Shown: one piece after another, positions 1 through 64,000 of the stretch
How the letters are laid out: each line of letters opens with the position of its first letter
Position numbering within the stretch: the stretch's first letter is position 1
Assembly: GCF_009848685.1 (NCBI RefSeq)
Contig: NZ_WXTX01000016.1
Location: 1 to 64,000, forward strand
Source: Andreprevotia sp. IGB-42
Lineage (GTDB): Bacteria > Pseudomonadota > Gammaproteobacteria > Burkholderiales > Chitinibacteraceae
Length of the DNA: 64,000 bases
Reading direction: 5' to 3'
Notes under the pieces: model-generated
Database searches by the model: none
Seen by the model: only the letters and a program-made list of their open reading frames with translations
Told to the model about the DNA's origin: nothing
Made by a program: the position numbers and the translations under genes

Positions 1-1
1 C

Positions 2-1060
2 TCCCTCTCTGCCACCGTGCTGACGGTGCAAGTGCGGGCGCATTTCCAGTGCGATCTGAATGTACGCGCCGTGTTTGAAGCACCAACCATCGCTGCTTTT
101 GCCAGCAAACTGGGCATCAAAGATGATGAAGTACCGGCGAGCCCCGCCCCATCGGAGCGAAACTGGGTGCTGGTGGAGGACAACCTGGCCAGGCTTGATT
201 CACCTCATGTTGCTGCACACGATATCGTGCTGGTTCCCGGTGCCGGTGGCAGCGCGGAAGTGTTCAACGGTATTGCTCTGAGCTTGCCTGCCGGGCAGGC
301 AAACGTCTTTGTATTGCATCACGACGGCATCGACAATGAAGCGGACCCGCTCGGTTGCTTTGTTGCCATGGCAGAGAAATATGCACCGCAAGTCTTGCGG
401 CACAGCACGGGGCGCATCCTGTTGGCCGGGTATTGCGTAGGCGGCCTGATCGCTTTCGAAATGGCACAAGTGCTGCAGCGGCTGGGCGTTGCGGAATCGA
501 GGCTGTGCTTTATCGATACCGCCATGGTGCCCGCGGACTACACCTTCCAGCCCTTTGATGAAGCCTATTTCAAGGGTGAGTTTTTCAAGGCGATCTGCGA
601 CACCTATTCGAGAGTGGGCGACGCTGTGAGCTCACATACTTTCGATGGCATGCCACTGGAAGAATGCGTGGCTTTCGCGGTCCGGCGGATGGATTTGCAC
701 GACCCCACCGAGCATGCCATCTGGCACGCCATATTGCGGCAACGCTACCTCGCCGAGAAATATCATGCGCTGGCTACACGCAAATACTGGATCGACCACC
801 ATGCAGATGGACGCAAGTTCGGGGAGCCCGCCGGAGGGGGGCGTGAGCCGTTTATGGCCAGAATTATCGAAAGCGATGAAATAGGCTGCATGAACAGCTG
901 GGCCAATAGCTGCTTTGTCGGATCAGTCGTCGACCAGTTCGAGGGCAAGCATCTTGCGATACTGAAAAACCATGAATCGGACATTGCCAACGCGTTGTTT
1001 GAATTCATCAATACGCCAGAAATCAACGCGATGACGGAAACCGCCGAATACGACAGTTGA
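2..1060 (+). CDS. Nonribosomal peptide synthetase, C-terminal end (carrier domain end + thioesterase), partial
   Basis: Only the last 352 codons are in the window; the gene continues upstream. The first codons read SLSATVLTVQVRAHF and then FEAPTIAAFA, which matches the second half of a peptidyl carrier domain, so the Ser at codon 1 is probably the phosphopantetheine site. After a short linker comes a type I thioesterase of the alpha/beta-hydrolase fold, which would release the product from the assembly line. The nucleophile elbow is GYCVGG, with Cys (codon at 434-436) where most family members have Ser. A likely catalytic Asp is in CFIDTA, about 27 residues later, and the His is in EGKHLAIL near the end. 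A terminator and an MbtH-like gene follow. The product cannot be predicted without the upstream modules. Confidence 0.93.
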   Translation, partial: SLSATVLTVQVRAHFQCDLNVRAVFEAPTIAAFASKLGIKDDEVPASPAPSERNWVLVEDNLARLDSPHVAAHDIVLVPGAGGSAEVFNGIALSLPAGQANVFVLHHDGIDNEADPLGCFVAMAEKYAPQVLRHSTGRILLAGYCVGGLIAFEMAQVLQRLGVAESRLCFIDTAMVPADYTFQPFDEAYFKGEFFKAICDTYSRVGDAVSSHTFDGMPLEECVAFAVRRMDLHDPTEHAIWHAILRQRYLAEKYHALATRKYWIDHHADGRKFGEPAGGGREPFMARIIESDEIGCMNSWANSCFVGSVVDQFEGKHLAILKNHESDIANALFEFINTPEINAMTETAEYDS

Positions 1061-1080
1061 AGCAGTAATCATGACCAAAC

Positions 1081-1102
1081 GCCGCATGCCGATGCGGCTT
1101 TT
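1081..1102 (+). terminator. Rho-independent terminator after the NRPS gene
   Basis: A 7-bp GC-rich stem (gccgcat / atgcggc) with a 4-nt loop is followed by TTTT. It lies 20 bases after the synthetase stop and before the MbtH-like gene, so it may uncouple or attenuate transcription of that gene. Confidence 0.75.
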
Positions 1103-1128
1103 CGATGACCAACGAAAAGGAAACAACG

Positions 1129-1350
1129 ATGACTGACGAAAATATACAAGAGAGCATGCTTTATTACGTAGTGATCAATGCTGAAGAGCAATACTCGATT
1201 TGGCCTGAAAATCAGGCCATGCCAGCAGGCTGGCTGGCACAAGGTGATCCGGATTCAAAAACCGCCTGCCTGGCTTTCATCAAAACGGCCTGGACTGATA
1301 TGCGCCCGCTTGGGCTGAGGAAACAGATGGCCGCAGACCCTCTGCGATAA
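1129..1350 (+). CDS. MbtH-like NRPS accessory protein
   Basis: A 73-residue protein of typical MbtH-family length. It carries the family signature: N..EQYSIWP, then PAGW, G, and a C-terminal WTDMRPLGLRKQ. MbtH-like proteins bind adenylation domains of nonribosomal peptide synthetases and help them fold or work. The position just downstream of a synthetase gene fits this. The ATG at 1129 has an AGGA about 8 bases upstream. An in-frame ATG at 1105 is possible but sits directly behind the terminator hairpin and lacks such a site. Confidence 0.95.
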   Translation: MTDENIQESMLYYVVINAEEQYSIWPENQAMPAGWLAQGDPDSKTACLAFIKTAWTDMRPLGLRKQMAADPLR

Positions 1351-1558
1351 AGTCACGGCAATCGTGCACATTGCCGGTCGCGGATGGCGGCGCATCTGGC
1401 TACCTGCGGCAGCGTGCAATCGAATGGAACGTGGCCACGTAAACGCGGCGGTTCGATATGCGCGAGTGTTTCGCTGTGCAGCTGATGCAGCGGGCAAGGA
1501 GCGGTGTTCCCCAAGTTTCACGCCCCTGCCAGGCGCTTTCCCAGGCGGCTCTGAGCGA

Positions 1559-1924
1559 TCACCTCTTGCGCACGGGTTTTTCTATGCCTTCCGTTGGCAG
1601 ATGCCCTGCATCCAGATCCAGCGGCACTTCGCGACTGTTCGCGCCGCAGGGTACATCCTGATAAACCACACGGTTCTTTTCGTCCACGCATTTACGCAGG
1701 TTGGGGTCGACATTGGAGCGTACATCCATGGCAGGTTCTGCCCCCGAGGCATTGGCCGGCTTGGGCGGGCTTGATACACCTGTCACGGCAGAGGTAGCCG
1801 GCAAGGTTGTCGGCTCTGCGGCCAGCGGCGGGCCATCGCCATCATCATCGACAAGGCTTCTGGCCGCATAACCGCCGACGCCAACCAGAACCACCAAGAC
1901 GAGTGCAATCACGCTGCGTTGCAT
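1559..1924 (-). CDS. Small membrane-anchored protein with DUF4124-like C-terminus
   Basis: 121 residues. The N-terminus (MQRSVIALVLVVLVGVGGYAA) is a signal anchor or transmembrane helix. A low-complexity Ala/Pro/Ser/Thr stretch follows, about residues 30-65. The C-terminal part has KCVDEKNRVVYQDVPC, a Cys-pair pattern like the DUF4124 domain (a short beta-hairpin found in many proteobacterial envelope proteins). Function unknown. It is transcribed opposite to the NRPS/MbtH genes and has no obvious operon partner. Confidence 0.75.
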   Translation of the reverse strand: MQRSVIALVLVVLVGVGGYAARSLVDDDGDGPPLAAEPTTLPATSAVTGVSSPPKPANASGAEPAMDVRSNVDPNLRKCVDEKNRVVYQDVPCGANSREVPLDLDAGHLPTEGIEKPVRKR

Positions 1925-2266
1925 TGAACATCCAGATTTGGGCTGAAGCAGAAAAATAGCAGATTTGCTGCACTGTACGTATGCAGCATTTCACGATTGT
2001 GTTTGTGCCTGTATTGCAGCAAGCCAGCTCCGACAGCTACTGGCATTGTCATCGCGACGCCGACGTACGCGTCGTTCCGCGTCATTGCGGCGGCCGAAAC
2101 GCGGATCGGCCCAATGCAGGAGGAAAAGACGGGCAGATGCATTAATACCGGGTCATTGCCGGCAGTCCGGAACAACACCCCCAACCCCGGACAGCCGTGC
2201 AGCCGGCCAGCAGCAGATGGCGTGCCAGGCGCAGCATGCGGCTTCAAGCAACCTGCAATGCGTGTC
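1925..2266. other. 342-bp intergenic stretch, no gene seen
   Basis: It lies between two minus-strand genes. Open frames exist on both strands, but none has a recognisable domain, ribosome binding site or credible codon usage. I see no convincing promoter, repeat or terminator. Confidence 0.5.
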
Positions 2267-2704
2267 TCAACCCGATGCGATATTGAGCAGGCGCTGCGCT
2301 TCTTTTTCGATGGCGTTCACCGCATCGTCAAAGTGCATGGATTTATCGAAGAAATGCTCGATGCCCAGCTGGCGCGCACGCTTTTCGTACAGCGGAAAAG
2401 CATGGTTGGTCAGTACGACGCGGAATGGCGGATTATCGCTCTGGGTATTGGCGATATGGGCCAATACTTCGAAGCCGGTGCCTTCCTCCAGCTCCAGATC
2501 GATGACCGCCAGATCAAAGTGCCGGGTTTGCAATGCCACTATCGCCTGCTGCGCGGTTGCGGCGGCGCTGCGCAAGGCGACGATGCCGGAGGCACTGAAT
2601 GCTTCGATCAGCGCTTCGCGGATCAAGGGTGAATCTTCTACCAGCAGAAGGTCTACCTGCGACCGGGCGTTTGTATCTGTATGTGTGTCTTTTTGAGTAT
2701 CCAC
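2267..2704 (-). CDS. Stand-alone response regulator receiver protein
   Basis: 145 residues with a single receiver domain and no output domain. Key residues are visible: acidic pair in LLLVEDSPL, phospho-acceptor Asp in LAVIDLELEEG, Thr in RVVLTNH and Lys in HFFDKSMH. Such proteins act as phosphate shuttles or sinks, or bind partners directly. The next gene on the same strand upstream is the NarL-type regulator, about 100 bases away, and the divergent kinase follows, so all three may form one signalling system. That link is inferred from position only. Confidence 0.9.
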   Translation of the reverse strand: MDTQKDTHTDTNARSQVDLLLVEDSPLIREALIEAFSASGIVALRSAAATAQQAIVALQTRHFDLAVIDLELEEGTGFEVLAHIANTQSDNPPFRVVLTNHAFPLYEKRARQLGIEHFFDKSMHFDDAVNAIEKEAQRLLNIASG

Positions 2705-2800
2705 AATTGTCTTCTTGGGTCGCTACCGTGGACGGAATCCCGGATTGACGATCAACCTGTGATCGGGAACTGCTGTAATCGAACAAAACCCCGGAACAGC

Positions 2801-3436
2801 TCAGTTGATCAATTCGTTCTTGATTGCGTAGTAGGTCAGATCCGCGTTGGTTCTCAGGTTCATTTTTTCCAGCACCCGGGCACGGTAGGTACTGATGGTC
2901 TTCACGCTCAGGAACAGCTCGTTGGCAATCTGCGTGGGCGATTTGCCGCTGGCCAGCTTGTAAAACACCTGGAATTCACGTTCGGACAGCATTTCATGCA
3001 TGCGTTTGTCGCTGGGCTTGGTCAGCTCGCGCGCCAGCAGATCGGCCAGCTCTACCGACAGGTAGCGGCGCCCATTGCAAATGGTACGGATCGCCTTGAC
3101 GATCTCGTCCGGGCCGGAATCCTTGGACAGGTAACCGCGGCAGCCCGAGCGGATCAGATTGAGCGCGTATTGTTCTTCCGAATAGCCGCTCAGGATCAGC
3201 ACGGCCAGCTCGGGCCGGATGCGCTGCAGGTCACGCAGTGTATCCACGCCGTTTTTGCCGGGCATGGAGATATCCAGGATGACCACATCAAAATCCTGCT
3301 TGCGAACGAGTTCCAGCGCTTCCATACCGGTCGCCGCCTCACCGGTTACCGCAAGGTCGTCTTCCAGTTCTATCAGGGAGCGCAAACCGGAGCGAACGAT
3401 ACTATGGTCGTCCACTAGCAAAATGCGTTTCTTCAT
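2801..3436 (-). CDS. NarL/FixJ-family two-component response regulator
   Basis: 211 residues. The N-terminal receiver has RILLVDDHS, phospho-acceptor Asp55 in VVILDISMPG and Lys in YLSKDS. The C-terminal LuxR-type helix-turn-helix runs from LSEREFQVF to ISTYRARVLEKM. The ATG at 3436 gives the normal family N-terminus (MKKRILLVDDH). The gene is divergent from the histidine kinase at 3733, its likely partner. The region between them holds an inverted repeat that could be its own binding site. Confidence 0.95.
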   Translation of the reverse strand: MKKRILLVDDHSIVRSGLRSLIELEDDLAVTGEAATGMEALELVRKQDFDVVILDISMPGKNGVDTLRDLQRIRPELAVLILSGYSEEQYALNLIRSGCRGYLSKDSGPDEIVKAIRTICNGRRYLSVELADLLARELTKPSDKRMHEMLSEREFQVFYKLASGKSPTQIANELFLSVKTISTYRARVLEKMNLRTNADLTYYAIKNELIN

Positions 3437-3538
3437 TGCATGATTCCAACGAGTAAAAAGATAAGCGTCTGCATCATGGTGCAAGGGCCGGCTTTGCAGC
3501 CTGACTTGCATTTGGTTCACACCAGGCGTGCCGGTGTT

Positions 3539-3553
3539 ATGTGTCCTACACAT
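3539..3553. promoter_or_regulatory. Inverted repeat in the divergent regulator/kinase intergenic region
   Basis: Perfect 6-bp arms (atgtgt / acacat) are separated by cct. It sits between the divergently transcribed response regulator and kinase genes, a usual place for an autoregulatory operator. Function is inferred. Confidence 0.4.
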
Positions 3554-3630
3554 GGGGCAGCGTATTTGCGCCTTGGCACTACTCTAACGGCACCTCAGGC
3601 CATGGCCTATCCCGCCACTGCTGAAGGTTA

Positions 3631-3650
3631 TGTAGGAATAATCTCACACA
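3631..3650 (+). promoter_or_regulatory. GTAGGA-type motif upstream of the kinase gene
   Basis: TGTAGGAATAATCTCAC lies about 100 bases before the kinase start. A similar element (CGTAGGACGAATACTGAT on the minus strand, 5481-5499) lies upstream of the entericidin gene. The shared part is GTAGGA-N2-AAT. It may be a site for the neighbouring NarL-type regulator; this is inference. Confidence 0.35.
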
Positions 3651-3732
3651 TCAACAAGGCATCACTGCCAGAAGAAATGAGGCCAGTCCTTTACACTGTG
3701 ATGTCACTAAAGTCTTGGGCAGGAGCATCTCA

Positions 3733-5175
3733 ATGCTGAAAGCAGCAGCCGTGGTTCGGAAACTGCTCGAAACACTCCAGTCAATCGGTCGCAAAGGCCA
3801 GGTCCGTCTGGCCTTGTGCGTGGTCGCCATCATTGTCGCCGCCACGCTGGCAGACAGCTGGCTGCAGCTTGCACTGAAAGAAAACGTCAAGATCCTCGCT
3901 GCACGCGAACGCATTATCGCACTGCACGAATTGAATCTGTCGCTGGTTATTGCCGAATCGGCGGAGCGCGGTTTCCTGATCAATGCCAATGATCGCTACC
4001 TGCGGGTTTATGATCAGGCTGTAGGACATGCGCGCAACCAGTTGGGCACGCTGGAAGACAAATATCGCGCGCAAGCGGCATTGCCCGATGCGCCTGAAGG
4101 GCGTGCCACGCAGGTGCAGATGCTCTCGACGCAAACCAACCGGAAGCTCACCGAGCTTGACCTGTCGCTGGGCTTTGCACGTCGCGGGGATTTCGCCCGT
4201 GCACGCGAGACTGTCGGTGCAGAGGCCGATTTCCAGCAATCGCAGCAACTGATCCGCGATATCCAGTCACTCATCAATATCGAAACGATCGAACTGGCGC
4301 AATTGCGCAGTCAGCGCCTCACCATGATCACCATCCTGCGCGTGGCCATTTTTCTGGGCTGGATGATGGTACTGGCGGTCAGCATCTGGGTACTGCTGTG
4401 GATGTCGGGCGAGATCGAATCGGGCAACCGCAATGCCAACCGGCTGTCCGAGCGCCAGGAAGAACTGGATGCGCTGGTGCAGGAGCGCACGGAACAACTG
4501 GAAAACCTGTCGCTCGAATACCAGGCCAGCGTGGAAAGCGACCGCGCCACGCTGGCGCGCGAGCTGCATGACGAACTGGGCTCCATCCTGACCGCCACCA
4601 AAATGGATATCTCCTGGATACAGCGCCAGCTCAAGGAGGTGCAGCCCGCCATCACCGAAAAACTGCAGCGCATGCTGCGCAACCTGGATCAGGGCATCCA
4701 GTTCAAGCGGCGCGTGGTGCAGGATCTGCACCCTACCCTGCTGACCACTTTCGGGCTGATTCCGTCCTTGCGCTCGCTGATCGAGGAAGCGGCGCAGCGC
4801 AACCAGTGGACACTGAACCTGGTATTGCCGGAAGACAGCGTGGACGCGGGCGAAGTACTGAACCTGATCTGTTACCGCATCGTGCAGGAATCGCTGAACA
4901 ATTCCACCAAGTACGCCCGGGCAGCGGAGGTCAGCGTCAGCTTGCTGATCGACGATGAGCACATCAAGCTGGATATCGAAGACAACGGTGTCGGCGTTGA
5001 CCTGTCCACGCTGACCGGAGAATCACACGGGCTGCGCGGTATCCGGCAACGCGTGATGGCCACTGGTGGCCGGCTGGATATCCAGAGCGAACCGGGCAAT
5101 GGCTTCCATACTTCCGTACTGCTGCCGCTCAAGGCGCGCCACCGCAAAAAAACAGCACCTTTCGGTGCTGTCTAG
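3733..5175 (+). CDS. CHASE3-type sensor histidine kinase (HisKA_3 family)
   Basis: 480 residues. One transmembrane helix at about 24-44, a helical CHASE3-like periplasmic region (about 45-195, containing ESAERGFLINAND, typical of CHASE3), a second helix at about 200-222, then a coiled coil. The HisKA_3 phospho-acceptor is His279 in ARELHDELGS. The ATPase domain has N-box QESLNNSTKYA and G-box DNGVGVDL. This kinase family pairs with NarL/FixJ-type regulators, which fits the divergent gene at 2801. The ATG at 3733 is preceded by AGGAG at 7 bases. The last codons double as a terminator hairpin for the opposite strand. Confidence 0.95.
   Translation: MLKAAAVVRKLLETLQSIGRKGQVRLALCVVAIIVAATLADSWLQLALKENVKILAARERIIALHELNLSLVIAESAERGFLINANDRYLRVYDQAVGHARNQLGTLEDKYRAQAALPDAPEGRATQVQMLSTQTNRKLTELDLSLGFARRGDFARARETVGAEADFQQSQQLIRDIQSLINIETIELAQLRSQRLTMITILRVAIFLGWMMVLAVSIWVLLWMSGEIESGNRNANRLSERQEELDALVQERTEQLENLSLEYQASVESDRATLARELHDELGSILTATKMDISWIQRQLKEVQPAITEKLQRMLRNLDQGIQFKRRVVQDLHPTLLTTFGLIPSLRSLIEEAAQRNQWTLNLVLPEDSVDAGEVLNLICYRIVQESLNNSTKYARAAEVSVSLLIDDEHIKLDIEDNGVGVDLSTLTGESHGLRGIRQRVMATGGRLDIQSEPGNGFHTSVLLPLKARHRKKTAPFGAV
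5145..5171 (-). terminator. Terminator of the entericidin gene, embedded in the kinase 3' end
   Basis: On the minus strand an 8-bp stem (acagcacc / ggtgctgt, 4-nt loop) is followed by seven T residues. It lies 30 bases past the entericidin stop and overlaps the last codons of the plus-strand kinase gene. Confidence 0.8.
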
Positions 5176-5200
5176 GGGAAGGCGGTAGAAGGCGCGAGGT

Positions 5201-5335
5201 TTACTTCGACTTGTCTGCCGCGTCTTCGAGTTTTTCTCCGCCCTTCTGGATATCCTGGCCAGCACCCTTGACGGTGTTGCAGGCGGCCAGCGAGGAAGCG
5301 ATCAGCAGCATGGCAAGCGCGATGAAGCGTTTCAT
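5201..5335 (-). CDS. Entericidin A/B family lipoprotein
   Basis: 44 residues: a short signal peptide with lipobox SLAAC, then the family core CNTVKGAGQDIQKGGEKLE. Entericidins are tiny cell-envelope lipoproteins, in E. coli a toxin/antidote pair tied to stationary-phase lysis; most bacterial homologues are uncharacterised. The gene has its own terminator and a GTAGGA-type motif about 150 bases upstream. A second family member lies at 22656-22784. Confidence 0.92.
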   Translation of the reverse strand: MKRFIALAMLLIASSLAACNTVKGAGQDIQKGGEKLEDAADKSK

Positions 5336-5480
5336 GGTCATTCTCCTTTGCAATCAGTTGTGCAGTTTGTGCAGGGCAGCGGTCAGACCACTGCCTTGAG
5401 ATTGACTGTACTGATCGCGGTGTCATTGCGCTGTCATCAGCAGCACCCTCATCGGGTCAGACTAGGCTGACAAACGCATT

Positions 5481-5499
5481 TATCAGTATTCGTCCTACG
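5481..5499 (-). promoter_or_regulatory. GTAGGA-type motif upstream of entericidin
   Basis: Read on the minus strand, CGTAGGACGAATACTGATA resembles the element at 3631-3650 before the histidine kinase. It lies about 150 bases upstream of the entericidin start. Confidence 0.35.
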
Positions 5500-5611
5500 C
5501 CGGCTCGCGTTTTTCACTGGTACGGCAAAATTCACGCCCCGCTTATCCTGACAGCATATTGATCCATGGCGTTTGCCCGGCGGCAAGCGGATGAAACAAG
5601 GAGAGCGCACC

Positions 5612-5935
5612 ATGCAAACCAGCAAAACCCAATCCCGACTGACTATGCGGGCCGCCCGTGCAATGGCTGTGTTGTTGGCCAGAACCAGCTTGTGCGCCGA
5701 TTGCGCGGCACTGCTGAAAACGCCCGGTGCAGCACGTGTGCCCGGCCACTTGAAACTGCAGGGGCCGGAGCATCAGGAAGCCGGTATCTCCTACCGTCAC
5801 TACCAGTGCGAAACATGCAACCGCAAGTGGTCGCAAGGCAGCGATTCGCTGAAGGGGGCATATCGATGGACATTGCAGGCACTGCCGAACAAGCACCTGG
5901 CATCGTATAACCGTCTGCCAGCCATGGTCAGCTAA
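5612..5935 (+). CDS. Hypothetical protein with zinc-ribbon-like Cys pairs
   Basis: 107 residues, not recognised as a named family. Two Cys pairs (CADC and CETC, about 40 residues apart) resemble a zinc ribbon, with an aromatic YRHYQCETCNRKW around the second pair. No signal peptide is evident. The ATG at 5612 is preceded by AAGGAG at about 8 bases, which favours it over the upstream ATG at 5591. An 11-bp hairpin follows the gene. Confidence 0.75.
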   Translation: MQTSKTQSRLTMRAARAMAVLLARTSLCADCAALLKTPGAARVPGHLKLQGPEHQEAGISYRHYQCETCNRKWSQGSDSLKGAYRWTLQALPNKHLASYNRLPAMVS

Positions 5936-5962
5936 AGCCCCTGGCTTTGCGCTGATCGACCG

Positions 5963-5987
5963 GATGCCCTGCACCATGCAGGGCATC
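5963..5987 (+). terminator. Hairpin after the zinc-ribbon-like gene
   Basis: An 11-bp perfect stem (gatgccctgca / tgcagggcatc) with a 3-nt loop lies 27 bases after the stop codon. The T tail is weak (gtcattt), so termination is likely but not certain. Confidence 0.5.
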
Positions 5988-6122
5988 GTCATTTCCACCC
6001 TGGCTGCAGGAAATAATCAACGACAGCAGCTGCCATTGCCCACGTTCATCTGCGTGTGTTCACGAGATTGCCACGATCCACGCCTAGCATACCCAGCGAT
6101 AGTCTGCCCCTGAGGATATGCA

Positions 6123-7040
6123 ATGAACTCGAATAACGAAGAACTGGTCCGGCGCATTCACCGCGATCTGGCTGATCACTACGACGAAGAGCTGGAACTC
6201 GAGCTGGAAGACAGCGCTATCGACACCCTGTTCGGACATGAAGTGACAGACGGGCTCGACGAGGAGCAAGTACAGCGCCGCCGCTATTTCCACGAGCTGT
6301 TCCGCCTGCAGGGCGAGCTCGTCAAGCTGCAGAGCTGGGTACAGCAGACCGGCCACAAGGTTGTGATCATTTTTGAAGGGCGCGATGCGGCCGGCAAAGG
6401 TGGCGTGATCAAGCGCATCACCCAGCGGCTGAACCCGCGTGTGTGCCGCGTAGCCGCGCTACCCGCACCGAATGATCGCGAGCGCACGCAGTGGTACTTC
6501 CAGCGTTATGTGTCGCACCTGCCGGCAGCAGGCGAAATCGTGCTTTTCGACCGCAGCTGGTACAACCGTGCCGGCGTGGAAAGGGTGATGGGTTTCTGTA
6601 CCGACGACCAGTACGAAGAGTTTTTCCGTACCGTACCGGAATTTGAAAAGATGCTGGTCCGCTCCGGCATCCAGGTAATCAAGTACTGGTTCTCCATCTC
6701 CGACGAGGAGCAACACCTGCGCTTCCTCGGCCGCATCCATGATCCGCTCAAGCAATGGAAGCTGAGCCCGATGGATCTTGAATCACGCCGCCGCTGGGAG
6801 GAATACACCAAGGCCAAGGAAACCATGCTGGAGCGCACGCATATCGAGGAAGCACCATGGTGGGTAGTGCAGGCGGTGGACAAGAAAAAAGCCCGCCTCA
6901 ATTGTATCCATCACCTGCTGAGCCAGATGCCGTACGTGGAAACCGAACACTCCGCCATCGTGCTGCCGGAGCGTCAGCGCCACGACGATTACGTACGTCA
7001 GCCAGTGCCAGACAATATGGTGGTTCCGGAAGTATATTGA
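6123..7040 (+). CDS. ppk2: Polyphosphate kinase 2 (PPK2)
   Basis: 305 residues, one PPK2 domain. It has Walker A FEGRDAAGKGG, the following TQRLNPR and APNDRERTQWYFQRY, and the lid/Walker B region FDRSWYNRAGVERVMGF. PPK2 enzymes transfer phosphate between polyphosphate and nucleoside di- or monophosphates in the cytosol. The N-terminal 60 residues are acidic (many Glu/Asp). A strong terminator separates it from a Pit-type phosphate transporter gene, so the two are neighbours in function, though not clearly one operon. The subclass cannot be decided from sequence alone. Confidence 0.95.
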   Translation: MNSNNEELVRRIHRDLADHYDEELELELEDSAIDTLFGHEVTDGLDEEQVQRRRYFHELFRLQGELVKLQSWVQQTGHKVVIIFEGRDAAGKGGVIKRITQRLNPRVCRVAALPAPNDRERTQWYFQRYVSHLPAAGEIVLFDRSWYNRAGVERVMGFCTDDQYEEFFRTVPEFEKMLVRSGIQVIKYWFSISDEEQHLRFLGRIHDPLKQWKLSPMDLESRRRWEEYTKAKETMLERTHIEEAPWWVVQAVDKKKARLNCIHHLLSQMPYVETEHSAIVLPERQRHDDYVRQPVPDNMVVPEVY

Positions 7041-7068
7041 AGCACGCCCTGACCCACGCATCATCCGG

Positions 7069-7108
7069 TAAGCCGGCTGCCCGGTGGCGCGGCCGGCTTA
7101 CTTGTTTT
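7069..7108 (+). terminator. Terminator after ppk2
   Basis: A 9-bp stem (taagccggc / gccggctta) with a 14-nt loop is followed by CTTGTTTTTG. It lies 29 bases past the ppk2 stop. Confidence 0.75.
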
Positions 7109-7179
7109 TGTCATGTGCAGGTAGAAAAGTTGTAACCCGGCAAGTCGATGATGCTGGCATCCCCTGCCGGAGTTTCCTC

Positions 7180-8817
7180 ATGACAATTTCCTCACAAGCA
7201 GCAGCGCTACCTGCTTCTGCTGCCCCCCATGCCCCTGCCGCACCGGAATCCCGGCCGCATCTCGACCACAAGCCGGGACGACTGACCGCGCTGCTGTTCT
7301 TCGGCCTGATGCTTGCCGGGCTGATCTTCACCGCCTACAGCCTGATCAGCGATATGCACGATGCCGGTACGGTGATGACCACCTGGCTGCCATTCGGCCT
7401 GCTGGGGCTGGCTTTGCTGATCGCGCTGGGTTTCGAGTTCGTCAACGGTTTTCACGATACCGCCAATGCAGTCGCCACCGTCATCTACACGCATTCGCTG
7501 CCGCCCAATGCCGCAGTAATCCTGTCCGGCTGTTTCAACTTTCTCGGCGTGTTGCTGTCGAGCGGCGCTGTGGCCTTCGGCATCATTTCGCTGCTGCCGG
7601 TCGAGCTGATCCTGCAAGTGGGCTCTGGCTCGGGCTTTGCGATGGTGTTCGCATTGCTGATTGCCGCCATTGTCTGGAACCTGGGTACCTGGTGGCTGGG
7701 CTTGCCGGCATCGTCTTCACACACGCTGATCGGCTCCATCATCGGTGTGGGTATCGCCAATGCGCTGATGCATGGCCGTGACGGCACCAGCGGTGTGGAT
7801 TGGGCGCAGGCCACCAAGGTGGGCTATTCGCTGCTGCTGTCGCCGCTGGTAGGCTTCGGTTGTGCCGCACTGCTGCTTCTGTTGCTGCGTGCCATCGTCA
7901 AGAATCCCAAGCTGTACAGCGAACCCAAGGGCAAGGCACCGCCGCCGTGGTGGATCCGCGGCCTGCTGATCCTGACCTGCAGCGGCGTATCGTTTGCACA
8001 TGGCTCCAATGACGGCCAGAAAGGCATGGGCCTGATCATGCTGATCCTGGTCGGTACATTGCCGATGGCCTATGCGCTGAACCGCGCCATGCCGGCAGAC
8101 CAGGTGGCGCAGTTTGTTGCGGTTGCCCAGGTAACCCGCCAGGAGCTCGTCAAGATCGCTCCGGCCGCCGCGCCTGCTGATGCCCGCAAGACGCTATCCG
8201 ACTATGTGCGTACCAAGGAAGCCGGCACCGACCTGCTGCCGGCACTGGCACAGGTGACCGGCGAGATCGGCACGCAGGTGAAGGCCAATGGCACGCTGGC
8301 ACAGGTGCCGGCCGCTGCGGTGGGCAACGTGCGCAATGACATGTACCTCACTTCCGAAGCCATCCGCCTGATCGAGAAAAACGACGTCGGCCATCTGGAT
8401 GCGGATGCCAAGACCAACCTGAAGGAATTCAAGAAACAGATCGACAGTGCCACCCGCTTCATTCCGCTGTGGGTGAAGATTGCAGTCGCGATTGCACTGG
8501 GCCTGGGCACCATGGTGGGCTGGAAGCGCATCGTGGTGACCGTGGGCGAGAAAATCGGCAAGACCCACCTGACTTATGCACAAGGCGCATCCGCCGAAGT
8601 GGTGGCGATGCTGACTATCGGCGCGGCGGACATGTATGGCCTGCCGGTTTCCACCACCCACGTGCTGTCGTCAGGCGTGGCCGGTACCATGGCAGCCAAC
8701 AAGTCAGGCTTGCAATGGTCCACCATCCGCAGCCTGCTGATGGCTTGGGTGCTGACGCTGCCTTCGGCCATCCTGCTGTCCGGCTCGCTGTACTGGTTGT
8801 TCTCGCACCTGACCTGA
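7180..8817 (+). CDS. Pit-family inorganic phosphate transporter
   Basis: 545 residues, PHO4 superfamily. The duplicated signature is present: FEFVNGFHDTANAVAT in the first half and SFAHGSNDGQKGMGL in the second, with about ten hydrophobic segments. Between the halves is a soluble insert of about 130 residues (roughly 300-440) rich in Ala, Lys and Asp, as seen in many proteobacterial Pit proteins. It imports phosphate by proton symport across the inner membrane. The ATG at 7180 follows CCGGAG. Its neighbour ppk2 suggests a phosphate/polyphosphate storage link. No clear Pho box was found. Confidence 0.93.
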   Translation: MTISSQAAALPASAAPHAPAAPESRPHLDHKPGRLTALLFFGLMLAGLIFTAYSLISDMHDAGTVMTTWLPFGLLGLALLIALGFEFVNGFHDTANAVATVIYTHSLPPNAAVILSGCFNFLGVLLSSGAVAFGIISLLPVELILQVGSGSGFAMVFALLIAAIVWNLGTWWLGLPASSSHTLIGSIIGVGIANALMHGRDGTSGVDWAQATKVGYSLLLSPLVGFGCAALLLLLLRAIVKNPKLYSEPKGKAPPPWWIRGLLILTCSGVSFAHGSNDGQKGMGLIMLILVGTLPMAYALNRAMPADQVAQFVAVAQVTRQELVKIAPAAAPADARKTLSDYVRTKEAGTDLLPALAQVTGEIGTQVKANGTLAQVPAAAVGNVRNDMYLTSEAIRLIEKNDVGHLDADAKTNLKEFKKQIDSATRFIPLWVKIAVAIALGLGTMVGWKRIVVTVGEKIGKTHLTYAQGASAEVVAMLTIGAADMYGLPVSTTHVLSSGVAGTMAANKSGLQWSTIRSLLMAWVLTLPSAILLSGSLYWLFSHLT

Positions 8818-8866
8818 TGCGAGCGCGGACCTGACTGCAATGCGCTGGCTGCGGCCTGCGCAGCAA

Positions 8867-8895
8867 GCGGTGCCTGTTTCAGGCATCGCTTTTTT
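8867..8895 (+). terminator. Terminator after the phosphate transporter
   Basis: A 10-bp stem (gcggtgcctg / caggcatcgc, one G-U pair) with a TTT loop is followed by six T residues. Confidence 0.9.
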
Positions 8896-8906
8896 GTCAG
8901 CAAAAA

Positions 8907-8920
8907 TGAAAGCGCTTTCT
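8907..8920. promoter_or_regulatory. LacI-family operator-like palindrome, distal
   Basis: TGAAAGCGCTTTCT contains the 12-bp palindrome GAAAGCGCTTTC and differs by one base from the proximal site at 9074. It matches the general LacI/GalR-family operator pattern. It lies 167 bp upstream of the second copy, which would allow repressor looping. No LacI-family gene is in the window. Confidence 0.65.
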
Positions 8921-9059
8921 TTTTCACGGGAGCGCGACAGCTAGGCTGACGGGCCTGCCACAACGTACCGCATCAGCCGTTGTAACTGCCATCAGGCTGT
9001 TTCACACATGGCATGCACCAAATTCGTACAGCATTCACCTTAGGGTGCATAGAAATCGA

Positions 9060-9090
9060 TTGACTTGAATTTTTGAAAGCGCTTTCATAT
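9060..9090 (+). promoter_or_regulatory. Putative promoter with overlapping LacI-type operator
   Basis: A TTGACT (-35-like) at 9060-9065 is followed by the perfect 14-bp palindrome TGAAAGCGCTTTCA at 9074-9087 and a weak -10-like TTTCAT/TTCATA. An operator between or over the promoter boxes is the classic layout for repression by a LacI/GalR-family protein. The target is the secreted multidomain gene starting at 9169. Confidence 0.55.
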
Positions 9091-9168
9091 GCGCATTCCG
9101 GCAACGGCCAACCTCGGGCGATGAACCGGGATCAACCCAGAAACGCAAGCAAGGTGGATAGAAAAACC

Positions 9169-11670
9169 ATGAAACCAACCCTGTTCAATTACGCGGCAGT
9201 CGCCGTACTGAGCGCTGTGCCGTTCAGTGCCTATGCGGCCAGCTGCGAAGCACCGTGGTCTGCCGATACGGTGTATGTGGCCGGCAACCGCGTCAGCTAC
9301 AACGGCCACAGCTACGAAGCCAAATGGTGGACCCGCGGCGACAACCCCAGCCTGTCCGGCCAGTGGGATGTATGGAAAGACCTTGGCAGCTGCGGCACCA
9401 CGGTGCCCACGCCGGTACCTACCCCGACGGCAGCGCCAACTGCTATCCCGACCCAAGTGCCGACCAAGGCCCCTACGCCGGTGCCAACCAAGGCGCCCAC
9501 CGCAGTGCCGACTGCCGTACCGACCGCAACACCTACCGTGGCCCCTACACCGGCGAGTGGCGCATATGGCGCGCAGGCCAGCGCCAGCTCGGTTGCTTTC
9601 TACGTGAACAACGCGGCATGGGCGGATCTGCATTACACGGTGAATGGCGTGAATCAGCAGAACGTGCGCATGACAGTCAGCGGCAACAACAATACCTATA
9701 CTGTCAGCGGGCTCAAATCCGGCGATGTGGTCAGGTATTTCTTCACCATCGCGCAGGGTAGCGGCGCCACCGATACCGCCTGGCAGCAGCTGACCATAGG
9801 CAGCAGCGTCACCCAGGCCCCGACTGCCACACCCAAACCCACGGTGACCCCGACGGTGAAGCCAACGACCAATCCCACGGTAACACCTACCGTGACCCCC
9901 AGGCCCAGCGTAACGCCGACACCCACGCTGCAGCCAACCTCCGTACCGACGGCCACGCCGACCGTCACCCCGACACCGACCAAGGTACCGACGCCCACGC
10001 CGCTACCGGGTGCCGCACCCGACTTCGGCCCGAACGTGTACATCTTCGATCCGAGCACACCACCCAACGTCATCCAGGACAAGCTCAACGCTACCTTCGA
10101 TGCGCAGGTCACCAACCAGTTCGGCAATGCGCGCTATGCGTTCATGTTCAAGCCGGGCTCGTACAACGTGGATGCCAACCTGGGTTTCTACACGCAGGTG
10201 CTGGGCCTGGGTAAATCGCCCGATGACGTGACACTGATCGGTGCAGTGCGTGTTGAAGCCTACTGGCTGCCTGACGAGAACGCCACGCAGAACTTCTGGC
10301 GCTCGGCGGAAAACCTCGCGGTGATCCCGACTGCTGCTGGCGCACTCAACCGCTATGCGGTATCGCAGGCATCGCCTTTCCGCCGCATGCACATCAAGGG
10401 CAACATGACGTTGTGCTCGCCGTATTGCGGCTGGTCCAGCGGCGGCTTCATTTCCGATAGCGTGATCGATGGCGAAATCAGCTCCGGCTCGCAACAGCAA
10501 TGGCTGTCCCGCAACTCGCAATATGGCAAGTGGGTGGGTGGCGTATGGAATATGGTGTTCGTCGGCGTGAACGGTGCGCCAGCCGCATCGTGGCCAACCC
10601 CGCCATATACCGTGGTCGATCAGACCCCGGTCGTGCGCGAGAAGCCGTTCCTGACCATCGATACTGCTGGCAAGTACAGCGTGTTCGTGCCGGCATTGAG
10701 CCACAATAGCCAGGGCACCACGTGGTTCAACAAGACACCGCAGGGTGAAACGCTGCCGATCGACCAGTTCTACATTGCCAAGGAAGGCGTCGACAACGCC
10801 GCCACCATCAATGCAGCGCTGGCCTCCGGCAAGAACCTGCTGCTGACCCCCGGTGTCTATCACCTGAACCAGCCGCTGAAGGTGGCACGTACCAACACAG
10901 TGGTGCTGGGCCTGGGCATTGCCACGCTGGTGACCGACAACGGCAGCAAGGCCATCGAAGTGGCTGACGTGGACGGCGTGAAGATCGCCGGCTTGCTGAT
11001 CGACGCCGGCCCGGTCAATTCGCCGGTATTGATGGAAGTGGGGCCCAAGGGCGCAAGCACCGCCAACCATGCGGCCAACCCGACCTCGCTGCACGACATC
11101 TTCTTCCGTGTCGGTGGTGCCGGTGTCGGCCGTGCTTCGGTCAACCTCGAAATCAACAGCAACAACGTGATCGGGGACAACTTCTGGGTATGGCGTGGTG
11201 ACCACGGTGACGGCATCGGCTGGAACACCAATACGTCGGATTATGGCGTGATCGTCAACGGCAACGATGTCACCGTGTATGGCCTGGCAGTCGAGCATTA
11301 CCAGAAATACCAGACCATCTGGAACGGCAATGGTGGCCGCGTGTATTTCTACCAGAGCGAAGCGCCGTACGAAGTGGCCGCGCAAAGCGACTGGATGAAT
11401 GGCAGCAGCAACGGCTATGCATCGTACAAGGTGGCCGATGGCGTGCAGACGCACGAAGCCTGGGGCGTGGGGGTGTACTGCTTCTTCAACACCAACAATG
11501 CCATCAAGCTCACCAACGGCATCGAAGCCCCCAACCGCAGCGGCGTGAAGTTCCATCACCTCACCAGCGTATCGCTCGGTGGCGTGGGTGAAATCACCCA
11601 CATCATCAACAACATCGGCGCCACGGCGGACAGCAACACCTTCGTCACCACGCTGGATCAGTACCCATAA
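9169..11670 (+). CDS. Secreted multidomain beta-helix protein with CBM5/12-type module
   Basis: 833 residues. Signal peptide 1-24 ending AYAA. Residues 25-75 form a CBM5/12 (chitin-binding type 3) module with APWSADTVYVAGNRVSYNG and the aromatic YEAKWWTRGDNP. A Pro/Thr-rich linker (76-130) leads to a small beta-sandwich-like domain (about 137-213; LHYTVNGVNQQ, SGLKSGDVVRYFF). A second Pro/Thr linker (216-280) leads to a 550-residue region that looks like a right-handed beta-helix (VLGLGIATLV, VADVDGVKIAGLLIDAG, VNGNDVTVYGL). I know relatives of this last region only as unclassified or misannotated secreted actinobacterial proteins, so substrate and reaction are unknown. A polysaccharide such as chitin or beta-glucan is likely. 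Two LacI-type operators lie upstream and a terminator follows. Confidence 0.85.
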   Translation: MKPTLFNYAAVAVLSAVPFSAYAASCEAPWSADTVYVAGNRVSYNGHSYEAKWWTRGDNPSLSGQWDVWKDLGSCGTTVPTPVPTPTAAPTAIPTQVPTKAPTPVPTKAPTAVPTAVPTATPTVAPTPASGAYGAQASASSVAFYVNNAAWADLHYTVNGVNQQNVRMTVSGNNNTYTVSGLKSGDVVRYFFTIAQGSGATDTAWQQLTIGSSVTQAPTATPKPTVTPTVKPTTNPTVTPTVTPRPSVTPTPTLQPTSVPTATPTVTPTPTKVPTPTPLPGAAPDFGPNVYIFDPSTPPNVIQDKLNATFDAQVTNQFGNARYAFMFKPGSYNVDANLGFYTQVLGLGKSPDDVTLIGAVRVEAYWLPDENATQNFWRSAENLAVIPTAAGALNRYAVSQASPFRRMHIKGNMTLCSPYCGWSSGGFISDSVIDGEISSGSQQQWLSRNSQYGKWVGGVWNMVFVGVNGAPAASWPTPPYTVVDQTPVVREKPFLTIDTAGKYSVFVPALSHNSQGTTWFNKTPQGETLPIDQFYIAKEGVDNAATINAALASGKNLLLTPGVYHLNQPLKVARTNTVVLGLGIATLVTDNGSKAIEVADVDGVKIAGLLIDAGPVNSPVLMEVGPKGASTANHAANPTSLHDIFFRVGGAGVGRASVNLEINSNNVIGDNFWVWRGDHGDGIGWNTNTSDYGVIVNGNDVTVYGLAVEHYQKYQTIWNGNGGRVYFYQSEAPYEVAAQSDWMNGSSNGYASYKVADGVQTHEAWGVGVYCFFNTNNAIKLTNGIEAPNRSGVKFHHLTSVSLGGVGEITHIINNIGATADSNTFVTTLDQYP

Positions 11671-11720
11671 GCAGCTTGCCGGCCTGCGGGCCGGCATCCT
11701 GCGATGGTTTGCTGCATGCA

Positions 11721-11750
11721 AAAGACCAGCCACTTGGCTGGTCTTTTTCT
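11721..11750 (+). terminator. Terminator after the secreted beta-helix gene
   Basis: An 11-bp stem (aaagaccagcc / ggctggtcttt) with a 4-nt loop runs into a T-rich tail. Confidence 0.92.
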
Positions 11751-11968
11751 TTGTCGGAAGGCGTTGGCTGTCGGGACAGTCGATTATTGCCGTTCATCAA
11801 TCAGCAACTGACCGGCTCAACTTGCCACGCTGCCTTCGCTTGAAGCTGACAACAAAACCCATCTGGCAGCTTTGGTGCGGATACGCCCTGCCACTATTTC
11901 GCCGGCCGCACCTCGCCGGCCGCACCCAAGCAGCAACATTGCAGCAGGCTTTTGTCTGTCAGCAGTGT

Positions 11969-13435
11969 TTATTGCTTGCGCGCATCTGCTGCCGATGCAG
12001 CGGTTTTTCCGGCTTTCTTCTGGTACGCAAAGTAATAGCGGCTGACCGTGCTCACGTAATCGATCAGCCTGGGCCCCACGCTCTTGCGCGCCACCTGGGC
12101 CACGTTGTTTTCCCAGCGGTTCGGGTCCAGCCCTTCTTTTGCCGCCTGCTTGCGCAACTGCTGTACGCGCCCCTCGCCGGCGTTGTAGGCCGCCAGCATG
12201 AAGAACAGCTGGTCGCTATCGCTGATGGCCGGGCTTTCGTACATCTCGCGCAGGTGGGCAAGATAGCGGCCTGCTGCGGTGATGTTACCTTCGTTGCCGT
12301 GCGGGTCACTCACGCCCATATTGCGCGCGGTTTGCGGGTTCACCTGCATCACGCCGGTGGGCCCGCCATTCTTGCGGATGATGGGGCTAAGCTTGGTTTC
12401 GCGCTGGCCGATCGCCGCCAGCAACAGCCAGTCGAGATTGTTGGCCTTGGCAACCAGCTGGAATACCGGCGCAAAGAACGCCAGCTTGTCGAGCGGATCG
12501 ACCGGCGCCAGCAGCGGCGCACTGGCATCCGGCGACAGATAGCGTTGCGTGAGCTGTGCGGCGGTAGTGGCGATTTTGCCGCCCTGCTTGCTGATGAAGC
12601 GGTCTATTGCATCCCGCAGCACCGGCTGGCCTTGCGATACCGCCCATGCCACCGCCACGGTCTGCTCCACGCACGGCCCCACCTGCAGCTTGCCCAAGCG
12701 CTTGGCCCACAGATCGACCACGTAGCGGCTGGCCAGCGTAGGCTTGGCCTCGACATCCGCTGCATTCAATGCGCTCAGCAATTTCTCGCTGGTGCTGCCA
12801 TACGGCGCATCCAGCGCGGTCTTGCCGTTTTCTTCCAGCAGGTATTTGCCAAAGCTGCCGGGTGGCAAGGCCAGGGTATCGAGCAGGTCATCGCGCTGTG
12901 GCATGCCGCGTGCCTGCACCGCACACCAGCGGTCCTGCAGATAGGGCTGGCTGAAATCGACCAGACTGCGGGCGGCATCCGTCACCGGTATCAGGCCGGC
13001 AGCCAGGTCGCCATCACCTCGCTTGAGCAAGGGAATCAGCTCACCGGCATCGACCGGGATGAACTGCAGCTTGACGGCTGCTGCCCCCTTGGCTTTCTGC
13101 TGGTTCAGATATTTTTCCAGCGCCAGCAGCATCGCGTATTCCACGCCATGCGGGCGGCCATCCTGCAGGAAATACGTGGATGCCCCTTCCGCCACCAATA
13201 CGCGCAGTGTTGCCGGCGGGTGCTCGGCATCGAAGGTGCTGCTGCCCAGGTCTTCCGCCTGCGCGACCGTGGCGGGCTCGCTGGCTGCAGTGGCTTTGGC
13301 AGCCGCTATGGGCTTTTTCGCAACAGCGTTTGCGCGCTTGCTGGTGGCTTTGGCAGCCCAGGCAGGATGGGCCACGGCACAGGCCATAAGCAAGCCCATG
13401 AAAACCAAGCCAATTTCTGATTTTGTCAGATTCAT
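11969..13435 (-). CDS. MltF-like membrane-bound lytic transglycosylase
   Basis: 488 residues from the ATG at 13435 (a GTG two codons earlier is also possible). It has a signal peptide (about 1-28) and an Ala/Lys-rich linker. A periplasmic solute-binding-like domain (about 75-300; LRVLVAEGASTYF, LIPLLKRGDGDLAAGLIPVT) precedes a lytic transglycosylase domain (about 325-470) with catalytic Glu in IGQRETKLSP, followed by GPTGVMQVNPQTA and AAYNAGEGRV. This is the architecture of MltF-type enzymes, which cleave peptidoglycan in the periplasm with a regulatory binding-protein domain. The gene stands alone between hairpins. Confidence 0.92.
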   Translation of the reverse strand: MNLTKSEIGLVFMGLLMACAVAHPAWAAKATSKRANAVAKKPIAAAKATAASEPATVAQAEDLGSSTFDAEHPPATLRVLVAEGASTYFLQDGRPHGVEYAMLLALEKYLNQQKAKGAAAVKLQFIPVDAGELIPLLKRGDGDLAAGLIPVTDAARSLVDFSQPYLQDRWCAVQARGMPQRDDLLDTLALPPGSFGKYLLEENGKTALDAPYGSTSEKLLSALNAADVEAKPTLASRYVVDLWAKRLGKLQVGPCVEQTVAVAWAVSQGQPVLRDAIDRFISKQGGKIATTAAQLTQRYLSPDASAPLLAPVDPLDKLAFFAPVFQLVAKANNLDWLLLAAIGQRETKLSPIIRKNGGPTGVMQVNPQTARNMGVSDPHGNEGNITAAGRYLAHLREMYESPAISDSDQLFFMLAAYNAGEGRVQQLRKQAAKEGLDPNRWENNVAQVARKSVGPRLIDYVSTVSRYYFAYQKKAGKTAASAADARKQ

Positions 13436-13455
13436 CCGCACATTGTAGTGGCATG

Positions 13456-13504
13456 CCCGCTTCCGGGCGAGTCACCCTGTTGCCGATGTGGTCAACAGGG
13501 TGAC
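13456..13504. other. Two tandem hairpins between tex and the transglycosylase gene
   Basis: One hairpin has a 12-bp stem (gtcaccctgttg / caacagggtgac, 13471-13504). A second is a short GC stem (gcccg / cgggc, 13456-13469). Neither has a T tail on the minus strand, so they may be U-less terminators or processing/stability structures after tex. Confidence 0.5.
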
Positions 13505-13524
13505 TGATGCACTGATGACAGTGG

Positions 13525-15837
13525 TCAGCGCTTGAGCTTGAGCCCAGCCAGCGCGTTGGCCATCGCGCCCTGCGGTTCTGGCTGGCGCTGCACTGCCGCC
13601 TGCTGCTTGCGGCTGGCCGGCACGTGCGCGCCGTCACTGGCGGCGCCGTGATCGCGTGCGCTGTCGGTCAGGCGCATGGTCAGCGCAATGCGCTTGCGCT
13701 TGATATCCACTTCCAGCACTTTCACCTTCACCACATCGCCGGCCTTGACGACCTCGCGCGGGTCTTTGACAAAGCGGTTGGACAGCGCCGAGATATGCAC
13801 CAGGCCATCCTGATGCACGCCGATATCCACAAAAGCGCCGAAGTTGGTGACGTTGGTCACCACGCCTTCCAGTACCATGTCCAGCTGCAGGTCTTTCAGG
13901 TCTTCCACGCCATCGGCAAAGCTGGCGGTCTTGAATTCCGGGCGCGGGTCGCGGCCCGGCTTTTCCAGTTCGCTCAGGATGTCTTTAACCGTCGGCACGC
14001 CAAAGCGGTCGTCGGTGAACTCGGCTGCGTTCAGTGTTTTCAGGAAGGCCACGTCGCCAATCAGCGCTTTCACATCCTTGCGCACCTTGGCAATGATCTT
14101 CTCCACCACCGGGTAGGCTTCCGGGTGCACGCTGGATGCATCCAGCGGGTTGCTGCCCGTCATCACGCGCAAGAAGCCGGCGGCAAGCTCGAACGTCTTG
14201 TCGCCCAGGCGTGGCACCTTCAGCAGCGCGGCGCGGCTGGCGAATGCGCCATTGTTGTCTCGGTACTGCACGATGTTGTTGGCCAGCGTCGACGTCAGGC
14301 CGGATACGCGTGCCAGCAGCGCGGCTGATGCGGTATTCACATCCACGCCCACTGCGTTCACACAGTCTTCCACCACCGCATCGAGCGAGCGGGCCAGCTC
14401 GCTCTGGTTCACATCATGCTGGTACTGGCCCACGCCGATCGATTTGGGGTCGATCTTCACCAGTTCGGCCAGCGGGTCCTGCAGGCGACGGGCAATCGAT
14501 ACCGCACCACGCAGGCTTACATCCAGCTCGGGGAATTCACGCGCGGCCAGCTCGGAAGCCGAATACACCGATGCGCCCGCTTCGGATACCACCAGTTTGG
14601 TCAACTTGAGTTCGCTGTACTTCTGCATCAGCTCGGCGGCCAGCTTGTCGGTTTCGCGGCTGGCGGTACCGTTGCCGATGGCGATCAGTTCCACCTTGTG
14701 CTTTGCGCACAGCGCCGCCAGCACAGCAATGGCGCCGTGCCAGTCATCGCGCGGCGCATGCGGGTAGATGGTGGCGGTATCCACCAGCTTGCCGGTGGCA
14801 TCGACCACCGCCACCTTGACGCCGGTACGCAGGCCCGGGTCCAGCCCCAGCGTGGCACGTGGGCCAGCCGGTGCAGCCAGCAGCAGATCCTTGAGGTTGC
14901 TGGCGAAGACCTTGATGGCATCGAGCTCGGCCTTTTCACGCAGGCCGCTTACCAGCTCGGTTTCCAGGCTGAGGAAAATCTTGGCGCGCCAGGTCAGGCG
15001 CACGGTATCAGCCAGCCATTTGTCGGCAGCACGACCCTGGTTATCGATGCCGTAGCGCTTGGCAATGCGCATTTCGCACACATTGGGGCCGGCAGGCTTG
15101 CTGGTGGCATCGAGCTCGTCCGGCAGCAGCAATGCCATACTGAGCACGCCTTCGCTGCGGCCACGCAGCACTGCCAGGATGCGGTGCGACGGCATCGCAT
15201 GCAGCGGTTCATCGTATTCGAAGTAGTCGGAAAACTTGGCGCCCTCTTCGCGCTTGCCTTCGATCACGCCGGTTTTCACCACGGCATGCTTCGCGAGGTA
15301 ATCACGCAGGCTGCCCAGCAGCTCGGCGTCTTCGCCAAACTGCTCCATCAGGATGGCGCGCGCGCCATCGAGGGCTGCCTTGGTATCGGCAATGTCCGCA
15401 GTGATGTAGCCGGCAGCGGTGGTTTCCGGGTTCAGCGTGGCGTCGGCCAGCAATGCATCGGCCAGCAGTTGCAGGCCGGCTTCGCGGGCGATCTGTGCGC
15501 GGGTGCGGCGCTTTTGCTTGTAGGGCAGGTACAGGTCTTCCAGCCGTTGCTTGTTGTCTGCATCCTGCAGCGCGGCGCGCAACTCGGGCGTCAGCTTGCC
15601 TTGTTCGTCGATATTGCTGATCACCGCCACGCGGCGCTCTTCCAGCTCGCGCAGGTAACGCAGCCGCTCTTCCAGGTTGCGCAACTGCGTATCGTCCAGC
15701 CCGCCGGTCACTTCCTTGCGGTAACGGGCAATGAAGGGCACGGTGGCGCCTTCATCCAGCAGTGCAATGGCGGCTTCGACCTGCGCGGCGCGTGCGGCAA
15801 TCTCGATGGCAATGCGTTGCGAAATCGGCGGCAGCAT
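13525..15837 (-). CDS. tex: Tex family RNA-binding transcription accessory protein
   Basis: 770 residues, close to the usual Tex length. Order: N-terminal helical domain ([17 protein letters not shown]), YqgF-like RNase H fold ([17 protein letters not shown]), helix-hairpin-helix region ([19 protein letters not shown]), then an S1 RNA-binding domain ([20 protein letters not shown]). The last 50 residues are a basic, Gln/Ala-rich tail. Tex binds nucleic acid and affects transcription and toxin or stress gene expression in several bacteria. Its ATG overlaps the stop of the USG-1 gene by one base (TGATG), which suggests translational coupling. Confidence 0.96.
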
Positions 15838-16724
15838 CAGCGTGCCTCCAGCGCGGCTTGCAACGCAGCCAGCGTCAGCAATGCGGTCAGCTTGCTGTTG
15901 TCGACCACCGCCCAGGCGCTGGCGCTCAGGCCGTCGTCACTCACCGCCAAGTTGCTCACCCACACCTGATCACCGCCGATGGCATCCTGCGAGGAAGCCG
16001 TACCGCTCGGCAGCAGGTAGATGCCGCCGGTGTCCGTGAATGCGGTCGTCAGCGCATCTGCCGTGACTGGCGCGCCAAAACGCGCGGTGATGCTCAGGCT
16101 ATGGCCATAGAACACCGGCACATGCGCCAGTTGCAGCGACAAGGGCACACCCAGTTTCTTGGCCAGTTTAGTGGCACTGGCGGCGGCTTTTTCCTGCGCA
16201 ACGGGCACCACGTTGAACGCGATACGCTTGGCATAGGTGGTGCCCACTTCCACTGCCTGCTGGGCAAAAATCGCGCGCGTCTGCTCGGACAGCTTGTCGA
16301 TGCCGGCCTGGCCTTCCTGCGATACTGCCAACAGCCCGGTACCCACGGCAAACTGCACGTCTCCGGCGGCCTTGAATGCGCCCAGCAGGCGTGCCAACAG
16401 CACATCGGTAACGGGGGGTACGGGTACTGCGCCGCGTTGTGGCTCGCCGCCACTGGCATCCACCACCTTGCAACCTGCTGCCAGCGCATCGGCAATCGCA
16501 TCGGTATGCGCCAGGAAAATGGCCACGTCGGCCGTTTTCCAGTCGAAGTCAGCCAGTTCCAGCACCGGCCAGTCGTCGCCGCCGAAACTGACCAGCTCAC
16601 CTTCGTCGTCACGGTCCAGCGGATAGAACGCGGCCAGCGGCAGCTTGAGTTCGGACAGGGTTTCGAGCAGGCCGGCGGCCGAGTTGCAGCCAACAACGGC
16701 CAGTTTGAGCAGCGGCATGGACAT
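15837..16724 (-). CDS. USG-1-like aspartate-semialdehyde dehydrogenase homologue, probably non-catalytic
   Basis: 295 residues; Asd enzymes are about 340-370. The fold is recognisable: N-terminal [14 protein letters not shown] (dinucleotide-binding start), a central [15 protein letters not shown] matching the Asd SGAGxxG segment, and VPVFYGHS near the C-terminus matching Asd VPVFNGHS. The catalytic Cys segment (PNCTT-like) is not present; the equivalent stretch reads [14 protein letters not shown]. It is therefore called a USG-1 paralogue with unknown role rather than a lysine/threonine pathway enzyme. It is translationally coupled to tex. Confidence 0.8.
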
Positions 16725-16740
16725 GGCGGTATTCCTGAAA

Positions 16741-16769
16741 AAGCAAAGGGCGGTATTGTACCGCCCTTA
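16741..16769 (-). terminator. Terminator/attenuator hairpin upstream of the USG-1 gene
   Basis: A 10-bp stem (aagggcggta / taccgccctt) with a 3-nt loop is followed on the minus strand by TTTGCTTTTT. It would end transcripts from the binding-protein gene at 16885 before USG-1 begins. Confidence 0.75.
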
Positions 16770-16884
16770 CCCTGTCGTCGCCGTATGCTGTTTCCCTTGA
16801 CGGCCGCCCGTCTGGCACTACGGCCAGCCTGGTGGCGCATCCGCAGCCCGTCGATCCCCTCGTCCGTTCATCTGCCCTTCAGGC

Positions 16885-17658
16885 TTACTCCACTTTCGGG
16901 CTTGCCGATGTGCCACCCAGTACTTGGCGGCGCGTGGTATCAATCAGCCGCGTCAGCTCGCCACTACGCTGCATGTCGCCCAGTGCCTTGTCGAAGGCAG
17001 CCACGATGGCCGGGGCATCAGCACGCTTGCGCGATATCACCACATGCAACGGTGCACTCCAGTACGCGCGATCCGGGCAGCTCAATTGCGCCTGCTCTGC
17101 AATGCTGAGCGTGCGCCGCATCAGGTACGGCCCCACTTCGGCATCGATGGGGAACAGGTCGATCCGCCCGCTCAGCAGCTTGCGCAGGTTGGCTTCGTCG
17201 CTGGGCGCCGCATCGGTCTTGAGCTTGCCGGATTGCACCAGCAGGTCGAAAGAATCCGAATAATAATTGCCCAGCGTCAGCCCGATCTTGTACGGCGCCA
17301 GATCGGGCAAGGTGCGCCATGCGTATTCACGGCCCTTCTTCTGGCAAAACACCATGCGCAATGACATCACCGGCGCGGTGTAGTACAGGTCTTTCTCGCG
17401 CTCCGGTGTCCTGGCCCAGCCGAAACTGCCATCGGCAAGGCCGCGACGCGGTGCTTCGATCGCGCGGTTGTTGGGTACTGCTTCCAGCCGGGCTTCGTAA
17501 CCCGCCCGCTCGAACACGGCCACCACCGCGGCGGTCAGCAAGCCCTTGCCCGGCAATTGCTCGCCCATGAAGGGTGGATAGTCCTGCAGCGTGAGCACCA
17601 CGGGGGAAGCGCGGGCCATGCCCGCAAAAAACAGCAGCAACAGCAACAACGGTTTCAT
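16885..17658 (-). CDS. Periplasmic solute-binding protein (SBP family 3 type)
   Basis: 257 residues with a signal peptide (MKPLLLLLLFFAGMARA). The fold of amino-acid-binding proteins is suggested by TLQDYPPFMGE, VFERAGYEARLEAVPNNRAI and the domain hinge region KIGLTLGNYYSD. No permease or ATPase gene is adjacent, so it is an orphan; it may work with a distant ABC transporter or as a sensor. Ligand unknown. Confidence 0.88.
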   Translation of the reverse strand: MKPLLLLLLFFAGMARASPVVLTLQDYPPFMGEQLPGKGLLTAAVVAVFERAGYEARLEAVPNNRAIEAPRRGLADGSFGWARTPEREKDLYYTAPVMSLRMVFCQKKGREYAWRTLPDLAPYKIGLTLGNYYSDSFDLLVQSGKLKTDAAPSDEANLRKLLSGRIDLFPIDAEVGPYLMRRTLSIAEQAQLSCPDRAYWSAPLHVVISRKRADAPAIVAAFDKALGDMQRSGELTRLIDTTRRQVLGGTSASPKVE

Positions 17659-17712
17659 TTGATCACCAGCAGGCCAGCCCTGATGATTTATCGTAAGGAC
17701 AAATCGGCGCGT

Positions 17713-18633
17713 CTACCGGGAAAGTGCTGCGGATTCCGCATCAACGGACATTTCCGCCTTCCAGTAGTCGATCAGGCAGCGCAGCTTGGGCGGCATCTGC
17801 CTGCGGCTGGCGTAGTAAAGATAAAAACCGAACCACACCGGGCATGCTTCCGGCAACACGCTGACGAGTTCGCCGCTGGCGAGGGCCGATGCCACAAAGC
17901 GCTCGAAGGTATAGGCAAGGCCTGCGCCGCCAGCAGCGGCAAATGCCATGAAATTGCCATCGTTCACCGTCAGCGGGCCGTTGACCTCGATCTCGACCGG
18001 CTTGCCATCGCGCTGCAGCTCCCAACGGTAAACGGTGCCGCTGGCAAAGCGGTAGCAAATGCACGCGTGCTCGCGCAGGTCTTCTATCGCCCGTGGCGCA
18101 GGGTGCCGCGCCAGATACGCCGGGGATGCCACGATGACCACGCGTTCTTCTCGGGTCAGCGGTACGCCCACCATGTCGTTCTGTACCGATTCGCCCAGGC
18201 GGATGCCGGCATCGAATCCTTCAGCCACGATATCGACAAATTGATCATCAAAGCGTAGCTCCAGGCTGATTTGCGGATAGGCCTCGATAAAGCCGCCCAG
18301 GCGCGCCTGCACCAGCGGCGCGGCAATGCGCGGCAAGGTCAGGCGCAGCAAGCCGCCCGGCTGCGCCCGGTAGCCCTCCAGATCACTGGCCGCCTGCGCC
18401 AGATCCGCCACGGCCGGTGCCACGCGCCCCAGGTAGCGCTCACCTGCTTCGGTCAGGCTGACACTGCGCGTGGTGCGCTGCAGTAGTCGCACGCCCAGCC
18501 GCTCTTCCAGCGCCTTGACGGCCTGGCTGACCGCGGGCGGGCTCACCTGCAGCAGCGCTGCGGCGGCAGTGAAACTGCGCTTTTGCGCCACGGTGACGAA
18601 CGCCAGCAGGCCATCGAGTTGATCCAGCTTCAT
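17713..18633 (-). CDS. LysR-family transcriptional regulator
   Basis: 306 residues. The N-terminal winged helix-turn-helix reads FVTVAQKRSFTAAAALLQVS and AVSQAVKALEERLGVRLLQRTTR. The effector-binding domain follows (about 90-290). The ATG at 18633 gives the normal N-terminus MKLDQLDGLLAF; a longer upstream reading has no support. It is divergent from the aldo/keto reductase gene at 18790, its likely target. Inducer unknown. Confidence 0.94.
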   Translation of the reverse strand: MKLDQLDGLLAFVTVAQKRSFTAAAALLQVSPPAVSQAVKALEERLGVRLLQRTTRSVSLTEAGERYLGRVAPAVADLAQAASDLEGYRAQPGGLLRLTLPRIAAPLVQARLGGFIEAYPQISLELRFDDQFVDIVAEGFDAGIRLGESVQNDMVGVPLTREERVVIVASPAYLARHPAPRAIEDLREHACICYRFASGTVYRWELQRDGKPVEIEVNGPLTVNDGNFMAFAAAGGAGLAYTFERFVASALASGELVSVLPEACPVWFGFYLYYASRRQMPPKLRCLIDYWKAEMSVDAESAALSR

Positions 18634-18789
18634 TACAAAGCCCTGCTTAATACTTTGAAAACAATATCCGGGTTTTTCTAACAATCCGCAGCAATTATTC
18701 TGCAGCTGTGTCCACCGCGCGACGTTGCAAGCGGTGGCGAGCCGGTCACTGATCAGCAGCCCGGCAACCCGACGAGCGGAGAAATCATC

Positions 18790-19896
18790 ATGTCGAATCA
18801 ACACTATTACACGCTGGGCCGCAGCGGTCTGCGCGTCAGCCGCCTATCGCTGGGCGCCATGACCTTCGGTACCGAATGGGGCTGGGGCGCGGACAAGGCG
18901 GCAGCGCAGCGGCTGTTCGATGCCTACCTGGATGCCGGCGGCAATTTCATCGATACCGCCGATGTGTACACCGGTGGCACCAGCGAACAATGGCTGGGCG
19001 AATTCATAGCCGCGCGGCAGGCGCGCGATCAGGTAGTACTGGCCAGCAAGTTCACCTTCAATCTGGGGCCTGCGGCCAATCCCAATGCCGGGGGCAATGG
19101 CCGCAAGAACATCCTGCGTGCGGTCGATGACTCGCTGCGGCGCTTGGGCACCGATTACCTCGACCTCTATTATTTGCACGCATGGGACATGCTCACCCCA
19201 GTAGAGGAAGTGATGCGTACGCTGGATGATCTGGTGCGTGCCGGCAAGATCCGCCATATCGGCCTCTCCGACGTGCCGGCCTGGTACGCCGCCCGTGCGC
19301 AAACGCTGGCCGAATGGCGCGGCTGGGAACCGGTAACAGCGCTGCAGCTGCAATATTCATTGGCCGAACGCAATCTGGAGCACGAGTTCACGCCGCTGGC
19401 GACCGAGCTGGGCATGGGCATTACCGCGTGGAGCCCGCTGGCAAGCGGTTTGCTGTCCGGCAAGTACCGCTCTGATGGCAGCGGCGCTGGCCGGCTGGAG
19501 GCGATGCGTGACAGCCCTAATCCGGTGTTCCAGAAGTTCAACGAGCGTAACTGGGCCATCGTGGCAGAGCTGGAACGTGTAGCCCGCGAAATCGATCAGC
19601 CCATGGCCGCGGTAGCGCTGAACTGGGTGGCCAACCGGCCGGGCGTGGGCAGCGTGATCATCGGCGCCAGCCAGCCCGATCAGCTCGAAGGCAACCTGCG
19701 TGCGCTCGATTTCACGCTGCCCGCCGAACTTGCCGCACGGCTGGATGCAGCAAGCGCGCCGGAAACCCCTTTCCCCTATTTCTTCTTCACCAACAATATG
19801 CAGGGCATGATGTATGGCGGCGCCAGCGTGGGCAACAAGCAGCCGGGCTATATCCGGCCGGTTCTGGTCAGCGGCAGCGGCGCTGGCGTGAGCTGA
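18790..19896 (+). CDS. Aldo/keto reductase
   Basis: 368 residues, a TIM-barrel NADPH-dependent oxidoreductase. The catalytic tetrad is visible: Asp and Tyr in FIDTADVYTGG, Lys in LASKFTF and His in YYLHAWD. The cofactor end reads SVIIGASQPDQLEGNL. It is longer than many family members because of a C-terminal tail of about 35 residues. It is divergent from a LysR-type regulator, a common pairing for inducible detoxifying reductases; the substrate is not evident. Confidence 0.94.
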   Translation: MSNQHYYTLGRSGLRVSRLSLGAMTFGTEWGWGADKAAAQRLFDAYLDAGGNFIDTADVYTGGTSEQWLGEFIAARQARDQVVLASKFTFNLGPAANPNAGGNGRKNILRAVDDSLRRLGTDYLDLYYLHAWDMLTPVEEVMRTLDDLVRAGKIRHIGLSDVPAWYAARAQTLAEWRGWEPVTALQLQYSLAERNLEHEFTPLATELGMGITAWSPLASGLLSGKYRSDGSGAGRLEAMRDSPNPVFQKFNERNWAIVAELERVAREIDQPMAAVALNWVANRPGVGSVIIGASQPDQLEGNLRALDFTLPAELAARLDAASAPETPFPYFFFTNNMQGMMYGGASVGNKQPGYIRPVLVSGSGAGVS

Positions 19897-19917
19897 TTCC
19901 CCGGCCCGCATGCAATG

Positions 19918-19946
19918 AAAAACGGAGGCCACGGCCTCCGTTTTCT
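19918..19946. terminator. Bidirectional terminator between the aldo/keto reductase and leuB
   Basis: A 9-bp stem (aacggaggc / gcctccgtt) with a 4-nt loop is flanked by A-rich sequence on the left and T-rich sequence on the right. It can serve both converging genes. Confidence 0.9.
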
Positions 19947-19985
19947 TTGCTGCCGGCTATTTCAAGCGACTGATGCAAGCACCAG

Positions 19986-21056
19986 TCAGAGCGCCGCAAC
20001 CACCGCATCACCCATGGCCGAGCAAGATACCTTCTCGGTACCGGCCTCGTAGATGTCTGCAGTGCGCAGGCCCTTGGCCAGCACGGCCTTCACGGCGTTT
20101 TCCACGCGCTGGGCAGCGGCTTCGTCGTTGAAACTGTAGCGCAGCATCATGGCCAGCGACAGGATGGTGGCCAACGGGTTGGCAACGTTCTTGCCGGCGA
20201 TATCCGGTGCCGAACCATGACTGGGTTCGTACAAGCCCTTGTTGTTTTGATCCAGCGATGCCGAAGGCAGCATGCCGATAGAGCCGGTCAGCATCGAAGC
20301 CTGGTCGGACAGGATGTCGCCGAAGATGTTGCCGGTGACGACTACGTCGAACTGCTTGGGGTTGCGCACCAGTTGCATGGCAGCGTTATCCACATACATG
20401 TGGCTCAGCGTGACGTCCGGATATTCCTTCGCCACATCGATCACGATTTCCTTCCAGAATTCGGTGGCTTCCAGCACGTTGGCCTTGTCGACCGAACACA
20501 GCTTCTTGTTGCGCTTCTGCGCCGCCTGGAACGCCACGTGTGCAATGCGGCGGATTTCCGATTCGGCATACACCATGGTGTTGAAGCCTTCGCGCTCGCC
20601 ATGCTCGTTGATGCGGATACCACGCGGCTGGCCGAAGTAGATGTCGCCAGTCAGTTCACGCACGATCAGGATATCCAGGCCGCTGACCACTTCCGGCTTC
20701 AGCGTGGAGGCATTGGCCAGTTCCGGGTACAGGATGGCCGGGCGCAGGTTGGCAAACAGGTTCAGATCCTTGCGGATGGCCAGCAGGCCACGCTCCGGGC
20801 GCAGCGGGCGATCCAGCTGATCGTACTGCGGGCCGCCCACGGCGCCCAGCAGGATGGCATCGGCTTCGCGTGCCAGCTTTTGCGTGAATTCCGGGTACGG
20901 TGAGCCGTACTGGTCATACGCGGCACCGCCCAGCGGCGCTTCGTCCAGCGTCACATCAAGGCCATCGGCCTGCAGCACATTCAATACTTTCTTGGCCTGC
21001 GCCACGATTTCCGGGCCGATGCCGTCGCCCGGAAGAACCAGGATCTTCTTGCTCAT
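19986..21056 (-). CDS. leuB: 3-isopropylmalate dehydrogenase
   Basis: 356 residues. Typical LeuB features: [14 protein letters not shown] start, [25 protein letters not shown], the [16 protein letters not shown] segment and [14 protein letters not shown]. It oxidatively decarboxylates 3-isopropylmalate, the third step in leucine synthesis. It is the last gene of the leu cluster here, but nagB with its own terminator lies between it and leuD, so leuB probably has a separate promoter in the 68-bp gap. Confidence 0.98.
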
Positions 21057-21080
21057 AGTCGTTACTCAGTCGGATTCAAC

Positions 21081-21101
21081 AAAAAGCGGGGCAAGCCCCG
21101 C
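21081..21101 (-). terminator. Terminator of nagB
   Basis: On the minus strand a gcgggg / ccccgc stem with a 4-nt loop is followed by TTTTT, 24 bases after the nagB stop. Confidence 0.88.
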
Positions 21102-21124
21102 CTGGGTGAAACGTGCACCGTGGA

Positions 21125-21856
21125 TCAGTGCGATACCTTGTACTGCACGTCACAGTCGGTCATCACGATCACGCGCGGGTGCGTCTGCAGCAGCGAGGCA
21201 GGCACCTGGGTAGTGATCGGGCCATTGAGCGTGCGGTCAAGGATCTCGGCCTTCTCGGCGCCCTTCACCACCAGCAGAATCATCTTGGCCTGCATGATGG
21301 AACCCATGCCCATGGTGACGGCGTGCGTCGGCACATCATCGATGCTGTTGAAGAAACGCTTGTTGGCTTCGCGGGTTTCCTGCTTCAGCGTTACCTGGTA
21401 GGTAAAGCGCGACAGCTGGTTATCCGGCTCGTTGAAGCCGATATGGCCGTTGTGGCCGATGCCCAGCAATTGCAGGTCCACCGGGCCTTGCTGATACATC
21501 ATTTCATCGTAGCGGCGGCATTCAGCATCCACATCCGGCGCATTGCCGTTGGGCACGTGGGTGTTTTCCGGTTTGATGTCGATGTGATCGAACAGGTTGC
21601 GCTGCATGAACGCGCGGTAGCTTTCCGGATGCGTGATCGGCAGGCCGACGTATTCGTCCAGGTTGAAGGTTTTTGCTTCCTGGAAGCTGACCAGACCCTG
21701 CTTGTAGGTCTTGACGATCTCGTTGTAAAGACCGACCGGCGTACCACCGGTTGCCATGCCGAGCACACCGTTCGGCTTGGCGCGCACTACCGAGATGATC
21801 AGGTCGGCGGCAGCGCGATCGAGATCTGCCTGATTTTTGAACTTGTGCAGGATCAT
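21125..21856 (-). CDS. nagB: Glucosamine-6-phosphate deaminase
   Basis: 243 residues. Motifs: GMATGGTPVGLYNEI (phosphate loop), FNLDEYVGLP, and the catalytic GIGHNGHIGFNEPD. It converts glucosamine-6-phosphate to fructose-6-phosphate and ammonia, the step that feeds chitin-derived amino sugars into glycolysis. It lacks the longer C-terminal allosteric tail of the E. coli enzyme (about 266 residues). It sits alone between leuD and leuB with no other nag gene nearby. The 157-bp upstream gap is AT-rich (TTGCAATATAATAATTCGC on the minus strand) and may hold its own promoter. Confidence 0.97.
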   Translation of the reverse strand: MILHKFKNQADLDRAAADLIISVVRAKPNGVLGMATGGTPVGLYNEIVKTYKQGLVSFQEAKTFNLDEYVGLPITHPESYRAFMQRNLFDHIDIKPENTHVPNGNAPDVDAECRRYDEMMYQQGPVDLQLLGIGHNGHIGFNEPDNQLSRFTYQVTLKQETREANKRFFNSIDDVPTHAVTMGMGSIMQAKMILLVVKGAEKAEILDRTLNGPITTQVPASLLQTHPRVIVMTDCDVQYKVSH

Positions 21857-22013
21857 GATTTTTTTCTTTCCTAGTGAGTCAGTAAATCGTTGAACTATAG
21901 CGAATTATTATATTGCAAGGTTGGCGGCCCGGCATGGACTGGTCAGACATTTTCCGGCCCCGGAAGAGCCAAAGCCGCCCGGCATTGCGGGCGGCTGGTC
22001 AGGCTATATCGTT

Positions 22014-22652
22014 TCAGACAAACAACCAGGGTTGCTGTGCTTTGCGCTGCGCTTCAAAGCTGCGGATTACATCAGCATGTTGCAGTGTCAGGCCGATTTC
22101 ATCCAGTCCGTTGAGCAGACAATGCTTGCGGTGGGCGGTAATGTCGAAACCGAAGGATGCGCCAGCTGGCGTAGTCACGGTCTGCGCTTCCAGATCGACC
22201 ACCAGCTTGTAGCCCTCGGTGGCTTCTGCTTCCCTGAACAGCTGCTCCACGATATCCGCAGCCAGCACGATGGGCAGCAAGCCGTTCTTGAAGCAGTTGT
22301 TGAAGAAGATGTCGGCAAAGCTCGGCGCGATCACTGAACGGAAGCCGTAATCCTCGATCGCCCACGGTGCGTGTTCGCGGCTGGAACCGCAGCCGAAGTT
22401 GTCCCGCGCCAGCAACACCTGCGCGCCGGCATAGCGCGGGAAGTTCAGCACGAACTCGGGGTTGATGGCCCGCTTGCTGTTGTCCATGCCCGGCTCGCCG
22501 TGATCCAGATAGCGCCATTCATCGAACAGGTTGGGTCCGAAGCCCGAGCGCTTGATCGATTTGAGGAACTGCTTGGGGATGATGGCATCGGTATCGACGT
22601 TGGCCCGGTCCAGCGGGCAAACGAGGCCGTTGAGTAATGTGAATGCTTTCAT
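22014..22652 (-). CDS. leuD: 3-isopropylmalate dehydratase small subunit
   Basis: 212 residues. LeuD markers: [20 protein letters not shown], the swivel-domain [19 protein letters not shown] and [20 protein letters not shown]. With LeuC it isomerises 2-isopropylmalate to 3-isopropylmalate. It is preceded, 3 bases away, by the entericidin gene and then leuC. Confidence 0.98.
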
Positions 22653-22655
22653 GGC

Positions 22656-22784
22656 TTATTTCGTTGCTGCATTTTCGATCTTGCCGCCCACTTTCTGCAC
22701 ATCCTTGCCGAATCCCTTCATCGTATTGCAGCCGGAAACCGCAAACGTACAGGAGATCAACAGGGCAAAAAAGATCGACTTCAT
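22656..22784 (-). CDS. Entericidin-family lipoprotein within the leu operon
   Basis: 42 residues: signal peptide with lipobox VSGC, then CNTMKGFGKDVQKVGGKIE, the entericidin core. AAGGAG lies about 10 bases before the ATG. The stop is 3 bases from the leuD start and the leuC stop is 27 bases upstream, so it is co-transcribed with leuCD. An entericidin at this place is something I know from several betaproteobacteria; its link to leucine synthesis is unexplained. Confidence 0.9.
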   Translation of the reverse strand: MKSIFFALLISCTFAVSGCNTMKGFGKDVQKVGGKIENAATK

Positions 22785-22811
22785 CAGCAAACGCTCCTTG
22801 TAAACGGTGAG

Positions 22812-24221
22812 TTAGGTGAAAGTACGCACATCGACAAAATGGCCGGCAATCGCTGCAGCGGCAGCCATTTCCGGGCTGACCAGATGCGTGCGCCCACCCT
22901 GGCCCTGGCGGCCTTCGAAATTGCGGTTGGATGTGGATGCGCAACGCTCGCCCGGCTCCAGCCGATCCGCGTTCATCGCAAGGCACATCGAACAGCCCGG
23001 CTCGCGCCATTCGAAGCCTGCCTCGATGAACACCTTGTCGAGGCCTTCTGCCTCGGCCTGTTTTTTCACCAGACCGGAACCGGGCACGACCAGCACCAGT
23101 TTCACGTTGTCTGCCTTCTTCTTGCCCTTGGCGATGCCGGCTGCGGCACGCAGGTCTTCAATGCGGCTATTGGTGCACGAACCGATGAATACCTTGTCGA
23201 CCGGGATATCGGTCAGCGGGGTATTGGCGGCAAGGCCCATGTACTGCAATGCACGCTCGTAGCTGCCCTTCTTCACCGGGTCGCTTTCTGCAGCCGGATC
23301 CGGCACCTTGCCGCTGACGGCCAGCACCTGCTCCGGGCTGGTGCCCCAAGTCACTTGCGGGGCGATGTCGGCAGCCTGCAGGACCACGGTCTGGTCGAAC
23401 ACCGCGCCTTCGTCGGACACCAGCGTTTTCCAGTACGCCACTGCGGCATCCCATTGATCTGCCTTGGGCGAGAACGGGCGATCCTGCAGGTAGGCGATGG
23501 TCTTGTCGTCAACAGCAACCATGCCGGCGCGCGCGCCGCCTTCGATCGCCATATTGCACAAGGTCATGCGCCCTTCGATGCTGAGGCTGCGGATTGCATC
23601 GCCACCGAACTCGATGGCGTAACCGGTGCCACCAGCGGTGCCGATGCGGCCGATGATGGCCAGTGCCACGTCCTTGGCGGTAACGCCGCGGCCCAGCTCG
23701 CCATCCACGCGGATCAGCATCGCCTTCGATTTCTTGGCCACCAGCGTTTGCGTGGCCATCACGTGTTCCACTTCGGAGGTGCCGATACCATGCGCCAGCG
23801 CGGCAAACGCACCGTGCGTGGAGGTATGGCTGTCACCACAGACCACGGTCATGCCGGGCAAGGTGGCGCCGTTTTCCGGGCCGACCACGTGCACGATGCC
23901 CTGGCGCAGATCCTTGAACGGAAAATACGCAAGCGAACCGAATTCCTTGATATTGGCATCCAGCGTTTCCACCTGCTGGCGCGAAATCGGGTCCTGGATA
24001 CCCTTGTCCCAATGATCGGTAGGCGTGTTGTGATCTGCGGTGGCCACGATGGAGTGGTTGCGCCACGGTTTGCGGCCGGCAATGCGCAGGCCTTCGAACG
24101 CCTGCGGGCTGGTCACTTCGTGCACCAGATGGCGGTCGATATACAAAAGACAGGTGCCATCGGCTTCTTCGCGGACTACATGCGAATGCCAGAGTTTGTC
24201 GTACAGGGTTTGTGCGGTCAT
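22812..24221 (-). CDS. leuC: 3-isopropylmalate dehydratase large subunit
   Basis: 469 residues from the ATG at 24221, which gives the normal start [16 protein letters not shown]. Aconitase-family features: [35 protein letters not shown] and [11 protein letters not shown], the last two carrying the Cys ligands of the 4Fe-4S cluster. First gene of leuC-entericidin-leuD. Confidence 0.98.
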
Positions 24222-24337
24222 GGTCGTCTTCCAAGCTATGCCGAATGATACCGCGCCAGCACAGGCAAAACACCTGTCATTGCAGAAGGGGCGCAGCATT
24301 GAGCCTGAATTTACGGCCTGCACGGCAGGCTAACAAG

Positions 24338-24355
24338 ACCAGTACATATACTGGT
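24338..24355. promoter_or_regulatory. Perfect palindrome upstream of the MmyB-like regulator
   Basis: ACCAGTACATATACTGGT has 7-bp perfect arms and a 4-nt centre, and includes a TATACT -10-like hexamer. It lies 37 bases before the regulator start, so an autoregulatory operator over the promoter is likely. Confidence 0.6.
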
Positions 24356-24391
24356 ATAAACAGTAACAGGTAACAGGATAAGGAATCGGCG

Positions 24392-25171
24392 ATGTCCATA
24401 AGGCGCAAGGAACTGGGTGACTTCCTGTCGGCGCTGCGCCAGAAGTGCGAACCGGCCGCATTCGGCTTTCCGCCCGGCCTGCGCCGCCGCACCCGCGGCT
24501 TGCGGCGGGAAGAAGTGGCGCAGCTGGCGCAGATCAGCCCCACCTGGTACGCATGGATCGAACAGGGGCGGGAAATCAGCGTATCGAGCGATGTGCTGGA
24601 CCGGCTGGCAGCGGCACTGCGCATGGACAAAACCCAGCGTGCCTACCTGTTCGAGCTGGCCGGCCGTCACGACAATCAGCCCGCCGCGCCGGAGCACAGC
24701 ATGCCACCCGCCTTGCTGGCGCAGATCGTCGAAGATTTTGCCGCGCCCGCCTACATCCTTGACCGTTACTGGGATGTGATTGCCTGGAACGCACCGGCAG
24801 CTGTGCTGTTCGGACCATGGATGAATGCGGCGCACGCACCCAACCTGCTGCGTTTCGTGTTTCTGGACCCGGCAGCGCGCACGCTGGTAGAAGACTGGGA
24901 AACCCGTGCACGGCGGCTGGCGGCCGAATTCCGCGCCGATAGCCGCAGCAGCCTGGACGACCCGGCCTTGCTGCAGCAGGTGGAAGCGCTCAGCCAGGCC
25001 AGTCCGGAGTTCGCGCATTTCTGGAAACTGCACGACGTACTGGAGCGCCAGGGCGGGCTGCGTGGCTTTGCACACCCGCAGCAAGGGCACCTTGCCTTCC
25101 AGCAGGTGACCTTCAGGCTGGTGGACCACGAGCAACTGAAACTGGTGCTGCTGATGGCGGAATCCGCGTAG
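24392..25171 (+). CDS. XRE-type regulator with MmyB-like ligand domain
   Basis: 259 residues. The N-terminal Xre helix-turn-helix (about 10-75) includes LRREEVAQLAQISPTWYAWIEQGR. The C-terminal MmyB-type domain (about 95-255) carries YILDRYWDVIAWNAPAAVLFG, typical of this PAS-like family. Such regulators often control a nearby oxidoreductase; none is adjacent here. The next genes are a barnase/barstar pair 60 bases downstream, which could be regulated with it. A palindrome lies just upstream. Confidence 0.92.
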   Translation: MSIRRKELGDFLSALRQKCEPAAFGFPPGLRRRTRGLRREEVAQLAQISPTWYAWIEQGREISVSSDVLDRLAAALRMDKTQRAYLFELAGRHDNQPAAPEHSMPPALLAQIVEDFAAPAYILDRYWDVIAWNAPAAVLFGPWMNAAHAPNLLRFVFLDPAARTLVEDWETRARRLAAEFRADSRSSLDDPALLQQVEALSQASPEFAHFWKLHDVLERQGGLRGFAHPQQGHLAFQQVTFRLVDHEQLKLVLLMAESA

Positions 25172-25230
25172 CGCTTGCTCCGGCACCGGGCGGCGGCAAT
25201 AATCGCTGCAAACTTGTTCAGGAATGCACG

Positions 25231-25686
25231 ATGCGCAAAACGCTGTTTGCAGTTGTACTGACGCTGTTTGCAGTTGTACTGACGCTGCTTGCAACCAACG
25301 CGCTTGCACAGGAGCGTTGCCAGGACGTGGCGGCAACCATTGCCAGAGTGCAGCGCATCAATGCCGATGAGCTCACCCGCGTGCTGATCAGCCTGAATAA
25401 CGATGGCAAGCTGCCTGCAGCGCAGTTCATCACCAAGCGCGAAGCACAGGCGGCGGGCTGGCAGCCGGGCAAGGATCTGTGGGCAGTGTTGCCGCAGCAC
25501 TCGATTGGCGGCGACCGCTTCGGCAATTACGAGCGGGCATTGCCGGCTGGCAGCTACAAGGAAGCCGATCTGGATTATCGTGGCGGCAAACGGGGCGCCA
25601 AGCGGCTGGTTTTCGATGTGCGCGGCAAGCGCTACATCACCACCGATCACTACAAGACCTTCACCGAGGTGCCGCAATGCCACTGA
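25231..25686 (+). CDS. Secreted barnase-type guanyl-preferring ribonuclease
   Basis: 151 residues with a signal peptide (about 1-28, ending TNALA). The mature part matches barnase-family RNases: KLPAAQFITKREAQAAGW, IGGDRFGNYERALP (general-base Glu), DLDYRGGKRGAKRLVF (Arg cluster) and the catalytic His in TTDHYKTF. It cleaves RNA outside the cell, or inside if not inhibited. The signal peptide contains an exact 21-bp tandem duplication. The stop overlaps the start of the barstar gene by 10 bases. Confidence 0.94.
   Translation: MRKTLFAVVLTLFAVVLTLLATNALAQERCQDVAATIARVQRINADELTRVLISLNNDGKLPAAQFITKREAQAAGWQPGKDLWAVLPQHSIGGDRFGNYERALPAGSYKEADLDYRGGKRGAKRLVFDVRGKRYITTDHYKTFTEVPQCH
25240..25281 (+). 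repeat. 21-bp tandem duplication in the RNase signal peptide
   Basis: Two identical 21-bp copies encode TLFAVVL twice in a row, lengthening the hydrophobic core by seven residues; a third, diverged start (acgctgcttgca) follows. Confidence 0.95.
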
Positions 25687-25955
25687 AAACCCGCAAGGCT
25701 GCCCTCAAGCAGATACACAGCCTGGATGACGTCTACGATCAACTGGCTGCGCAACTGCCCTTCCCGGCACATTTCGGCCGCAACCTCGATGCATTGTACG
25801 ATGTACTGACTGGTGATCTGACCGGCCCGGTGCAAGTGATCTGGCACCACGCCGATGACGCGCGCGCTGCACTGGGCGACCATTTCGAAACGCTGCTCAC
25901 CGTATTCAACGAGGCCGCTGCGGAGCGCGACGACCTCGATATCGTTATCGACTGA
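25677..25955 (+). CDS. Barstar-family ribonuclease inhibitor
   Basis: 92 residues, no signal peptide. Barstar features: IHSLDDVYDQLAAQLPFP, FGRNLDALYDVLTGDL and the acidic C-terminal RDDLDIVID. It would bind and block the barnase-type RNase encoded just upstream, protecting the cytosol before export. The ATG at 25677 lies inside the RNase 3' end (10-bp overlap), which ties the inhibitor's translation to that of the enzyme. Confidence 0.94.
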   Translation: MPLKTRKAALKQIHSLDDVYDQLAAQLPFPAHFGRNLDALYDVLTGDLTGPVQVIWHHADDARAALGDHFETLLTVFNEAAAERDDLDIVID

Positions 25956-25987
25956 TCAGGAGCCTGCGCTGCCGCGTGCAGCCAGCC

Positions 25988-26476
25988 TCAAACTACCCGC
26001 TGATAAGTGACGAAGGAGTAACCGGTGCCGTTTGTACTGGTATGCGCTTCACGCGCGCTTTCATGCCAACCGTCACCGATATCCGGGAACGTGGCATCGC
26101 CCACCGGTGCCAGCGCCACTTCGGTCAGGTAAAGCGTATCGGCCATGGGCAGTGTCTGCCGGTAGATTTCGCCACCGCCAATCACGAACGCGGTTTGAGC
26201 ACCTTCGCATGCAGCCAGCGCGGCATCGATGCTGGCAAACACTTCGGCACCCGGCGCCTGCCAACCGGCATTGCGGCTGATCACCAGGTGGCGACGGCCC
26301 GGCAGCAGGCCCGGCAACGATTCGAACGTCTTGCGGCCCATCAGCATCGGCGCGCCCATGGTCAGCGCCTTGAAGCGTTTCAGGTCCTCCGGCACATGCC
26401 AGGGCATCTTGTTGTCGATACCGATCACGCCATTGCTGGCAATGGCGGAAATCAGTGCGATATGTGGACGTGACAT
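25988..26476 (-). CDS. folA: Dihydrofolate reductase
   Basis: 162 residues. Family markers: ISAIASNGVIGIDNKMPWHVPEDLKRFK (substrate loop with Asp/Trp), LMGRKTFESLPG and FVIGGGEIYRQTL. It reduces dihydrofolate to tetrahydrofolate. It lies 55 bases downstream of thyA on the same strand, a common pairing because thymidylate synthase makes the dihydrofolate. It converges with the barstar gene. Confidence 0.98.
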   Translation of the reverse strand: MSRPHIALISAIASNGVIGIDNKMPWHVPEDLKRFKALTMGAPMLMGRKTFESLPGLLPGRRHLVISRNAGWQAPGAEVFASIDAALAACEGAQTAFVIGGGEIYRQTLPMADTLYLTEVALAPVGDATFPDIGDGWHESAREAHTSTNGTGYSFVTYQRVV

Positions 26477-26531
26477 CAGGCGCTCCGGGTGGACGAGGAA
26501 GCCGGCGCATTGCGCCAGACGGGGCTGATTG

Positions 26532-27353
26532 CTAAACGGCTACCGCACCCTTGATGGCTGGCCACGATTCATAGCCGACCAGCTCGAAATCTTCATACTC
26601 GAAATCGAAGATGTCTGTCCTGGCCGGGTTGATCTTCATTTGCGGCAAGGCTTTGGGCGCGCGTGAAAGCTGCTCTTTCACCTGTTCGAAGTGATTGGCA
26701 TAGATGTGGCAATCGCCACCGGTCCAGACAAAATCGCCCGGCTGCAGATCGCACACCTGCGCCATCATCAGCACCAGCAATGCGTACGATGCAATATTGA
26801 ACGGCACGCCCAGGAACAGATCGGCACTGCGCTGGTACAGCTGGCACGACAGCTTGCCGCGCTGGTCGGCATCGCCCGGCTGTGCCGGTGCCACGTAAAA
26901 CTGGAAGAACGCATGGCATGGCGGCAGCGCCATGTTTTCGATCTCGCCCACGTTCCACGCCGATACGATGATGCGGCGCGAATCCGGGTTGGTTTTCAGT
27001 TGCTGCACCACCTGGGCAATCTGATCGATGTGGCGGCCATCCGCCGTTGGCCAGCTGCGCCACTGGTAGCCATAGATGGGCCCCAGTTCGCCCGCTTCAT
27101 CCGCCCATTCGTTCCAGATGGAAACGCCGCGCTCTTTCAGCCAGTTGTTGTTGGTTTCGCCACGCAGAAACCACAGCAACTCGTTGATGATGGATTTGAG
27201 GTGCACCTTCTTGGTGGTAACCAGCGGAAATCCTTCCGCCAGATTGAAGCGCATCTGGTGGCCAAACACCGATACGGTGCCGGTGCCGGTGCGGTCTTCC
27301 TTCCTGACCCCATGTGCGAGCACGTGTTGCAGCAGATCGAGGTATTGGCGCAT
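26532..27353 (-). CDS. thyA: Thymidylate synthase
   Basis: 273 residues, E. coli-like with a few extra residues. Motifs: [27 protein letters not shown], catalytic Cys in [29 protein letters not shown] and [12 protein letters not shown]. It methylates dUMP to dTMP with methylene-tetrahydrofolate. Likely an operon with folA. Confidence 0.98.
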
Positions 27354-27396
27354 GGGGTGGTTCCGTTCAGCAAGAAATCAGAACGGGATTCTACCT

Positions 27397-29526
27397 TTAT
27401 TGGCGGCCGATTTGCGCTAGCGTAATCCCGTGCCCGTCGCTGGCTTCCGCCAGGTGCTGCGCCGGCTGCTGCAGCGGCAAGGTGACAATGAACGTGGCGC
27501 CGTGGCCCAACAGGCTTTCGCAGCGGATGCTGCCGCCCATTTCCTCGATCAGGCGCTTGACGATGGACAACCCCAGCCCGGTGGCGTGCTCGCCGCCCGT
27601 AGGCACCGCTGACAGCCGCGAGAACTTGCGGAACAGCTTGCTCATCTCGTGCGGGGCAATGCCGGGGCCGTAATCGATCACACGCAGCATGATCTGCTCG
27701 CCATCGCGCTGTGGATCCACGCGGATCAGCGTCTGGTGGGGCGCATACTTGCTGGCGTTGGAAATCAGGTTGTCCAGCACCTGCCACAGCGCCTGGCGGT
27801 CTGCCTGCAGCGCGATGCCGGTCGGGTTATACAGCACGCTCTGGCGTTTTTCATCCAGACGGCTTTCCCACGCCTTCTGCAGTTCCTGCATCAGTTCGTC
27901 CAGCGCCACCGCTTCCGGGCGCAGGCGAAACTGCCCGGCTTCCAGCGTATTGATGTCCAGCAGGTTGCCGATGATGCGCTGGATGCGCTCTGCATGCTCG
28001 TTGATGCCCAGCAGGCGGTCTTTCACCCGCTCGCTTGGCCACTGATCGAGCTTGTGCGCCAGCAGGCTGGCCATGCCGCCAATACTGGCCACCGGGTTTT
28101 TCAGGTCATGCGCGGCGATGGTCAGCAGTTCGTTCTTTTCTTCGTTCAGCGCACGCAGCTGCAGGTTGGCCACTTCCAGCGCATCGTTGCGGCTGGCCAG
28201 CTCCTCGGTGCGCTCGGTCACCTGGTGTTCCAGGTTCAGGCGGTGATGCTCGACGGTGCTGGCCATGCTGTCGAAACTGCGGGCCAGCTCGCCGATCTCG
28301 TCATTGCGCGTGATATCGAGCTCATCGGTGCGGCGCCCTTCTGCCAGGCCGCGGATCGCGTATTTCAAGCGGTTGAGCGGCCGTGCCACATCCACGCGCA
28401 GCACCCACGCCAGCAAGCCCAGCTCCACCGCCAATGCAACGAGGCCCAGCAACATCACCATGCTGGCGGCCAGCGCCGCCTTCTGCTGCAGCAGTTTCTT
28501 CGGGTACACCACCACGAACAGCCAGTCCGCACCGGCAATCGGCGCCACGCCCAGCCAGTATTTGCCGTCGGCCGATTCGACAAAGCTTTCCTTGGCACCG
28601 GCCTGTACTGCCGCCTGGTAGAACTCGGTCAGCAGCGGATCGGCTTCCTTGTTGAGGTTGTAATGGCCCTTGTTCTCCAGCACGTGCTTCATGCGATCCT
28701 GATGCGCGATCAGGTCGCCGCCACGGGTCACCATGAAGTTATAAGTGCCCGGGATGCTCACATTGTTGGTGCGCTCGATCAGCTGATCGAGCAAGACATC
28801 CTGCCCGGCACCACCCACATAGCGGCCCAGATAATCGATGGGCGTCACCACCGACACCATCCAGCGCAGCGCCTGCTTGTCGTAATAGATGCCGGTCCAG
28901 AAGGTCTTGCGCTCGGGGTTGCGCGCCGGCGTGGCGCCCAGCTCGGATGCCAGGTCTTCGGCAAAATCCACCACCGAGCCATTGCGGGCGTAATTGAGCT
29001 CGGGCAGGAACATCAGGCTGCCATCCGATACGTTCAGGTCGACAAAGGTATCGTAATAGCGGTTGCGGAACGCCGGGCCGTACTGGCTGAGCAGGTCATA
29101 GCCGAGCAGCACCTGCCGCTTGAAATCGGGTGTGAGCTTGACCTTGGGCAGGATGGCCACGGTGGCGTGGTATTCGAAATCATCCTTTTCCACCTTCACC
29201 CGCCACATGCCATCGCGGCTGTCCTGGCGCATCAGCGCAGCGAATGCGGCCGTGGGGTCCTGCTCCTGCAACTGTGCATAACGGCGCACGAATTCGTTGC
29301 GGATCAGCTTGGTATTGGTTTCCGCCTGCAGGAACAGGTCGCTTTCCAACTGGCTGCGCGCGCTGATGTATTTGCCCAGGCTGGCCAGCGCTTCTTCCTG
29401 CAAACGCAAATAGCTGTAGTAGTAGCTGATTGCGGACAGCACCACTGCAGCGAGCGCAATGCGGATCGCCATATTGCGCAATACGCGGCGGAACAGGCTG
29501 GAAGGCGGCGGCAGAGTGGGCGTCAT
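27397..29526 (-). CDS. Membrane sensor histidine kinase with double-Cache-like sensor
   Basis: 709 residues from the ATG at 29526. Transmembrane helix at about 20-40; a large periplasmic region (about 45-350) resembling dCache sensors (WTGIYYDKQALRWMVSVVTPI, ESADGKYWLGVAPIAGADW); a second helix at about 360-385; then HAMP (RPLNRLKYAIRGLAEG). The HisKA domain has phospho-acceptor His in TIAAHDLKNPVASIGG. The ATPase domain has NLISNASKYAP, DYGPGIAP and GLGLSIVKRLIEEMGG. No response regulator is adjacent, so this is an orphan kinase; the ligand is unknown. Confidence 0.93.
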   Translation of the reverse strand: MTPTLPPPSSLFRRVLRNMAIRIALAAVVLSAISYYYSYLRLQEEALASLGKYISARSQLESDLFLQAETNTKLIRNEFVRRYAQLQEQDPTAAFAALMRQDSRDGMWRVKVEKDDFEYHATVAILPKVKLTPDFKRQVLLGYDLLSQYGPAFRNRYYDTFVDLNVSDGSLMFLPELNYARNGSVVDFAEDLASELGATPARNPERKTFWTGIYYDKQALRWMVSVVTPIDYLGRYVGGAGQDVLLDQLIERTNNVSIPGTYNFMVTRGGDLIAHQDRMKHVLENKGHYNLNKEADPLLTEFYQAAVQAGAKESFVESADGKYWLGVAPIAGADWLFVVVYPKKLLQQKAALAASMVMLLGLVALAVELGLLAWVLRVDVARPLNRLKYAIRGLAEGRRTDELDITRNDEIGELARSFDSMASTVEHHRLNLEHQVTERTEELASRNDALEVANLQLRALNEEKNELLTIAAHDLKNPVASIGGMASLLAHKLDQWPSERVKDRLLGINEHAERIQRIIGNLLDINTLEAGQFRLRPEAVALDELMQELQKAWESRLDEKRQSVLYNPTGIALQADRQALWQVLDNLISNASKYAPHQTLIRVDPQRDGEQIMLRVIDYGPGIAPHEMSKLFRKFSRLSAVPTGGEHATGLGLSIVKRLIEEMGGSIRCESLLGHGATFIVTLPLQQPAQHLAEASDGHGITLAQIGRQ

Positions 29527-29617
29527 AAGGCGAGCAGCATAAAGCACCCGACAATTGCCTGCAAAATTAACAAATTAGCAATGCCGGCCAGCCTGCAGTG
29601 ACTGGTGGGTGGGCATG

Positions 29618-29645
29618 AAAAACGCCGGATCAATCCGGCGTTTCC
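29618..29645 (-). terminator. Terminator of greB
   Basis: A 10-bp stem (aaacgccgga / tccggcgttt) is followed on the minus strand by TTTTT-type sequence. The greB stop codon lies at its loop. Confidence 0.9.
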
Positions 29646-30199
29646 GTTTGCAGTGCAACGTAGCTGACTGCGATGATTTCCAGGTCTTCCACGCCATGTG
29701 GCGTGCGCAGCGGCACCACATCCCCTTCGCGCGCTTTCAGCAGCGCCCTTGCCACCGGCGAGGTCCAGCTCACGTAATTGCGCTTCATGTCGGTTTCGTC
29801 GATGCCGACGATGGCAATGGTTTCCTCCCGGCCATCTTCGCGCAAATAGCTTACCGTGGCGCTGAAGAAAATCTGGTCGGTGGCTTCGCGGGTTTCCGGG
29901 TCGACCACCTCAGCGTTTTCCAGCCGTTTCTGCAAAAAACGGATGCGCCGGTCGATTTCGCGCAGCCGCCGCTTGCCGTACTGGTAATCGGCGTTTTCCG
30001 AGCGGTCGCCATTGCTGGCCGCCCAGTTCACCACATTGGTGACGTGCGGGCGCTCCTTGTGTACCAGGTCGTAGAGCTCACGCCCCAGGCGGCGCCAGCC
30101 ACCCGGTGTCATGTAGTTCTTGCTGCCGACCGGCACCGCCATTTCTGGCGGCAGCTCGTCGTCATCGCCATCACTTTCTTTGGTAAATGCCTTGTTCAT
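29630..30199 (-). CDS. greB: Transcription elongation factor GreB
   Basis: 189 residues, about 30 longer than E. coli GreB because of an acidic N-terminal extension (MNKAFTKESDGDDDELPPE). The coiled-coil tip region is clear: NWAASNGDRSENADYQYGKRR with the conserved acidic pair, then LREIDRRIRFLQKRLENAEVVDP. The C-terminal globular domain includes SPVARALLKAREGD. It stimulates RNA cleavage by backtracked RNA polymerase. It lies 18 bases after rluB on the same strand. Confidence 0.96.
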   Translation of the reverse strand: MNKAFTKESDGDDDELPPEMAVPVGSKNYMTPGGWRRLGRELYDLVHKERPHVTNVVNWAASNGDRSENADYQYGKRRLREIDRRIRFLQKRLENAEVVDPETREATDQIFFSATVSYLREDGREETIAIVGIDETDMKRNYVSWTSPVARALLKAREGDVVPLRTPHGVEDLEIIAVSYVALQTETPD

Positions 30200-30217
30200 G
30201 CTGGCAACAACCCGGAA

Positions 30218-31477
30218 TCAACGCTCACTTCTGGCCTGGCCGTTCAGGCGCAACCCCGCCCACTTCATCACGCCCAACACTTCGGTTTCCGACAGTTCGT
30301 AGAACTGGCCGCGTTTCAGCCGCGACGGCAGGTTCAGCATGCCGAAGCGCACGCGCATCAGCCGGCTGACCACCAGCTCGTAATGCTCGAACATGCGGCG
30401 CACTTCGCGATTGCGGCCTTCCTTGAGGATGACGTGATACCAGTGGTTCTGGCCTTCGCCGCCAGCAGACACGATGCTCTGGAATTTGGCCGGGCCATCG
30501 TCCAGCACGATGCCTTTTTTCAGTTCCAGCATCTGCTCTGCAGTCAGCTCGCCATGCACACGCACCGCATATTCACGCTCTACTTCAAAACTGGGGTGCG
30601 TCATGCGGTTGGCAAGGTCACCCGAGGTGGTGAAGATCAGCAAGCCGCTGGTGTTGTAGTCAAGGCGGCCGATGGCCACCCACTTGCTCGATGCCATGCG
30701 CGGCAAGCGGTCGAACACCGTGGTGCGTCCTTCCGGATCGTCACGGGTAACCAGCTCGCCTTCTTCCTTGTGGTAGATCAGCACGCGCGGCAGGCGGTCC
30801 TGCCATTTGAGCGGAATGCGCTTGCCATCGACACGCACTTCGTCGCCATGCGCCACCTTGGCACCCAGCTCGGCCACCTTGCCATTGATGGAAACACGGC
30901 CGGCGGAAATCCACTCTTCCATTTCGCGGCGCGAACCGATGCCGGAAAACGCCAGCGCCTTCTGCAAGCGCTCGTCGCCGACCTGGTCACTGGTCAGGCG
31001 CTTGGCCCGCAGTTGCTTCTGGATGGCCACTTCCTTCTGCGAATCCGCCCGCTGGCGCATGCGCTTGGCCTTGTGCACCGGTGCCGGCTTGCGGCGCACC
31101 GGCTTGAAGATATCACCCTCGGCGCCCTCGCCTTCGGCACGCGGCGCGGTTGCGCGTACGCCGACCGGCTTGGCGCGCGGGGTCGCTGCGCCCTCCGGGC
31201 GGCTATGCCATTCGTCCTTGTCCTTGGGGGTGCGGGCAAGCTGGCGGGCACGGCGCACATCACCGGTGCGCAGGCTGGCGGGTTTGCTTGCATCGGTTTG
31301 CGGCTTTCTGCCGCGCGGCGCGCCTGCTGGCGCACCTTCGGTATTCTTGAGGCCGGCAGTACCACGCGGCTGGCCGGAACCGCTCCGGGGCGACACGGCC
31401 TGCTTGGCCTTGTCCTGCGTATTGGCGCGTTGTTCACGGATCGCCGGTTGCGGGCGACGGGCGCGGGTTTGCTTCAT
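30218..31477 (-). CDS. rluB: 23S rRNA pseudouridine synthase RluB with long basic extension
   Basis: 419 residues. S4 RNA-binding domain at about 168-225 (ERLQKALAFSGIGSRREMEEW, GRVSINGK), then the pseudouridine synthase core with catalytic Asp in GRLDYNTSGLLIFTTSGDL and REVRRMFEHYELVVSRLMR. RluB modifies the 23S rRNA near the peptidyl transferase centre. The first 165 residues are a disordered, Arg/Lys/Ala/Pro-rich extension not needed for catalysis in the family. The subtype (RluB rather than RluE/RluF) is inferred from the S4 domain and overall match. Confidence 0.92.
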   Translation of the reverse strand: MKQTRARRPQPAIREQRANTQDKAKQAVSPRSGSGQPRGTAGLKNTEGAPAGAPRGRKPQTDASKPASLRTGDVRRARQLARTPKDKDEWHSRPEGAATPRAKPVGVRATAPRAEGEGAEGDIFKPVRRKPAPVHKAKRMRQRADSQKEVAIQKQLRAKRLTSDQVGDERLQKALAFSGIGSRREMEEWISAGRVSINGKVAELGAKVAHGDEVRVDGKRIPLKWQDRLPRVLIYHKEEGELVTRDDPEGRTTVFDRLPRMASSKWVAIGRLDYNTSGLLIFTTSGDLANRMTHPSFEVEREYAVRVHGELTAEQMLELKKGIVLDDGPAKFQSIVSAGGEGQNHWYHVILKEGRNREVRRMFEHYELVVSRLMRVRFGMLNLPSRLKRGQFYELSETEVLGVMKWAGLRLNGQARSER

Positions 31478-31519
31478 GGCGATAATCCACGGGAAAAACG
31501 ATCAATTATACCGCTTAAA

Positions 31520-31550
31520 ACAGCAGAGCCGCCCAATGGCGGCTCTTGTT
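31520..31550 (-). terminator. Hairpin between the 31570 gene and rluB
   Basis: An 8-bp GC stem (gagccgcc / ggcggctc) with a 4-nt loop. On the minus strand the tail is tgctgtttt, a plausible terminator for the hypothetical gene upstream. Confidence 0.6.
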
Positions 31551-31569
31551 GCGCAAAGCGGCATGCGGT

Positions 31570-32016
31570 TCAGTTTCCAGTAAAGAAGCCGATTGCCCCG
31601 AGGCTGGTCAGGCCCAGATTGAAATGCTGGTCTGCCAGGTTCTCTTCGCTGCCACTCAATTCCGTGCGGCGCAGGATCTCGTGCAGCACTTCCACTTCCT
31701 TGAACCACTTCAACAGGCGTGTATCCGCGTTGATCAATCCTTCGATCTGCGCCTTTTCCGGGTGATCCCCGGCTACGCCCACGTTGCCACCCTCGATGCT
31801 GCGCAGCTGGAACGCCGGTGGCACCGTAATGCCCCTGGCCGACAACTGGCCTTGCAGATCCTCGCCATAACGCTTCAACTCGCTGGCCGCTTTCTGGCGG
31901 ATATCTCCCAGCTTGATACCCTCATCCGGATCGCTCACACCCAAAAAACGTGCGATACCGTCATCCAGACTATCCCCGGTTTCGAGATCGTCTACTGCCT
32001 CGCCGACGCTATTCAC
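31570..32016 (-). CDS. Hypothetical protein
   Basis: 148 residues, acidic, no signal peptide or membrane segment, not recognised. It has helical stretches (IRQKAASELKRYGEDLQGQL, DTRLLKWFKEVEVLHEILRR) and a glycine-rich C-terminus (LGLTSLGAIGFFTGN). It is flanked by rluB and mutS on the same strand. The 100-bp upstream stretch is unusually AT-rich for this window and may hold its promoter. Confidence 0.65.
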   Translation of the reverse strand: MNSVGEAVDDLETGDSLDDGIARFLGVSDPDEGIKLGDIRQKAASELKRYGEDLQGQLSARGITVPPAFQLRSIEGGNVGVAGDHPEKAQIEGLINADTRLLKWFKEVEVLHEILRRTELSGSEENLADQHFNLGLTSLGAIGFFTGN

Positions 32017-32121
32017 AGCCTTTCCTTTGTCATATCACAAGATTTGAATACCTATCGTAGCAAACCCGCCTGTACGCAAAAGGTGATTTTTCCAGGATTT
32101 ACATTAAGTTACATGTTTTGA

Positions 32122-34698
32122 CTAATTTTTAAGCAATTGCGCATGCAAAGCGTAAAGCGCATCCAGCGCTGCGCGCGGCGTCATGCTGTCCGGATCCAAT
32201 GCCTGCAAGGCTTCCAGCACCGGGTGCGTTTCTGGCTCGCTCATTTCACTGACAGGCGGCGCGGCGAAGAGATCGGCCTGCATGCCGTTCGTCGCGCTGC
32301 CCTGCTCCAGTTCCACCAGTTTTTTCTTGGCCAGGCGGATGGCATCGCGCGGCACCCCTGCCAGTTGCGCCACCGCAATCCCGTAGCTTTGCGAGGCCGG
32401 ACCTTCCTGCACCGCGTGCAGGAACACAATGCGATCCTTGTGCTCGACTGCATCCAGATGCACGTTAGCCACCACCTGGTAATCGAGCGCCAGCCGGGTC
32501 AGCTCGAAATAGTGGGTGGCAAACAGCGTATAGGCGCGGTTTTTCTCGATCAGTTGCTTGGCAATCGACCAGGCCAGCGCCAGGCCATCAAAGGTAGAGG
32601 TGCCGCGGCCCACTTCATCCATCAGCACCAGCGAGTGCTCGCCGGCATTGTTGAGAATATTGGCCGTTTCGGTCATTTCCACCATGAAGGTGGAACGCCC
32701 GCCGGCCAGATCATCCGATGCGCCGATACGGGTGAAAATGCGGTCCACCTTGCCGATCACCGCGCGCGTGGCCGGCACGAAGCTGCCTATATGCGCCAGC
32801 AGCACGATCAACGCCACCTGGCGCATATAGGTGGATTTACCGCCCATGTTCGGGCCGGTAATCAGCAGCAGCTTGCGCGCCAGGCCAAAGCAGACGCCAT
32901 TGGGAATGAAATCATCGATCTGCGCCTCCACCACCGGGTGGCGGCCCGCTTCGATATCGATCCTGGTTTCATCGACGAACTCCGGCGCCACATAGCCGCG
33001 CAGCGCTGCATGGCCCGCCAGCGTGGCCAGTACATCGACCGTGGCCAGCGCCTGCCCCGCCAGCCGCAATGCAGCCAGATGCGCCTGCAATTGCGCCAGC
33101 ACGCCTTCGAACAGCTGTTTTTCCAGCGCCAGCGCGCGGTCCTGTGCCGATAGCGCCTTGTCTTCGAAGGTTTTCAGCTCCGGCGTGATATAGCGTTCGG
33201 CGTTCTTCATGGTCTGGCGGCGGCGGTAATCGTCCGGCACCTGGCCCAGGAAGGAATTGGTGATTTCGATATAGAACCCGGCCACGCGATTGTATTCCAC
33301 GCGCAAGGTGGAAATGCCGGTGCGCTCGCGCTCACGCGCTTCCATTTGCGCAAGGTAGGCGCCGCAATCGTTCTGTATGCCGCGCAGCTCATCCAGATCG
33401 CCGGAATAACCATCGGCAATCACGCCGCCTTCACGCAGCAGCACCGATGGCTCCGGCAAAATGGCATTCGTCAGCAACTGGTGTATCGCAGCATCCGGCG
33501 CCAGCGCATGCGCGATGCCGGTAAAGAATGGTGCTTCCGGCAACGCAGCGATCAGCGCCGGCAATTGCGCCAGCGAATCACGCAGGCTGGACAGATCACG
33601 CGGCCGGGCCGATGCCAGCGCGATACGGCCGGCAATGCGCTCCACATCCGCCACGCTATCGAGTATCGCGTGCAGATCGGCATGCGCACCGCTATCGAGC
33701 AAGGCGGCAATCGCCTGCTGGCGCTCGAGGATGCGCGAGTGCTTGCGTAGTGGGTGGTGCAACCAGTGCCCCAGCAGGCGCGAGCCCATGCCGGTGGCGC
33801 AGTTGTCCAGCAGCGAGAACAACGTGGGCGCTGCTTCGCCTCGGATGGTTTCGGTGATTTCCAGGTTGCGGCGCGTGGCCGCGTCCAGCTCGATGTACTG
33901 TGTGGCATGTTCAACACGCAGGCCCGCAAGCGCCGGTAGCGCGCCACCCTGCGTGGTCCGCACGTATTCCAGCAACGCGCCGGCACCGCCCACCGCCAGC
34001 ATGGGCTCTGTCACGCCAAAGCCGGCCAGATCATGCGTGGAGAAATGCCGGGCCAGATTGCGCTCTGCCGTTTGCGGATCGAACTGCCAGGGCGCAAGCT
34101 TGCGAACCGGTATGGTCAGGCGGTTCAGCATGACCAGATCGGTATCGTCCGCCACCAGCACTTCGGCCGGGCGCAGCCGCTCCAGCTCGGAGCCCAGCTT
34201 TTCGACATCGGTATCCATCAGCGCAAAATCGCCAGACGCCAGCGACAGCCACGCCATACCCAGCCGGCCCTTGAACGGCACCAGCGCCAGCAGGCGGTTT
34301 TCCTGCTTGTCGTCCAGCAGCGCCGCATCGGTGAGCGTGCCCGGCGTCACGACCTTCACCACCTTGCGCTCCACCGGCCCCTTGCTGGTGGCTACGTCGC
34401 CCACCTGCTCGGCTATCGCCACCGATTCACCCAGCTTCACCAGCTTGGCAAGATAGCCCTCACACGCATGGTAAGGAATGCCGCACATGCGGATGGGCTG
34501 GCCAGCGCTCTGGCCGCGCGTGGTCAGCGTGATGTCCAGCAGCTTGGCCGCCTTCACCGCATCGTCGTAGAACAGCTCGTAAAAGTCGCCCATGCGGTAG
34601 AACACCAGCTTGTCCGGGTGATCCGCCTTGATGGCCAGGTACTGCACCATCATGGGAGTGTGTTGCGGCAACGCAGCGGGGTCGATCTTTTTGGCCAT
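32122..34698 (-). CDS. mutS: DNA mismatch repair protein MutS
   Basis: 858 residues, full length. Mismatch-binding N-terminus with [19 protein letters not shown] and the Phe-X-Glu wedge in [13 protein letters not shown]. The ABC-type ATPase has Walker [18 protein letters not shown], signature [14 protein letters not shown] and Walker [17 protein letters not shown]. It recognises mispairs and starts repair with MutL. It stands alone on the minus strand. Confidence 0.98.
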
Positions 34699-34829
34699 GT
34701 TCGGGGAGGGAAAGCAGATTGCGGGAAGGGTGCGAGTTTACCGCGAGCCGTAACCGCAGCGGCAGCCCACTACGCCAGAAAAATACACGCTGCCCGCGTT
34801 TGCATGGTCAAGGTAGAGCGAATGCGGCG

Positions 34830-35252
34830 TTACCCGATCGCCCATACCAGTTCGGCCATGTCGCCCACCCGGCCATACACCAGCGCGTTCTGCTCGAAAT
34901 AGCGCGCCAATGCCAGCGCATCATCCCGGCTGATGCCCAGAATCAGCACGGACAATTCAGGCTGCCAGTCGCTACCAACTGGCTCACCCATGCCTTCAAA
35001 GAATACGTGTTGCCCTGTTGCCAGCGCCTCCAGCAGATTCTGATGGCGGGCGCGGTTCTCTTGCTCGCATAGCGCGCCCGAATACGGATTGGCGGCAGCG
35101 ACAAACGCCCAGCCATCGAACTGACGCCGGGTCAGCAATGCATCCAGGTCTGGATGCCGCTGGCCGATGCGCAGCACCAACCCCAGTGCAGCCACCGTGT
35201 AGCGTGTGGCGCGGTAGGCTGCTGCAAGCTCTGGAGAGATGGCAGGTGGCAT
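34830..35252 (-). CDS. DUF3293 domain protein
   Basis: 140 residues from the ATG at 35252; a GTG start at 35291 would add 13 residues. It matches the DUF3293 pattern: an N-terminal Y..TRYTV, FVAAANPYSGALCEQENRARHQNL (the conserved NP.S....NR segment), then ELSVLILGISRDDALALARYFEQNALVYG. Function unknown. It lies 63 bases downstream of ubiD on the same strand. Confidence 0.83.
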   Translation of the reverse strand: MPPAISPELAAAYRATRYTVAALGLVLRIGQRHPDLDALLTRRQFDGWAFVAAANPYSGALCEQENRARHQNLLEALATGQHVFFEGMGEPVGSDWQPELSVLILGISRDDALALARYFEQNALVYGRVGDMAELVWAIG

Positions 35253-35315
35253 GAATGCCCGCACGGAAGTCGATACGACAGTGTACGCCACCAGCGGGCG
35301 CTGGCGGCATGGCCA

Positions 35316-36839
35316 CTACAAGCCCAGCTCGCTCCAGATTGCGTCCACGCGCGTGGCAACTGCCGGATCGCGCTCGATCACCCGGCCCCATTCCCGGTTG
35401 GTTTCTCCTGGCCACTTGTTGGTGGCATCCAGCCCCATCTTGCCGCCCAGGCCGGAGACCGGCGAGGCAAAATCGAGGTAATCGATGGGCGTGTTCTCTA
35501 CCAGCACGGTATCGCGCACCGGGTCCATGCGCGTGGTGATCGCCCAGATCACTTCCTGCCAGCTGCGCGTATCCACATCGTCGTCCACTACCACGATGTA
35601 CTTGGTGTACATGAACTGCCGTAGGAACGACCACACGCCGAACAGCACCCGCTTGGCATGCCCCGGGTACTGCTTCTTGATCGACACGATGGCCATGCGG
35701 TAGCTGCAGCCCTCGGCCGGCAGGTAGAAATCGACGATTTCCGGAAACTGCTTCTGCAGGATGGGCACGAACACCTCGTTCAGTGCCACGCCCAGCATGG
35801 CCGGCTCGTCCGGCGGCTTCCCGGTGTAGGTGCTGTGGTACACCGGATCATCACGGTGCGTGATGCGGTCGATCTCGAATACAGGAAACCAGTCCTGCTC
35901 GTTGTAGTAGCCGGTATGGTCGCCATACGGGCCTTCCAGCGCGTGCAGGTAGCCGTTGATTTCCTTCACCGGCACGCCGTGTTCCGATACACCGGCAAAG
36001 CCCGGCTCGCACGGCTTGATTGCGCCTTCCAGCACGATTTCCGCAGTGGCGGGCACCTGCAGATCGCTGCCCACGCATTGCGTGAGCTCAGTCTTGCTGC
36101 CGCGCAACAGCCCGGCAAACTGGTATTCGGATAGCGTATCGGGCACGGGGGTGACCGCGCCCAGGATGGTGGCAGGGTCACACCCCAGCACCACGGCAAG
36201 GGGAAATGGCGTGCCCGGGTGCTGTTTTGCATGTTCGCGGAAATCCAGCGCGCCGCCACGGTGTGCCAGCCAGCGCATGATCACCCGGTTCTTGCCGATC
36301 ACTTGCTGGCGATAGATGCCCAGGTTCTGGCGCTTCTTGTTGGGGCCGCGTGTAACTACCAGCCCCCAGGTGATCAGCGGTGCCACGTCGCCCGGCCAGC
36401 AATGCTGCACCGGTATGGTGGCCAGATCGACATCCTGCCCTTCGATCACGTTCTGCTGCACTGCCCCCTTGCGGACCTCCTTTGGCGCCATCGACAACAC
36501 CTGCCTGAGCAGCGGCAGTTTGTCCCAGGCATCACGCAGGCCCTTGGGCGGTTCCGGTTCTTTCAGGTAGGCCAGTGTCTTGCCGATCTCGCGCAGTGCG
36601 CTCACTTCCTGCGCCCCCATACCCAGTGCCACGCGGCGCGGTGTGCCGAACAGGTTGCCCAGTACCGGCATCGTGTAGCCGGGCACGTTCTCGAACCAGA
36701 TGGCCGGCCCTTGCGCGCGCAAGGTGCGGTCACAGATTTCGGTCATTTCCAGCACTGGCGATACGGGCGTGAGCACCCTTTTCAGCTCGCCCTGGGTTTC
36801 GAGTTGCGCGCAGAAGTCGCGCAGGTCGCGGTATTTCAT
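35316..36839 (-). CDS. ubiD: 4-hydroxy-3-polyprenylbenzoate decarboxylase
   Basis: 507 residues. UbiD family markers: [21 protein letters not shown] start, [34 protein letters not shown], and the [19 protein letters not shown]-terminal region. It removes the carboxyl group of the ubiquinone precursor ring using prenylated FMN made by UbiX (not in the window). Confidence 0.97.
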
Positions 36840-36892
36840 CGCGGCTCGCTTATACGGTAATGGCAGAGGGAAGGCGCGATTCTAGCGCGCCG

Positions 36893-36922
36893 CAAACAAA
36901 CATGCCCGGCGAACCGGGCATG
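36893..36922 (-). terminator. Terminator of the mutarotase gene
   Basis: A 9-bp stem (catgcccgg / ccgggcatg) with a 4-nt loop is followed on the minus strand by TTTGTTT. Confidence 0.8.
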
Positions 36923-36956
36923 GCAGTCAAACCAAACGGGCAAACATCGGCCGCAA

Positions 36957-37859
36957 TCAGCCAGAGATGGTCATGGTGGCACGGTACTGCTGGCCCGGAG
37001 CCAGCTCGCGCGCATTATCGAACACATCGCCGCGCTCGACACACACAAAGCCCGAGAAGTGCTCACGCACATCACCGATATCCCTGGAATGGTCGCCGGG
37101 GTTCCATACCACCGCGGTTCTGGTATCCGCGCTGTATACACGGGTGACGCCGGCACTGCTGCTGATGGTCTGCTCGGCCGGTACATCGAGGTATACCGAA
37201 TCGTGCGTATCCACGATCTTCACCGGGCCGTGCTGCACGGTGCGCTCGTTGGCACCGCCAACGGTGTTGATGCGGGTGCAGCCATCAAGCCCGCCCACTT
37301 CGATCTGCGCCACATCGGGCACACTGAAATAGCTGTGCAGCGCAGCGGCAAACTTCACGGACACATTGCCCTTGTGTTCAGCCACCAGTTCGACATCCAG
37401 TGCCTTGCCCACAATCACGGTAAACACAAACCGGAACGGGTGCGGCCATACCTTCAGCGTGGCTTCGCTGTCGGTCAGTACCAGGGTCACACTGGTGCGG
37501 CCATCGGCCAGCGCCGCTGCACTGTCCAGCGTCCACAGCGCGGTGCGGGCAAAGCCGTGCGAGGGAAAGCCTTCCGGATGGGCACCGAACCACGGCATGC
37601 ACAGCGGAATACCGCCGCGCACAGCCTTGCCAGGCACATAGGTGGCCAGTGGCGACACCCACAGCAGATCACGACCACCTGCAGGGGTGAACGACAATAC
37701 ATGGGCACCTTGCAAAGTCAGCGCGGCGCGGCCGAGTGGGTTTTCAACCACCAGTACCTGCAGACCTTCACCCTCGCCGCCCACCAGTTGGGTTGACGGT
37801 ACAACGCTGACACCAGCCACATCGGCAAGGCGGGAATCGAAAACGGACAAACTGGACAT
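36957..37859 (-). CDS. D-hexose-6-phosphate mutarotase (YeaD type)
   Basis: 300 residues, aldose 1-epimerase superfamily beta-sandwich. Markers: LTLQGAHVLSFTPAG, LWVSPLATYVPGKAVRGGIP, CMPWFGAHPEGFPSHGFAR (conserved His), and VVWNPGDHSRDIGD with C-terminal FVCVERGDV (Glu). It interconverts anomers of sugar phosphates. It stands alone with its own terminator. Confidence 0.92.
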   Translation of the reverse strand: MSSLSVFDSRLADVAGVSVVPSTQLVGGEGEGLQVLVVENPLGRAALTLQGAHVLSFTPAGGRDLLWVSPLATYVPGKAVRGGIPLCMPWFGAHPEGFPSHGFARTALWTLDSAAALADGRTSVTLVLTDSEATLKVWPHPFRFVFTVIVGKALDVELVAEHKGNVSVKFAAALHSYFSVPDVAQIEVGGLDGCTRINTVGGANERTVQHGPVKIVDTHDSVYLDVPAEQTISSSAGVTRVYSADTRTAVVWNPGDHSRDIGDVREHFSGFVCVERGDVFDNARELAPGQQYRATMTISG

Positions 37860-37965
37860 GGCAGGCTCCTCGGTTCAGGGCTGGGTGAAAACAAGCTGGA
37901 AGTTTAAGACAAGGCGCCAACGGACGGCATGCATGCTATCCCTATGTGGGCCGGATTCGTCGCGC

Positions 37966-38841
37966 TCAAGGGGCCGGTTTGCGGCCCTGCTGCGAATAGC
38001 CATCGCGCCAGATCGACGGATTGCGCGTCGGGTCCAGCCATAGCGACAACCACTTGAAAGTGCGTCGATAGGCGTCTTCGGTCGCCTTGGGATCAGGTGC
38101 GCTGGTCACGCCGGCGCCCGGCTTCACGCCATCGGGCACATCCTTGCGCACTTTCAGACTGGTATTGGGGGTATCGAAATCGTGATACACGCCGGGGTAG
38201 GTAACGACGTGGAAGGTATCGCCTGGCAGGCGTTCATCTAGCTGCTTGCAATCGTCTGCGGCAGTCCAGTCATCGGCTTCGCCGATCAGCACCAGCGTGG
38301 GGATTTCCGGATCGTATTGATCATTGGCCAGCGCGCGCTTGCAGCTCGGGTAGAAAGCCACTGCCACCTTGATATTGGGGGTAGTACGGCCGATCAGGCG
38401 CAACACGGTGCTGGCTCCGTTGGACCAGCCCAGCACGCCCACCCGGTTGCCATCGATCTCGCGCCGGGCACGCAGCCAACTGATGGCAAACTGGGCATCG
38501 TCGGCGCGCAGCGTGGTATCGATCTTGCGCTGGGGAATGGGCACCGTGCAGATCTCGCGCACGCCACGGCCGGTAAAGCTGTCCAGCATCAGCACGCCGT
38601 AGCCCAGTTCCTGCAGCAGCGCGCCCATGCGTGCCGGGCGCGCGCTGATGGCGCCGGATTTGGTCCGCAGGCCACCGCAGCCATGCAGCAGCAGCATGGC
38701 GGGCGCATTGCTGCTGCCCTTGGGCGGGCGCAGGTATTCACCAGAGAGCGATGCGCCATCGGGGCCGGCCAGTTTGACTGGCTGCGCCAACACGCCAGCA
38801 GAGGCAACGGCAAACAGGAAGAGGCAGAAAATGCGTTTCAC
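37966..38841 (-). CDS. Dienelactone-hydrolase-like alpha/beta hydrolase, exported
   Basis: 291 residues from a GTG at 38841, chosen because it gives a signal peptide (VKRIFCLFLFAVASAGVLA). Alpha/beta-hydrolase fold: LLLHGCGGLR (oxyanion region), nucleophile Ser in VLGWSNGAST, Asp in LIGEADDWT and His in YPGVYHDFD. This is the dienelactone hydrolase group; the actual substrate is unknown. Presumed periplasmic. Confidence 0.85.
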   Translation of the reverse strand: MKRIFCLFLFAVASAGVLAQPVKLAGPDGASLSGEYLRPPKGSSNAPAMLLLHGCGGLRTKSGAISARPARMGALLQELGYGVLMLDSFTGRGVREICTVPIPQRKIDTTLRADDAQFAISWLRARREIDGNRVGVLGWSNGASTVLRLIGRTTPNIKVAVAFYPSCKRALANDQYDPEIPTLVLIGEADDWTAADDCKQLDERLPGDTFHVVTYPGVYHDFDTPNTSLKVRKDVPDGVKPGAGVTSAPDPKATEDAYRRTFKWLSLWLDPTRNPSIWRDGYSQQGRKPAP

Positions 38842-38984
38842 GGGTACTCTTGGGTGCAATCTGGAGCCGGGCAATGCGGCTCCTTCAACCGGCGCGGACT
38901 GTAACACACTCCTTATACTGGCAACTACGCCACTAATGGACTACATAAGGTGAGTCGGCCGCCACCACCCTGACTGAGCCCGCC

Positions 38985-39794
38985 ATGAGCGATACCCTGC
39001 GCATCGATATCGACCCCACCGGTATTGCCACTGTAACGCTGGAGCGCCCCGGGCGCGCCAATGCCATTGATGAAGTGATGATGGCCGAGCTGACCGCCAC
39101 GCTGGCCGCACTGGCGCAGAACCCCACGCTGCGGGTGCTGGTGCTGACGGCCAGTGGCACCGCGTTTTCTGCCGGTGCGGATCACCAGTGGATGCAACGC
39201 ACGCTCGATGGTGATCAGCACCAGAACTTCGAAGAAGCGCTGCGGCTGGCGCGGCTATTGCAATTGCTCGATCGTTTTCCCGTTCCCACCATCGCCCGCG
39301 TCAACGGCGCTACGCTGGGCACCGGCGTTGGCCTCGTTGCCTGCTGCGATATGGTGGTGGCGCTCTCCACCAGCTGTTTCAGGCTGCCCGAAGTCGAACT
39401 GGGCCTGGTGCCCGCGGTAATCGGCCCCTTCGTTCTTGCCAAGATAGGCGCCAGCGCCGCGCGGCGCTACTTCCTGACCGCGGAGGAGATCAGCGCAGAA
39501 GCCGCGCAGCGCTTGGGCCTGGTGCATGAAGTGGCCACCGCCGCCGACGAACTGGACCTGATCGTGGAGCGCTGGTGCAAGCGGCTGCAGCGCAATGGCC
39601 AGCACGCAGTCACTTCCACCAAGAAGCTGATTGCCGCCGTGGGCCACCGGCTGATCGACGATGCGCTGATTTCCGACACCGCCCACCGCACTGCCCACCT
39701 GCGTGCACACCCGGAGGCGCGCGAAGGCGTCAGCCAGTACCTGCGCCACTATGCGCTGCGCCAGGCCAACCTGCATGGCAACCCGGACGACTGA
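38985..39794 (+). CDS. Enoyl-CoA hydratase/isomerase family protein
   Basis: 269 residues, crotonase fold. Markers: VTLERPGRANAIDEVMM, oxyanion-hole segment TAFSAGADHQWM, and NGATLGTGVGLVACCDMVVA with ELGLVPAVIGPFV. It resembles methylglutaconyl-CoA or short-chain enoyl-CoA hydratases, but no other acyl-CoA gene is nearby. Its stop codon directly abuts that of the convergent barrel-protein gene. Confidence 0.92.
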   Translation: MSDTLRIDIDPTGIATVTLERPGRANAIDEVMMAELTATLAALAQNPTLRVLVLTASGTAFSAGADHQWMQRTLDGDQHQNFEEALRLARLLQLLDRFPVPTIARVNGATLGTGVGLVACCDMVVALSTSCFRLPEVELGLVPAVIGPFVLAKIGASAARRYFLTAEEISAEAAQRLGLVHEVATAADELDLIVERWCKRLQRNGQHAVTSTKKLIAAVGHRLIDDALISDTAHRTAHLRAHPEAREGVSQYLRHYALRQANLHGNPDD

Positions 39795-40922
39795 TCAGCG
39801 CCAGGCGCTGCCCACCTGGAAGTAGAACGCACCTTCATCCGGCCCGCGCGCGATATCCATGCCCACGGCAAGGCCCAGCTTGCGCGCGATCAGGTAACGG
39901 AAACCGGCACCATAGCTGTACACATTGGCGGCCTCGCCATAATCATTCCATTTGCCCCAGGCCTTGCCCGCCCCGCCGAAGGCCAGCAACGACCAGCGCG
40001 ATGAAATATCCCAGCGTGCCTCCAGCTCGCCCACCAGCGTGGTTTCATCCTGATACCGGCCACGCGATACCCCGCGCAGGTCCACATAGGGCAATGCATA
40101 GAACGGCACATCGCCCCGTGCCGCCTGGCCTTGCACCCGCGCGCCCAGCACCCACGCCTTGCTCAGCGGCATCCAGTGATAGCCCTTGGCATCGTAGGTT
40201 TCAAAATCCTGCGTGCTGCCCAGCCAGCCACGCGCAGCCTGCGCCTGCAGCTCGGCATAGCTGCCGCTCTTGGGGAAGAAGAAATTGTCGCGTGATTCGT
40301 AATCGACCACCAGACCGCCCTTGCCGATGCGCCGGTCCTGCGGTTCCAGCCCCGCAGCCTCGGCATACTTGCCCTTGAACTGGCTGGTACCGCTGAAGTA
40401 CACGTAGCGGGCACCGGCGTACCAGTGGCTGTCTCCGATGCGGGCCAGCAGTTGCTGTACCAGCGCGGTGCCATCGAGCGTATAGGAATGCGGCTGGTTC
40501 TTGCGGTCGTAAAAATCGAGGTTGAAGCTGCCCTTGCCCACCGCCCCCAGGTAGCGGTAACGGTCGCCATCCCAGGTATGGAAGTGCACGGCGCCAGCAC
40601 CCCAAGTGCCGTTCTCGGTCATCATGCCGCCCAATCCGGTGATGTTGGGTGGTTGCGGGCGGCCACTTTCCTTGATGCTCTCCGCAGCGGATTCGGCAAT
40701 CGACTGATCGAAATACATCAGCATCAGCCCGCCGCCATAGCCCACCGCAGGCTCGGTAATCACCGTGGGAACCGGCAATGCGCCCTTGTGATTGAGCAGG
40801 AAATCGCTGACGTCGAATGCGCCATCATCGGGATCGTGGAATTCGCTGGCCCAACTGGCCTGGCTGCAGCCAGCCAGCAGCGCGGTGCAAACAAGCTGAC
40901 GCCATCCATTCAATACCTTCAT
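39795..40922 (-). CDS. Outer-membrane beta-barrel of the Omp85/bacterial surface antigen type
   Basis: 375 residues with a signal peptide (about 1-25, ending ASWA). No POTRA repeats; the whole chain looks like the 16-strand surface-antigen domain with alternating aromatic strands (HWYAGARYVYFSG, RDNFFFPKSGSYAELQAQ, YSYGAGFRYLIARKLGLAVG). RGPDEGAFYFQVGSAWR at the C-terminus is typical of this family, though it ends in Arg rather than Phe. Role unknown; such single-domain barrels are poorly characterised. Confidence 0.86.
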   Translation of the reverse strand: MKVLNGWRQLVCTALLAGCSQASWASEFHDPDDGAFDVSDFLLNHKGALPVPTVITEPAVGYGGGLMLMYFDQSIAESAAESIKESGRPQPPNITGLGGMMTENGTWGAGAVHFHTWDGDRYRYLGAVGKGSFNLDFYDRKNQPHSYTLDGTALVQQLLARIGDSHWYAGARYVYFSGTSQFKGKYAEAAGLEPQDRRIGKGGLVVDYESRDNFFFPKSGSYAELQAQAARGWLGSTQDFETYDAKGYHWMPLSKAWVLGARVQGQAARGDVPFYALPYVDLRGVSRGRYQDETTLVGELEARWDISSRWSLLAFGGAGKAWGKWNDYGEAANVYSYGAGFRYLIARKLGLAVGMDIARGPDEGAFYFQVGSAWR

Positions 40923-41030
40923 CCCCGCCCACCCCGCTTCATCGCCATTGCAGAAAGCATAGCCGATACGGATGGTGCCACGCCGCAGCTTGCGGCGCGA
41001 TACGGGTTTGCTTGGATAGCGGTCAGTAAA

Positions 41031-41897
41031 TCAGTGGATCACGCCCGGTGCCTTGCCGGTGCCGTGGCCGCCAAACAGTTGCACCACATCGACGGCATCG
41101 AACTCGTATTTCTTGCCGCAGAATTCGCAGGTCACATCGACATGGCCCTTTTCGGCAATCACGCCATCGACCTCATCCTTGCCCACCATTTCCAGCATGC
41201 CGCCCACGCGCTCACGCGAGCAGGTGCAGGCAAATGACGGCTTGGCGGGCTCGAACACGCGCACCTGCTCCTGGTGGAACAACCGGTACAGCATGTCCTG
41301 CGGCGGCAGGCCCAGCAGCTCTTCGTCGGTAATGGTTTCGGAGAGTTTCTGCACCCGCTCCCATGCATCCGGGTCACCCTGGCCGGCCGGCAGCTTCTGC
41401 ACCAGCAAACCCGCGCTGGTATCGGCATTGCACGCCAGCCACAGGCGGGTTTCCAATTGCTCCGAGCTGGCCATGTAGTGCTCGATGATCTCGGCCACGC
41501 TCTGGCCCGGTTCAAAGCCGACGATGCCCTGATAGGGCTCGCCCTCGGTCGGGTCCAGCGTGATGATGAACTTGCCCTTGCCCAGCAGCTCGCCCAGCGA
41601 CGCTTCGGGCACATCGCCATCCCAGCGTGCCATGGCGCGCATGGTCATCTTGCTGGTGACCTCGACCACCAGCAGCTTGACCGCGCCATCGCCATGCAGT
41701 TGCATGATCAGCGTGCCGTCGAACTTGAGCGTGGCCGACAGCAGCGTTGCCGCGGTCATCAGCTCGCCGATGCGTTTTTGCAGTACTGGCGGGTAGTCGT
41801 GCCGGGCCAGTACCTCCTTGTAGGTCGCATCGAGCTGCACGATTTCGCCCCGGACCGGGGCATCGTCAAAAATGAAACGCTCAAGCGTGTCTTGCAT
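41031..41897 (-). CDS. hslO: Redox-regulated chaperone Hsp33
   Basis: 288 residues from the ATG at 41897 (MQDTLERFIFDDAPVRGEIV). The C-terminal zinc switch has the CTCSRERVGG pair and the VTCEFCGKKYEF pair (CXC and CXXC). The N-terminal domain has LMQLHGDGAVKLLVVEVT. It unfolds and holds proteins under oxidative and heat stress in the cytosol. Confidence 0.97.
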   Translation of the reverse strand: MQDTLERFIFDDAPVRGEIVQLDATYKEVLARHDYPPVLQKRIGELMTAATLLSATLKFDGTLIMQLHGDGAVKLLVVEVTSKMTMRAMARWDGDVPEASLGELLGKGKFIITLDPTEGEPYQGIVGFEPGQSVAEIIEHYMASSEQLETRLWLACNADTSAGLLVQKLPAGQGDPDAWERVQKLSETITDEELLGLPPQDMLYRLFHQEQVRVFEPAKPSFACTCSRERVGGMLEMVGKDEVDGVIAEKGHVDVTCEFCGKKYEFDAVDVVQLFGGHGTGKAPGVIH

Positions 41898-42008
41898 GGT
41901 TTTTCCTTCATCGGCCATTGCCCGGCCGCCAGATCGAGGGCACCGCCACCCGCCAGGCAGGTTTTACGCGGTTTGGATGACAGCAGTAATTGGTGTCGAC
42001 TGCGGCAG

Positions 42009-43052
<1,044 letters not shown>

Positions 43053-43056
<4 letters not shown>

Positions 43057-43595
43057 CCCTCTTCCTCTATCAGTTGTATCAAGCGGTGCAGCGCGTGGCG
43101 CACCGTTTGCGCGCGTACCGCGACGCGGTCGCCGGCAAACAGCTTGCATTCGGTTTCTATGCCGGACGGCGTACCCCAGGCCAGCCACACGGTGCCCACC
43201 GGTTTCTCCGCCGAACCGCCGCCCGGGCCGGCCACGCCGGATACCGCCACACCCCATTGCGCGCCGGCCTGTGCCATGGCGCCCTGCACCATCATCGCCA
43301 CCACGGGCTCGCTGACCGCACCGAGCGCATCGATGACTGCCGGCGGCACATCCAGCATGGCAATCTTGGCATCGTTGGCATAGGTGATATAGCCGCGCTC
43401 GAACCACTTGCTGCTGCCGGCAATATCGGTAATCGCTCCGGCAATCAGCCCGCCGGTGCAGGATTCGGCCGTGGTAACCGTCTGGCCGAGGTCCAGCAGC
43501 AGTTGGCCCAGGCGCGTGGCCAGCGCAAGGCTGTGCTGCGGGTTGATGGGGGCGGTTTTATCCAAGGGAGTGGAATCCTGCACAAAGATGGGCAT
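43053..43595 (-). CDS. pncC: Nicotinamide-nucleotide amidohydrolase (CinA C-terminal family)
   Basis: 180 residues. Markers: TVTTAESCTGGLIAGAITDIAGSS, YITYANDAKIAMLDV, AVSEPVVAMM, and VAVSGVAGPGGGSAEKPVGTVW. It deamidates nicotinamide mononucleotide in pyridine nucleotide salvage. Its ATG overlaps the orn stop by one base (TGATG) and its stop overlaps the BPH start (ATGA), so all three are translationally coupled. Confidence 0.95.
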
Positions 43596-44164
43596 CAATC
43601 GCTGGGCAGCTCGTTCGCCGGCACTTTCAGGAAGTGCTCGCGATAGAACTTGAGTTCGTCGATGGATTCATACACATCCGCCAGCGCAGTGTGGCTGCCT
43701 TTCTTCTTGAACAGCTTGTAGATGGCCGGCTGCCAGCGCTTGCACAACTCCTTGAGTGTGGAGACATCCAGGTTGCGGTAATGGAACCAGTCTTCCAGCA
43801 CCGGCATCCAGCGCGCCATGAAGCGGCGATCCTGACCAATGGAATTGCCACACATGGGGCTACCCTGGCGCGGGCTGTATTGCGCGATGAAGGCCAGCGC
43901 CTCTGCCTGCACCTGTTCTTCGGACAGCGTGGATGCCTTCACCTTGTCGATCAGGCCGGAACGGCCATGCGTGCCCTTGTTCCAGTCGTCCATGCCATCG
44001 AGCACGGCGTCGCTCTGGTGTACCACCCACACCGGGCTTTCCGCCACGGTCACGAGGTTGCTGTCGGTAATGACGATGGCAAGCTCGATGATCTTGTCGT
44101 TGAGAGGATCCAGGCCGGTCATTTCCATGTCCAGCCAGATCAGGTTGTTCTGGTCTTGCGCCAT
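43595..44164 (-). CDS. orn: Oligoribonuclease
   Basis: 189 residues. DEDDh exonuclease motifs: [13 protein letters not shown] (Asp/Glu), [12 protein letters not shown] and [20 protein letters not shown] (final His/Asp). It degrades very short RNAs, including the pGpG left from cyclic-di-GMP breakdown. First gene of the four-gene operon; divergent from the protease gene at 44277. Confidence 0.98.
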
Positions 44165-44276
44165 TGCGCGCTCCTGTGTGTGATGCCGAATGCGTCATTC
44201 TACCATTCGGGGATGCCTGCCCGGCTTGGCCGCTGGCTGTGCGATAATTACCGACTGGATTTCAACTGTACCCGCC

Positions 44277-45527
44277 ATGACCGCCCATACGTTTTCCATC
44301 CTGTTCGTGTTTGCGCTGATCGTCAGCGTGCTGTTGCAACTGTGGCTGGCCATGCGCCAGATCAATCACGTGCGCCGCAACAGCGCGGCGGTGCCGGCCG
44401 AGTTTGCCGGGCGCATCACGCTGGAATCGCACCAGCGCGCCGCCAGCTATACGGTCACCAAAACCCGCTTCGGCATGATCAGCACGCTGTTCGAGGCCAT
44501 CGTGCTGCTGGCATTCACGCTGGGGGGCGGCATCGAATGGCTGACTACGCTGACCAACAGCTGGTTTCCCGCATCGCCCATCCTGGCCGGGGTAACGATG
44601 ATTGCGCTGCTGGGCCTGATCAACACGGTCATCTCGTTGCCCTTGTCGTGGATTTCCACCTTCCGCATCGAAGCCGCGTATGGCTTCAACCAGAGTACAC
44701 CTGCACTATGGCTGGGCGATCTCGTCAAGACCGCCGGCCTTGCCGTGGTGATCGGCCTGCCGCTGCTGAGCGCGGTGCTGTGGCTGATGAACCGCATGGG
44801 AGACAACTGGTGGCTGTACGTGTGGGGCACCTGGGTGGGTTTCTCTCTGCTGCTGATGTGGATCTTCCCGACCTGGATCGCCCCCTTGTTCAACAAGTTC
44901 GAACCGCTGCCGGACGATGGGCTGCGCAGCCGTATCGAAAACCTGCTGACCCGTTGCGGCTTCACGGCCAGCGGCATCTTCATGATGGACGGCAGCAAGC
45001 GCTCCAGCCACGGCAATGCCTACTTCACCGGTCTTGGCAAAACCAAGCGCATCGTGTTTTTCGATACCTTGCTCAAGCAGCTTGATGGCGATGAGATCGA
45101 AGCAGTACTCGCGCACGAGCTGGGCCATTTCAAGCGCCGCCACATCGTCAAGCGGCTGGTGTGGACCTTCGTGCTGATGCTGGGCCTGTTGTGGGTGCTG
45201 GGCCTGTTGATGAGCGAGAGCTGGTTTTACCAGGGCCTGGGCGTGCAGACCACAAGTACTGCCAACGCGCTCACGCTGTTCTTCCTGGTGATGCCGGTAT
45301 TCACGTTCATCTTCGGCCCGCTGGGCTCGATCATGTCGCGCAAGCACGAATACGAAGCCGATGCCTATGCGGCCGAGCAAGCATCCGCGCGTGATCTGAT
45401 CCAGGCACTGGTGAAGCTGTACCGCGACAATGCCGCCACGCTCACGCCGGACCCGCTGCACAGCATGTTCTACGACAGCCACCCGCCGGCAGCATTACGC
45501 ATTGCCGCATTGCAGCGGCTGGCCTAG
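44277..45527 (+). CDS. M48 family (Ste24/CAAX-protease type) membrane metallopeptidase
   Basis: 416 residues from the ATG at 44277. Several transmembrane helices (residues about 5-25, 65-85, 100-125, 150-200, 290-345). The zinc site is HELGHFKRRH in VLAHELGHFKRRH, with a downstream Glu in KHEYEADAYA. MDGSKRSSHGNAYFTG precedes the site, as in Ste24 proteins. In bacteria these enzymes act in membrane protein quality control. The next genes start 32 bases downstream. Confidence 0.94.
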   Translation: MTAHTFSILFVFALIVSVLLQLWLAMRQINHVRRNSAAVPAEFAGRITLESHQRAASYTVTKTRFGMISTLFEAIVLLAFTLGGGIEWLTTLTNSWFPASPILAGVTMIALLGLINTVISLPLSWISTFRIEAAYGFNQSTPALWLGDLVKTAGLAVVIGLPLLSAVLWLMNRMGDNWWLYVWGTWVGFSLLLMWIFPTWIAPLFNKFEPLPDDGLRSRIENLLTRCGFTASGIFMMDGSKRSSHGNAYFTGLGKTKRIVFFDTLLKQLDGDEIEAVLAHELGHFKRRHIVKRLVWTFVLMLGLLWVLGLLMSESWFYQGLGVQTTSTANALTLFFLVMPVFTFIFGPLGSIMSRKHEYEADAYAAEQASARDLIQALVKLYRDNAATLTPDPLHSMFYDSHPPAALRIAALQRLA

Positions 45528-45559
45528 AACGAGCAGTGAACCCACCACGGAGCCCAGCC

Positions 45560-45868
45560 ATGTCACTCGCCACCGAAACCTGCCAGGCCGATGCCGGCAA
45601 ACTGGACGAAATTGCCGCCGAAATGCTGGCGAGCGAACTGAACGAATGGCTGGTGCTGGGCGGAAAACTGGAAAAAACCTTCCGCTTCAAGGACTTTTAC
45701 CACACCATCGCCTTCGTGAATGCCGTGGCCTATATCGCCAACCGGCAGGATCACCACCCTGATCTGGAAGTCACCTACAGCCGCTGCAAGGTCGTGTGGA
45801 GTACCCACTCGGCCGGCGGCCTGTCCCGCAATGATTTCATCTGCGCCGCACGCCTGGACGCACTCTGA
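45560..45868 (+). CDS. Pterin-4a-carbinolamine dehydratase
   Basis: 102 residues. Family core: LEKTFRFKDFYHTIAFVNAVAYIAN, then RQDHHPDLEVTYSRCKVVWSTHSAGGLSRND with the catalytic His residues (split here; both segments are contiguous in the protein). It recycles tetrahydrobiopterin-type cofactor or acts in folate salvage. It lies between the protease gene and rsgA, with short gaps, probably one operon. The ATG at 45560 gives the normal N-terminus. Confidence 0.94.
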   Translation: MSLATETCQADAGKLDEIAAEMLASELNEWLVLGGKLEKTFRFKDFYHTIAFVNAVAYIANRQDHHPDLEVTYSRCKVVWSTHSAGGLSRNDFICAARLDAL

Positions 45869-45881
45869 ACACGGAAACCCC

Positions 45882-46760
45882 TTGACTGAAATCGCCCGCA
45901 TCGTCGCCAGCTACGGCAGAGCTTATATTTTGGAACTCGCCAATGGTGAGCGGCGCACCGCCAGTGCCCGTGGCAAGAAAACCGACTACGCCTGCGGTGA
46001 CCGGGTAAAAATCACCGTGATCAATCACGAGCAGGCGGTGATCGAGGCAGTGGAGCCGCGCAAGACGCTGCTGTACCGCTCCGACCAGTGGCGCCAGAAG
46101 CTGATCGCCGCCAACATCACGCAACTGGTGATCGTGGTGGCCACCGAGCCGAGCTTTTCCGACGAGCTGATCAGCCGCGCCATCATTGCGGCGGAAGCCG
46201 GCGACATCAAGCCGGTGATCTGCCTGAACAAATCGGAGCTGCCGGGTGCGGACAAGGCGCGGGCGCGGCTGCAATACTTCCTGTCGCTGGGCTACCCGCT
46301 GATCGAAGTGTCCGCATTGCAGGATGTGACGCCGCTGCGCACCGCGCTGGAGGGCGAAACCAGCGTGCTGGTGGGGCAATCGGGCATGGGCAAATCCACG
46401 CTGACCAATGCATTGATCCCGGAAGCCAACGCGCGTGTGAAGGAAATCTCGGTCGCGCTCGATTCCGGCAAGCACACCACGACCAATGCCACGCTGTACA
46501 AGCTGGACGAGCGCTCCGAACTGATCGACTCCCCGGGCCTGCAGTCATTTGGCCTGGCGCACGTGAAAGCGGAAGACCTGCCCTACCTGATGCCGGAGTT
46601 CCGGGTACTGATCGGCGAGTGCCGCTTTGCCAATTGCCGCCACCGGCAAGAGCCCGATTGCGCCATGACCAGCGCGGTGAAAGCCGGCAAGATCCCCAAT
46701 GAACGCCTGAACCTGCTGCACCGCTTGCAGGATGAGCTGGCGCAGCTCAGCACGTATTGA
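45882..46760 (+). CDS. rsgA: Ribosome small subunit-dependent GTPase A
   Basis: 292 residues from a TTG at 45882; no in-frame ATG fits, and GGAA lies 5-6 bases upstream. An OB-fold N-terminus is followed by a circularly permuted GTPase: ICLNKSELPG (G4), then GQSGMGKSTLTNAL (G1) and IDSPGLQSFGL (G3). A C-terminal zinc knuckle has ECRFANCRHRQEPDCAM. It assists late maturation of the 30S subunit. Confidence 0.96.
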   Translation: MTEIARIVASYGRAYILELANGERRTASARGKKTDYACGDRVKITVINHEQAVIEAVEPRKTLLYRSDQWRQKLIAANITQLVIVVATEPSFSDELISRAIIAAEAGDIKPVICLNKSELPGADKARARLQYFLSLGYPLIEVSALQDVTPLRTALEGETSVLVGQSGMGKSTLTNALIPEANARVKEISVALDSGKHTTTNATLYKLDERSELIDSPGLQSFGLAHVKAEDLPYLMPEFRVLIGECRFANCRHRQEPDCAMTSAVKAGKIPNERLNLLHRLQDELAQLSTY

Positions 46761-46854
46761 GCGCAGCCGCCGCTCCCGTTGCGGATTCTGCTGCGAGTCA
46801 GTGCTATGAATAGCGGCCGCAGCGTAGCCTCGCCATACGGCCGGGTTGCCAGCT

Positions 46855-49257
46855 TCAATCGTCGAACCACGCCGGATAGAGCGCGCGCAGCCGCGCGATG
46901 TACTGGCGCCGCACGGGGATCGCCTCCTTGCCAATGCGCAACTCGTATTGGCCCCTGCCCTTGTGCTCGGCCCGGCTGACGCGCCTGGGGTTCACCAGGT
47001 AGGAGCGGTGCACCTGCAGTAACATTTCTCCGGGGAAGTACAGGCGGATGGTGCGCAGGCGCAGCGTTACATACAGCGGCATGGCACCGTCCTGGCAATA
47101 GATGCCGCTGTACCCCTTGTCGGCGCGGATGAACAGCAGGCGCTCGCGCCGCGACGCAATCTCGTACAGCTCGGCCAGCACGTGTGGCTGCCGGGTCAGC
47201 TCGTTCAGATGCTGGCGTATCAGCGCAATCTGCGCCAGCAGGTGCCGCAGCAGCGCTTCATCCTCTGCGCTGGCAGGCGCATGGAAGGCAATGGCCAGTT
47301 GCTGATCCGCGCTATCGTCCACATTGGCCCATGCCAGCGATCGATCCACGCTGAACTGCAGCGCATCCCCTCCCGCGACGCGGCCGGCCCAGTCAGCCTG
47401 AGCATCCGCGCCGGGTGGCCAATCACCCGCCTGCTGTTGTGTCTCGCCATCCTGCAACACCACCACGCTGCGTACCCGCGCTTCTGCGGCAAGAAAACCC
47501 ATCACGGTTTCCAGCATTTTTTCCACGCTGCGTTGCTCACCCAGTACCTGCGTCAGCCGGTTGAGCGCCTCAAGGCGCTCCGCCAGCGATGATGTGGGCG
47601 GCAGCGGTTGCTGCGTAGTTGCGGATACGGCGGCTTCATCGGCGAGCACCCAATCCGCATCGATCGGCACGCGGCCAGCCAGTGCCAGCGGGGCCAGTTG
47701 CCTTTCCACTAGCCGCGCCTGCTCCCGCAGTGCATCGATGCCCGGCAAGGCAGGCAATACCGCGTAGCCGGGCCGCTGCGGTGCCTGTGCTTGATCGGTG
47801 GCAAACTCCTGCTGCAGCTGGTGCAACAGCGGCAGTAATGCCCACAGCTGGCTGCGTATATCCAGCACCGTCAGCGCCTCGCGCTGGCGCGCGCGGTAGC
47901 GCAGGTAGTGCCAGCGCAACAGCAACAGCACGCCCAGCGTGAGCAAGGTCGCTAGCACGCCCAGCAACGGATCCACCCATACCGGGCGGCCACGCCAGTA
48001 CGCCATGGCAAGATCCAGCCGGCCACGCCACGGATGGTAGTGGCGATACACCTGCCGCAGCAGACTGTGTGCGCCGGGCGCATCGCTGCCCAGTTGCCAC
48101 AGTGCGATGCCGGCAAGGCCCGCCTGATCGGCATGAACCAGTTTGTCCTGCGCGGCGCGCGGGCTCTCGAAGGTGACGAACTGGCGGCGGCCGGCGCTAT
48201 ACAGGTAGCTGGCATGCGCGCGGGCATCCCAGTACTCGTTGAACGCCGGATCTGCTTTCATGTACAGCACTTCGCTGGCGGTAAAGGTGCCGGTGGGGCC
48301 GGTATCGGTATCGTCCCAGCTGCCGAACGGCATGCCGGTGGCCGATTGATACAGGCCATTGCCAGTGGCGGGTACGCCGGTCCAGCTGGTGGCCTCCAGA
48401 TCGAGCACCAGCACCAGCTTGCCGGTGGGGACGCCGCGCTGCTGCAACAATTGCAGTGCCTGCGCTACGCTCCTGGCGTCCTGCGCGTTGCGCCCGTACA
48501 AGGGCGCGCTATGCGCGGTGCGGTGAGCGTTGTTGCCCTGGAAATCATAGGCGTCGACCATGGCGAAATCGACGGCGGCCACCTCATCACGCGTCAGCGG
48601 TGGTGCAAGCTGCGTACCGCTGACGCCCAGCGTGGTGGAAAGCAGGTAATGACGGCCGCTACGCTGCCCGTGCGCATCCAGCGCGCCGCGCAGCGCCTGC
48701 AGCAGCTTGATCTTGTTGACCTGGTCATCGGCACGCGGCACCACATCGCCGCCACCGATCACCGGGTATTGCCAATCGATCTCTACCCCGTCGAAGCCGA
48801 ACCGGTCGATGAAAGCCAGCGCGCTCTGCACAAAGTGCTGGCGCAACGTCGGATCGGCAGCAACCGCCGGATAGTGGGCAGACCAGCTCCAGCCACCAAT
48901 CGAAATCAGCGTTTTCAGCTGCGGATGCGCCGCCTTGATCTCGCGCAGCTTGGCAAAGGTGCCCCGCACCGACCCGGCCCCTTGCGGGCCGTTGTAGGCA
49001 AAGCTGAGATCAGCGACGTAATCGCCGGGCAGCACGTTGCCATCTGCATCCAGTTGCGCATATGCATAGGTGAGATGGGTCAGCTGATCGAACGGAATCT
49101 CTGCCAGCGAGTTCTGGTTCTGATAAATGGTCCAGAACGGGTAATAACCTATAACCAGCGGCGCTGCCGGTCCCTTTGCTGCCTGCGCGATTGCACACGC
49201 AGCACCCGCCAGCATGAGCAACAGTCCTTGCCAGCATTGTCTCCACACTCCCGCCAT
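46855..49257 (-). CDS. Transmembrane chitinase-like (GH18) sensor fused to a LytTR DNA-binding domain
   Basis: 800 residues. Signal peptide (1-26), then a GH18 domain (about 32-405): VIGYYPFWTIYQ, LISIGGWSWSAHYP, MVDAYDFQGNN and the barrel-end Trp in GIALWQLGSD. The active-site motif, usually DGxDxDWE, reads DGVEIDWQYP (residues 156-165): Glu159 for Asp and Gln163 for the catalytic Glu (codon CAA at 48769-48771). A transmembrane helix (429-448) is followed by a basic coiled stretch, a GAF-like region (about 560-690) and a LytTR domain (about 700-795; LLQVHRSYLVNPRRV, IPVRRQYIARLRALYP). I infer that the outer domain binds chitin fragments without cutting them and that the inner LytTR domain regulates genes directly. 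GAGG lies 5 bases before the ATG at 49257. Confidence 0.92.
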   Translation of the reverse strand: MAGVWRQCWQGLLLMLAGAACAIAQAAKGPAAPLVIGYYPFWTIYQNQNSLAEIPFDQLTHLTYAYAQLDADGNVLPGDYVADLSFAYNGPQGAGSVRGTFAKLREIKAAHPQLKTLISIGGWSWSAHYPAVAADPTLRQHFVQSALAFIDRFGFDGVEIDWQYPVIGGGDVVPRADDQVNKIKLLQALRGALDAHGQRSGRHYLLSTTLGVSGTQLAPPLTRDEVAAVDFAMVDAYDFQGNNAHRTAHSAPLYGRNAQDARSVAQALQLLQQRGVPTGKLVLVLDLEATSWTGVPATGNGLYQSATGMPFGSWDDTDTGPTGTFTASEVLYMKADPAFNEYWDARAHASYLYSAGRRQFVTFESPRAAQDKLVHADQAGLAGIALWQLGSDAPGAHSLLRQVYRHYHPWRGRLDLAMAYWRGRPVWVDPLLGVLATLLTLGVLLLLRWHYLRYRARQREALTVLDIRSQLWALLPLLHQLQQEFATDQAQAPQRPGYAVLPALPGIDALREQARLVERQLAPLALAGRVPIDADWVLADEAAVSATTQQPLPPTSSLAERLEALNRLTQVLGEQRSVEKMLETVMGFLAAEARVRSVVVLQDGETQQQAGDWPPGADAQADWAGRVAGGDALQFSVDRSLAWANVDDSADQQLAIAFHAPASAEDEALLRHLLAQIALIRQHLNELTRQPHVLAELYEIASRRERLLFIRADKGYSGIYCQDGAMPLYVTLRLRTIRLYFPGEMLLQVHRSYLVNPRRVSRAEHKGRGQYELRIGKEAIPVRRQYIARLRALYPAWFDD

Positions 49258-49477
49258 GTTGACCTCAAGTTCGGGTGGGTCAATTGATGCGGTCCATTGT
49301 ATGGCCCGCACATGCGCAGGGTGGGCTGAACAGGCCGGGAATTGCAGAAAAACAGCAATGTCCGTGAAACGGCAACGCTGAAAAATCAGCTACAAGGCAT
49401 TGATTAGTAACAAAAAAGCCTGGTAAACCGTGAAAAAGACAGGCGCCCAGATCGCCGCTTGATTTGGCATGCATAAA

Positions 49478-49501
49478 GCCACCGTACCGCAGCGCGGTGG
49501 C
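49478..49501 (-). terminator. Hairpin after the phytase-like gene
   Basis: Inverted repeat gccaccg / cggtggc with a 10-nt loop lies 31 bases downstream of the minus-strand gene ending at 49532. The T tail (gctttat on the minus strand) is weak. Confidence 0.45.
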
Positions 49502-49531
49502 TGCCGCAGTTAGCCGGTGTGATTTGCCATA

Positions 49532-50668
49532 TCACTGCGGCAGCACTTCGAACACCAGTAGCTGGGTAATCTGCCCGGGATTGAAATTGTTGTCGGACAC
49601 CATCACCAGGCTGCGATTGCCGTTGCCGAGCGTGCGCCCCCACGACAGCCCCTCGATATTGTCCAGCCGGGGCAGGCCCAGCGTGTTCAGATCCAGCACC
49701 AAGCGTTTGCGCATCGCCTGATAGCGCGCACCGGGCAAGGCCGTCACCGCGCTGATATCGCTGGCTGATGCCGCATCCGCCTCGTACAGGCGGATATGGT
49801 TGACGTAGCGGTTATCAGCCAGCTGCACGCCGGCACGCTCGATCACCAGCACCGTATCGTTGCCGGATGCCAGCACCTCGGATACGCCATTGTCTGCTGC
49901 CTTGCCGGGTGCCGGCGCAGCCGGAATCGGGTCTAGCGGATAGGCATACTGCGCCAGCACCTTGCCCGCGCGGTCAATGCGGGTGAAGCGCGCCATTGCG
50001 CCGGTTTGCGGTGTAGGCGGCGCACCATCCTCGTAGAGCGGCCCTTCCATGGCCGCCCACAACGATTGTGCATCGGTGGAAAAACTCAGCCCTTCCAGCG
50101 CCAGGTTGTTGCGTGCGCCCTGCCCGGCGCCACGGCGCGTGCCGAGCATGGCGGGCAATGGCAAGGTTTCGATCAGCTTGCCCTGCTGATCGCTGCGCGC
50201 AATGAACGGATCCAGCGCCAGGGTTCTATCGCCCTCGCTGGTCCACCAGATATCGTGCGTTTGCGGATCGATGCGCAAGGATTCCGGATCTGGCACCACG
50301 CCGCCGGTGTTGCGGTCTGGATAGGGCTGATCATCTGCCTGCAACAACGTGGTGGCCTTGCGGACCTCCACTTGCGTAAACCCGCTACGGTCATAGCGCA
50401 GTTGCGCGGTGTAGAAACGCGCGGGTGCCTGGTCGGAGCGGTCATCGCTGATCAGCAACCAGCGATCGGTGGCCCGGTCGTAATCGATGCCGGACAACCC
50501 GCCCACCAGCGTGCCATCCACATACAGGTCATTGGCAATGGTGCGCGTGCCGATCAATCGCAGCGATGCAATGGGGGGCGCTGCATGTGCCGCCTGCAGC
50601 AAAGCGGACGACAGCAGCAGCGCCGAAAGGCAGGCGGAAAGGCGCAAAGCAGACCGGTGAACAGACAT
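49532..50668 (-). CDS. Esterase-like protein of the phytase-like family
   Basis: 378 residues with a signal peptide ending AHA. It fits the 'esterase-like activity of phytase' family: GGLSGIDYDRATDRWLLISDDRS near the N-terminus, PDPESLRIDPQTHDIWWTSEGD, LALEGLSFSTD, and the end DNIEGLSWGRTLGNG with LVMVSDNNFN. A beta-propeller is expected. The substrate is unknown; a phosphoester is plausible. Exported. Confidence 0.9.
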   Translation of the reverse strand: MSVHRSALRLSACLSALLLSSALLQAAHAAPPIASLRLIGTRTIANDLYVDGTLVGGLSGIDYDRATDRWLLISDDRSDQAPARFYTAQLRYDRSGFTQVEVRKATTLLQADDQPYPDRNTGGVVPDPESLRIDPQTHDIWWTSEGDRTLALDPFIARSDQQGKLIETLPLPAMLGTRRGAGQGARNNLALEGLSFSTDAQSLWAAMEGPLYEDGAPPTPQTGAMARFTRIDRAGKVLAQYAYPLDPIPAAPAPGKAADNGVSEVLASGNDTVLVIERAGVQLADNRYVNHIRLYEADAASASDISAVTALPGARYQAMRKRLVLDLNTLGLPRLDNIEGLSWGRTLGNGNRSLVMVSDNNFNPGQITQLLVFEVLPQ

Positions 50669-50744
50669 GGGGCAACCAGATTACATAACCGTGGCCAGTA
50701 TTCAGATCATCGGTGACAAGCTTGTGAACGGTACCGGCGGTGCC

Positions 50745-51299
50745 TCAGTGCGGGGTAGCCCGGCGCAGGCGCCGCACCCGCAGCAGCCATAGCACATGCA
50801 GCCGCCAAGCCAGCTTGACCAGTGTATAGCCCACCACCGCCAGAATGCCCGCCAGCAGCGGCAGGCCGATGAGCAGCGGCACGCCCAGCGACAGCATCCA
50901 GTGGCACATCTGGCTGACCCATTGCATGGGCGTGGCGCCAGACCACGACGGCATGGCCCCCACACCATCCGCACCGGTATGGCCGGTGACAAAACTGCCC
51001 AGCTTGAACGCCACCCAATAAATAGGGCCTATGGTGAGTGGGTTGGTATAAAACGTGGCCACCACCGCCACCGGCAGATTTACGCGGCACGCCAGGGACA
51101 GGCAACTGGCGGTAATCACCTGCAGCGGGCCGGGAATCATGCCGCCTATCATGCCGACAGCCACCCCACCCGCCACCGAGCGGCGGTTGAGGTGCCACAG
51201 ATTGGGGTGGGAAAACCAGTGCGAAAAACGCGCCAGGAAGCGGTTCTTCTGCAAAGAAGCATGATCTGGCAGATAACGACGTAGAAAACGTTTGGACAT
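50745..51299 (-). CDS. DUF2062 membrane protein
   Basis: 184 residues. DUF2062 features: N-terminal basic segment, HLNRRSVAGGVAVGMIGGMIPGP, LPVAVVATFYTNPLTIGPIYW, and a final transmembrane helix pair (about 125-165). Function unknown. It is 76 bases from the phytase-like gene and divergent from relA. Confidence 0.9.
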   Translation of the reverse strand: MSKRFLRRYLPDHASLQKNRFLARFSHWFSHPNLWHLNRRSVAGGVAVGMIGGMIPGPLQVITASCLSLACRVNLPVAVVATFYTNPLTIGPIYWVAFKLGSFVTGHTGADGVGAMPSWSGATPMQWVSQMCHWMLSLGVPLLIGLPLLAGILAVVGYTLVKLAWRLHVLWLLRVRRLRRATPH

Positions 51300-51400
51300 G
51301 AAGGCAGCCGGAGTGAAAAGGCCCGGAAATATAAGCGTCTTCCCGGCTTCTAGAGACAGACAGATTACGGCAAAATTCCTTCAATCTCCCAGAGTTGACT

Positions 51401-53620
51401 ATGGTCGCCGTTACACGCCCGCTTGCATTATCGATCGCCGAAGCAGCAAACCCCGAGCACTGGCTTGCGCAACTGGCCGAGCGTTACCCGCCGGAACAGA
51501 TCGACCGCCTGCGCAGCGCGCTCGATTGGGCGGCTGAAATCTACGGCGACAGCACGCAGGCGGATATTTGCGATCCGTTGTTCAAGCACGCGGTGGCTGC
51601 CGCTTCCATCGTTGCCGATCTCAACATGGATGCCGATACCGTCATCGCCAGCCTGCTGTTTGCGGTATCCGATTTTGTGCCCGATGCCGCCAGCGAGGTA
51701 GAAACCCGCTTTGGCAAGGAAGTGGCCAAGCTGGTGGATGGCGTGGACCGGGTACGCAAGATACGCGTGCTGGCCAACCTGGGCGCACATGCGGCACCGG
51801 CCGCCAAGACGCAGGATGCGGCCGCGCAGGTGGAAGCCATCCGCAAGATGCTGCTGGCCATGGTGGAAGACATCCGCGCGGTATTGATCAAGCTGGCATG
51901 GCGCACACAAACCATGCATGTGCTGGCCGCCGCGCCGGAAGACATCCGCACCGCCATCGCCCGGGAAACGCTGGATCTGTTTGCGCCACTGGCCAACCGG
52001 CTGGGCGTATGGCAGATCAAGTGGGAGCTGGAAGACCTGGGCTTCCGCCACCTGCACCCGGATACCTACAAGAAAATCGCCAGGCTGCTGGACGAACGCC
52101 GTATCGACCGCGAGCATTTCATCGACGATGTGCTGTTCACGCTGCGCCGCGAGGTGGAAGCCGCCGGCATCGAGGGCGCCAACCTGATGGGGCGGCCCAA
52201 GCACATCTACAGCATCTGGCGGAAGATGCAGAAAAAGAAGCTCGATTTTTCCGAGCTGTATGACATCCGCGCGGTACGCGTGCTGGTGCCGGAGCTGAAG
52301 GACTGCTACACGGTGCTGGGCATCGTGCACAACCTGTGGCAGCCGATACCGGGCGAATTCGATGATTACATTGCCCACCCCAAGGGCAACAACTACCGCA
52401 GCCTGCACACCGCGGTGATCGGCCCGGAAGACAAGGCAGTCGAGGTGCAGATCCGCACCTTCGAGATGCACGAACATGCCGAGCTGGGCGTGGCTGCGCA
52501 CTGGCGCTACAAGGAAGGCGGCAAGGGCAACGCCAAGTACGAAGAGAAGATTGCCTGGCTGCGCCAGTTGCTGGACTGGAAAAGCGATGTGGCATCCGAA
52601 ACCCAGCTGGCGGATGCATTCAAGGCCGAACTGTTCGACGACACCATCTACGCACTGACCCCGGCCGGCCGCGTGATTGCGCTGCCCAAGGGTTCGACCC
52701 CGGTGGATTTTGCCTACCACCTGCATACCGATCTGGGCCACCGCTGCCGCGGTGCCAAGGTGAACGGACAGATCGTGCCGCTGTCCACCGCGCTGGAAAA
52801 CGGCCAGCGCGTGGAGATTCTTGCCGCCAAGGAAGGGGGCCCCAGCCTGGACTGGCTGCACCAGGGCTATGTGAAGAGCAACCGCGCGCAGCAGAAGCTG
52901 CGGGCGTGGATACGCCAGCAAAACCTGGATGTCGCCATCGAGAACGGCCGCGCGCTGTACGACAAGGAAGCCGCGCGCAACGGCGCCACCCAGGTGAACC
53001 AGGAGGCGGTGTCGCACCGGCTCGACTACAAGACCATCGAAGAACTGTATGCGGGCCTGGGTCACGGCGATGTGAGCTTGCGCGAGCTGGCCGATGCATT
53101 GACCGCGGATGCCAAACCGGCTGCCGAATTTGCCGTCAGCCCGGAAGATGTGATCCGCCGCGCGCGCGCCAGCGGCCAGGGCGAAGGCATCCTGATCGAG
53201 GGCGTCGACAAGCTGATGACCTTGCTGGCCAAATGCTGCAAGCCGGTGCCGCCGGATGCGGTGGTGGGTTTCGTCACCAAGGGGCGCGGTATTTCCATCC
53301 ACCGCGCTGACTGCGCCACGCTCAAGCGCCTTGCCGGCGCATCGCCGGAGCGCTTGATCAGCGCGGATTGGGGCAAGCATGCGGGCAGCGTGTTCGCCAC
53401 CGACCTGGTGATCGAGGCGCACGACCGCCCCAGCCTGCTGCGCGATCTGTCCGACGTGATGTCGCGCGAGAAAATCAACGTCACCGGCGTGAATACGCTA
53501 TCGCGCGATACGCTGGCCAAGATGCGCTTCACCGTGGAAATCCGCAGCGCGGATGACCTGGCACGCATCAAGCTGCGCCTGGCTGATGTCACCGGCGTAC
53601 TCAGCGTCAACCGCGTGTAA
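51401..53620 (+). CDS. relA: (p)ppGpp synthetase RelA
   Basis: 739 residues. The N-terminal hydrolase-like domain lacks the metal-binding HD pair (VIASLLFAVSDF where hydrolases have LLHDVVED), as in monofunctional RelA. The synthetase domain has YDIRAVRVLV and the RelA-type acidic motif EFDDYIAHPKGNNYRSLHT. A TGS domain (DDTIYALTPAGRVIALPKG) and a C-terminal ACT domain (VFATDLVIEAHDRPSLLRDL) follow. It makes the starvation alarmone on stalled ribosomes. The ATG at 51401 follows AGAG. Confidence 0.96.
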   Translation: MVAVTRPLALSIAEAANPEHWLAQLAERYPPEQIDRLRSALDWAAEIYGDSTQADICDPLFKHAVAAASIVADLNMDADTVIASLLFAVSDFVPDAASEVETRFGKEVAKLVDGVDRVRKIRVLANLGAHAAPAAKTQDAAAQVEAIRKMLLAMVEDIRAVLIKLAWRTQTMHVLAAAPEDIRTAIARETLDLFAPLANRLGVWQIKWELEDLGFRHLHPDTYKKIARLLDERRIDREHFIDDVLFTLRREVEAAGIEGANLMGRPKHIYSIWRKMQKKKLDFSELYDIRAVRVLVPELKDCYTVLGIVHNLWQPIPGEFDDYIAHPKGNNYRSLHTAVIGPEDKAVEVQIRTFEMHEHAELGVAAHWRYKEGGKGNAKYEEKIAWLRQLLDWKSDVASETQLADAFKAELFDDTIYALTPAGRVIALPKGSTPVDFAYHLHTDLGHRCRGAKVNGQIVPLSTALENGQRVEILAAKEGGPSLDWLHQGYVKSNRAQQKLRAWIRQQNLDVAIENGRALYDKEAARNGATQVNQEAVSHRLDYKTIEELYAGLGHGDVSLRELADALTADAKPAAEFAVSPEDVIRRARASGQGEGILIEGVDKLMTLLAKCCKPVPPDAVVGFVTKGRGISIHRADCATLKRLAGASPERLISADWGKHAGSVFATDLVIEAHDRPSLLRDLSDVMSREKINVTGVNTLSRDTLAKMRFTVEIRSADDLARIKLRLADVTGVLSVNRV

Positions 53621-53737
53621 ATTCTCACCCATTCGTCATGAAACCTGTCAAGCGGGGCAATCCAGCCTAGGCAGAATGCGTGTTCGCCTTCTATTTTGTA
53701 AGCACAACCATAAAAGAACACCGCTCCGGAGCCCCGC

Positions 53738-55618
53738 ATGCAATCGCTGCGTACCAAACTGATCTTTTTCATCGTGCTGCTGACGGCAGCAGTCACCTCC
53801 ATCCTGACCATTGCCGCTTACACCCGCATGCGCAGCCAGGTAGTGGACGGGCTGACCAGCGAAATCCGCGGCGTGGCCACCGGCTACAACGTGGCGCTGC
53901 GTAACTGGATATTCGATAAGCAGGAGGTTGTGGCCGGTGGTGCCAAGGCACTGGCTATGGCCAGCGAACCGCAGGCCGCACTGTTGCAGGTGGAAAAAAG
54001 TGCCAAGTTCGATCTGGCCTACTTCGGCACCGTCGACAAGCAGATGATCCCGAGCCATCCGGTTGACCTGCCGGCCGATTTCGACCCCACCTCGCGCCCC
54101 TGGTACCAGCAGGCTGTCAGTGCGGGCGAGCCCATCCTCACGCCACCGTATGTGGATGCATCTTCCAAACAGCTGATCATGTCTTTTGCGGCGCCGGTGC
54201 TCGCTGATGGCCAGCTCAAGGGGGTGCTTGGCACGGATATCCAGCTGACCCAGGTGGTAAAAGACATCCTCAACATCAAGCTGACCGGGAATGGCTATGC
54301 CTTTCTCGCCAACAAGGAAGGTGCGGTACTGGCACATGCCAAACCGGATATGGCAATGAAGCCGACCACGGATCTTTCGCCAGATCTCGCAGCCGGCAAG
54401 CTCGGTGCCATGGCCAGCTCGCAAGCGCTGCAGGAAATCCGCATCGATGGCGACATGAAATATTTCTACCTGCAAAGCATTGAAGGCACGCCGTTCTATC
54501 TTGGCCTCGTCATTGACAAGAGCGCGGTGCTGTCATCGCTGACCACGCTGATCTGGTTGTGTGCTGGCGCATTGGTGGTGGTATTGCTGATTGTGGTGCC
54601 CTTGGCCGGTGCCCTCGTGAACCAGTTGCTGAGCGGGCTCACCCGTGTGAAGAACGCCATGCAGGAAATCGCTCAGGGCGGCGGTGATCTGACACGCCAC
54701 ATCGATGTAGCGGGCAAGGACGAGATCGCGCAGACCGCAGAGGCATTCAACCGCTTCGTAGCGCAACTGCGCGACATGTTCCGTGAAATCCGCCAGGAAA
54801 CCGGCCGGCTGACGCACGGCGTGGCGGATATCAACGGGGTATTGTCCGAGCTGTCACGCGATTCTCAGCAGCTATCCGATCTGTCGGCATCCAACGCGGC
54901 CACCATCGAGGAAATCACCGTCAGCATCAGCCATATCGCCGAGAACGCGCACGATGCCAATGATCTGGTGGGCGCTACCGCACAGTTGTCCGGCGAATCG
55001 GCATCCACGGTGCGCGATGTGGCGAGCGAAGTGGGCAAATCGGCCAACGAGGTGGAAGAGCTCTCTACGCTGCTCGGCCGCCTGAACCAGCGCTCGCAGG
55101 AAATCAGCGGCATCATCCGCGTGATCAAGGAAATTGCCGATCAGACCAACTTGCTGGCGCTCAATGCAGCCATCGAAGCGGCGCGCGCCGGTGAACAGGG
55201 CCGCGGCTTTGCCGTGGTAGCGGACGAGGTGCGCAAGCTGGCCGAGCGCACCGGCCGCGCCACCCAGGAAATCACCGGCATGATCGACGGCGTACGCACC
55301 GAAACCGACGCCGCCGTTGCCAACATGCAGAAAACGCATGACGCGGTACAAAGCGGCGTGGCACTCTCCGATACCGCTGCCAGCAAGATTGCGCATATCC
55401 GCGAGAACATGGACGCGGTGATCGCCAAGATGGGCGAAATTGCCCACGCCACGCGCGAGCAGCAGAATGCCACCACCGCCATGGCGCAAAGTGCCGAGAG
55501 CATTACCAGCAAGATGCAGGCATCGGATCACGCGATGCAGCGTGCCACCGGCACCGTGCATGAGCTCAAATCCATGGCGGACTTTCTTGAACAGATGTTT
55601 GGCCGTTTCCGGTTCTGA
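53738..55618 (+). CDS. Methyl-accepting chemotaxis protein with dCache sensor
   Basis: 626 residues. Transmembrane helix at about 8-28; periplasmic double-Cache domain (about 35-270); second helix at about 275-300; HAMP (about 300-352); cytoplasmic signalling domain with the hairpin tip [21 protein letters not shown]. The sensor has RPWYQQAV followed by PYVDASSKQ, resembling the amino-acid-binding dCache motif, so an amino acid ligand is possible. No CheW-tail pentapeptide is seen at the C-terminus. The stop overlaps an in-frame ATG of the next gene. Confidence 0.95.
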
Positions 55619-55632
55619 TGATGGAGCGTTGT

Positions 55633-55989
55633 ATGCGTTTGCTGCTTGCCCTGCTGTTGACCAGCCTGCTGGGCGCCTGTGTATCGTATGAATACCTGCC
55701 GCCAGCCACCGATCAGGGCAAGACCTGCGTGGCCGTATGCACGGGAGTGCGTGAGCAGTGCTACGGCACCGAGGAGCAGAAAGCCCGCCAGGAGCAGGAC
55801 CGCTGCGAAATCCGCGAAACCAGCAAGCAGACACAATGCCTGCTGCTGGCCAAGACCGATGCCGACAAGGCCACCTGCCTGAAGAACAAGGGCAGCTGCT
55901 ATTACTCGGCCAATACCTATCGCTGCGATTCGCAATACGACCAGTGCTTCGTGCAGTGCGGCGGGCGCATCATCGAGCACAAGAAATAG
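55633..55989 (+). CDS. Small Cys-rich lipoprotein
   Basis: 118 residues from the ATG at 55633, chosen because GGAG lies 6 bases upstream and it gives a clean lipobox (LTSLLGAC). The mature part has ten further Cys (CVAVCTGVREQCYG, KATCLKNKGSCYY, YRCDSQYDQCFVQC), probably forming disulfides. Family not recognised. It starts 14 bases after the chemoreceptor stop, so both are co-transcribed; whether it serves the receptor is unknown. Confidence 0.75.
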   Translation: MRLLLALLLTSLLGACVSYEYLPPATDQGKTCVAVCTGVREQCYGTEEQKARQEQDRCEIRETSKQTQCLLLAKTDADKATCLKNKGSCYYSANTYRCDSQYDQCFVQCGGRIIEHKK

Positions 55990-56035
55990 TCGGCGGATCG
56001 GCATGCACCGGATGATGCGTGATTGAACAGCCAGC

Positions 56036-56065
56036 AAAAAAACGGCGCCAGTGGCGCCGTTTTTC
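56036..56065. terminator. Bidirectional terminator between the lipoprotein gene and pyk
   Basis: A 9-bp stem (aacggcgcc / ggcgccgtt) with a 3-nt loop has A-tracts on the left and TTTTT on the right. It serves both convergent genes. Confidence 0.93.
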
Positions 56066-56086
56066 ATTGCATTGCTACCGTACAGC

Positions 56087-57523
56087 TTAGCGCGGCTTGC
56101 GATCACCCACTTTCACGATCTTCATACTGTTGGTGCCGCCGCCCAGGCCAACCACGTCGCCAAAGGTGAACACCACCAGATCGCCATGCTGGACGATGCC
56201 GCGGCGAACCATTTCAACTTCGGCACGCACGAGCAGATCTTCACGGTTGGTATTTTCGTGCGAAATCATCACCGGGTAGACATCGCGGAACAGCGCCAGA
56301 CGGTTGTAGGTGGCCTCTTCCGGGGTCAACGCGTAAATGGGCACGCCGGAAATGAAGCGACTCATCCACAGTGCCGAGGAGCCCGACTGGGTCATCGCGG
56401 CAATGGCTTTCACGTTCAGGTGGCTGGATGCAAACAGCGCCGCCATCGAAATGCTCTGGTCGATGCGGGTGAAGCTGCCCTGGCGCAGTACTTCGTCGCT
56501 GATCTTGTTATCTTGCGATTTTTCCGCTTCCAGGCAGATACGCGCCATCGCTTCCACGGTTTCCACCGGGTATTTGCCCGAAGCAGTTTCTGCCGACAAC
56601 ATCACTGCATCGGTACCGTCCAGCACCGCGTTGGCCACGTCCGATACTTCGGCACGGGTCGGCACCGGGCTGGTGATCATCGATTCCATCATCTGCGTGG
56701 CAGTGATGGTCAGCTTGCTCTTCTGGCGCGCCAGCTTGATCATTTTCTTTTGCAGGCCCGGCACTGCGGCCTCGCCCACTTCAACAGCCAGGTCGCCACG
56801 GGCAACCATGATGCCGTCGGATGCATCAAGGATTTCTTCCAGGTTGGTGATGGCCTCGGTGCGTTCGATCTTGGCGATCAGCAGCGCCTTGCTGCCCGCC
56901 GCGCGCAGCAGGGTCTTGGCCATGTACATGTCGGCGCCCGACTTGGGAAACGAAACCGCCACGTAGTCAGCCTGCAGTTGCGCTGCCACCTTGATGTCGT
57001 CCATGTCCTTGGCGGTCAGCGCCGGTGCGGTCAGGCCGCCACCCTGGCGGTTGATGCCCTTGTTGTTGGACAGGATGCCGCCCACTTTCACCTTGGTGTG
57101 GATTTCGCTGCCGACCACATCGGTCACTTCCAGCACGATACGACCGTCGTCCAGCAACAGCACGGTGCCCTGCTCCACGTCGTTCGGCAGTTCCTTGTAA
57201 TCCAGACCCACGCGCTCCTGGTTACCCATCGGACAGCTGGCGTCCAGAATGAATGCTTCGCCATTGACCAGTTCGATCTTGCCTTCCTCGAACTTGCCAA
57301 CGCGGATTTTCGGGCCTTGCAGGTCAACCAGCACCGCCAGCGCACGGTTGTGCTTGCGGGCAATCTCGCGCACGAGGCCGGCGCGATCCAGATGATCCTG
57401 CGCGGTGCCGTGCGAGAAGTTCAGCCGAACCATGTTGACGCCGGCGGAAATCAGCCGCTCCAGCGTTGCGGCATCGTTGGAAGATGGGCCGAGCGTCGAG
57501 ACGATCTTGGTGCTGCGCTGCAT
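56087..57523 (-). CDS. pyk: Pyruvate kinase
   Basis: 478 residues. Motifs: TKIVSTLGPSSND start, VRLNFSHGT, VDLQGPKIRVG, MVARGDLAVEVG, the active-site ITATQMMESMI and DAVMLSAETASGKYP. It converts phosphoenolpyruvate to pyruvate with ATP formation, the last step of glycolysis. Confidence 0.98.
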   Translation of the reverse strand: MQRSTKIVSTLGPSSNDAATLERLISAGVNMVRLNFSHGTAQDHLDRAGLVREIARKHNRALAVLVDLQGPKIRVGKFEEGKIELVNGEAFILDASCPMGNQERVGLDYKELPNDVEQGTVLLLDDGRIVLEVTDVVGSEIHTKVKVGGILSNNKGINRQGGGLTAPALTAKDMDDIKVAAQLQADYVAVSFPKSGADMYMAKTLLRAAGSKALLIAKIERTEAITNLEEILDASDGIMVARGDLAVEVGEAAVPGLQKKMIKLARQKSKLTITATQMMESMITSPVPTRAEVSDVANAVLDGTDAVMLSAETASGKYPVETVEAMARICLEAEKSQDNKISDEVLRQGSFTRIDQSISMAALFASSHLNVKAIAAMTQSGSSALWMSRFISGVPIYALTPEEATYNRLALFRDVYPVMISHENTNREDLLVRAEVEMVRRGIVQHGDLVVFTFGDVVGLGGGTNSMKIVKVGDRKPR

Positions 57524-57691
57524 GGAAAAACTCCTATTAGTAGATGCTTATATGTTTGATTGTGCTGCCGGGAAGGCGACAGGCAAGGTCGCAGCCGTCC
57601 GACAGTAAGGAAACGGGGAGGTGCGCTGAGCGCAAAAGGAAGAGAAGCTCTCTAGTGGCCATGAACATGCTGGGTCGTTGGCACGGGCGCC

Positions 57692-57766
57692 TGGTACCCC
57701 CGACAGGAATCGAACCTGTAACTGCCCCTTAGGAGGGGGCTGTTATATCCATTTAACTACGGAGGC
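57692..57766 (-). tRNA. tRNA-Arg (anticodon CCT)
   Basis: 75 nt with encoded CCA. Acceptor GCCTCCG pairs with CGGGGGT. The anticodon stem GCCCC / GGGGC encloses a 7-nt loop CTCCTAA, anticodon CCT (reads AGG, Arg). The T arm has the usual GGTTCGATTCC. It lies upstream of pyk on the same strand and is next to integrase remnants. Confidence 0.97.
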
Positions 57767-57942
57767 CAAGCATTCTTCAAATTTACGACATTATCAATAC
57801 ATTCAACTACTTAACGACGGAATCGCTAGAGTAGCACCGGGCTATTTTCCGGCGTTTCCCCACGTTTTTCGTGGATATTTCCTTTTCGGTGCTACTGAAG
57901 TGCTACGCTGCAACACACTTCGGTCTACGAGTAGCAGCCAAC

Positions 57943-58290
57943 ATGGCGAGCATTATACTGATCAACGGTCGTTGGCGTGCGCCCGAACGTGTAAAAAAGA
58001 AGGGAAAGTCCTACTTAATCGCTCCAGGACTTTCGACAACAAGAAAGCTGCAGGCGACTGGGCCACTTTAGTAGAAGCCGAATTGGTCAGCCAAGATGCG
58101 GACCAAGAGTCTGGAACGATCCGTGCGAAAAGCATGGCGGTTGCTGATCTGATTGATCGCTTCACCAAGGAATTCGATCGTCCACCCAAGCCATTCGGCG
58201 AGACCAAGCGCCGTTGCCTGGAGATCATCAAGGCATCAGACCTCGGCACGGCTGGCCCGCGCAGCTGGATAGCGATGACGTCATTGCATC
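57943..58290 (+). pseudogene. Tyrosine integrase remnant, frameshifted and truncated
   Basis: The ATG at 57943 starts MASIILINGRWRAPERVKKKGK, a typical N-terminus of phage/island integrases (split here for length). A frameshift near 58005 moves the match to another frame (SRTFDNKKAAGDWATLVEAE, then MAVADLIDRFTKEFDRP), and a second shift near 58260 gives LDSDDVIA. The catalytic domain with its Arg/His/Tyr residues is absent. It lies beside tRNA-Arg, a usual integration site, but on the 5' side of that gene. The core-binding part is recognisable; the gene is dead. Confidence 0.75.
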
Positions 58291-58550
58291 CAGCGCATCG
58301 AGAACGCACGCAAAGCCCCCACCCCATGGCGCGACCCGACTATTCCGTTCCAGCACAGCCGCGAACGACCTGCCGGCATGCTGCACGAAGATGACGCCTC
58401 CGCCATGCGCGCCGCTCGCAGCCGCAACAACTGGGGCCACCGCGCCGCCATGCGTTACAAACAATCTAGTGCCGCCGCTGGCCGTTCTGATCGCGCGGTC
58501 TTTGAACAACGACGAACCAGCCGGCCTGCGCCGGCAGACAGGCGCAAATC

Positions 58551-58761
58551 ATGAATATGAATACCGTATTCATGTTGCTTGCCCAATTTGATGGCGCTGC
58601 CGCTGAGGCAAAGAACCGGGCGGCATGCAACAAACTGCCCTTCCCGCCCGCGCGACGGCCAGAAGGCACTGATGATGGTGCATACGTTGAATCTGGCGCA
58701 GCGGATCGATGAGCAACGCAAAGACGCCAACGAAACCAGGGAGCGGCAAAATTCGTTCTGA
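58551..58761 (+). pseudogene. PrtN-family (pyocin activator-like) remnant, frameshifted
   Basis: The ATG at 58557 begins MNTVFMLLAQFDGAA, the PrtN-family N-terminus, followed by NKLPFP. The C-terminal part, DGQKALMMVHTLNLAQRIDE, is in another frame, so a frameshift near 58650 splits it; a piece of the middle seems lost. PrtN-like genes often sit near integrases in mobile elements. Between the integrase remnant and this one, a frame with NARKAPTPWRDPTIPF is open but not recognised. Confidence 0.6.
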
Positions 58762-58782
58762 CCCAGTAGCACCCACGCCTGC

Positions 58783-58812
58783 AAAAGCCCGCCATGAGCG
58801 GGCTTTCTTGTT
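58783..58812 (+). terminator. Terminator after the PrtN remnant
   Basis: A 9-bp stem (aaagcccgc / gcgggcttt) with a 5-nt loop is followed by CTTGTTGG. The left side is A-rich, so it could also act on the minus strand. Confidence 0.75.
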
Positions 58813-58856
58813 GGCCTGCAGCACCTGCCGCTAGCGCAGCGATGCTACGAAAGATA

Positions 58857-59321
58857 TTACCTGGCTTTTTTGCCAGGCTTTTTAGAACCCGTTTGTGGCT
58901 TAGGCTGCGTCAGTTCGCATACGGTCATGAGTACATGTTCACCCAAAGATCCAGGTAGCACGCTTCTCTCCTGATGCCTTGAAGGGCCGGCATCAATCAC
59001 CCGGCCACCGAGATCGGGCTTTTCATATATGGCGGATTCGTTGTGGGTTACCGTACGTTGCTCACAATCTACCGTTGCCAGCAGCGCGTATGATTCATAG
59101 GATTCCGAATCAGCGCCCACCTTGAAAAATTGTGTTTTGGCAAAGTTGATTCTTTGCCAGAATCGCACAATATCTCCTTGGCGTTTGATCGTTTGCAGAT
59201 CAATAGCAATCGGGTTATTTTGGCCATCAAGGCCAATATCTAGCCAACGATCAGATGCCGCATGCGCAAAAGCGGCACAAATGCACGCGATTGCCATTAA
59301 TACCTTGAATGAATTTCGCAT
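58857..59321 (-). CDS. Secreted protein similar to surface-adhesin E family
   Basis: 154 residues with a signal peptide (1-21, ending AHA). Pattern: DRWLDIGLDGQNNPIAIDL, QTIKRQGDIVRFWQRINF, and a Cys in ATVDCEQRT, which is the layout of surface-adhesin protein E-like domains (small lipocalin-like periplasmic proteins). The C-terminus is basic (GSKKPGKKAR). Function unknown. Confidence 0.7.
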   Translation of the reverse strand: MRNSFKVLMAIACICAAFAHAASDRWLDIGLDGQNNPIAIDLQTIKRQGDIVRFWQRINFAKTQFFKVGADSESYESYALLATVDCEQRTVTHNESAIYEKPDLGGRVIDAGPSRHQERSVLPGSLGEHVLMTVCELTQPKPQTGSKKPGKKAR

Positions 59322-59458
59322 ATCAGTTGCAGTTTATAGTGTTGCCGATGAATGTGCTGACTTCGCCATTGGCCTCGTGATTGGTATTTGCCAATACTAC
59401 GATGGAATGGTGCCGTCCGAGTATAGGTCGACACTCGGGGCAGGCGCCACAGAAATTG

Positions 59459-59486
59459 AAAAGGCCCGCTGTCGGAAGCGGGCCTT
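59459..59486 (-). terminator. Terminator of the 59516 gene
   Basis: A 9-bp stem (aaggcccgc / gcgggcctt, 8-nt loop) is followed on the minus strand by TTTTC. Confidence 0.75.
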
Positions 59487-59515
59487 GATACCGGGAATGA
59501 GTGGGCTCAGCGCAT

Positions 59516-59788
59516 TCAGCGCGCCGATACAGCTCCCACTGTAGACTGTCGCTGGCGGCCAACCGGGATTTGCGGCAGGTTCTGCGCTGCTGCCTGGCTG
59601 GCATAGGCTGCATGTGCCGGATCGTATTTCGACTCGACCAGCACAAGTGGTTCGCGCCCGGCCACCTCGATGACGCTCAGTGCCAGATATTGCCGGCCAC
59701 CGTACTTGAAGACCTCACCCGCTTGCGGGATGGTGGGCAAGCTGTGATCGATGTTTGCGTTCGTAAAGGAAATCGTGAAATTCGGCAT
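59516..59788 (-). CDS. Hypothetical protein
   Basis: 90 residues from the ATG at 59788, which gives MPNFTISFTNANIDHSLP; an ATG eight codons earlier is also possible. No signal peptide, no known domain. The N-terminal half looks beta-rich (GEVFKYGGRQYLALSVIEVAG, split by Gly pairs). It has its own terminator. Confidence 0.6.
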   Translation of the reverse strand: MPNFTISFTNANIDHSLPTIPQAGEVFKYGGRQYLALSVIEVAGREPLVLVESKYDPAHAAYASQAAAQNLPQIPVGRQRQSTVGAVSAR

Positions 59789-60110
59789 GTCCACACTCCG
59801 GTTTGATCGCAAGTGAAGTCATATTAGCCATGCCTTCTCTACCATGTTGTCATCTGCCGCCGCAGATGCGTGTGGGCAATATCTGTCAATGGATCAACGG
59901 ACGGCAGTGTCGTGAATGGCAGCGCCCCGACGTATAACCATTACGAAGCGCGATCCGTTTTTCCGGAAAGTACGTTGCCCGCCAGCAATCGTTCAGGCTT
60001 GCTCCTGCTGCTCCGGTGGGCAATCGATGCACACTCGGCGAGCTGATCCAGAAAGCGGCTGGGCGGATAATGCGACCAGCCCCAACCAGGCCACAGGCGC
60101 CCATTGCCGC
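59789..60110. other. 322-bp stretch, no gene seen
   Basis: It lies between two minus-strand genes. I found no supported reading frame, promoter or T-tailed hairpin. Confidence 0.5.
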
Positions 60111-61373
60111 TTAACGTGGCTCAGCCAGTTCGTCGCGCGTTACCGCTGTACCATTCAGCCCGGTCGAGTCGTAATACACCACGGCGCCATCGGCAAACGA
60201 GTGAATGACGACAGACCTGCGCTCCAGCGATGCATCAATGCGCACCGAGCCTTCATGCAGCAGGTTTTCATGCCAGATCAGCACGGTGCCTTTTTTGGGG
60301 CGGTAAACAAACTTCTCGTAGCGCGCAGCGATTTCCGCCCAATTGGCACAAACTTTGTTGCCAAACTCTTTCCAGTCACCCTTGACCTTGGCACAACCGG
60401 TATCGTTCAGGTACACGCGCCTTTCCCGGTGGCTGCGTGGATACACAACGAGCTCGCCACTGTCCGCAACCACATCTTGCAGTGCGATCCAGGTGCCGCA
60501 CATATAGCCTGCCGGGAACGGGGTGAGGTGTATCGTATCCTGGTGGGCATCCTGCTGACTGCCAAATACATACGCCAAGGTCTGGCATGGGCGGGATTGA
60601 ACCCCAAAGATCAGATCTGCGTAGCGGCGATGACGCTGATCAAGCCAGAGCTTGCGCATGTTGGGATAATGCAGGTGCAAATGCTCAAGGCGCTGGCTTG
60701 TTCCCGGCTTGTACCCCTGGTAGCCCTTGGCAACAGCATCGTCGATTTCTGCATTCACCGATGCCACAAGCTCATCGTCCAGCAGGCCTTCAATGGCGAC
60801 ATAACCCTGCTCGACAAAATGGTGCAGATTCCTCGCCTCCAGCGCCGAGATCTGGCCGGTAGCAAGCAGGCCATCGATATGCTGGGCCGCATCGGGCCGA
60901 TCAAACCACGCAGTGTGCGTGGGATAAGGATATGCCGTTGAATCACAGGGTCCGACAAAGAAAATCGGTGTGCCGTGCTCTTTCAGCAATGCCGCGGTTT
61001 CAACTGCCAGCGAGCCCGCATTGTTGATTTGCAGGGTTGTTTCAAGCGTGGACAAGGTGCCATCCGTCTCCTGAAGGCAGAACACGACACGTTGAGCACC
61101 ATTGGGTAGTAGCAGGAAATGCACGCCGACAGAAACCTGGTCACCCGGCTCAACCGGCCCCAGCTTGATTTCATTGCCTGCGGCATTGGCTGTCTGCGCC
61201 ATGAGTTGGCTGCCAGCCAGCGCCTCTGCCGCTACTTTTATCTCGATGCGGATAATTCCGCCGAAATCGGCGGGATTCCCTGCAGAAACCAGTGACAAGT
61301 GATCAGCGATGCGGGTTTTCACAACGGGTGTTTCTTCCCGGCGCTGACGCATGGATTTGAAAATGGACAGCAT
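60111..61373 (-). CDS. Phytanoyl-CoA dioxygenase (PhyH)-type protein with N-terminal beta domain
   Basis: 420 residues from the ATG at 61373 (GAGG 5 bases upstream). Residues about 15-135 look like a beta-sandwich (IIRIEIKVAAEALAG, VSVGVHFLLLPNGAQRVVF). Residues about 185-410 match PhyH oxygenases: EQGYVAIEGLLDDELV, iron ligands His and Asp in QDAHQDTIHLT, and the distal His in LIWHENLLHEGS. Such enzymes use iron and 2-oxoglutarate to hydroxylate small molecules. Substrate unknown; no pathway neighbours. Confidence 0.85.
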   Translation of the reverse strand: MLSIFKSMRQRREETPVVKTRIADHLSLVSAGNPADFGGIIRIEIKVAAEALAGSQLMAQTANAAGNEIKLGPVEPGDQVSVGVHFLLLPNGAQRVVFCLQETDGTLSTLETTLQINNAGSLAVETAALLKEHGTPIFFVGPCDSTAYPYPTHTAWFDRPDAAQHIDGLLATGQISALEARNLHHFVEQGYVAIEGLLDDELVASVNAEIDDAVAKGYQGYKPGTSQRLEHLHLHYPNMRKLWLDQRHRRYADLIFGVQSRPCQTLAYVFGSQQDAHQDTIHLTPFPAGYMCGTWIALQDVVADSGELVVYPRSHRERRVYLNDTGCAKVKGDWKEFGNKVCANWAEIAARYEKFVYRPKKGTVLIWHENLLHEGSVRIDASLERRSVVIHSFADGAVVYYDSTGLNGTAVTRDELAEPR

Positions 61374-61525
61374 GACATCCTCAATGAATTTTCGTGGCGA
61401 AGGTACCTGGCTGTAAGGAAATCCCAAAGCACCATACATACATAAAAGAACCCAAGTGTAATTCTGCCCTAATCTGGCACATGCAGCACAGCAAAAGTGC
61501 CATTTTCCAACAGCATCTGGAGCCG

Positions 61526-62440
61526 TCATTCCATCGAAGGCAATGCAATCGCAAGATAATCGATAAACACGCGTAATTTGGTCGCCAGAAAGCGGTTGGG
61601 CGGATAGAGCAGCCACGCCATCCCTGCGTAGGGCGTAAGGTGCTGCCAATCGGGCAGTACCTGCACCAGCTCGCCACTGGCCAACACCTGCTGCGCGGTG
61701 AACGAAGGCAGGCTGGCGATGCCGAGATCAGCCAATGCGCCCCCCAGGCGCATTTCGCTATGGTTGGATGCATAACGCCCATGCACAGTCACCATGGCGG
61801 ATTCCGCACCGCGCTTGAAGCGCCAGCGATTGTCCCCCGGCACCTCGCCCAGATACAGGCAGCTGTGCTGCGCCAGGTCTGCCGGGTGTGCGGGCATCCC
61901 CTGTGCCGCCAGATAGGCGGGGCTGGCGGCGATCACGTGCTCCACCTGCAACAACGGCCGGCCAGCAAGGCCAGGCGGTGGCTGATCGCTGATGCGGATG
62001 ACCAGGTCGACACCATCATCGATCGGGTGCACCAGCCGGTCGGTAATCACCATCTGCACATCCACCTGCGGGTACTGGTGCAGGAAAGCCGGCATCAGCG
62101 GGTGAACCACGATGCGCCCGAATGCCTTGGGCATGCTGATGCGTATCGCGCCACGTGGCGCCTCCACATGCTTGTCGCTCAGCGACAGCAGCGATCTGGC
62201 TGCCGCTTCCATGGCTTGGGCGCGCTCGAATGCTTCAGCCCCTGCTTCGCTCAGGCGCAATGTACGGGTGGTGCGCTCCAGCAGACGGATACCCAGTGCC
62301 TTTTCCAGCCTGGCCAGTTGCCGGCTGGCCGCCGATGGTGTGATACCCAGTTGCAGCGCAGCGGCCGAGAAACTGCCCGCCTCCACTACCCGCACGAAAA
62401 CAGCCATATCGCGCATCAGTCCGATGTGTTCGTTCGACAA
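61526..62440 (-). CDS. LysR-family transcriptional regulator
   Basis: 304 residues from a TTG at 62440. AGGAGG lies 8 bases before this TTG, while the ATG inside the same stretch is only 3 bases away; the TTG also gives the family-like LSNEHIGLMRDMAVF. The helix-turn-helix reads FVRVVEAGSFSAAALQLGIT and ASRQLARLEKALGIRLLERT. The effector domain follows. It is divergent from the DMT exporter at 62589, its likely target. Confidence 0.92.
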   Translation of the reverse strand: MSNEHIGLMRDMAVFVRVVEAGSFSAAALQLGITPSAASRQLARLEKALGIRLLERTTRTLRLSEAGAEAFERAQAMEAAARSLLSLSDKHVEAPRGAIRISMPKAFGRIVVHPLMPAFLHQYPQVDVQMVITDRLVHPIDDGVDLVIRISDQPPPGLAGRPLLQVEHVIAASPAYLAAQGMPAHPADLAQHSCLYLGEVPGDNRWRFKRGAESAMVTVHGRYASNHSEMRLGGALADLGIASLPSFTAQQVLASGELVQVLPDWQHLTPYAGMAWLLYPPNRFLATKLRVFIDYLAIALPSME

Positions 62441-62588
62441 GCCATAGCCCTCCTGAAGCAGCAATCTCGATCAGTTTGAGTTGTGGCAATTCATTCCTTA
62501 ACGGAACAAGTAATTGACCGAACAAACGGATTATCACCCGATAAACCCGGAATGATAATGATGCTTTGCTACCAGGCTATTGATCACC

Positions 62589-63491
62589 ATGACCCGCTAC
62601 CTCACCCGCCCACCGCTCTGGCTGGCAGACCTGATGCTGCTGGCCGTTGCCATCGTGTGGGGCAGCAGCTACGGCATCACCAAGGAAGCGCTGGCGTTCT
62701 ACCCGGTGCTGGGTTTTCTGGCTGTACGCTTCGGGCTGACTTTTCTCTTGCTGCTGCCCAGCCTTTACCCGCTGAGCAGAACGGTACGCCGCGCGGCATG
62801 GCGGGCAGGCGTGCCGCTGGGCGCGTTGCTGTTGGGTATATTCCTGTGCGAAACCTATGGCGTCAGCCACACGCGTGCTGCGAACGCCGCGTTCCTGATC
62901 AGCCTATGCGTGGTGTTCACACCGTTTGCCCAGTGGCTGCTGCTGCGCCAGCGCCCGGACAGGACGGCGTGGCTCGCCACCGGTGTGTCCTTGCTGGGCG
63001 CCGCCCTGCTCACCGATGGCGCAAGCATGCACTGGGGCTGGGGCGATGCATTGATGCTGGGCGCAGCCATGCTGCGCGCCATCCTGGTGTGCCTGACCAA
63101 GAAATGGCAACACAACGTGCCGGCGTTGCCGCTGACTGCAGTGCAGGCAGCAACCGTGGCAACGGGCTGCCTGATCATCGGTACGCTGATGCTACCGAAC
63201 GGCTTGCCAGCCTTGCCGCAGGTCAACGCATTCTGGTTGGCCAGTGTTTACCTGGTGCTGCTCTGCACGGTATTTGCGTTCTTTGCCCAGAACTACGCGC
63301 TGCGCCGCCAAAGCCCCACGCGTGTTGCATTGCTGATGGGCAGCGAGCCGGTGTTTGGCGCATTATTCGCAGTGGTGTGGCTGGGCGAGCAACTGACGCC
63401 CGTCGCCTGGCTGGGTGGGCTGCTGATTGTGGCCGCTTCGCTATGGGCGATACTGCCAGCGCGCACGCCGAAGTTGCAGCTCGCGGGCTAG
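62589..63491 (+). CDS. DMT-family exporter (EamA domains)
   Basis: 300 residues, ten hydrophobic segments in two EamA halves. Markers: LLAVAIVWGSSYGITKEAL, FLAVRFGLTFLLLLP, and second-half SPTRVALLMGSEPVFGALFA with LGEQLTPVAWLGGLLIV. It moves small metabolites out across the inner membrane; substrate unknown. The ATG at 62589 gives MTRYLTRPPLW. A hydrolase gene follows 46 bases downstream. Confidence 0.94.
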   Translation: MTRYLTRPPLWLADLMLLAVAIVWGSSYGITKEALAFYPVLGFLAVRFGLTFLLLLPSLYPLSRTVRRAAWRAGVPLGALLLGIFLCETYGVSHTRAANAAFLISLCVVFTPFAQWLLLRQRPDRTAWLATGVSLLGAALLTDGASMHWGWGDALMLGAAMLRAILVCLTKKWQHNVPALPLTAVQAATVATGCLIIGTLMLPNGLPALPQVNAFWLASVYLVLLCTVFAFFAQNYALRRQSPTRVALLMGSEPVFGALFAVVWLGEQLTPVAWLGGLLIVAASLWAILPARTPKLQLAG

Positions 63492-63537
63492 CTGCCCTCC
63501 CCCATGCCGTGCCCGACAACCCGCCCCGGAGGGATGC

Positions 63538-64000
63538 ATGCTTGAACTTGATCTGAAAACAACCGCGCTGGTATTGATCGATCTGCAAAAGGGCATTCTG
63601 CCGGTTGCGCAGGTACACCCGGCCAGCCAGTTGCTGCAACATGCGGCGGCGTTGTCCGTGCGTTTCCGTGCTGCTGGTGCTCCGGTGGTCAGGGTACGCG
63701 TGGGCTGGTCCGCCGATGCAGGCGATGTGCTCGGGCAGGCAGTCGACCAGCCGCCAGCGATGCCACCCGGCGGCTTGCCGGCAAACTGGCTGGATTTCCC
63801 CGATGATTTGCCCACAGCCCCCACGGATATCCTTATCACCAAGCGCCAGTGGAACGCCTTTTTCGGCACGGAGCTTGATCTGCAACTGCGCCGGCGCGGC
63901 ATAGCAACCCTCGTGCTGGCCGGCATTGCCACGCACGTGGGCGTGGAGGGCACCGCCCGCGCCGGTTGGGAACTCGGCTATGCACTGGTGTTTGCCGAAG
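63538..64000 (+). CDS. Isochorismatase-like hydrolase, partial at window end
   Basis: The first 154 codons are in the window. It has the family Asp in LVLIDLQKGILPV and Lys in ITKRQWNAFFGT. Where cysteine hydrolases have CVESTAR, it reads GIATHVGVEGTARAGWELGY: Gly replaces the nucleophilic Cys, as in true isochorismatases. The ATG at 63538 has GGAGGG 5 bases upstream. It may be co-transcribed with the DMT exporter. Confidence 0.9.
   Translation, partial: MLELDLKTTALVLIDLQKGILPVAQVHPASQLLQHAAALSVRFRAAGAPVVRVRVGWSADAGDVLGQAVDQPPAMPPGGLPANWLDFPDDLPTAPTDILITKRQWNAFFGTELDLQLRRRGIATLVLAGIATHVGVEGTARAGWELGYALVFAE

Follow-up and report, generated by a model that had tools for sequence, protein, structure and literature searches.

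What purpose is served by a chitinase fold that has lost its catalytic residue and is joined, across a membrane, to a DNA-binding domain? The question is raised by a gene of Andreprevotia sp. IGB-42 that lies in a stretch of 64,000 nucleotides (contig NZ_WXTX01000016.1, positions 1 to 64,000; called the window here). To our knowledge, the sensing of chitin, an insoluble polymer, is poorly described outside Vibrio. The best explanation of the gene is that it probably encodes a one-component transmembrane transcription regulator, in which a pseudo-chitinase would sense chitin fragments and a LytTR domain would bind DNA.

Domain layout of the protein

The initial annotation had proposed that a single gene combines an exported GH18 domain, a transmembrane helix, a GAF-like region, and a LytTR domain. 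Pfam, hydropathy, and the predicted fold agree with this layout, and the gene, whose strand had not been given, is on the minus strand (Table 1). The matches to GH18 (218.6 bits against a cut-off of 29.6) and to LytTR (42.6 bits against a curated cut-off of 22.6) are the only ones seen at E≤1 in a Pfam scan of the protein, which gives no HK or REC match. The strongest hydrophobic segment is aa 428-446, and an N-terminal one is present at aa 8-26. The structural matches of the GH18 barrel are chitinases (1itx, 6kst, and others; Foldseek). The GAF-like region has no Pfam match, but it is clear in the predicted fold, which aligns with phytochrome/GAF domains (VIA-align Z 10.8-12.8, mostly over 120-135 residues), and in a profile comparison it matches the corresponding segment of hybrid kinases. 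The LytTR fold matches 3d6w (Z 13.6, rmsd 2.3, 99 residues) and ComE (Z 11.2; both VIA-align). It also carries the HRS-type motif, to which a DNA-contact role in LytTR domains is assigned in PMC4227749; Q748, V749, H750, R751, and S752 are among the invariant columns of a 24-row alignment. Input and DNA-binding output are contained within one protein that has neither REC nor HK, with a predicted transmembrane helix between them. Taken together, the layout, the fold, and the lack of HK and REC matches support a membrane regulator without a kinase, as had been proposed.

Table 1. Positions in the window of the gene, its encoded domains, and the elements upstream of it
Feature	Position	Strand	Basis
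GH18-TM-GAF-like-LytTR gene, ATG 49257 to stop 46855, 800 aa	46855..49257	-	ORF translation, Pfam
N-terminal signal peptide or signal anchor (predicted), aa 1-27	49177..49257	-	hydrophobic segment and helix
GH18 TIM barrel, pseudo-chitinase, aa 35-392	48082..49155	-	Pfam, AlphaFold model, Foldseek
Degenerate DxxDxDxE motif, DGVEIDWQ	48769..48792	-	translation; Gln codon 48769-48771
Transmembrane helix, aa 428-450	47908..47976	-	hydropathy; unbroken helix 428-494 in AlphaFold model
GAF-like domain, aa 558-660	47278..47586	-	two structure models, VIA-align, profile match
Signalling helix, GAF-like to LytTR linker, aa 664-690	47188..47268	-	AlphaFold model; conserved in alignments
LytTR DNA-binding domain, aa 707-793, VHRSYLVN motif	46879..47139	-	Pfam; fold match
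-10-like TACAAT (candidate)	49296..49301		read by eye
Candidate operator, whole	49362..49435		near end 105 bp from regulator start codon
Candidate operator repeat 2, TTTCACGG	49362..49369	-	repeat scan; 66 bp from repeat 1
IHF-like site between repeats, AATCAATGCCTTG	49393..49405	-	9/9 to WATCARNNNNTTR
Candidate operator repeat 1, TTTCACGG	49428..49435	-	repeat scan
Upstream neighbour, phytase-like esterase (context)	49532..50668	-	Pfam

Loss of the catalytic residue

The Glu of the DxxDxDxE motif is the catalytic acid/base of GH18. In the window protein the motif reads FDGVEIDWQYP; translation confirms the annotated replacement of this Glu by Gln and of the preceding Asp, the first D of DxDxE, by Glu (Glu159). 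The protein shares with GH18 lectins (chi-lectins) a GH18 fold without the catalytic Glu. A search for other GH18-LytTR proteins, suggested by the annotation, shows that this one is not a single case: 49 have been collected (29 from Chitinibacteraceae and 20 from gammaproteobacteria), and none has the DxxDxDxE with Glu of a catalytically competent GH18 chitinase. While loss of the Glu is thus conserved in 49/49, the exchange for Gln is not, since Gln is found in only 15 members, with Arg in 30, His in 2, Thr in 1, and Ile in 1. A sequencing error at the Gln codon has been rejected as the source of the missing Glu, because Andreprevotia lacus and A. chitinilytica also have Gln and 0/48 of the other members have Glu. 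Within the same genome, the Glu is kept in 22/23 unfused GH18 Pfam matches (several read by eye, with the ambiguous L116 counted as not kept). The GH18 proteins of this genome without Glu are the two LytTR fusions and L116, one fewer than the four of 25 secreted GH18 proteins given in the A. ripae paper (PMC8802321).

The absence of the Glu from all 49 proteins supports the annotated idea that the outer domain is likely to be non-hydrolysing. It is very improbable that the domain retains slow chitinase activity with the help of another acid: the Asp142-equivalent is kept in 46/49 members and Glu is present at the Asp140 position in 41/49, but the acid position itself is Arg, Gln, His, Thr, or Ile in every one, the lost residue serves as catalytic acid/base, and GH18 proteins without it are regarded as likely inactive in the A. 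ripae paper (PMC8802321).

The claim that aromatic binding residues and the barrel-end Trp remain holds for the window protein, which keeps W387 (the barrel-end Trp), Y237, and D238, and the Trp is kept in 29/29 Chitinibacteraceae members; it does not hold across the family, since the Trp is kept in only 1/20 gammaproteobacterial members and the Tyr214-equivalent in only 7/49.

Members and spread of the family

The 49 proteins were collected by searches with the LytTR subfamily of the window protein. (L093 and L147, identical over their final 400 residues, are both among them; L076-L090 and L095, named copies of G-handle loci, are counted once, and L075, which has no GH18, is left out.) A single-protein scan of genome contigs with the window protein gave 12 pattern matches, 0 of them confirmed; a profile scan then succeeded. 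The regulator is present in 21/43 Chitinibacteraceae genomes, among which Chitiniphilus shinanonensis has an orthologue, and the Andreprevotia genome has a second copy, a paralogue at G000:C34. The family is patchy, because in a sample of the class only 1/369 genomes, Andreprevotia itself, has a match at E≤1e-16; in the family of the Vibrio genome the figure is 1/329 at E≤1e-25. All 13 new gammaproteobacterial matches to the LytTR module at E≤1e-25 are fused to GH18 and lack the Glu (a count that leaves out one weaker row, E 3.4e-13). A kinase-like stretch is present in degenerate form in the longer gammaproteobacterial members; a search of it with simple patterns gives no H, N, or G box.

A candidate operator shared with chitin-degradation genes

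A candidate operator lies upstream of the gene. Its direct repeats, TTTCAYGR (RTTTCAYGR), are separated by 65-66 or 74-76 bp, and the interval contains an IHF-like site whose position is constant. The IHF consensus is WATCARNNNNTTR. Among 43 Chitinibacteraceae genomes the bare repeat pair has 59 matches against 27 for the reversed pattern, about twofold. An IHF-like site (≥8/9) at the fixed offset is found in 13/59 repeat pairs, against 0.27% per pair in shuffles, a test that is not fully independent of the earliest sites, since these supplied the offset; all 13 of these pairs are spaced 65-66 or 74-76. With ≤3 mismatches allowed, there are 15 matches against 3 for the reversed pattern at a spacing of 66, and 19 against 1 at a spacing of 75. 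Taken alone, the bare pair is weak, and only the presence of the IHF-like site sets pairs apart. The paralogue has no such pair in the 18 kb retrieved around it; none is seen by eye when promoters are aligned for the group of the paralogue and for the Chitinibacter and Deefgea groups, and the scan finds none just upstream of those regulators. (The -10-like element in Table 1 is at the same distance in A. lacus.)

In Chitinibacteraceae the candidate operator adjoins genes for CBM5/12, GH18, GH5, GH8, and deacetylase proteins. (Neither GH5, matched by Pfam as Cellulase, nor GH8 is specific to chitin.) In the Andreprevotia genome it precedes a GH18 gene at G000:C10 and a deacetylase gene at G000:C17. 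To score the context of the sites, we used two small profiles made here (GH18 and CBM5/12) on 61 loci, which cover 30 of the 59 bare-pair matches and all matches with ≤3 mismatches. Of 18 loci that score ≥23/25, seven are at the regulator gene itself and nine have a CBM5/12 ORF within 1.5 kb, the other two having one GH18 and one GH8 (Pfam). A CBM5/12 or GH18 ORF is found at 10/21 loci that score 22, one being the regulator itself, and at 0/22 that score ≤21. A DNA signal shared in this way by the regulator and chitin-degradation genes suggests that the protein may switch those genes on near chitin.

The repeats might be bound by another factor, since they are wider apart than the usual LytTR pair (~12 bp) and their TCATGA core can be read as a palindrome. 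The operator could belong to another chitin regulator, with the GH18-LytTR gene only a target and its protein regulating something else or acting as a surface lectin. In the genome G019, where no GH18-LytTR is found at E≤1e-3, an operator scoring 23 lies next to the gene of a CBM5/12 deacetylase, two other regulator-less genomes (G021 and G022) each have a 3-mismatch match with a CBM ORF near, and 11/21 regulator-bearing Chitinibacteraceae genomes have no site ≥23. We nevertheless consider this quite unlikely. Sites ≥23 are present in 10/21 genomes with the regulator and in 1/22 without (Fisher p 0.0015, the genomes not being independent; the score of G003 is taken from the IHF-site scan, its site being among no context locus), repeat pairs that resemble each other, also in spacing, lie beside the regulator gene in both Chitinibacteraceae and alteromonads, and the TTC-NN-G core of the operator resembles the RcoM LytTR half-site TTCNNGCA.

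In alteromonads, similar repeats 73-76 bp apart are found downstream of the regulator, before a TonB-receptor gene, in 8/9 stretches (two of them from near-identical genomes), and two alteromonad genomes have a second operator-like pair before a second GH18 gene. CBM5/12, GH18, GH20, LPMO, and deacetylase genes are seen among the neighbours of gammaproteobacterial regulators and the operator genes. Beside the window gene itself no chitin-like genes are seen (ORFs by eye, two neighbours scanned with Pfam), and among clusters common to ≥4 compared loci the only ones in the slice 38001-58000 are the regulator and a chemotaxis receptor. Support for the annotated link to chitin thus comes from the gammaproteobacterial neighbours and the candidate operator, and none comes from the genes around the window gene.

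What the barrel would sense is a separate matter. It is possible, though unlikely, that free chitin oligomers are not the ligand and that the barrel responds instead to a different GlcNAc glycan or to a binding protein loaded with sugar. The Tyr214-equivalent is lost in 42/49 members and the barrel-end Trp in 19/49 (all 19 gammaproteobacterial), Arg occupies the active site in 30/49, the two alteromonad neighbour GH18 proteins that were scanned also match an EndoS barrel model narrowly (30.0 and 28.1 bits, where 27 is the threshold), and there is a precedent in ChiS, which a binding protein of the periplasm, chitin-binding protein, activates, probably through direct contact (PMC11856585). Chitin fragments are favoured by the groove residues kept in the window protein and by the many chitin-type genes among the neighbours and beside the operators.

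Proposed mechanism and origin

In the proposed mechanism, the GH18 barrel in the periplasm would bind chitin fragments without cutting them, and binding would alter the helix-GAF-helix relay and hence the inner LytTR pair. The LytTR domains would bind the direct repeats RTTTCAYGR, 65-76 bp apart, while IHF would bend the DNA between them. Targets that the complex might then activate are the regulator's own gene, those encoding deacetylases and chitin-binding hydrolases and, in alteromonads, the TonB-receptor gene. Since the sensor has the fold of the enzymes related to it, the very fragments that those enzymes set free may be what it reports on.

A wider reading is offered tentatively, as one that may well not hold in full. 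The family could be the chitin switch of Chitinibacteraceae and of the alteromonad chitin locus, having arisen when an inactive GH18 took the place of the sensor in a hybrid kinase whose output was LytTR; the kinase would have decayed in alteromonads and vanished in Chitinibacteraceae, and an IHF-bent, two-site operator would have kept its spacing between the groups.

The family, operator, and targets are directly testable, since there is a predicted regulon with base positions and a sensor domain that can be expressed separately. The members also differ naturally in what replaces the active-site residue (Gln, Arg, and His), which makes a ready series for comparison. The family is, in addition, an example of an enzyme turned receptor and, if the proposed origin is true, of a signalling protein that has lost its kinase.

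Comparison with known systems

The view that no regulator with this layout had been described needs qualification: the pair GH18 and LytTR is already drawn in the A. ripae paper, where the legend of Figure 1 names LytTR among the domains of the GH18 proteins and gives it no regulatory role (PMC8802321). Like the window protein, CoxC of Afipia carboxidovorans is a single protein with a membrane sensor and a C-terminal LytTR; this MHYT-LytTR repressor, with seven predicted transmembrane segments, binds direct repeats from the membrane (PMC11347149). CoxC has an MHYT gas sensor, whereas the window protein has an exported pseudo-chitinase, one transmembrane helix, and a GAF-like relay. Vibrio cholerae ChiS and TfoS are likewise transmembrane transcription regulators and respond to chitin; neither is described with GH18 or LytTR in PMC11856585, and ChiS differs in being activated through a binding protein. 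ChiS does not appear in the PDB match lists, which is no evidence of a difference.

An outer glycoside hydrolase kept for sensing across the membrane is known from RsgI6 of Clostridium thermocellum, whose domain is nearly inactive; it belongs to another family (GH10), and RsgI6 is an anti-sigma factor rather than a DNA-binding protein (PMC4711584). The HK-REC-GAF-like-LytTR hybrid kinases of Desulfobacterium and SAR324 bins have a related C-terminal GAF-like-LytTR module, but unlike the window protein they carry kinase and receiver domains, with Cache sensors in the two scanned at full length (L100 and L101). In the plant receptor kinase CHRK1 the GH18 domain has lost the catalytic Glu. Such GH18 receptor kinases also join an outer GH18 to an inner signalling domain, but the output of CHRK1 is a kinase, and its GH18 is treated as enzymatic in the review PMC5485988. 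A likeness to the candidate operator is seen with AlgR at the algD promoter, where the LytTR sites RB1 and RB2 are 76 bp apart (-470 and -394), IHF is involved, and looping has been proposed; AlgR is a response regulator, its sites are farther from the start, and their core is CCGTTCGTC (PMC4064291).

Domain structure of the regulator

Pfam recognizes a GH18 and a LytTR domain in the 800-residue regulator, and at E ≤ 1 it reports these two with no third domain (Table). The full-length AlphaFold model of the protein has a mean pLDDT of 83, and Foldseek groups its barrel with chitinases, such as Bacillus circulans ChiA1 (1itx) and Chitiniphilus shinanonensis ChiL (6kst). When the C-terminal part is modelled alone, structure comparison pairs it with the LytTR structure 3d6w (Z 13.6) and with ComE (Z 11.2); phytochrome and GAF domains also match (Z 10.8-12.8). 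On these Pfam and predicted-fold matches, the layout proposed in the initial annotation (GH18, transmembrane helix, GAF-like region, LytTR) is right, including the GAF-like region that is invisible to Pfam.

Table. Positions of the regulator's features and of related loci (L numbers, loci; G numbers, genomes)
Feature	Position	Strand	Basis
GH18-LytTR gene	49257 to 46855	minus	
GH18 domain	aa 35-392		Pfam, 218.6 bits
Barrel	aa 34-393		AlphaFold model
Long helix, transmembrane segment at its start	aa 428-494		AlphaFold model
Linker, low confidence	aa 527-555		AlphaFold model
Small mixed domain	aa 558-660		AlphaFold model
Helix, then LytTR domain	aa 664-688 (helix)		AlphaFold model
LytTR domain	aa 707-793		Pfam, 42.6 bits
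Neighbourhood of own-genome GH18-LytTR paralogue	L074:1909-5625		
LytTR protein of G030	L075:7899-8780		
Motilimonas regulator and two GH18 genes	L157:3764-9992		
Candidate operator in G019	L230:7291-7373		

Loss of the catalytic glutamate

The initial annotation also held that the catalytic Glu has become Gln, and proposed looking for further proteins that join GH18 to LytTR. Such proteins exist: 49 have been collected, 29 from Chitinibacteraceae and 20 from gammaproteobacteria (gamma members), and in the alignment none retains Glu at this position, which is R in 30, Q in 15, H in two, T in one and I in one. Unfused GH18 matches of the regulator's own genome keep the residue in 22 of 23 cases. 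Loss of the catalytic Glu is thus a trait of the GH18-LytTR family, and Gln is just one of several replacements (4/29 Chitinibacteraceae and 11/20 gamma members). The Andreprevotia ripae study reports that 4 of 25 secreted GH18 proteins lack the catalytic Glu (PMC8802321).

Elsewhere in the alignment, the Asp140 position is E in 41/49 and the Asp142 position D in 46/49, and the Trp that precedes the catalytic-Glu position is invariant (49/49). Sugar-contact positions are uneven across the family: the barrel-end Trp is found in 29/29 Chitinibacteraceae and 1/20 gamma members, the Tyr214-equivalent is Y in seven of the 49, and the Asp215-equivalent is D in 32. The window protein itself has all three.

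Distribution and possible origin of the family

The regulator's genome (4.7 Mb, 52 contigs) contains 25 GH18 and four LytTR matches, and two proteins have both. Andreprevotia and Chitiniphilus are classed as Chitinibacteraceae, Neisseriales. Using the C-terminal half of the window protein as query, 24 of 43 genomes of this family are positive at E ≤ 1e-3; among the 22 of these whose loci were examined, 21 together encode 29 full GH18-LytTR proteins. Short LytTR matches only are seen in G027 and G029. (G030 has a LytTR protein of this subfamily that is 294 aa long and lacks GH18.) Of 369 genomes sampled across the class, only the regulator's own is positive at E ≤ 1e-16.

A profile scan of named genomes adds members from Marinifaba, a Colwellia bin, Thalassotalea (two), a Saccharospirillaceae bin, Vibrio sp. 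Of7-15 and Motilimonas. At E ≤ 1e-25, the Colwellia bin's family has 13/395 positive genomes and that of Vibrio sp. Of7-15 has 1/329. Searches around the gamma members give 13 further proteins, all 13 with the GH18 fusion. Loci labelled Ferrimonas and Marinobacter (L104, L105, L107) carry stop-to-stop frames of 356-364 aa with a related LytTR; L104, the sole one scanned, is without GH18.

In Desulfobacterium and SAR324 bins, a related GAF-like-LytTR module forms the end of hybrid kinases that carry HisKA, HATPase and receiver domains (full scans of two). Profile comparison relates the GAF-like parts of the regulator family and these kinases at 92.7% probability; one such comparison relates the kinase core to an additional middle segment found in the longer gamma members, at 75.2% (E 2.5e-5), and simple patterns find no H, N or G box in that segment. 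The GH18-LytTR proteins may have arisen through kinase decay, a plausible route for which support is modest. The kinases with a receiver and a C-terminal LytTR come from Desulfobacterium, SAR324 and Hahella bins; they are hybrid kinases except for L108, a fragment (L098-L103, L108; L100, L101 and L108 by Pfam, the others by eye).

Neighbouring genes

No chitin gene is seen around the window copy of the regulator. At least one additional GH18 match is present in all 16 gamma genomes searched, and in nine of alteromonad type a second GH18 gene (~350 aa) lies on the same strand 7-11 kb from the regulator; in G522 and G492 it is on a different contig, and in G464, of alteromonad type, a GH20 gene comes next after it. 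In Motilimonas (L157) two GH18 genes lie downstream of the regulator, in the same orientation. (Motilimonas has three GH18-LytTR genes.) Vibrio sp. Of7-15 has an LPMO with GbpA_2 and CBM5/12 about 3.5 kb from the regulator, and downstream of a Thalassotalea regulator (L093) are a TonB receptor, a tryptophan halogenase and a GH18 gene.

The neighbours of the own-genome paralogue include a solute-binding protein, an OmpR-type response regulator and a histidine kinase; in Chitinibacter (L063, L068) their homologues are likewise close to the regulator.

A candidate operator

The candidate operator consists of direct TTTCAYGR-type repeats, 65-66 or 74-76 bp apart, with an IHF-like site between them. 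At alteromonad-type loci, alignment places two NCATTTCRTGA-like words (accepted at ≥8/11 letters) 73-76 bp apart downstream of the regulator in 8/9 stretches; at L153 one copy only passed. The same core, here in the form TTTCACGR, is present twice upstream of Andreprevotia regulator genes. In a scan of regulator loci, seven of eight members of the window subgroup (spacing 65, 66 or 75) and Chitinilyticum piscinae (spacing 74) have repeat pairs upstream of the regulator, at distances of 105-425 bp; the eighth member of the subgroup, in G013, has a pair with two mismatches. (A palindrome-like TGACAGCGCTGTCA, or a close form, resembling the site of a LacI-type repressor, follows the repeats in 8/9 alteromonad-type stretches: L092, L093, L147-L151 and L153.)

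Across the 43 Chitinibacteraceae genomes, the strict repeat pair has 59 matches versus 27 for the reversed pattern. The IHF-like site was scored against the IHF consensus WATCARNNNNTTR. At ≥8/9 letters, and at a constant offset of 36 bp (in one case 35) ahead of the second repeat, it is found in 13 of the 59 pairs (shuffling expectation 0.27% each). All 13 have a spacing of 65, 66, 74, 75 or 76, with none at 67-73, and they are spread over nine genomes, each of which has the regulator. Seven lie upstream of the regulator; the other six adjoin one GH18 gene, one polysaccharide deacetylase gene and four GH5 genes (Cellulase in Pfam) that each carry two CBM5/12 modules. With ≤3 mismatches, the composite pattern has 15 matches versus 3 reversed at spacing 66, and 19 versus 1 at spacing 75.

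Among loci scoring at least 23 of 25, seven of 18 are at the regulator itself; of the other 11, nine have a CBM5/12 ORF within 1.5 kb, and Pfam shows a GH18 gene at one of the last two and a GH8 gene at the other. A CBM5/12 or GH18 ORF is present at 10/21 loci with score 22 and at 0/22 with score ≤21. The regulator's own genome has three weaker sites: one with 2 mismatches precedes a CBM5/12 deacetylase gene, one with 3 mismatches and a gap of 132 bp precedes a GH18 gene (868 aa, two CBM5/12 modules), and another with 3 precedes a CBM5/12 gene. In the alteromonad-type genomes G442 and G464 the strict pattern also matches ahead of the second GH18 gene, giving a second candidate operator there. 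At all ten enzyme-gene sites measured, the repeats point away from the gene; at the window regulator they point towards it.

A rival explanation is that this operator is not the regulator's own. Three genomes with no GH18-LytTR gene nevertheless have sites: that of G019 scores 23 and adjoins a CBM5/12 deacetylase gene, and those of G021 and G022 score 22 and have a CBM ORF nearby; yet sites of at least 23 occur in 10/21 genomes with the regulator versus 1/22 without it (Fisher p 0.0015, the genomes not being independent). The repeats are also spaced more widely than the usual LytTR pair, but RB1 and RB2, the AlgR sites at algD, are likewise far apart, with looping proposed (PMC4064291), and TTCNNGCA-like repeats are read by the LytTR regulators RcoM and CoxC (PMC11347149). 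The G019 site may be a relic or may serve another factor.

Comparison with known systems

A full-text search on LytTR, glycoside hydrolase family 18 and chitin returns the A. ripae study alone, whose Figure 1 legend lists LytTR among the domains of its GH18 proteins (PMC8802321). By title and abstract, a literature search whose coverage leaves out most subscription journals finds no other paper treating a GH18-LytTR protein as a regulator. Related systems are known: ChiS and TfoS are transmembrane regulators responsive to chitin (PMC11856585), CoxC is a membrane LytTR regulator (PMC11347149), RsgI6 uses a near-dead hydrolase as its outer sensor (PMC4711584), and GH18 receptor kinases are known in plants (PMC5485988). 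The candidate repeats are farther apart than the ~12 bp of the usual LytTR pair; in this they resemble AlgR at algD, where RB1 and RB2 are 76 bp apart and IHF takes part (PMC4064291).
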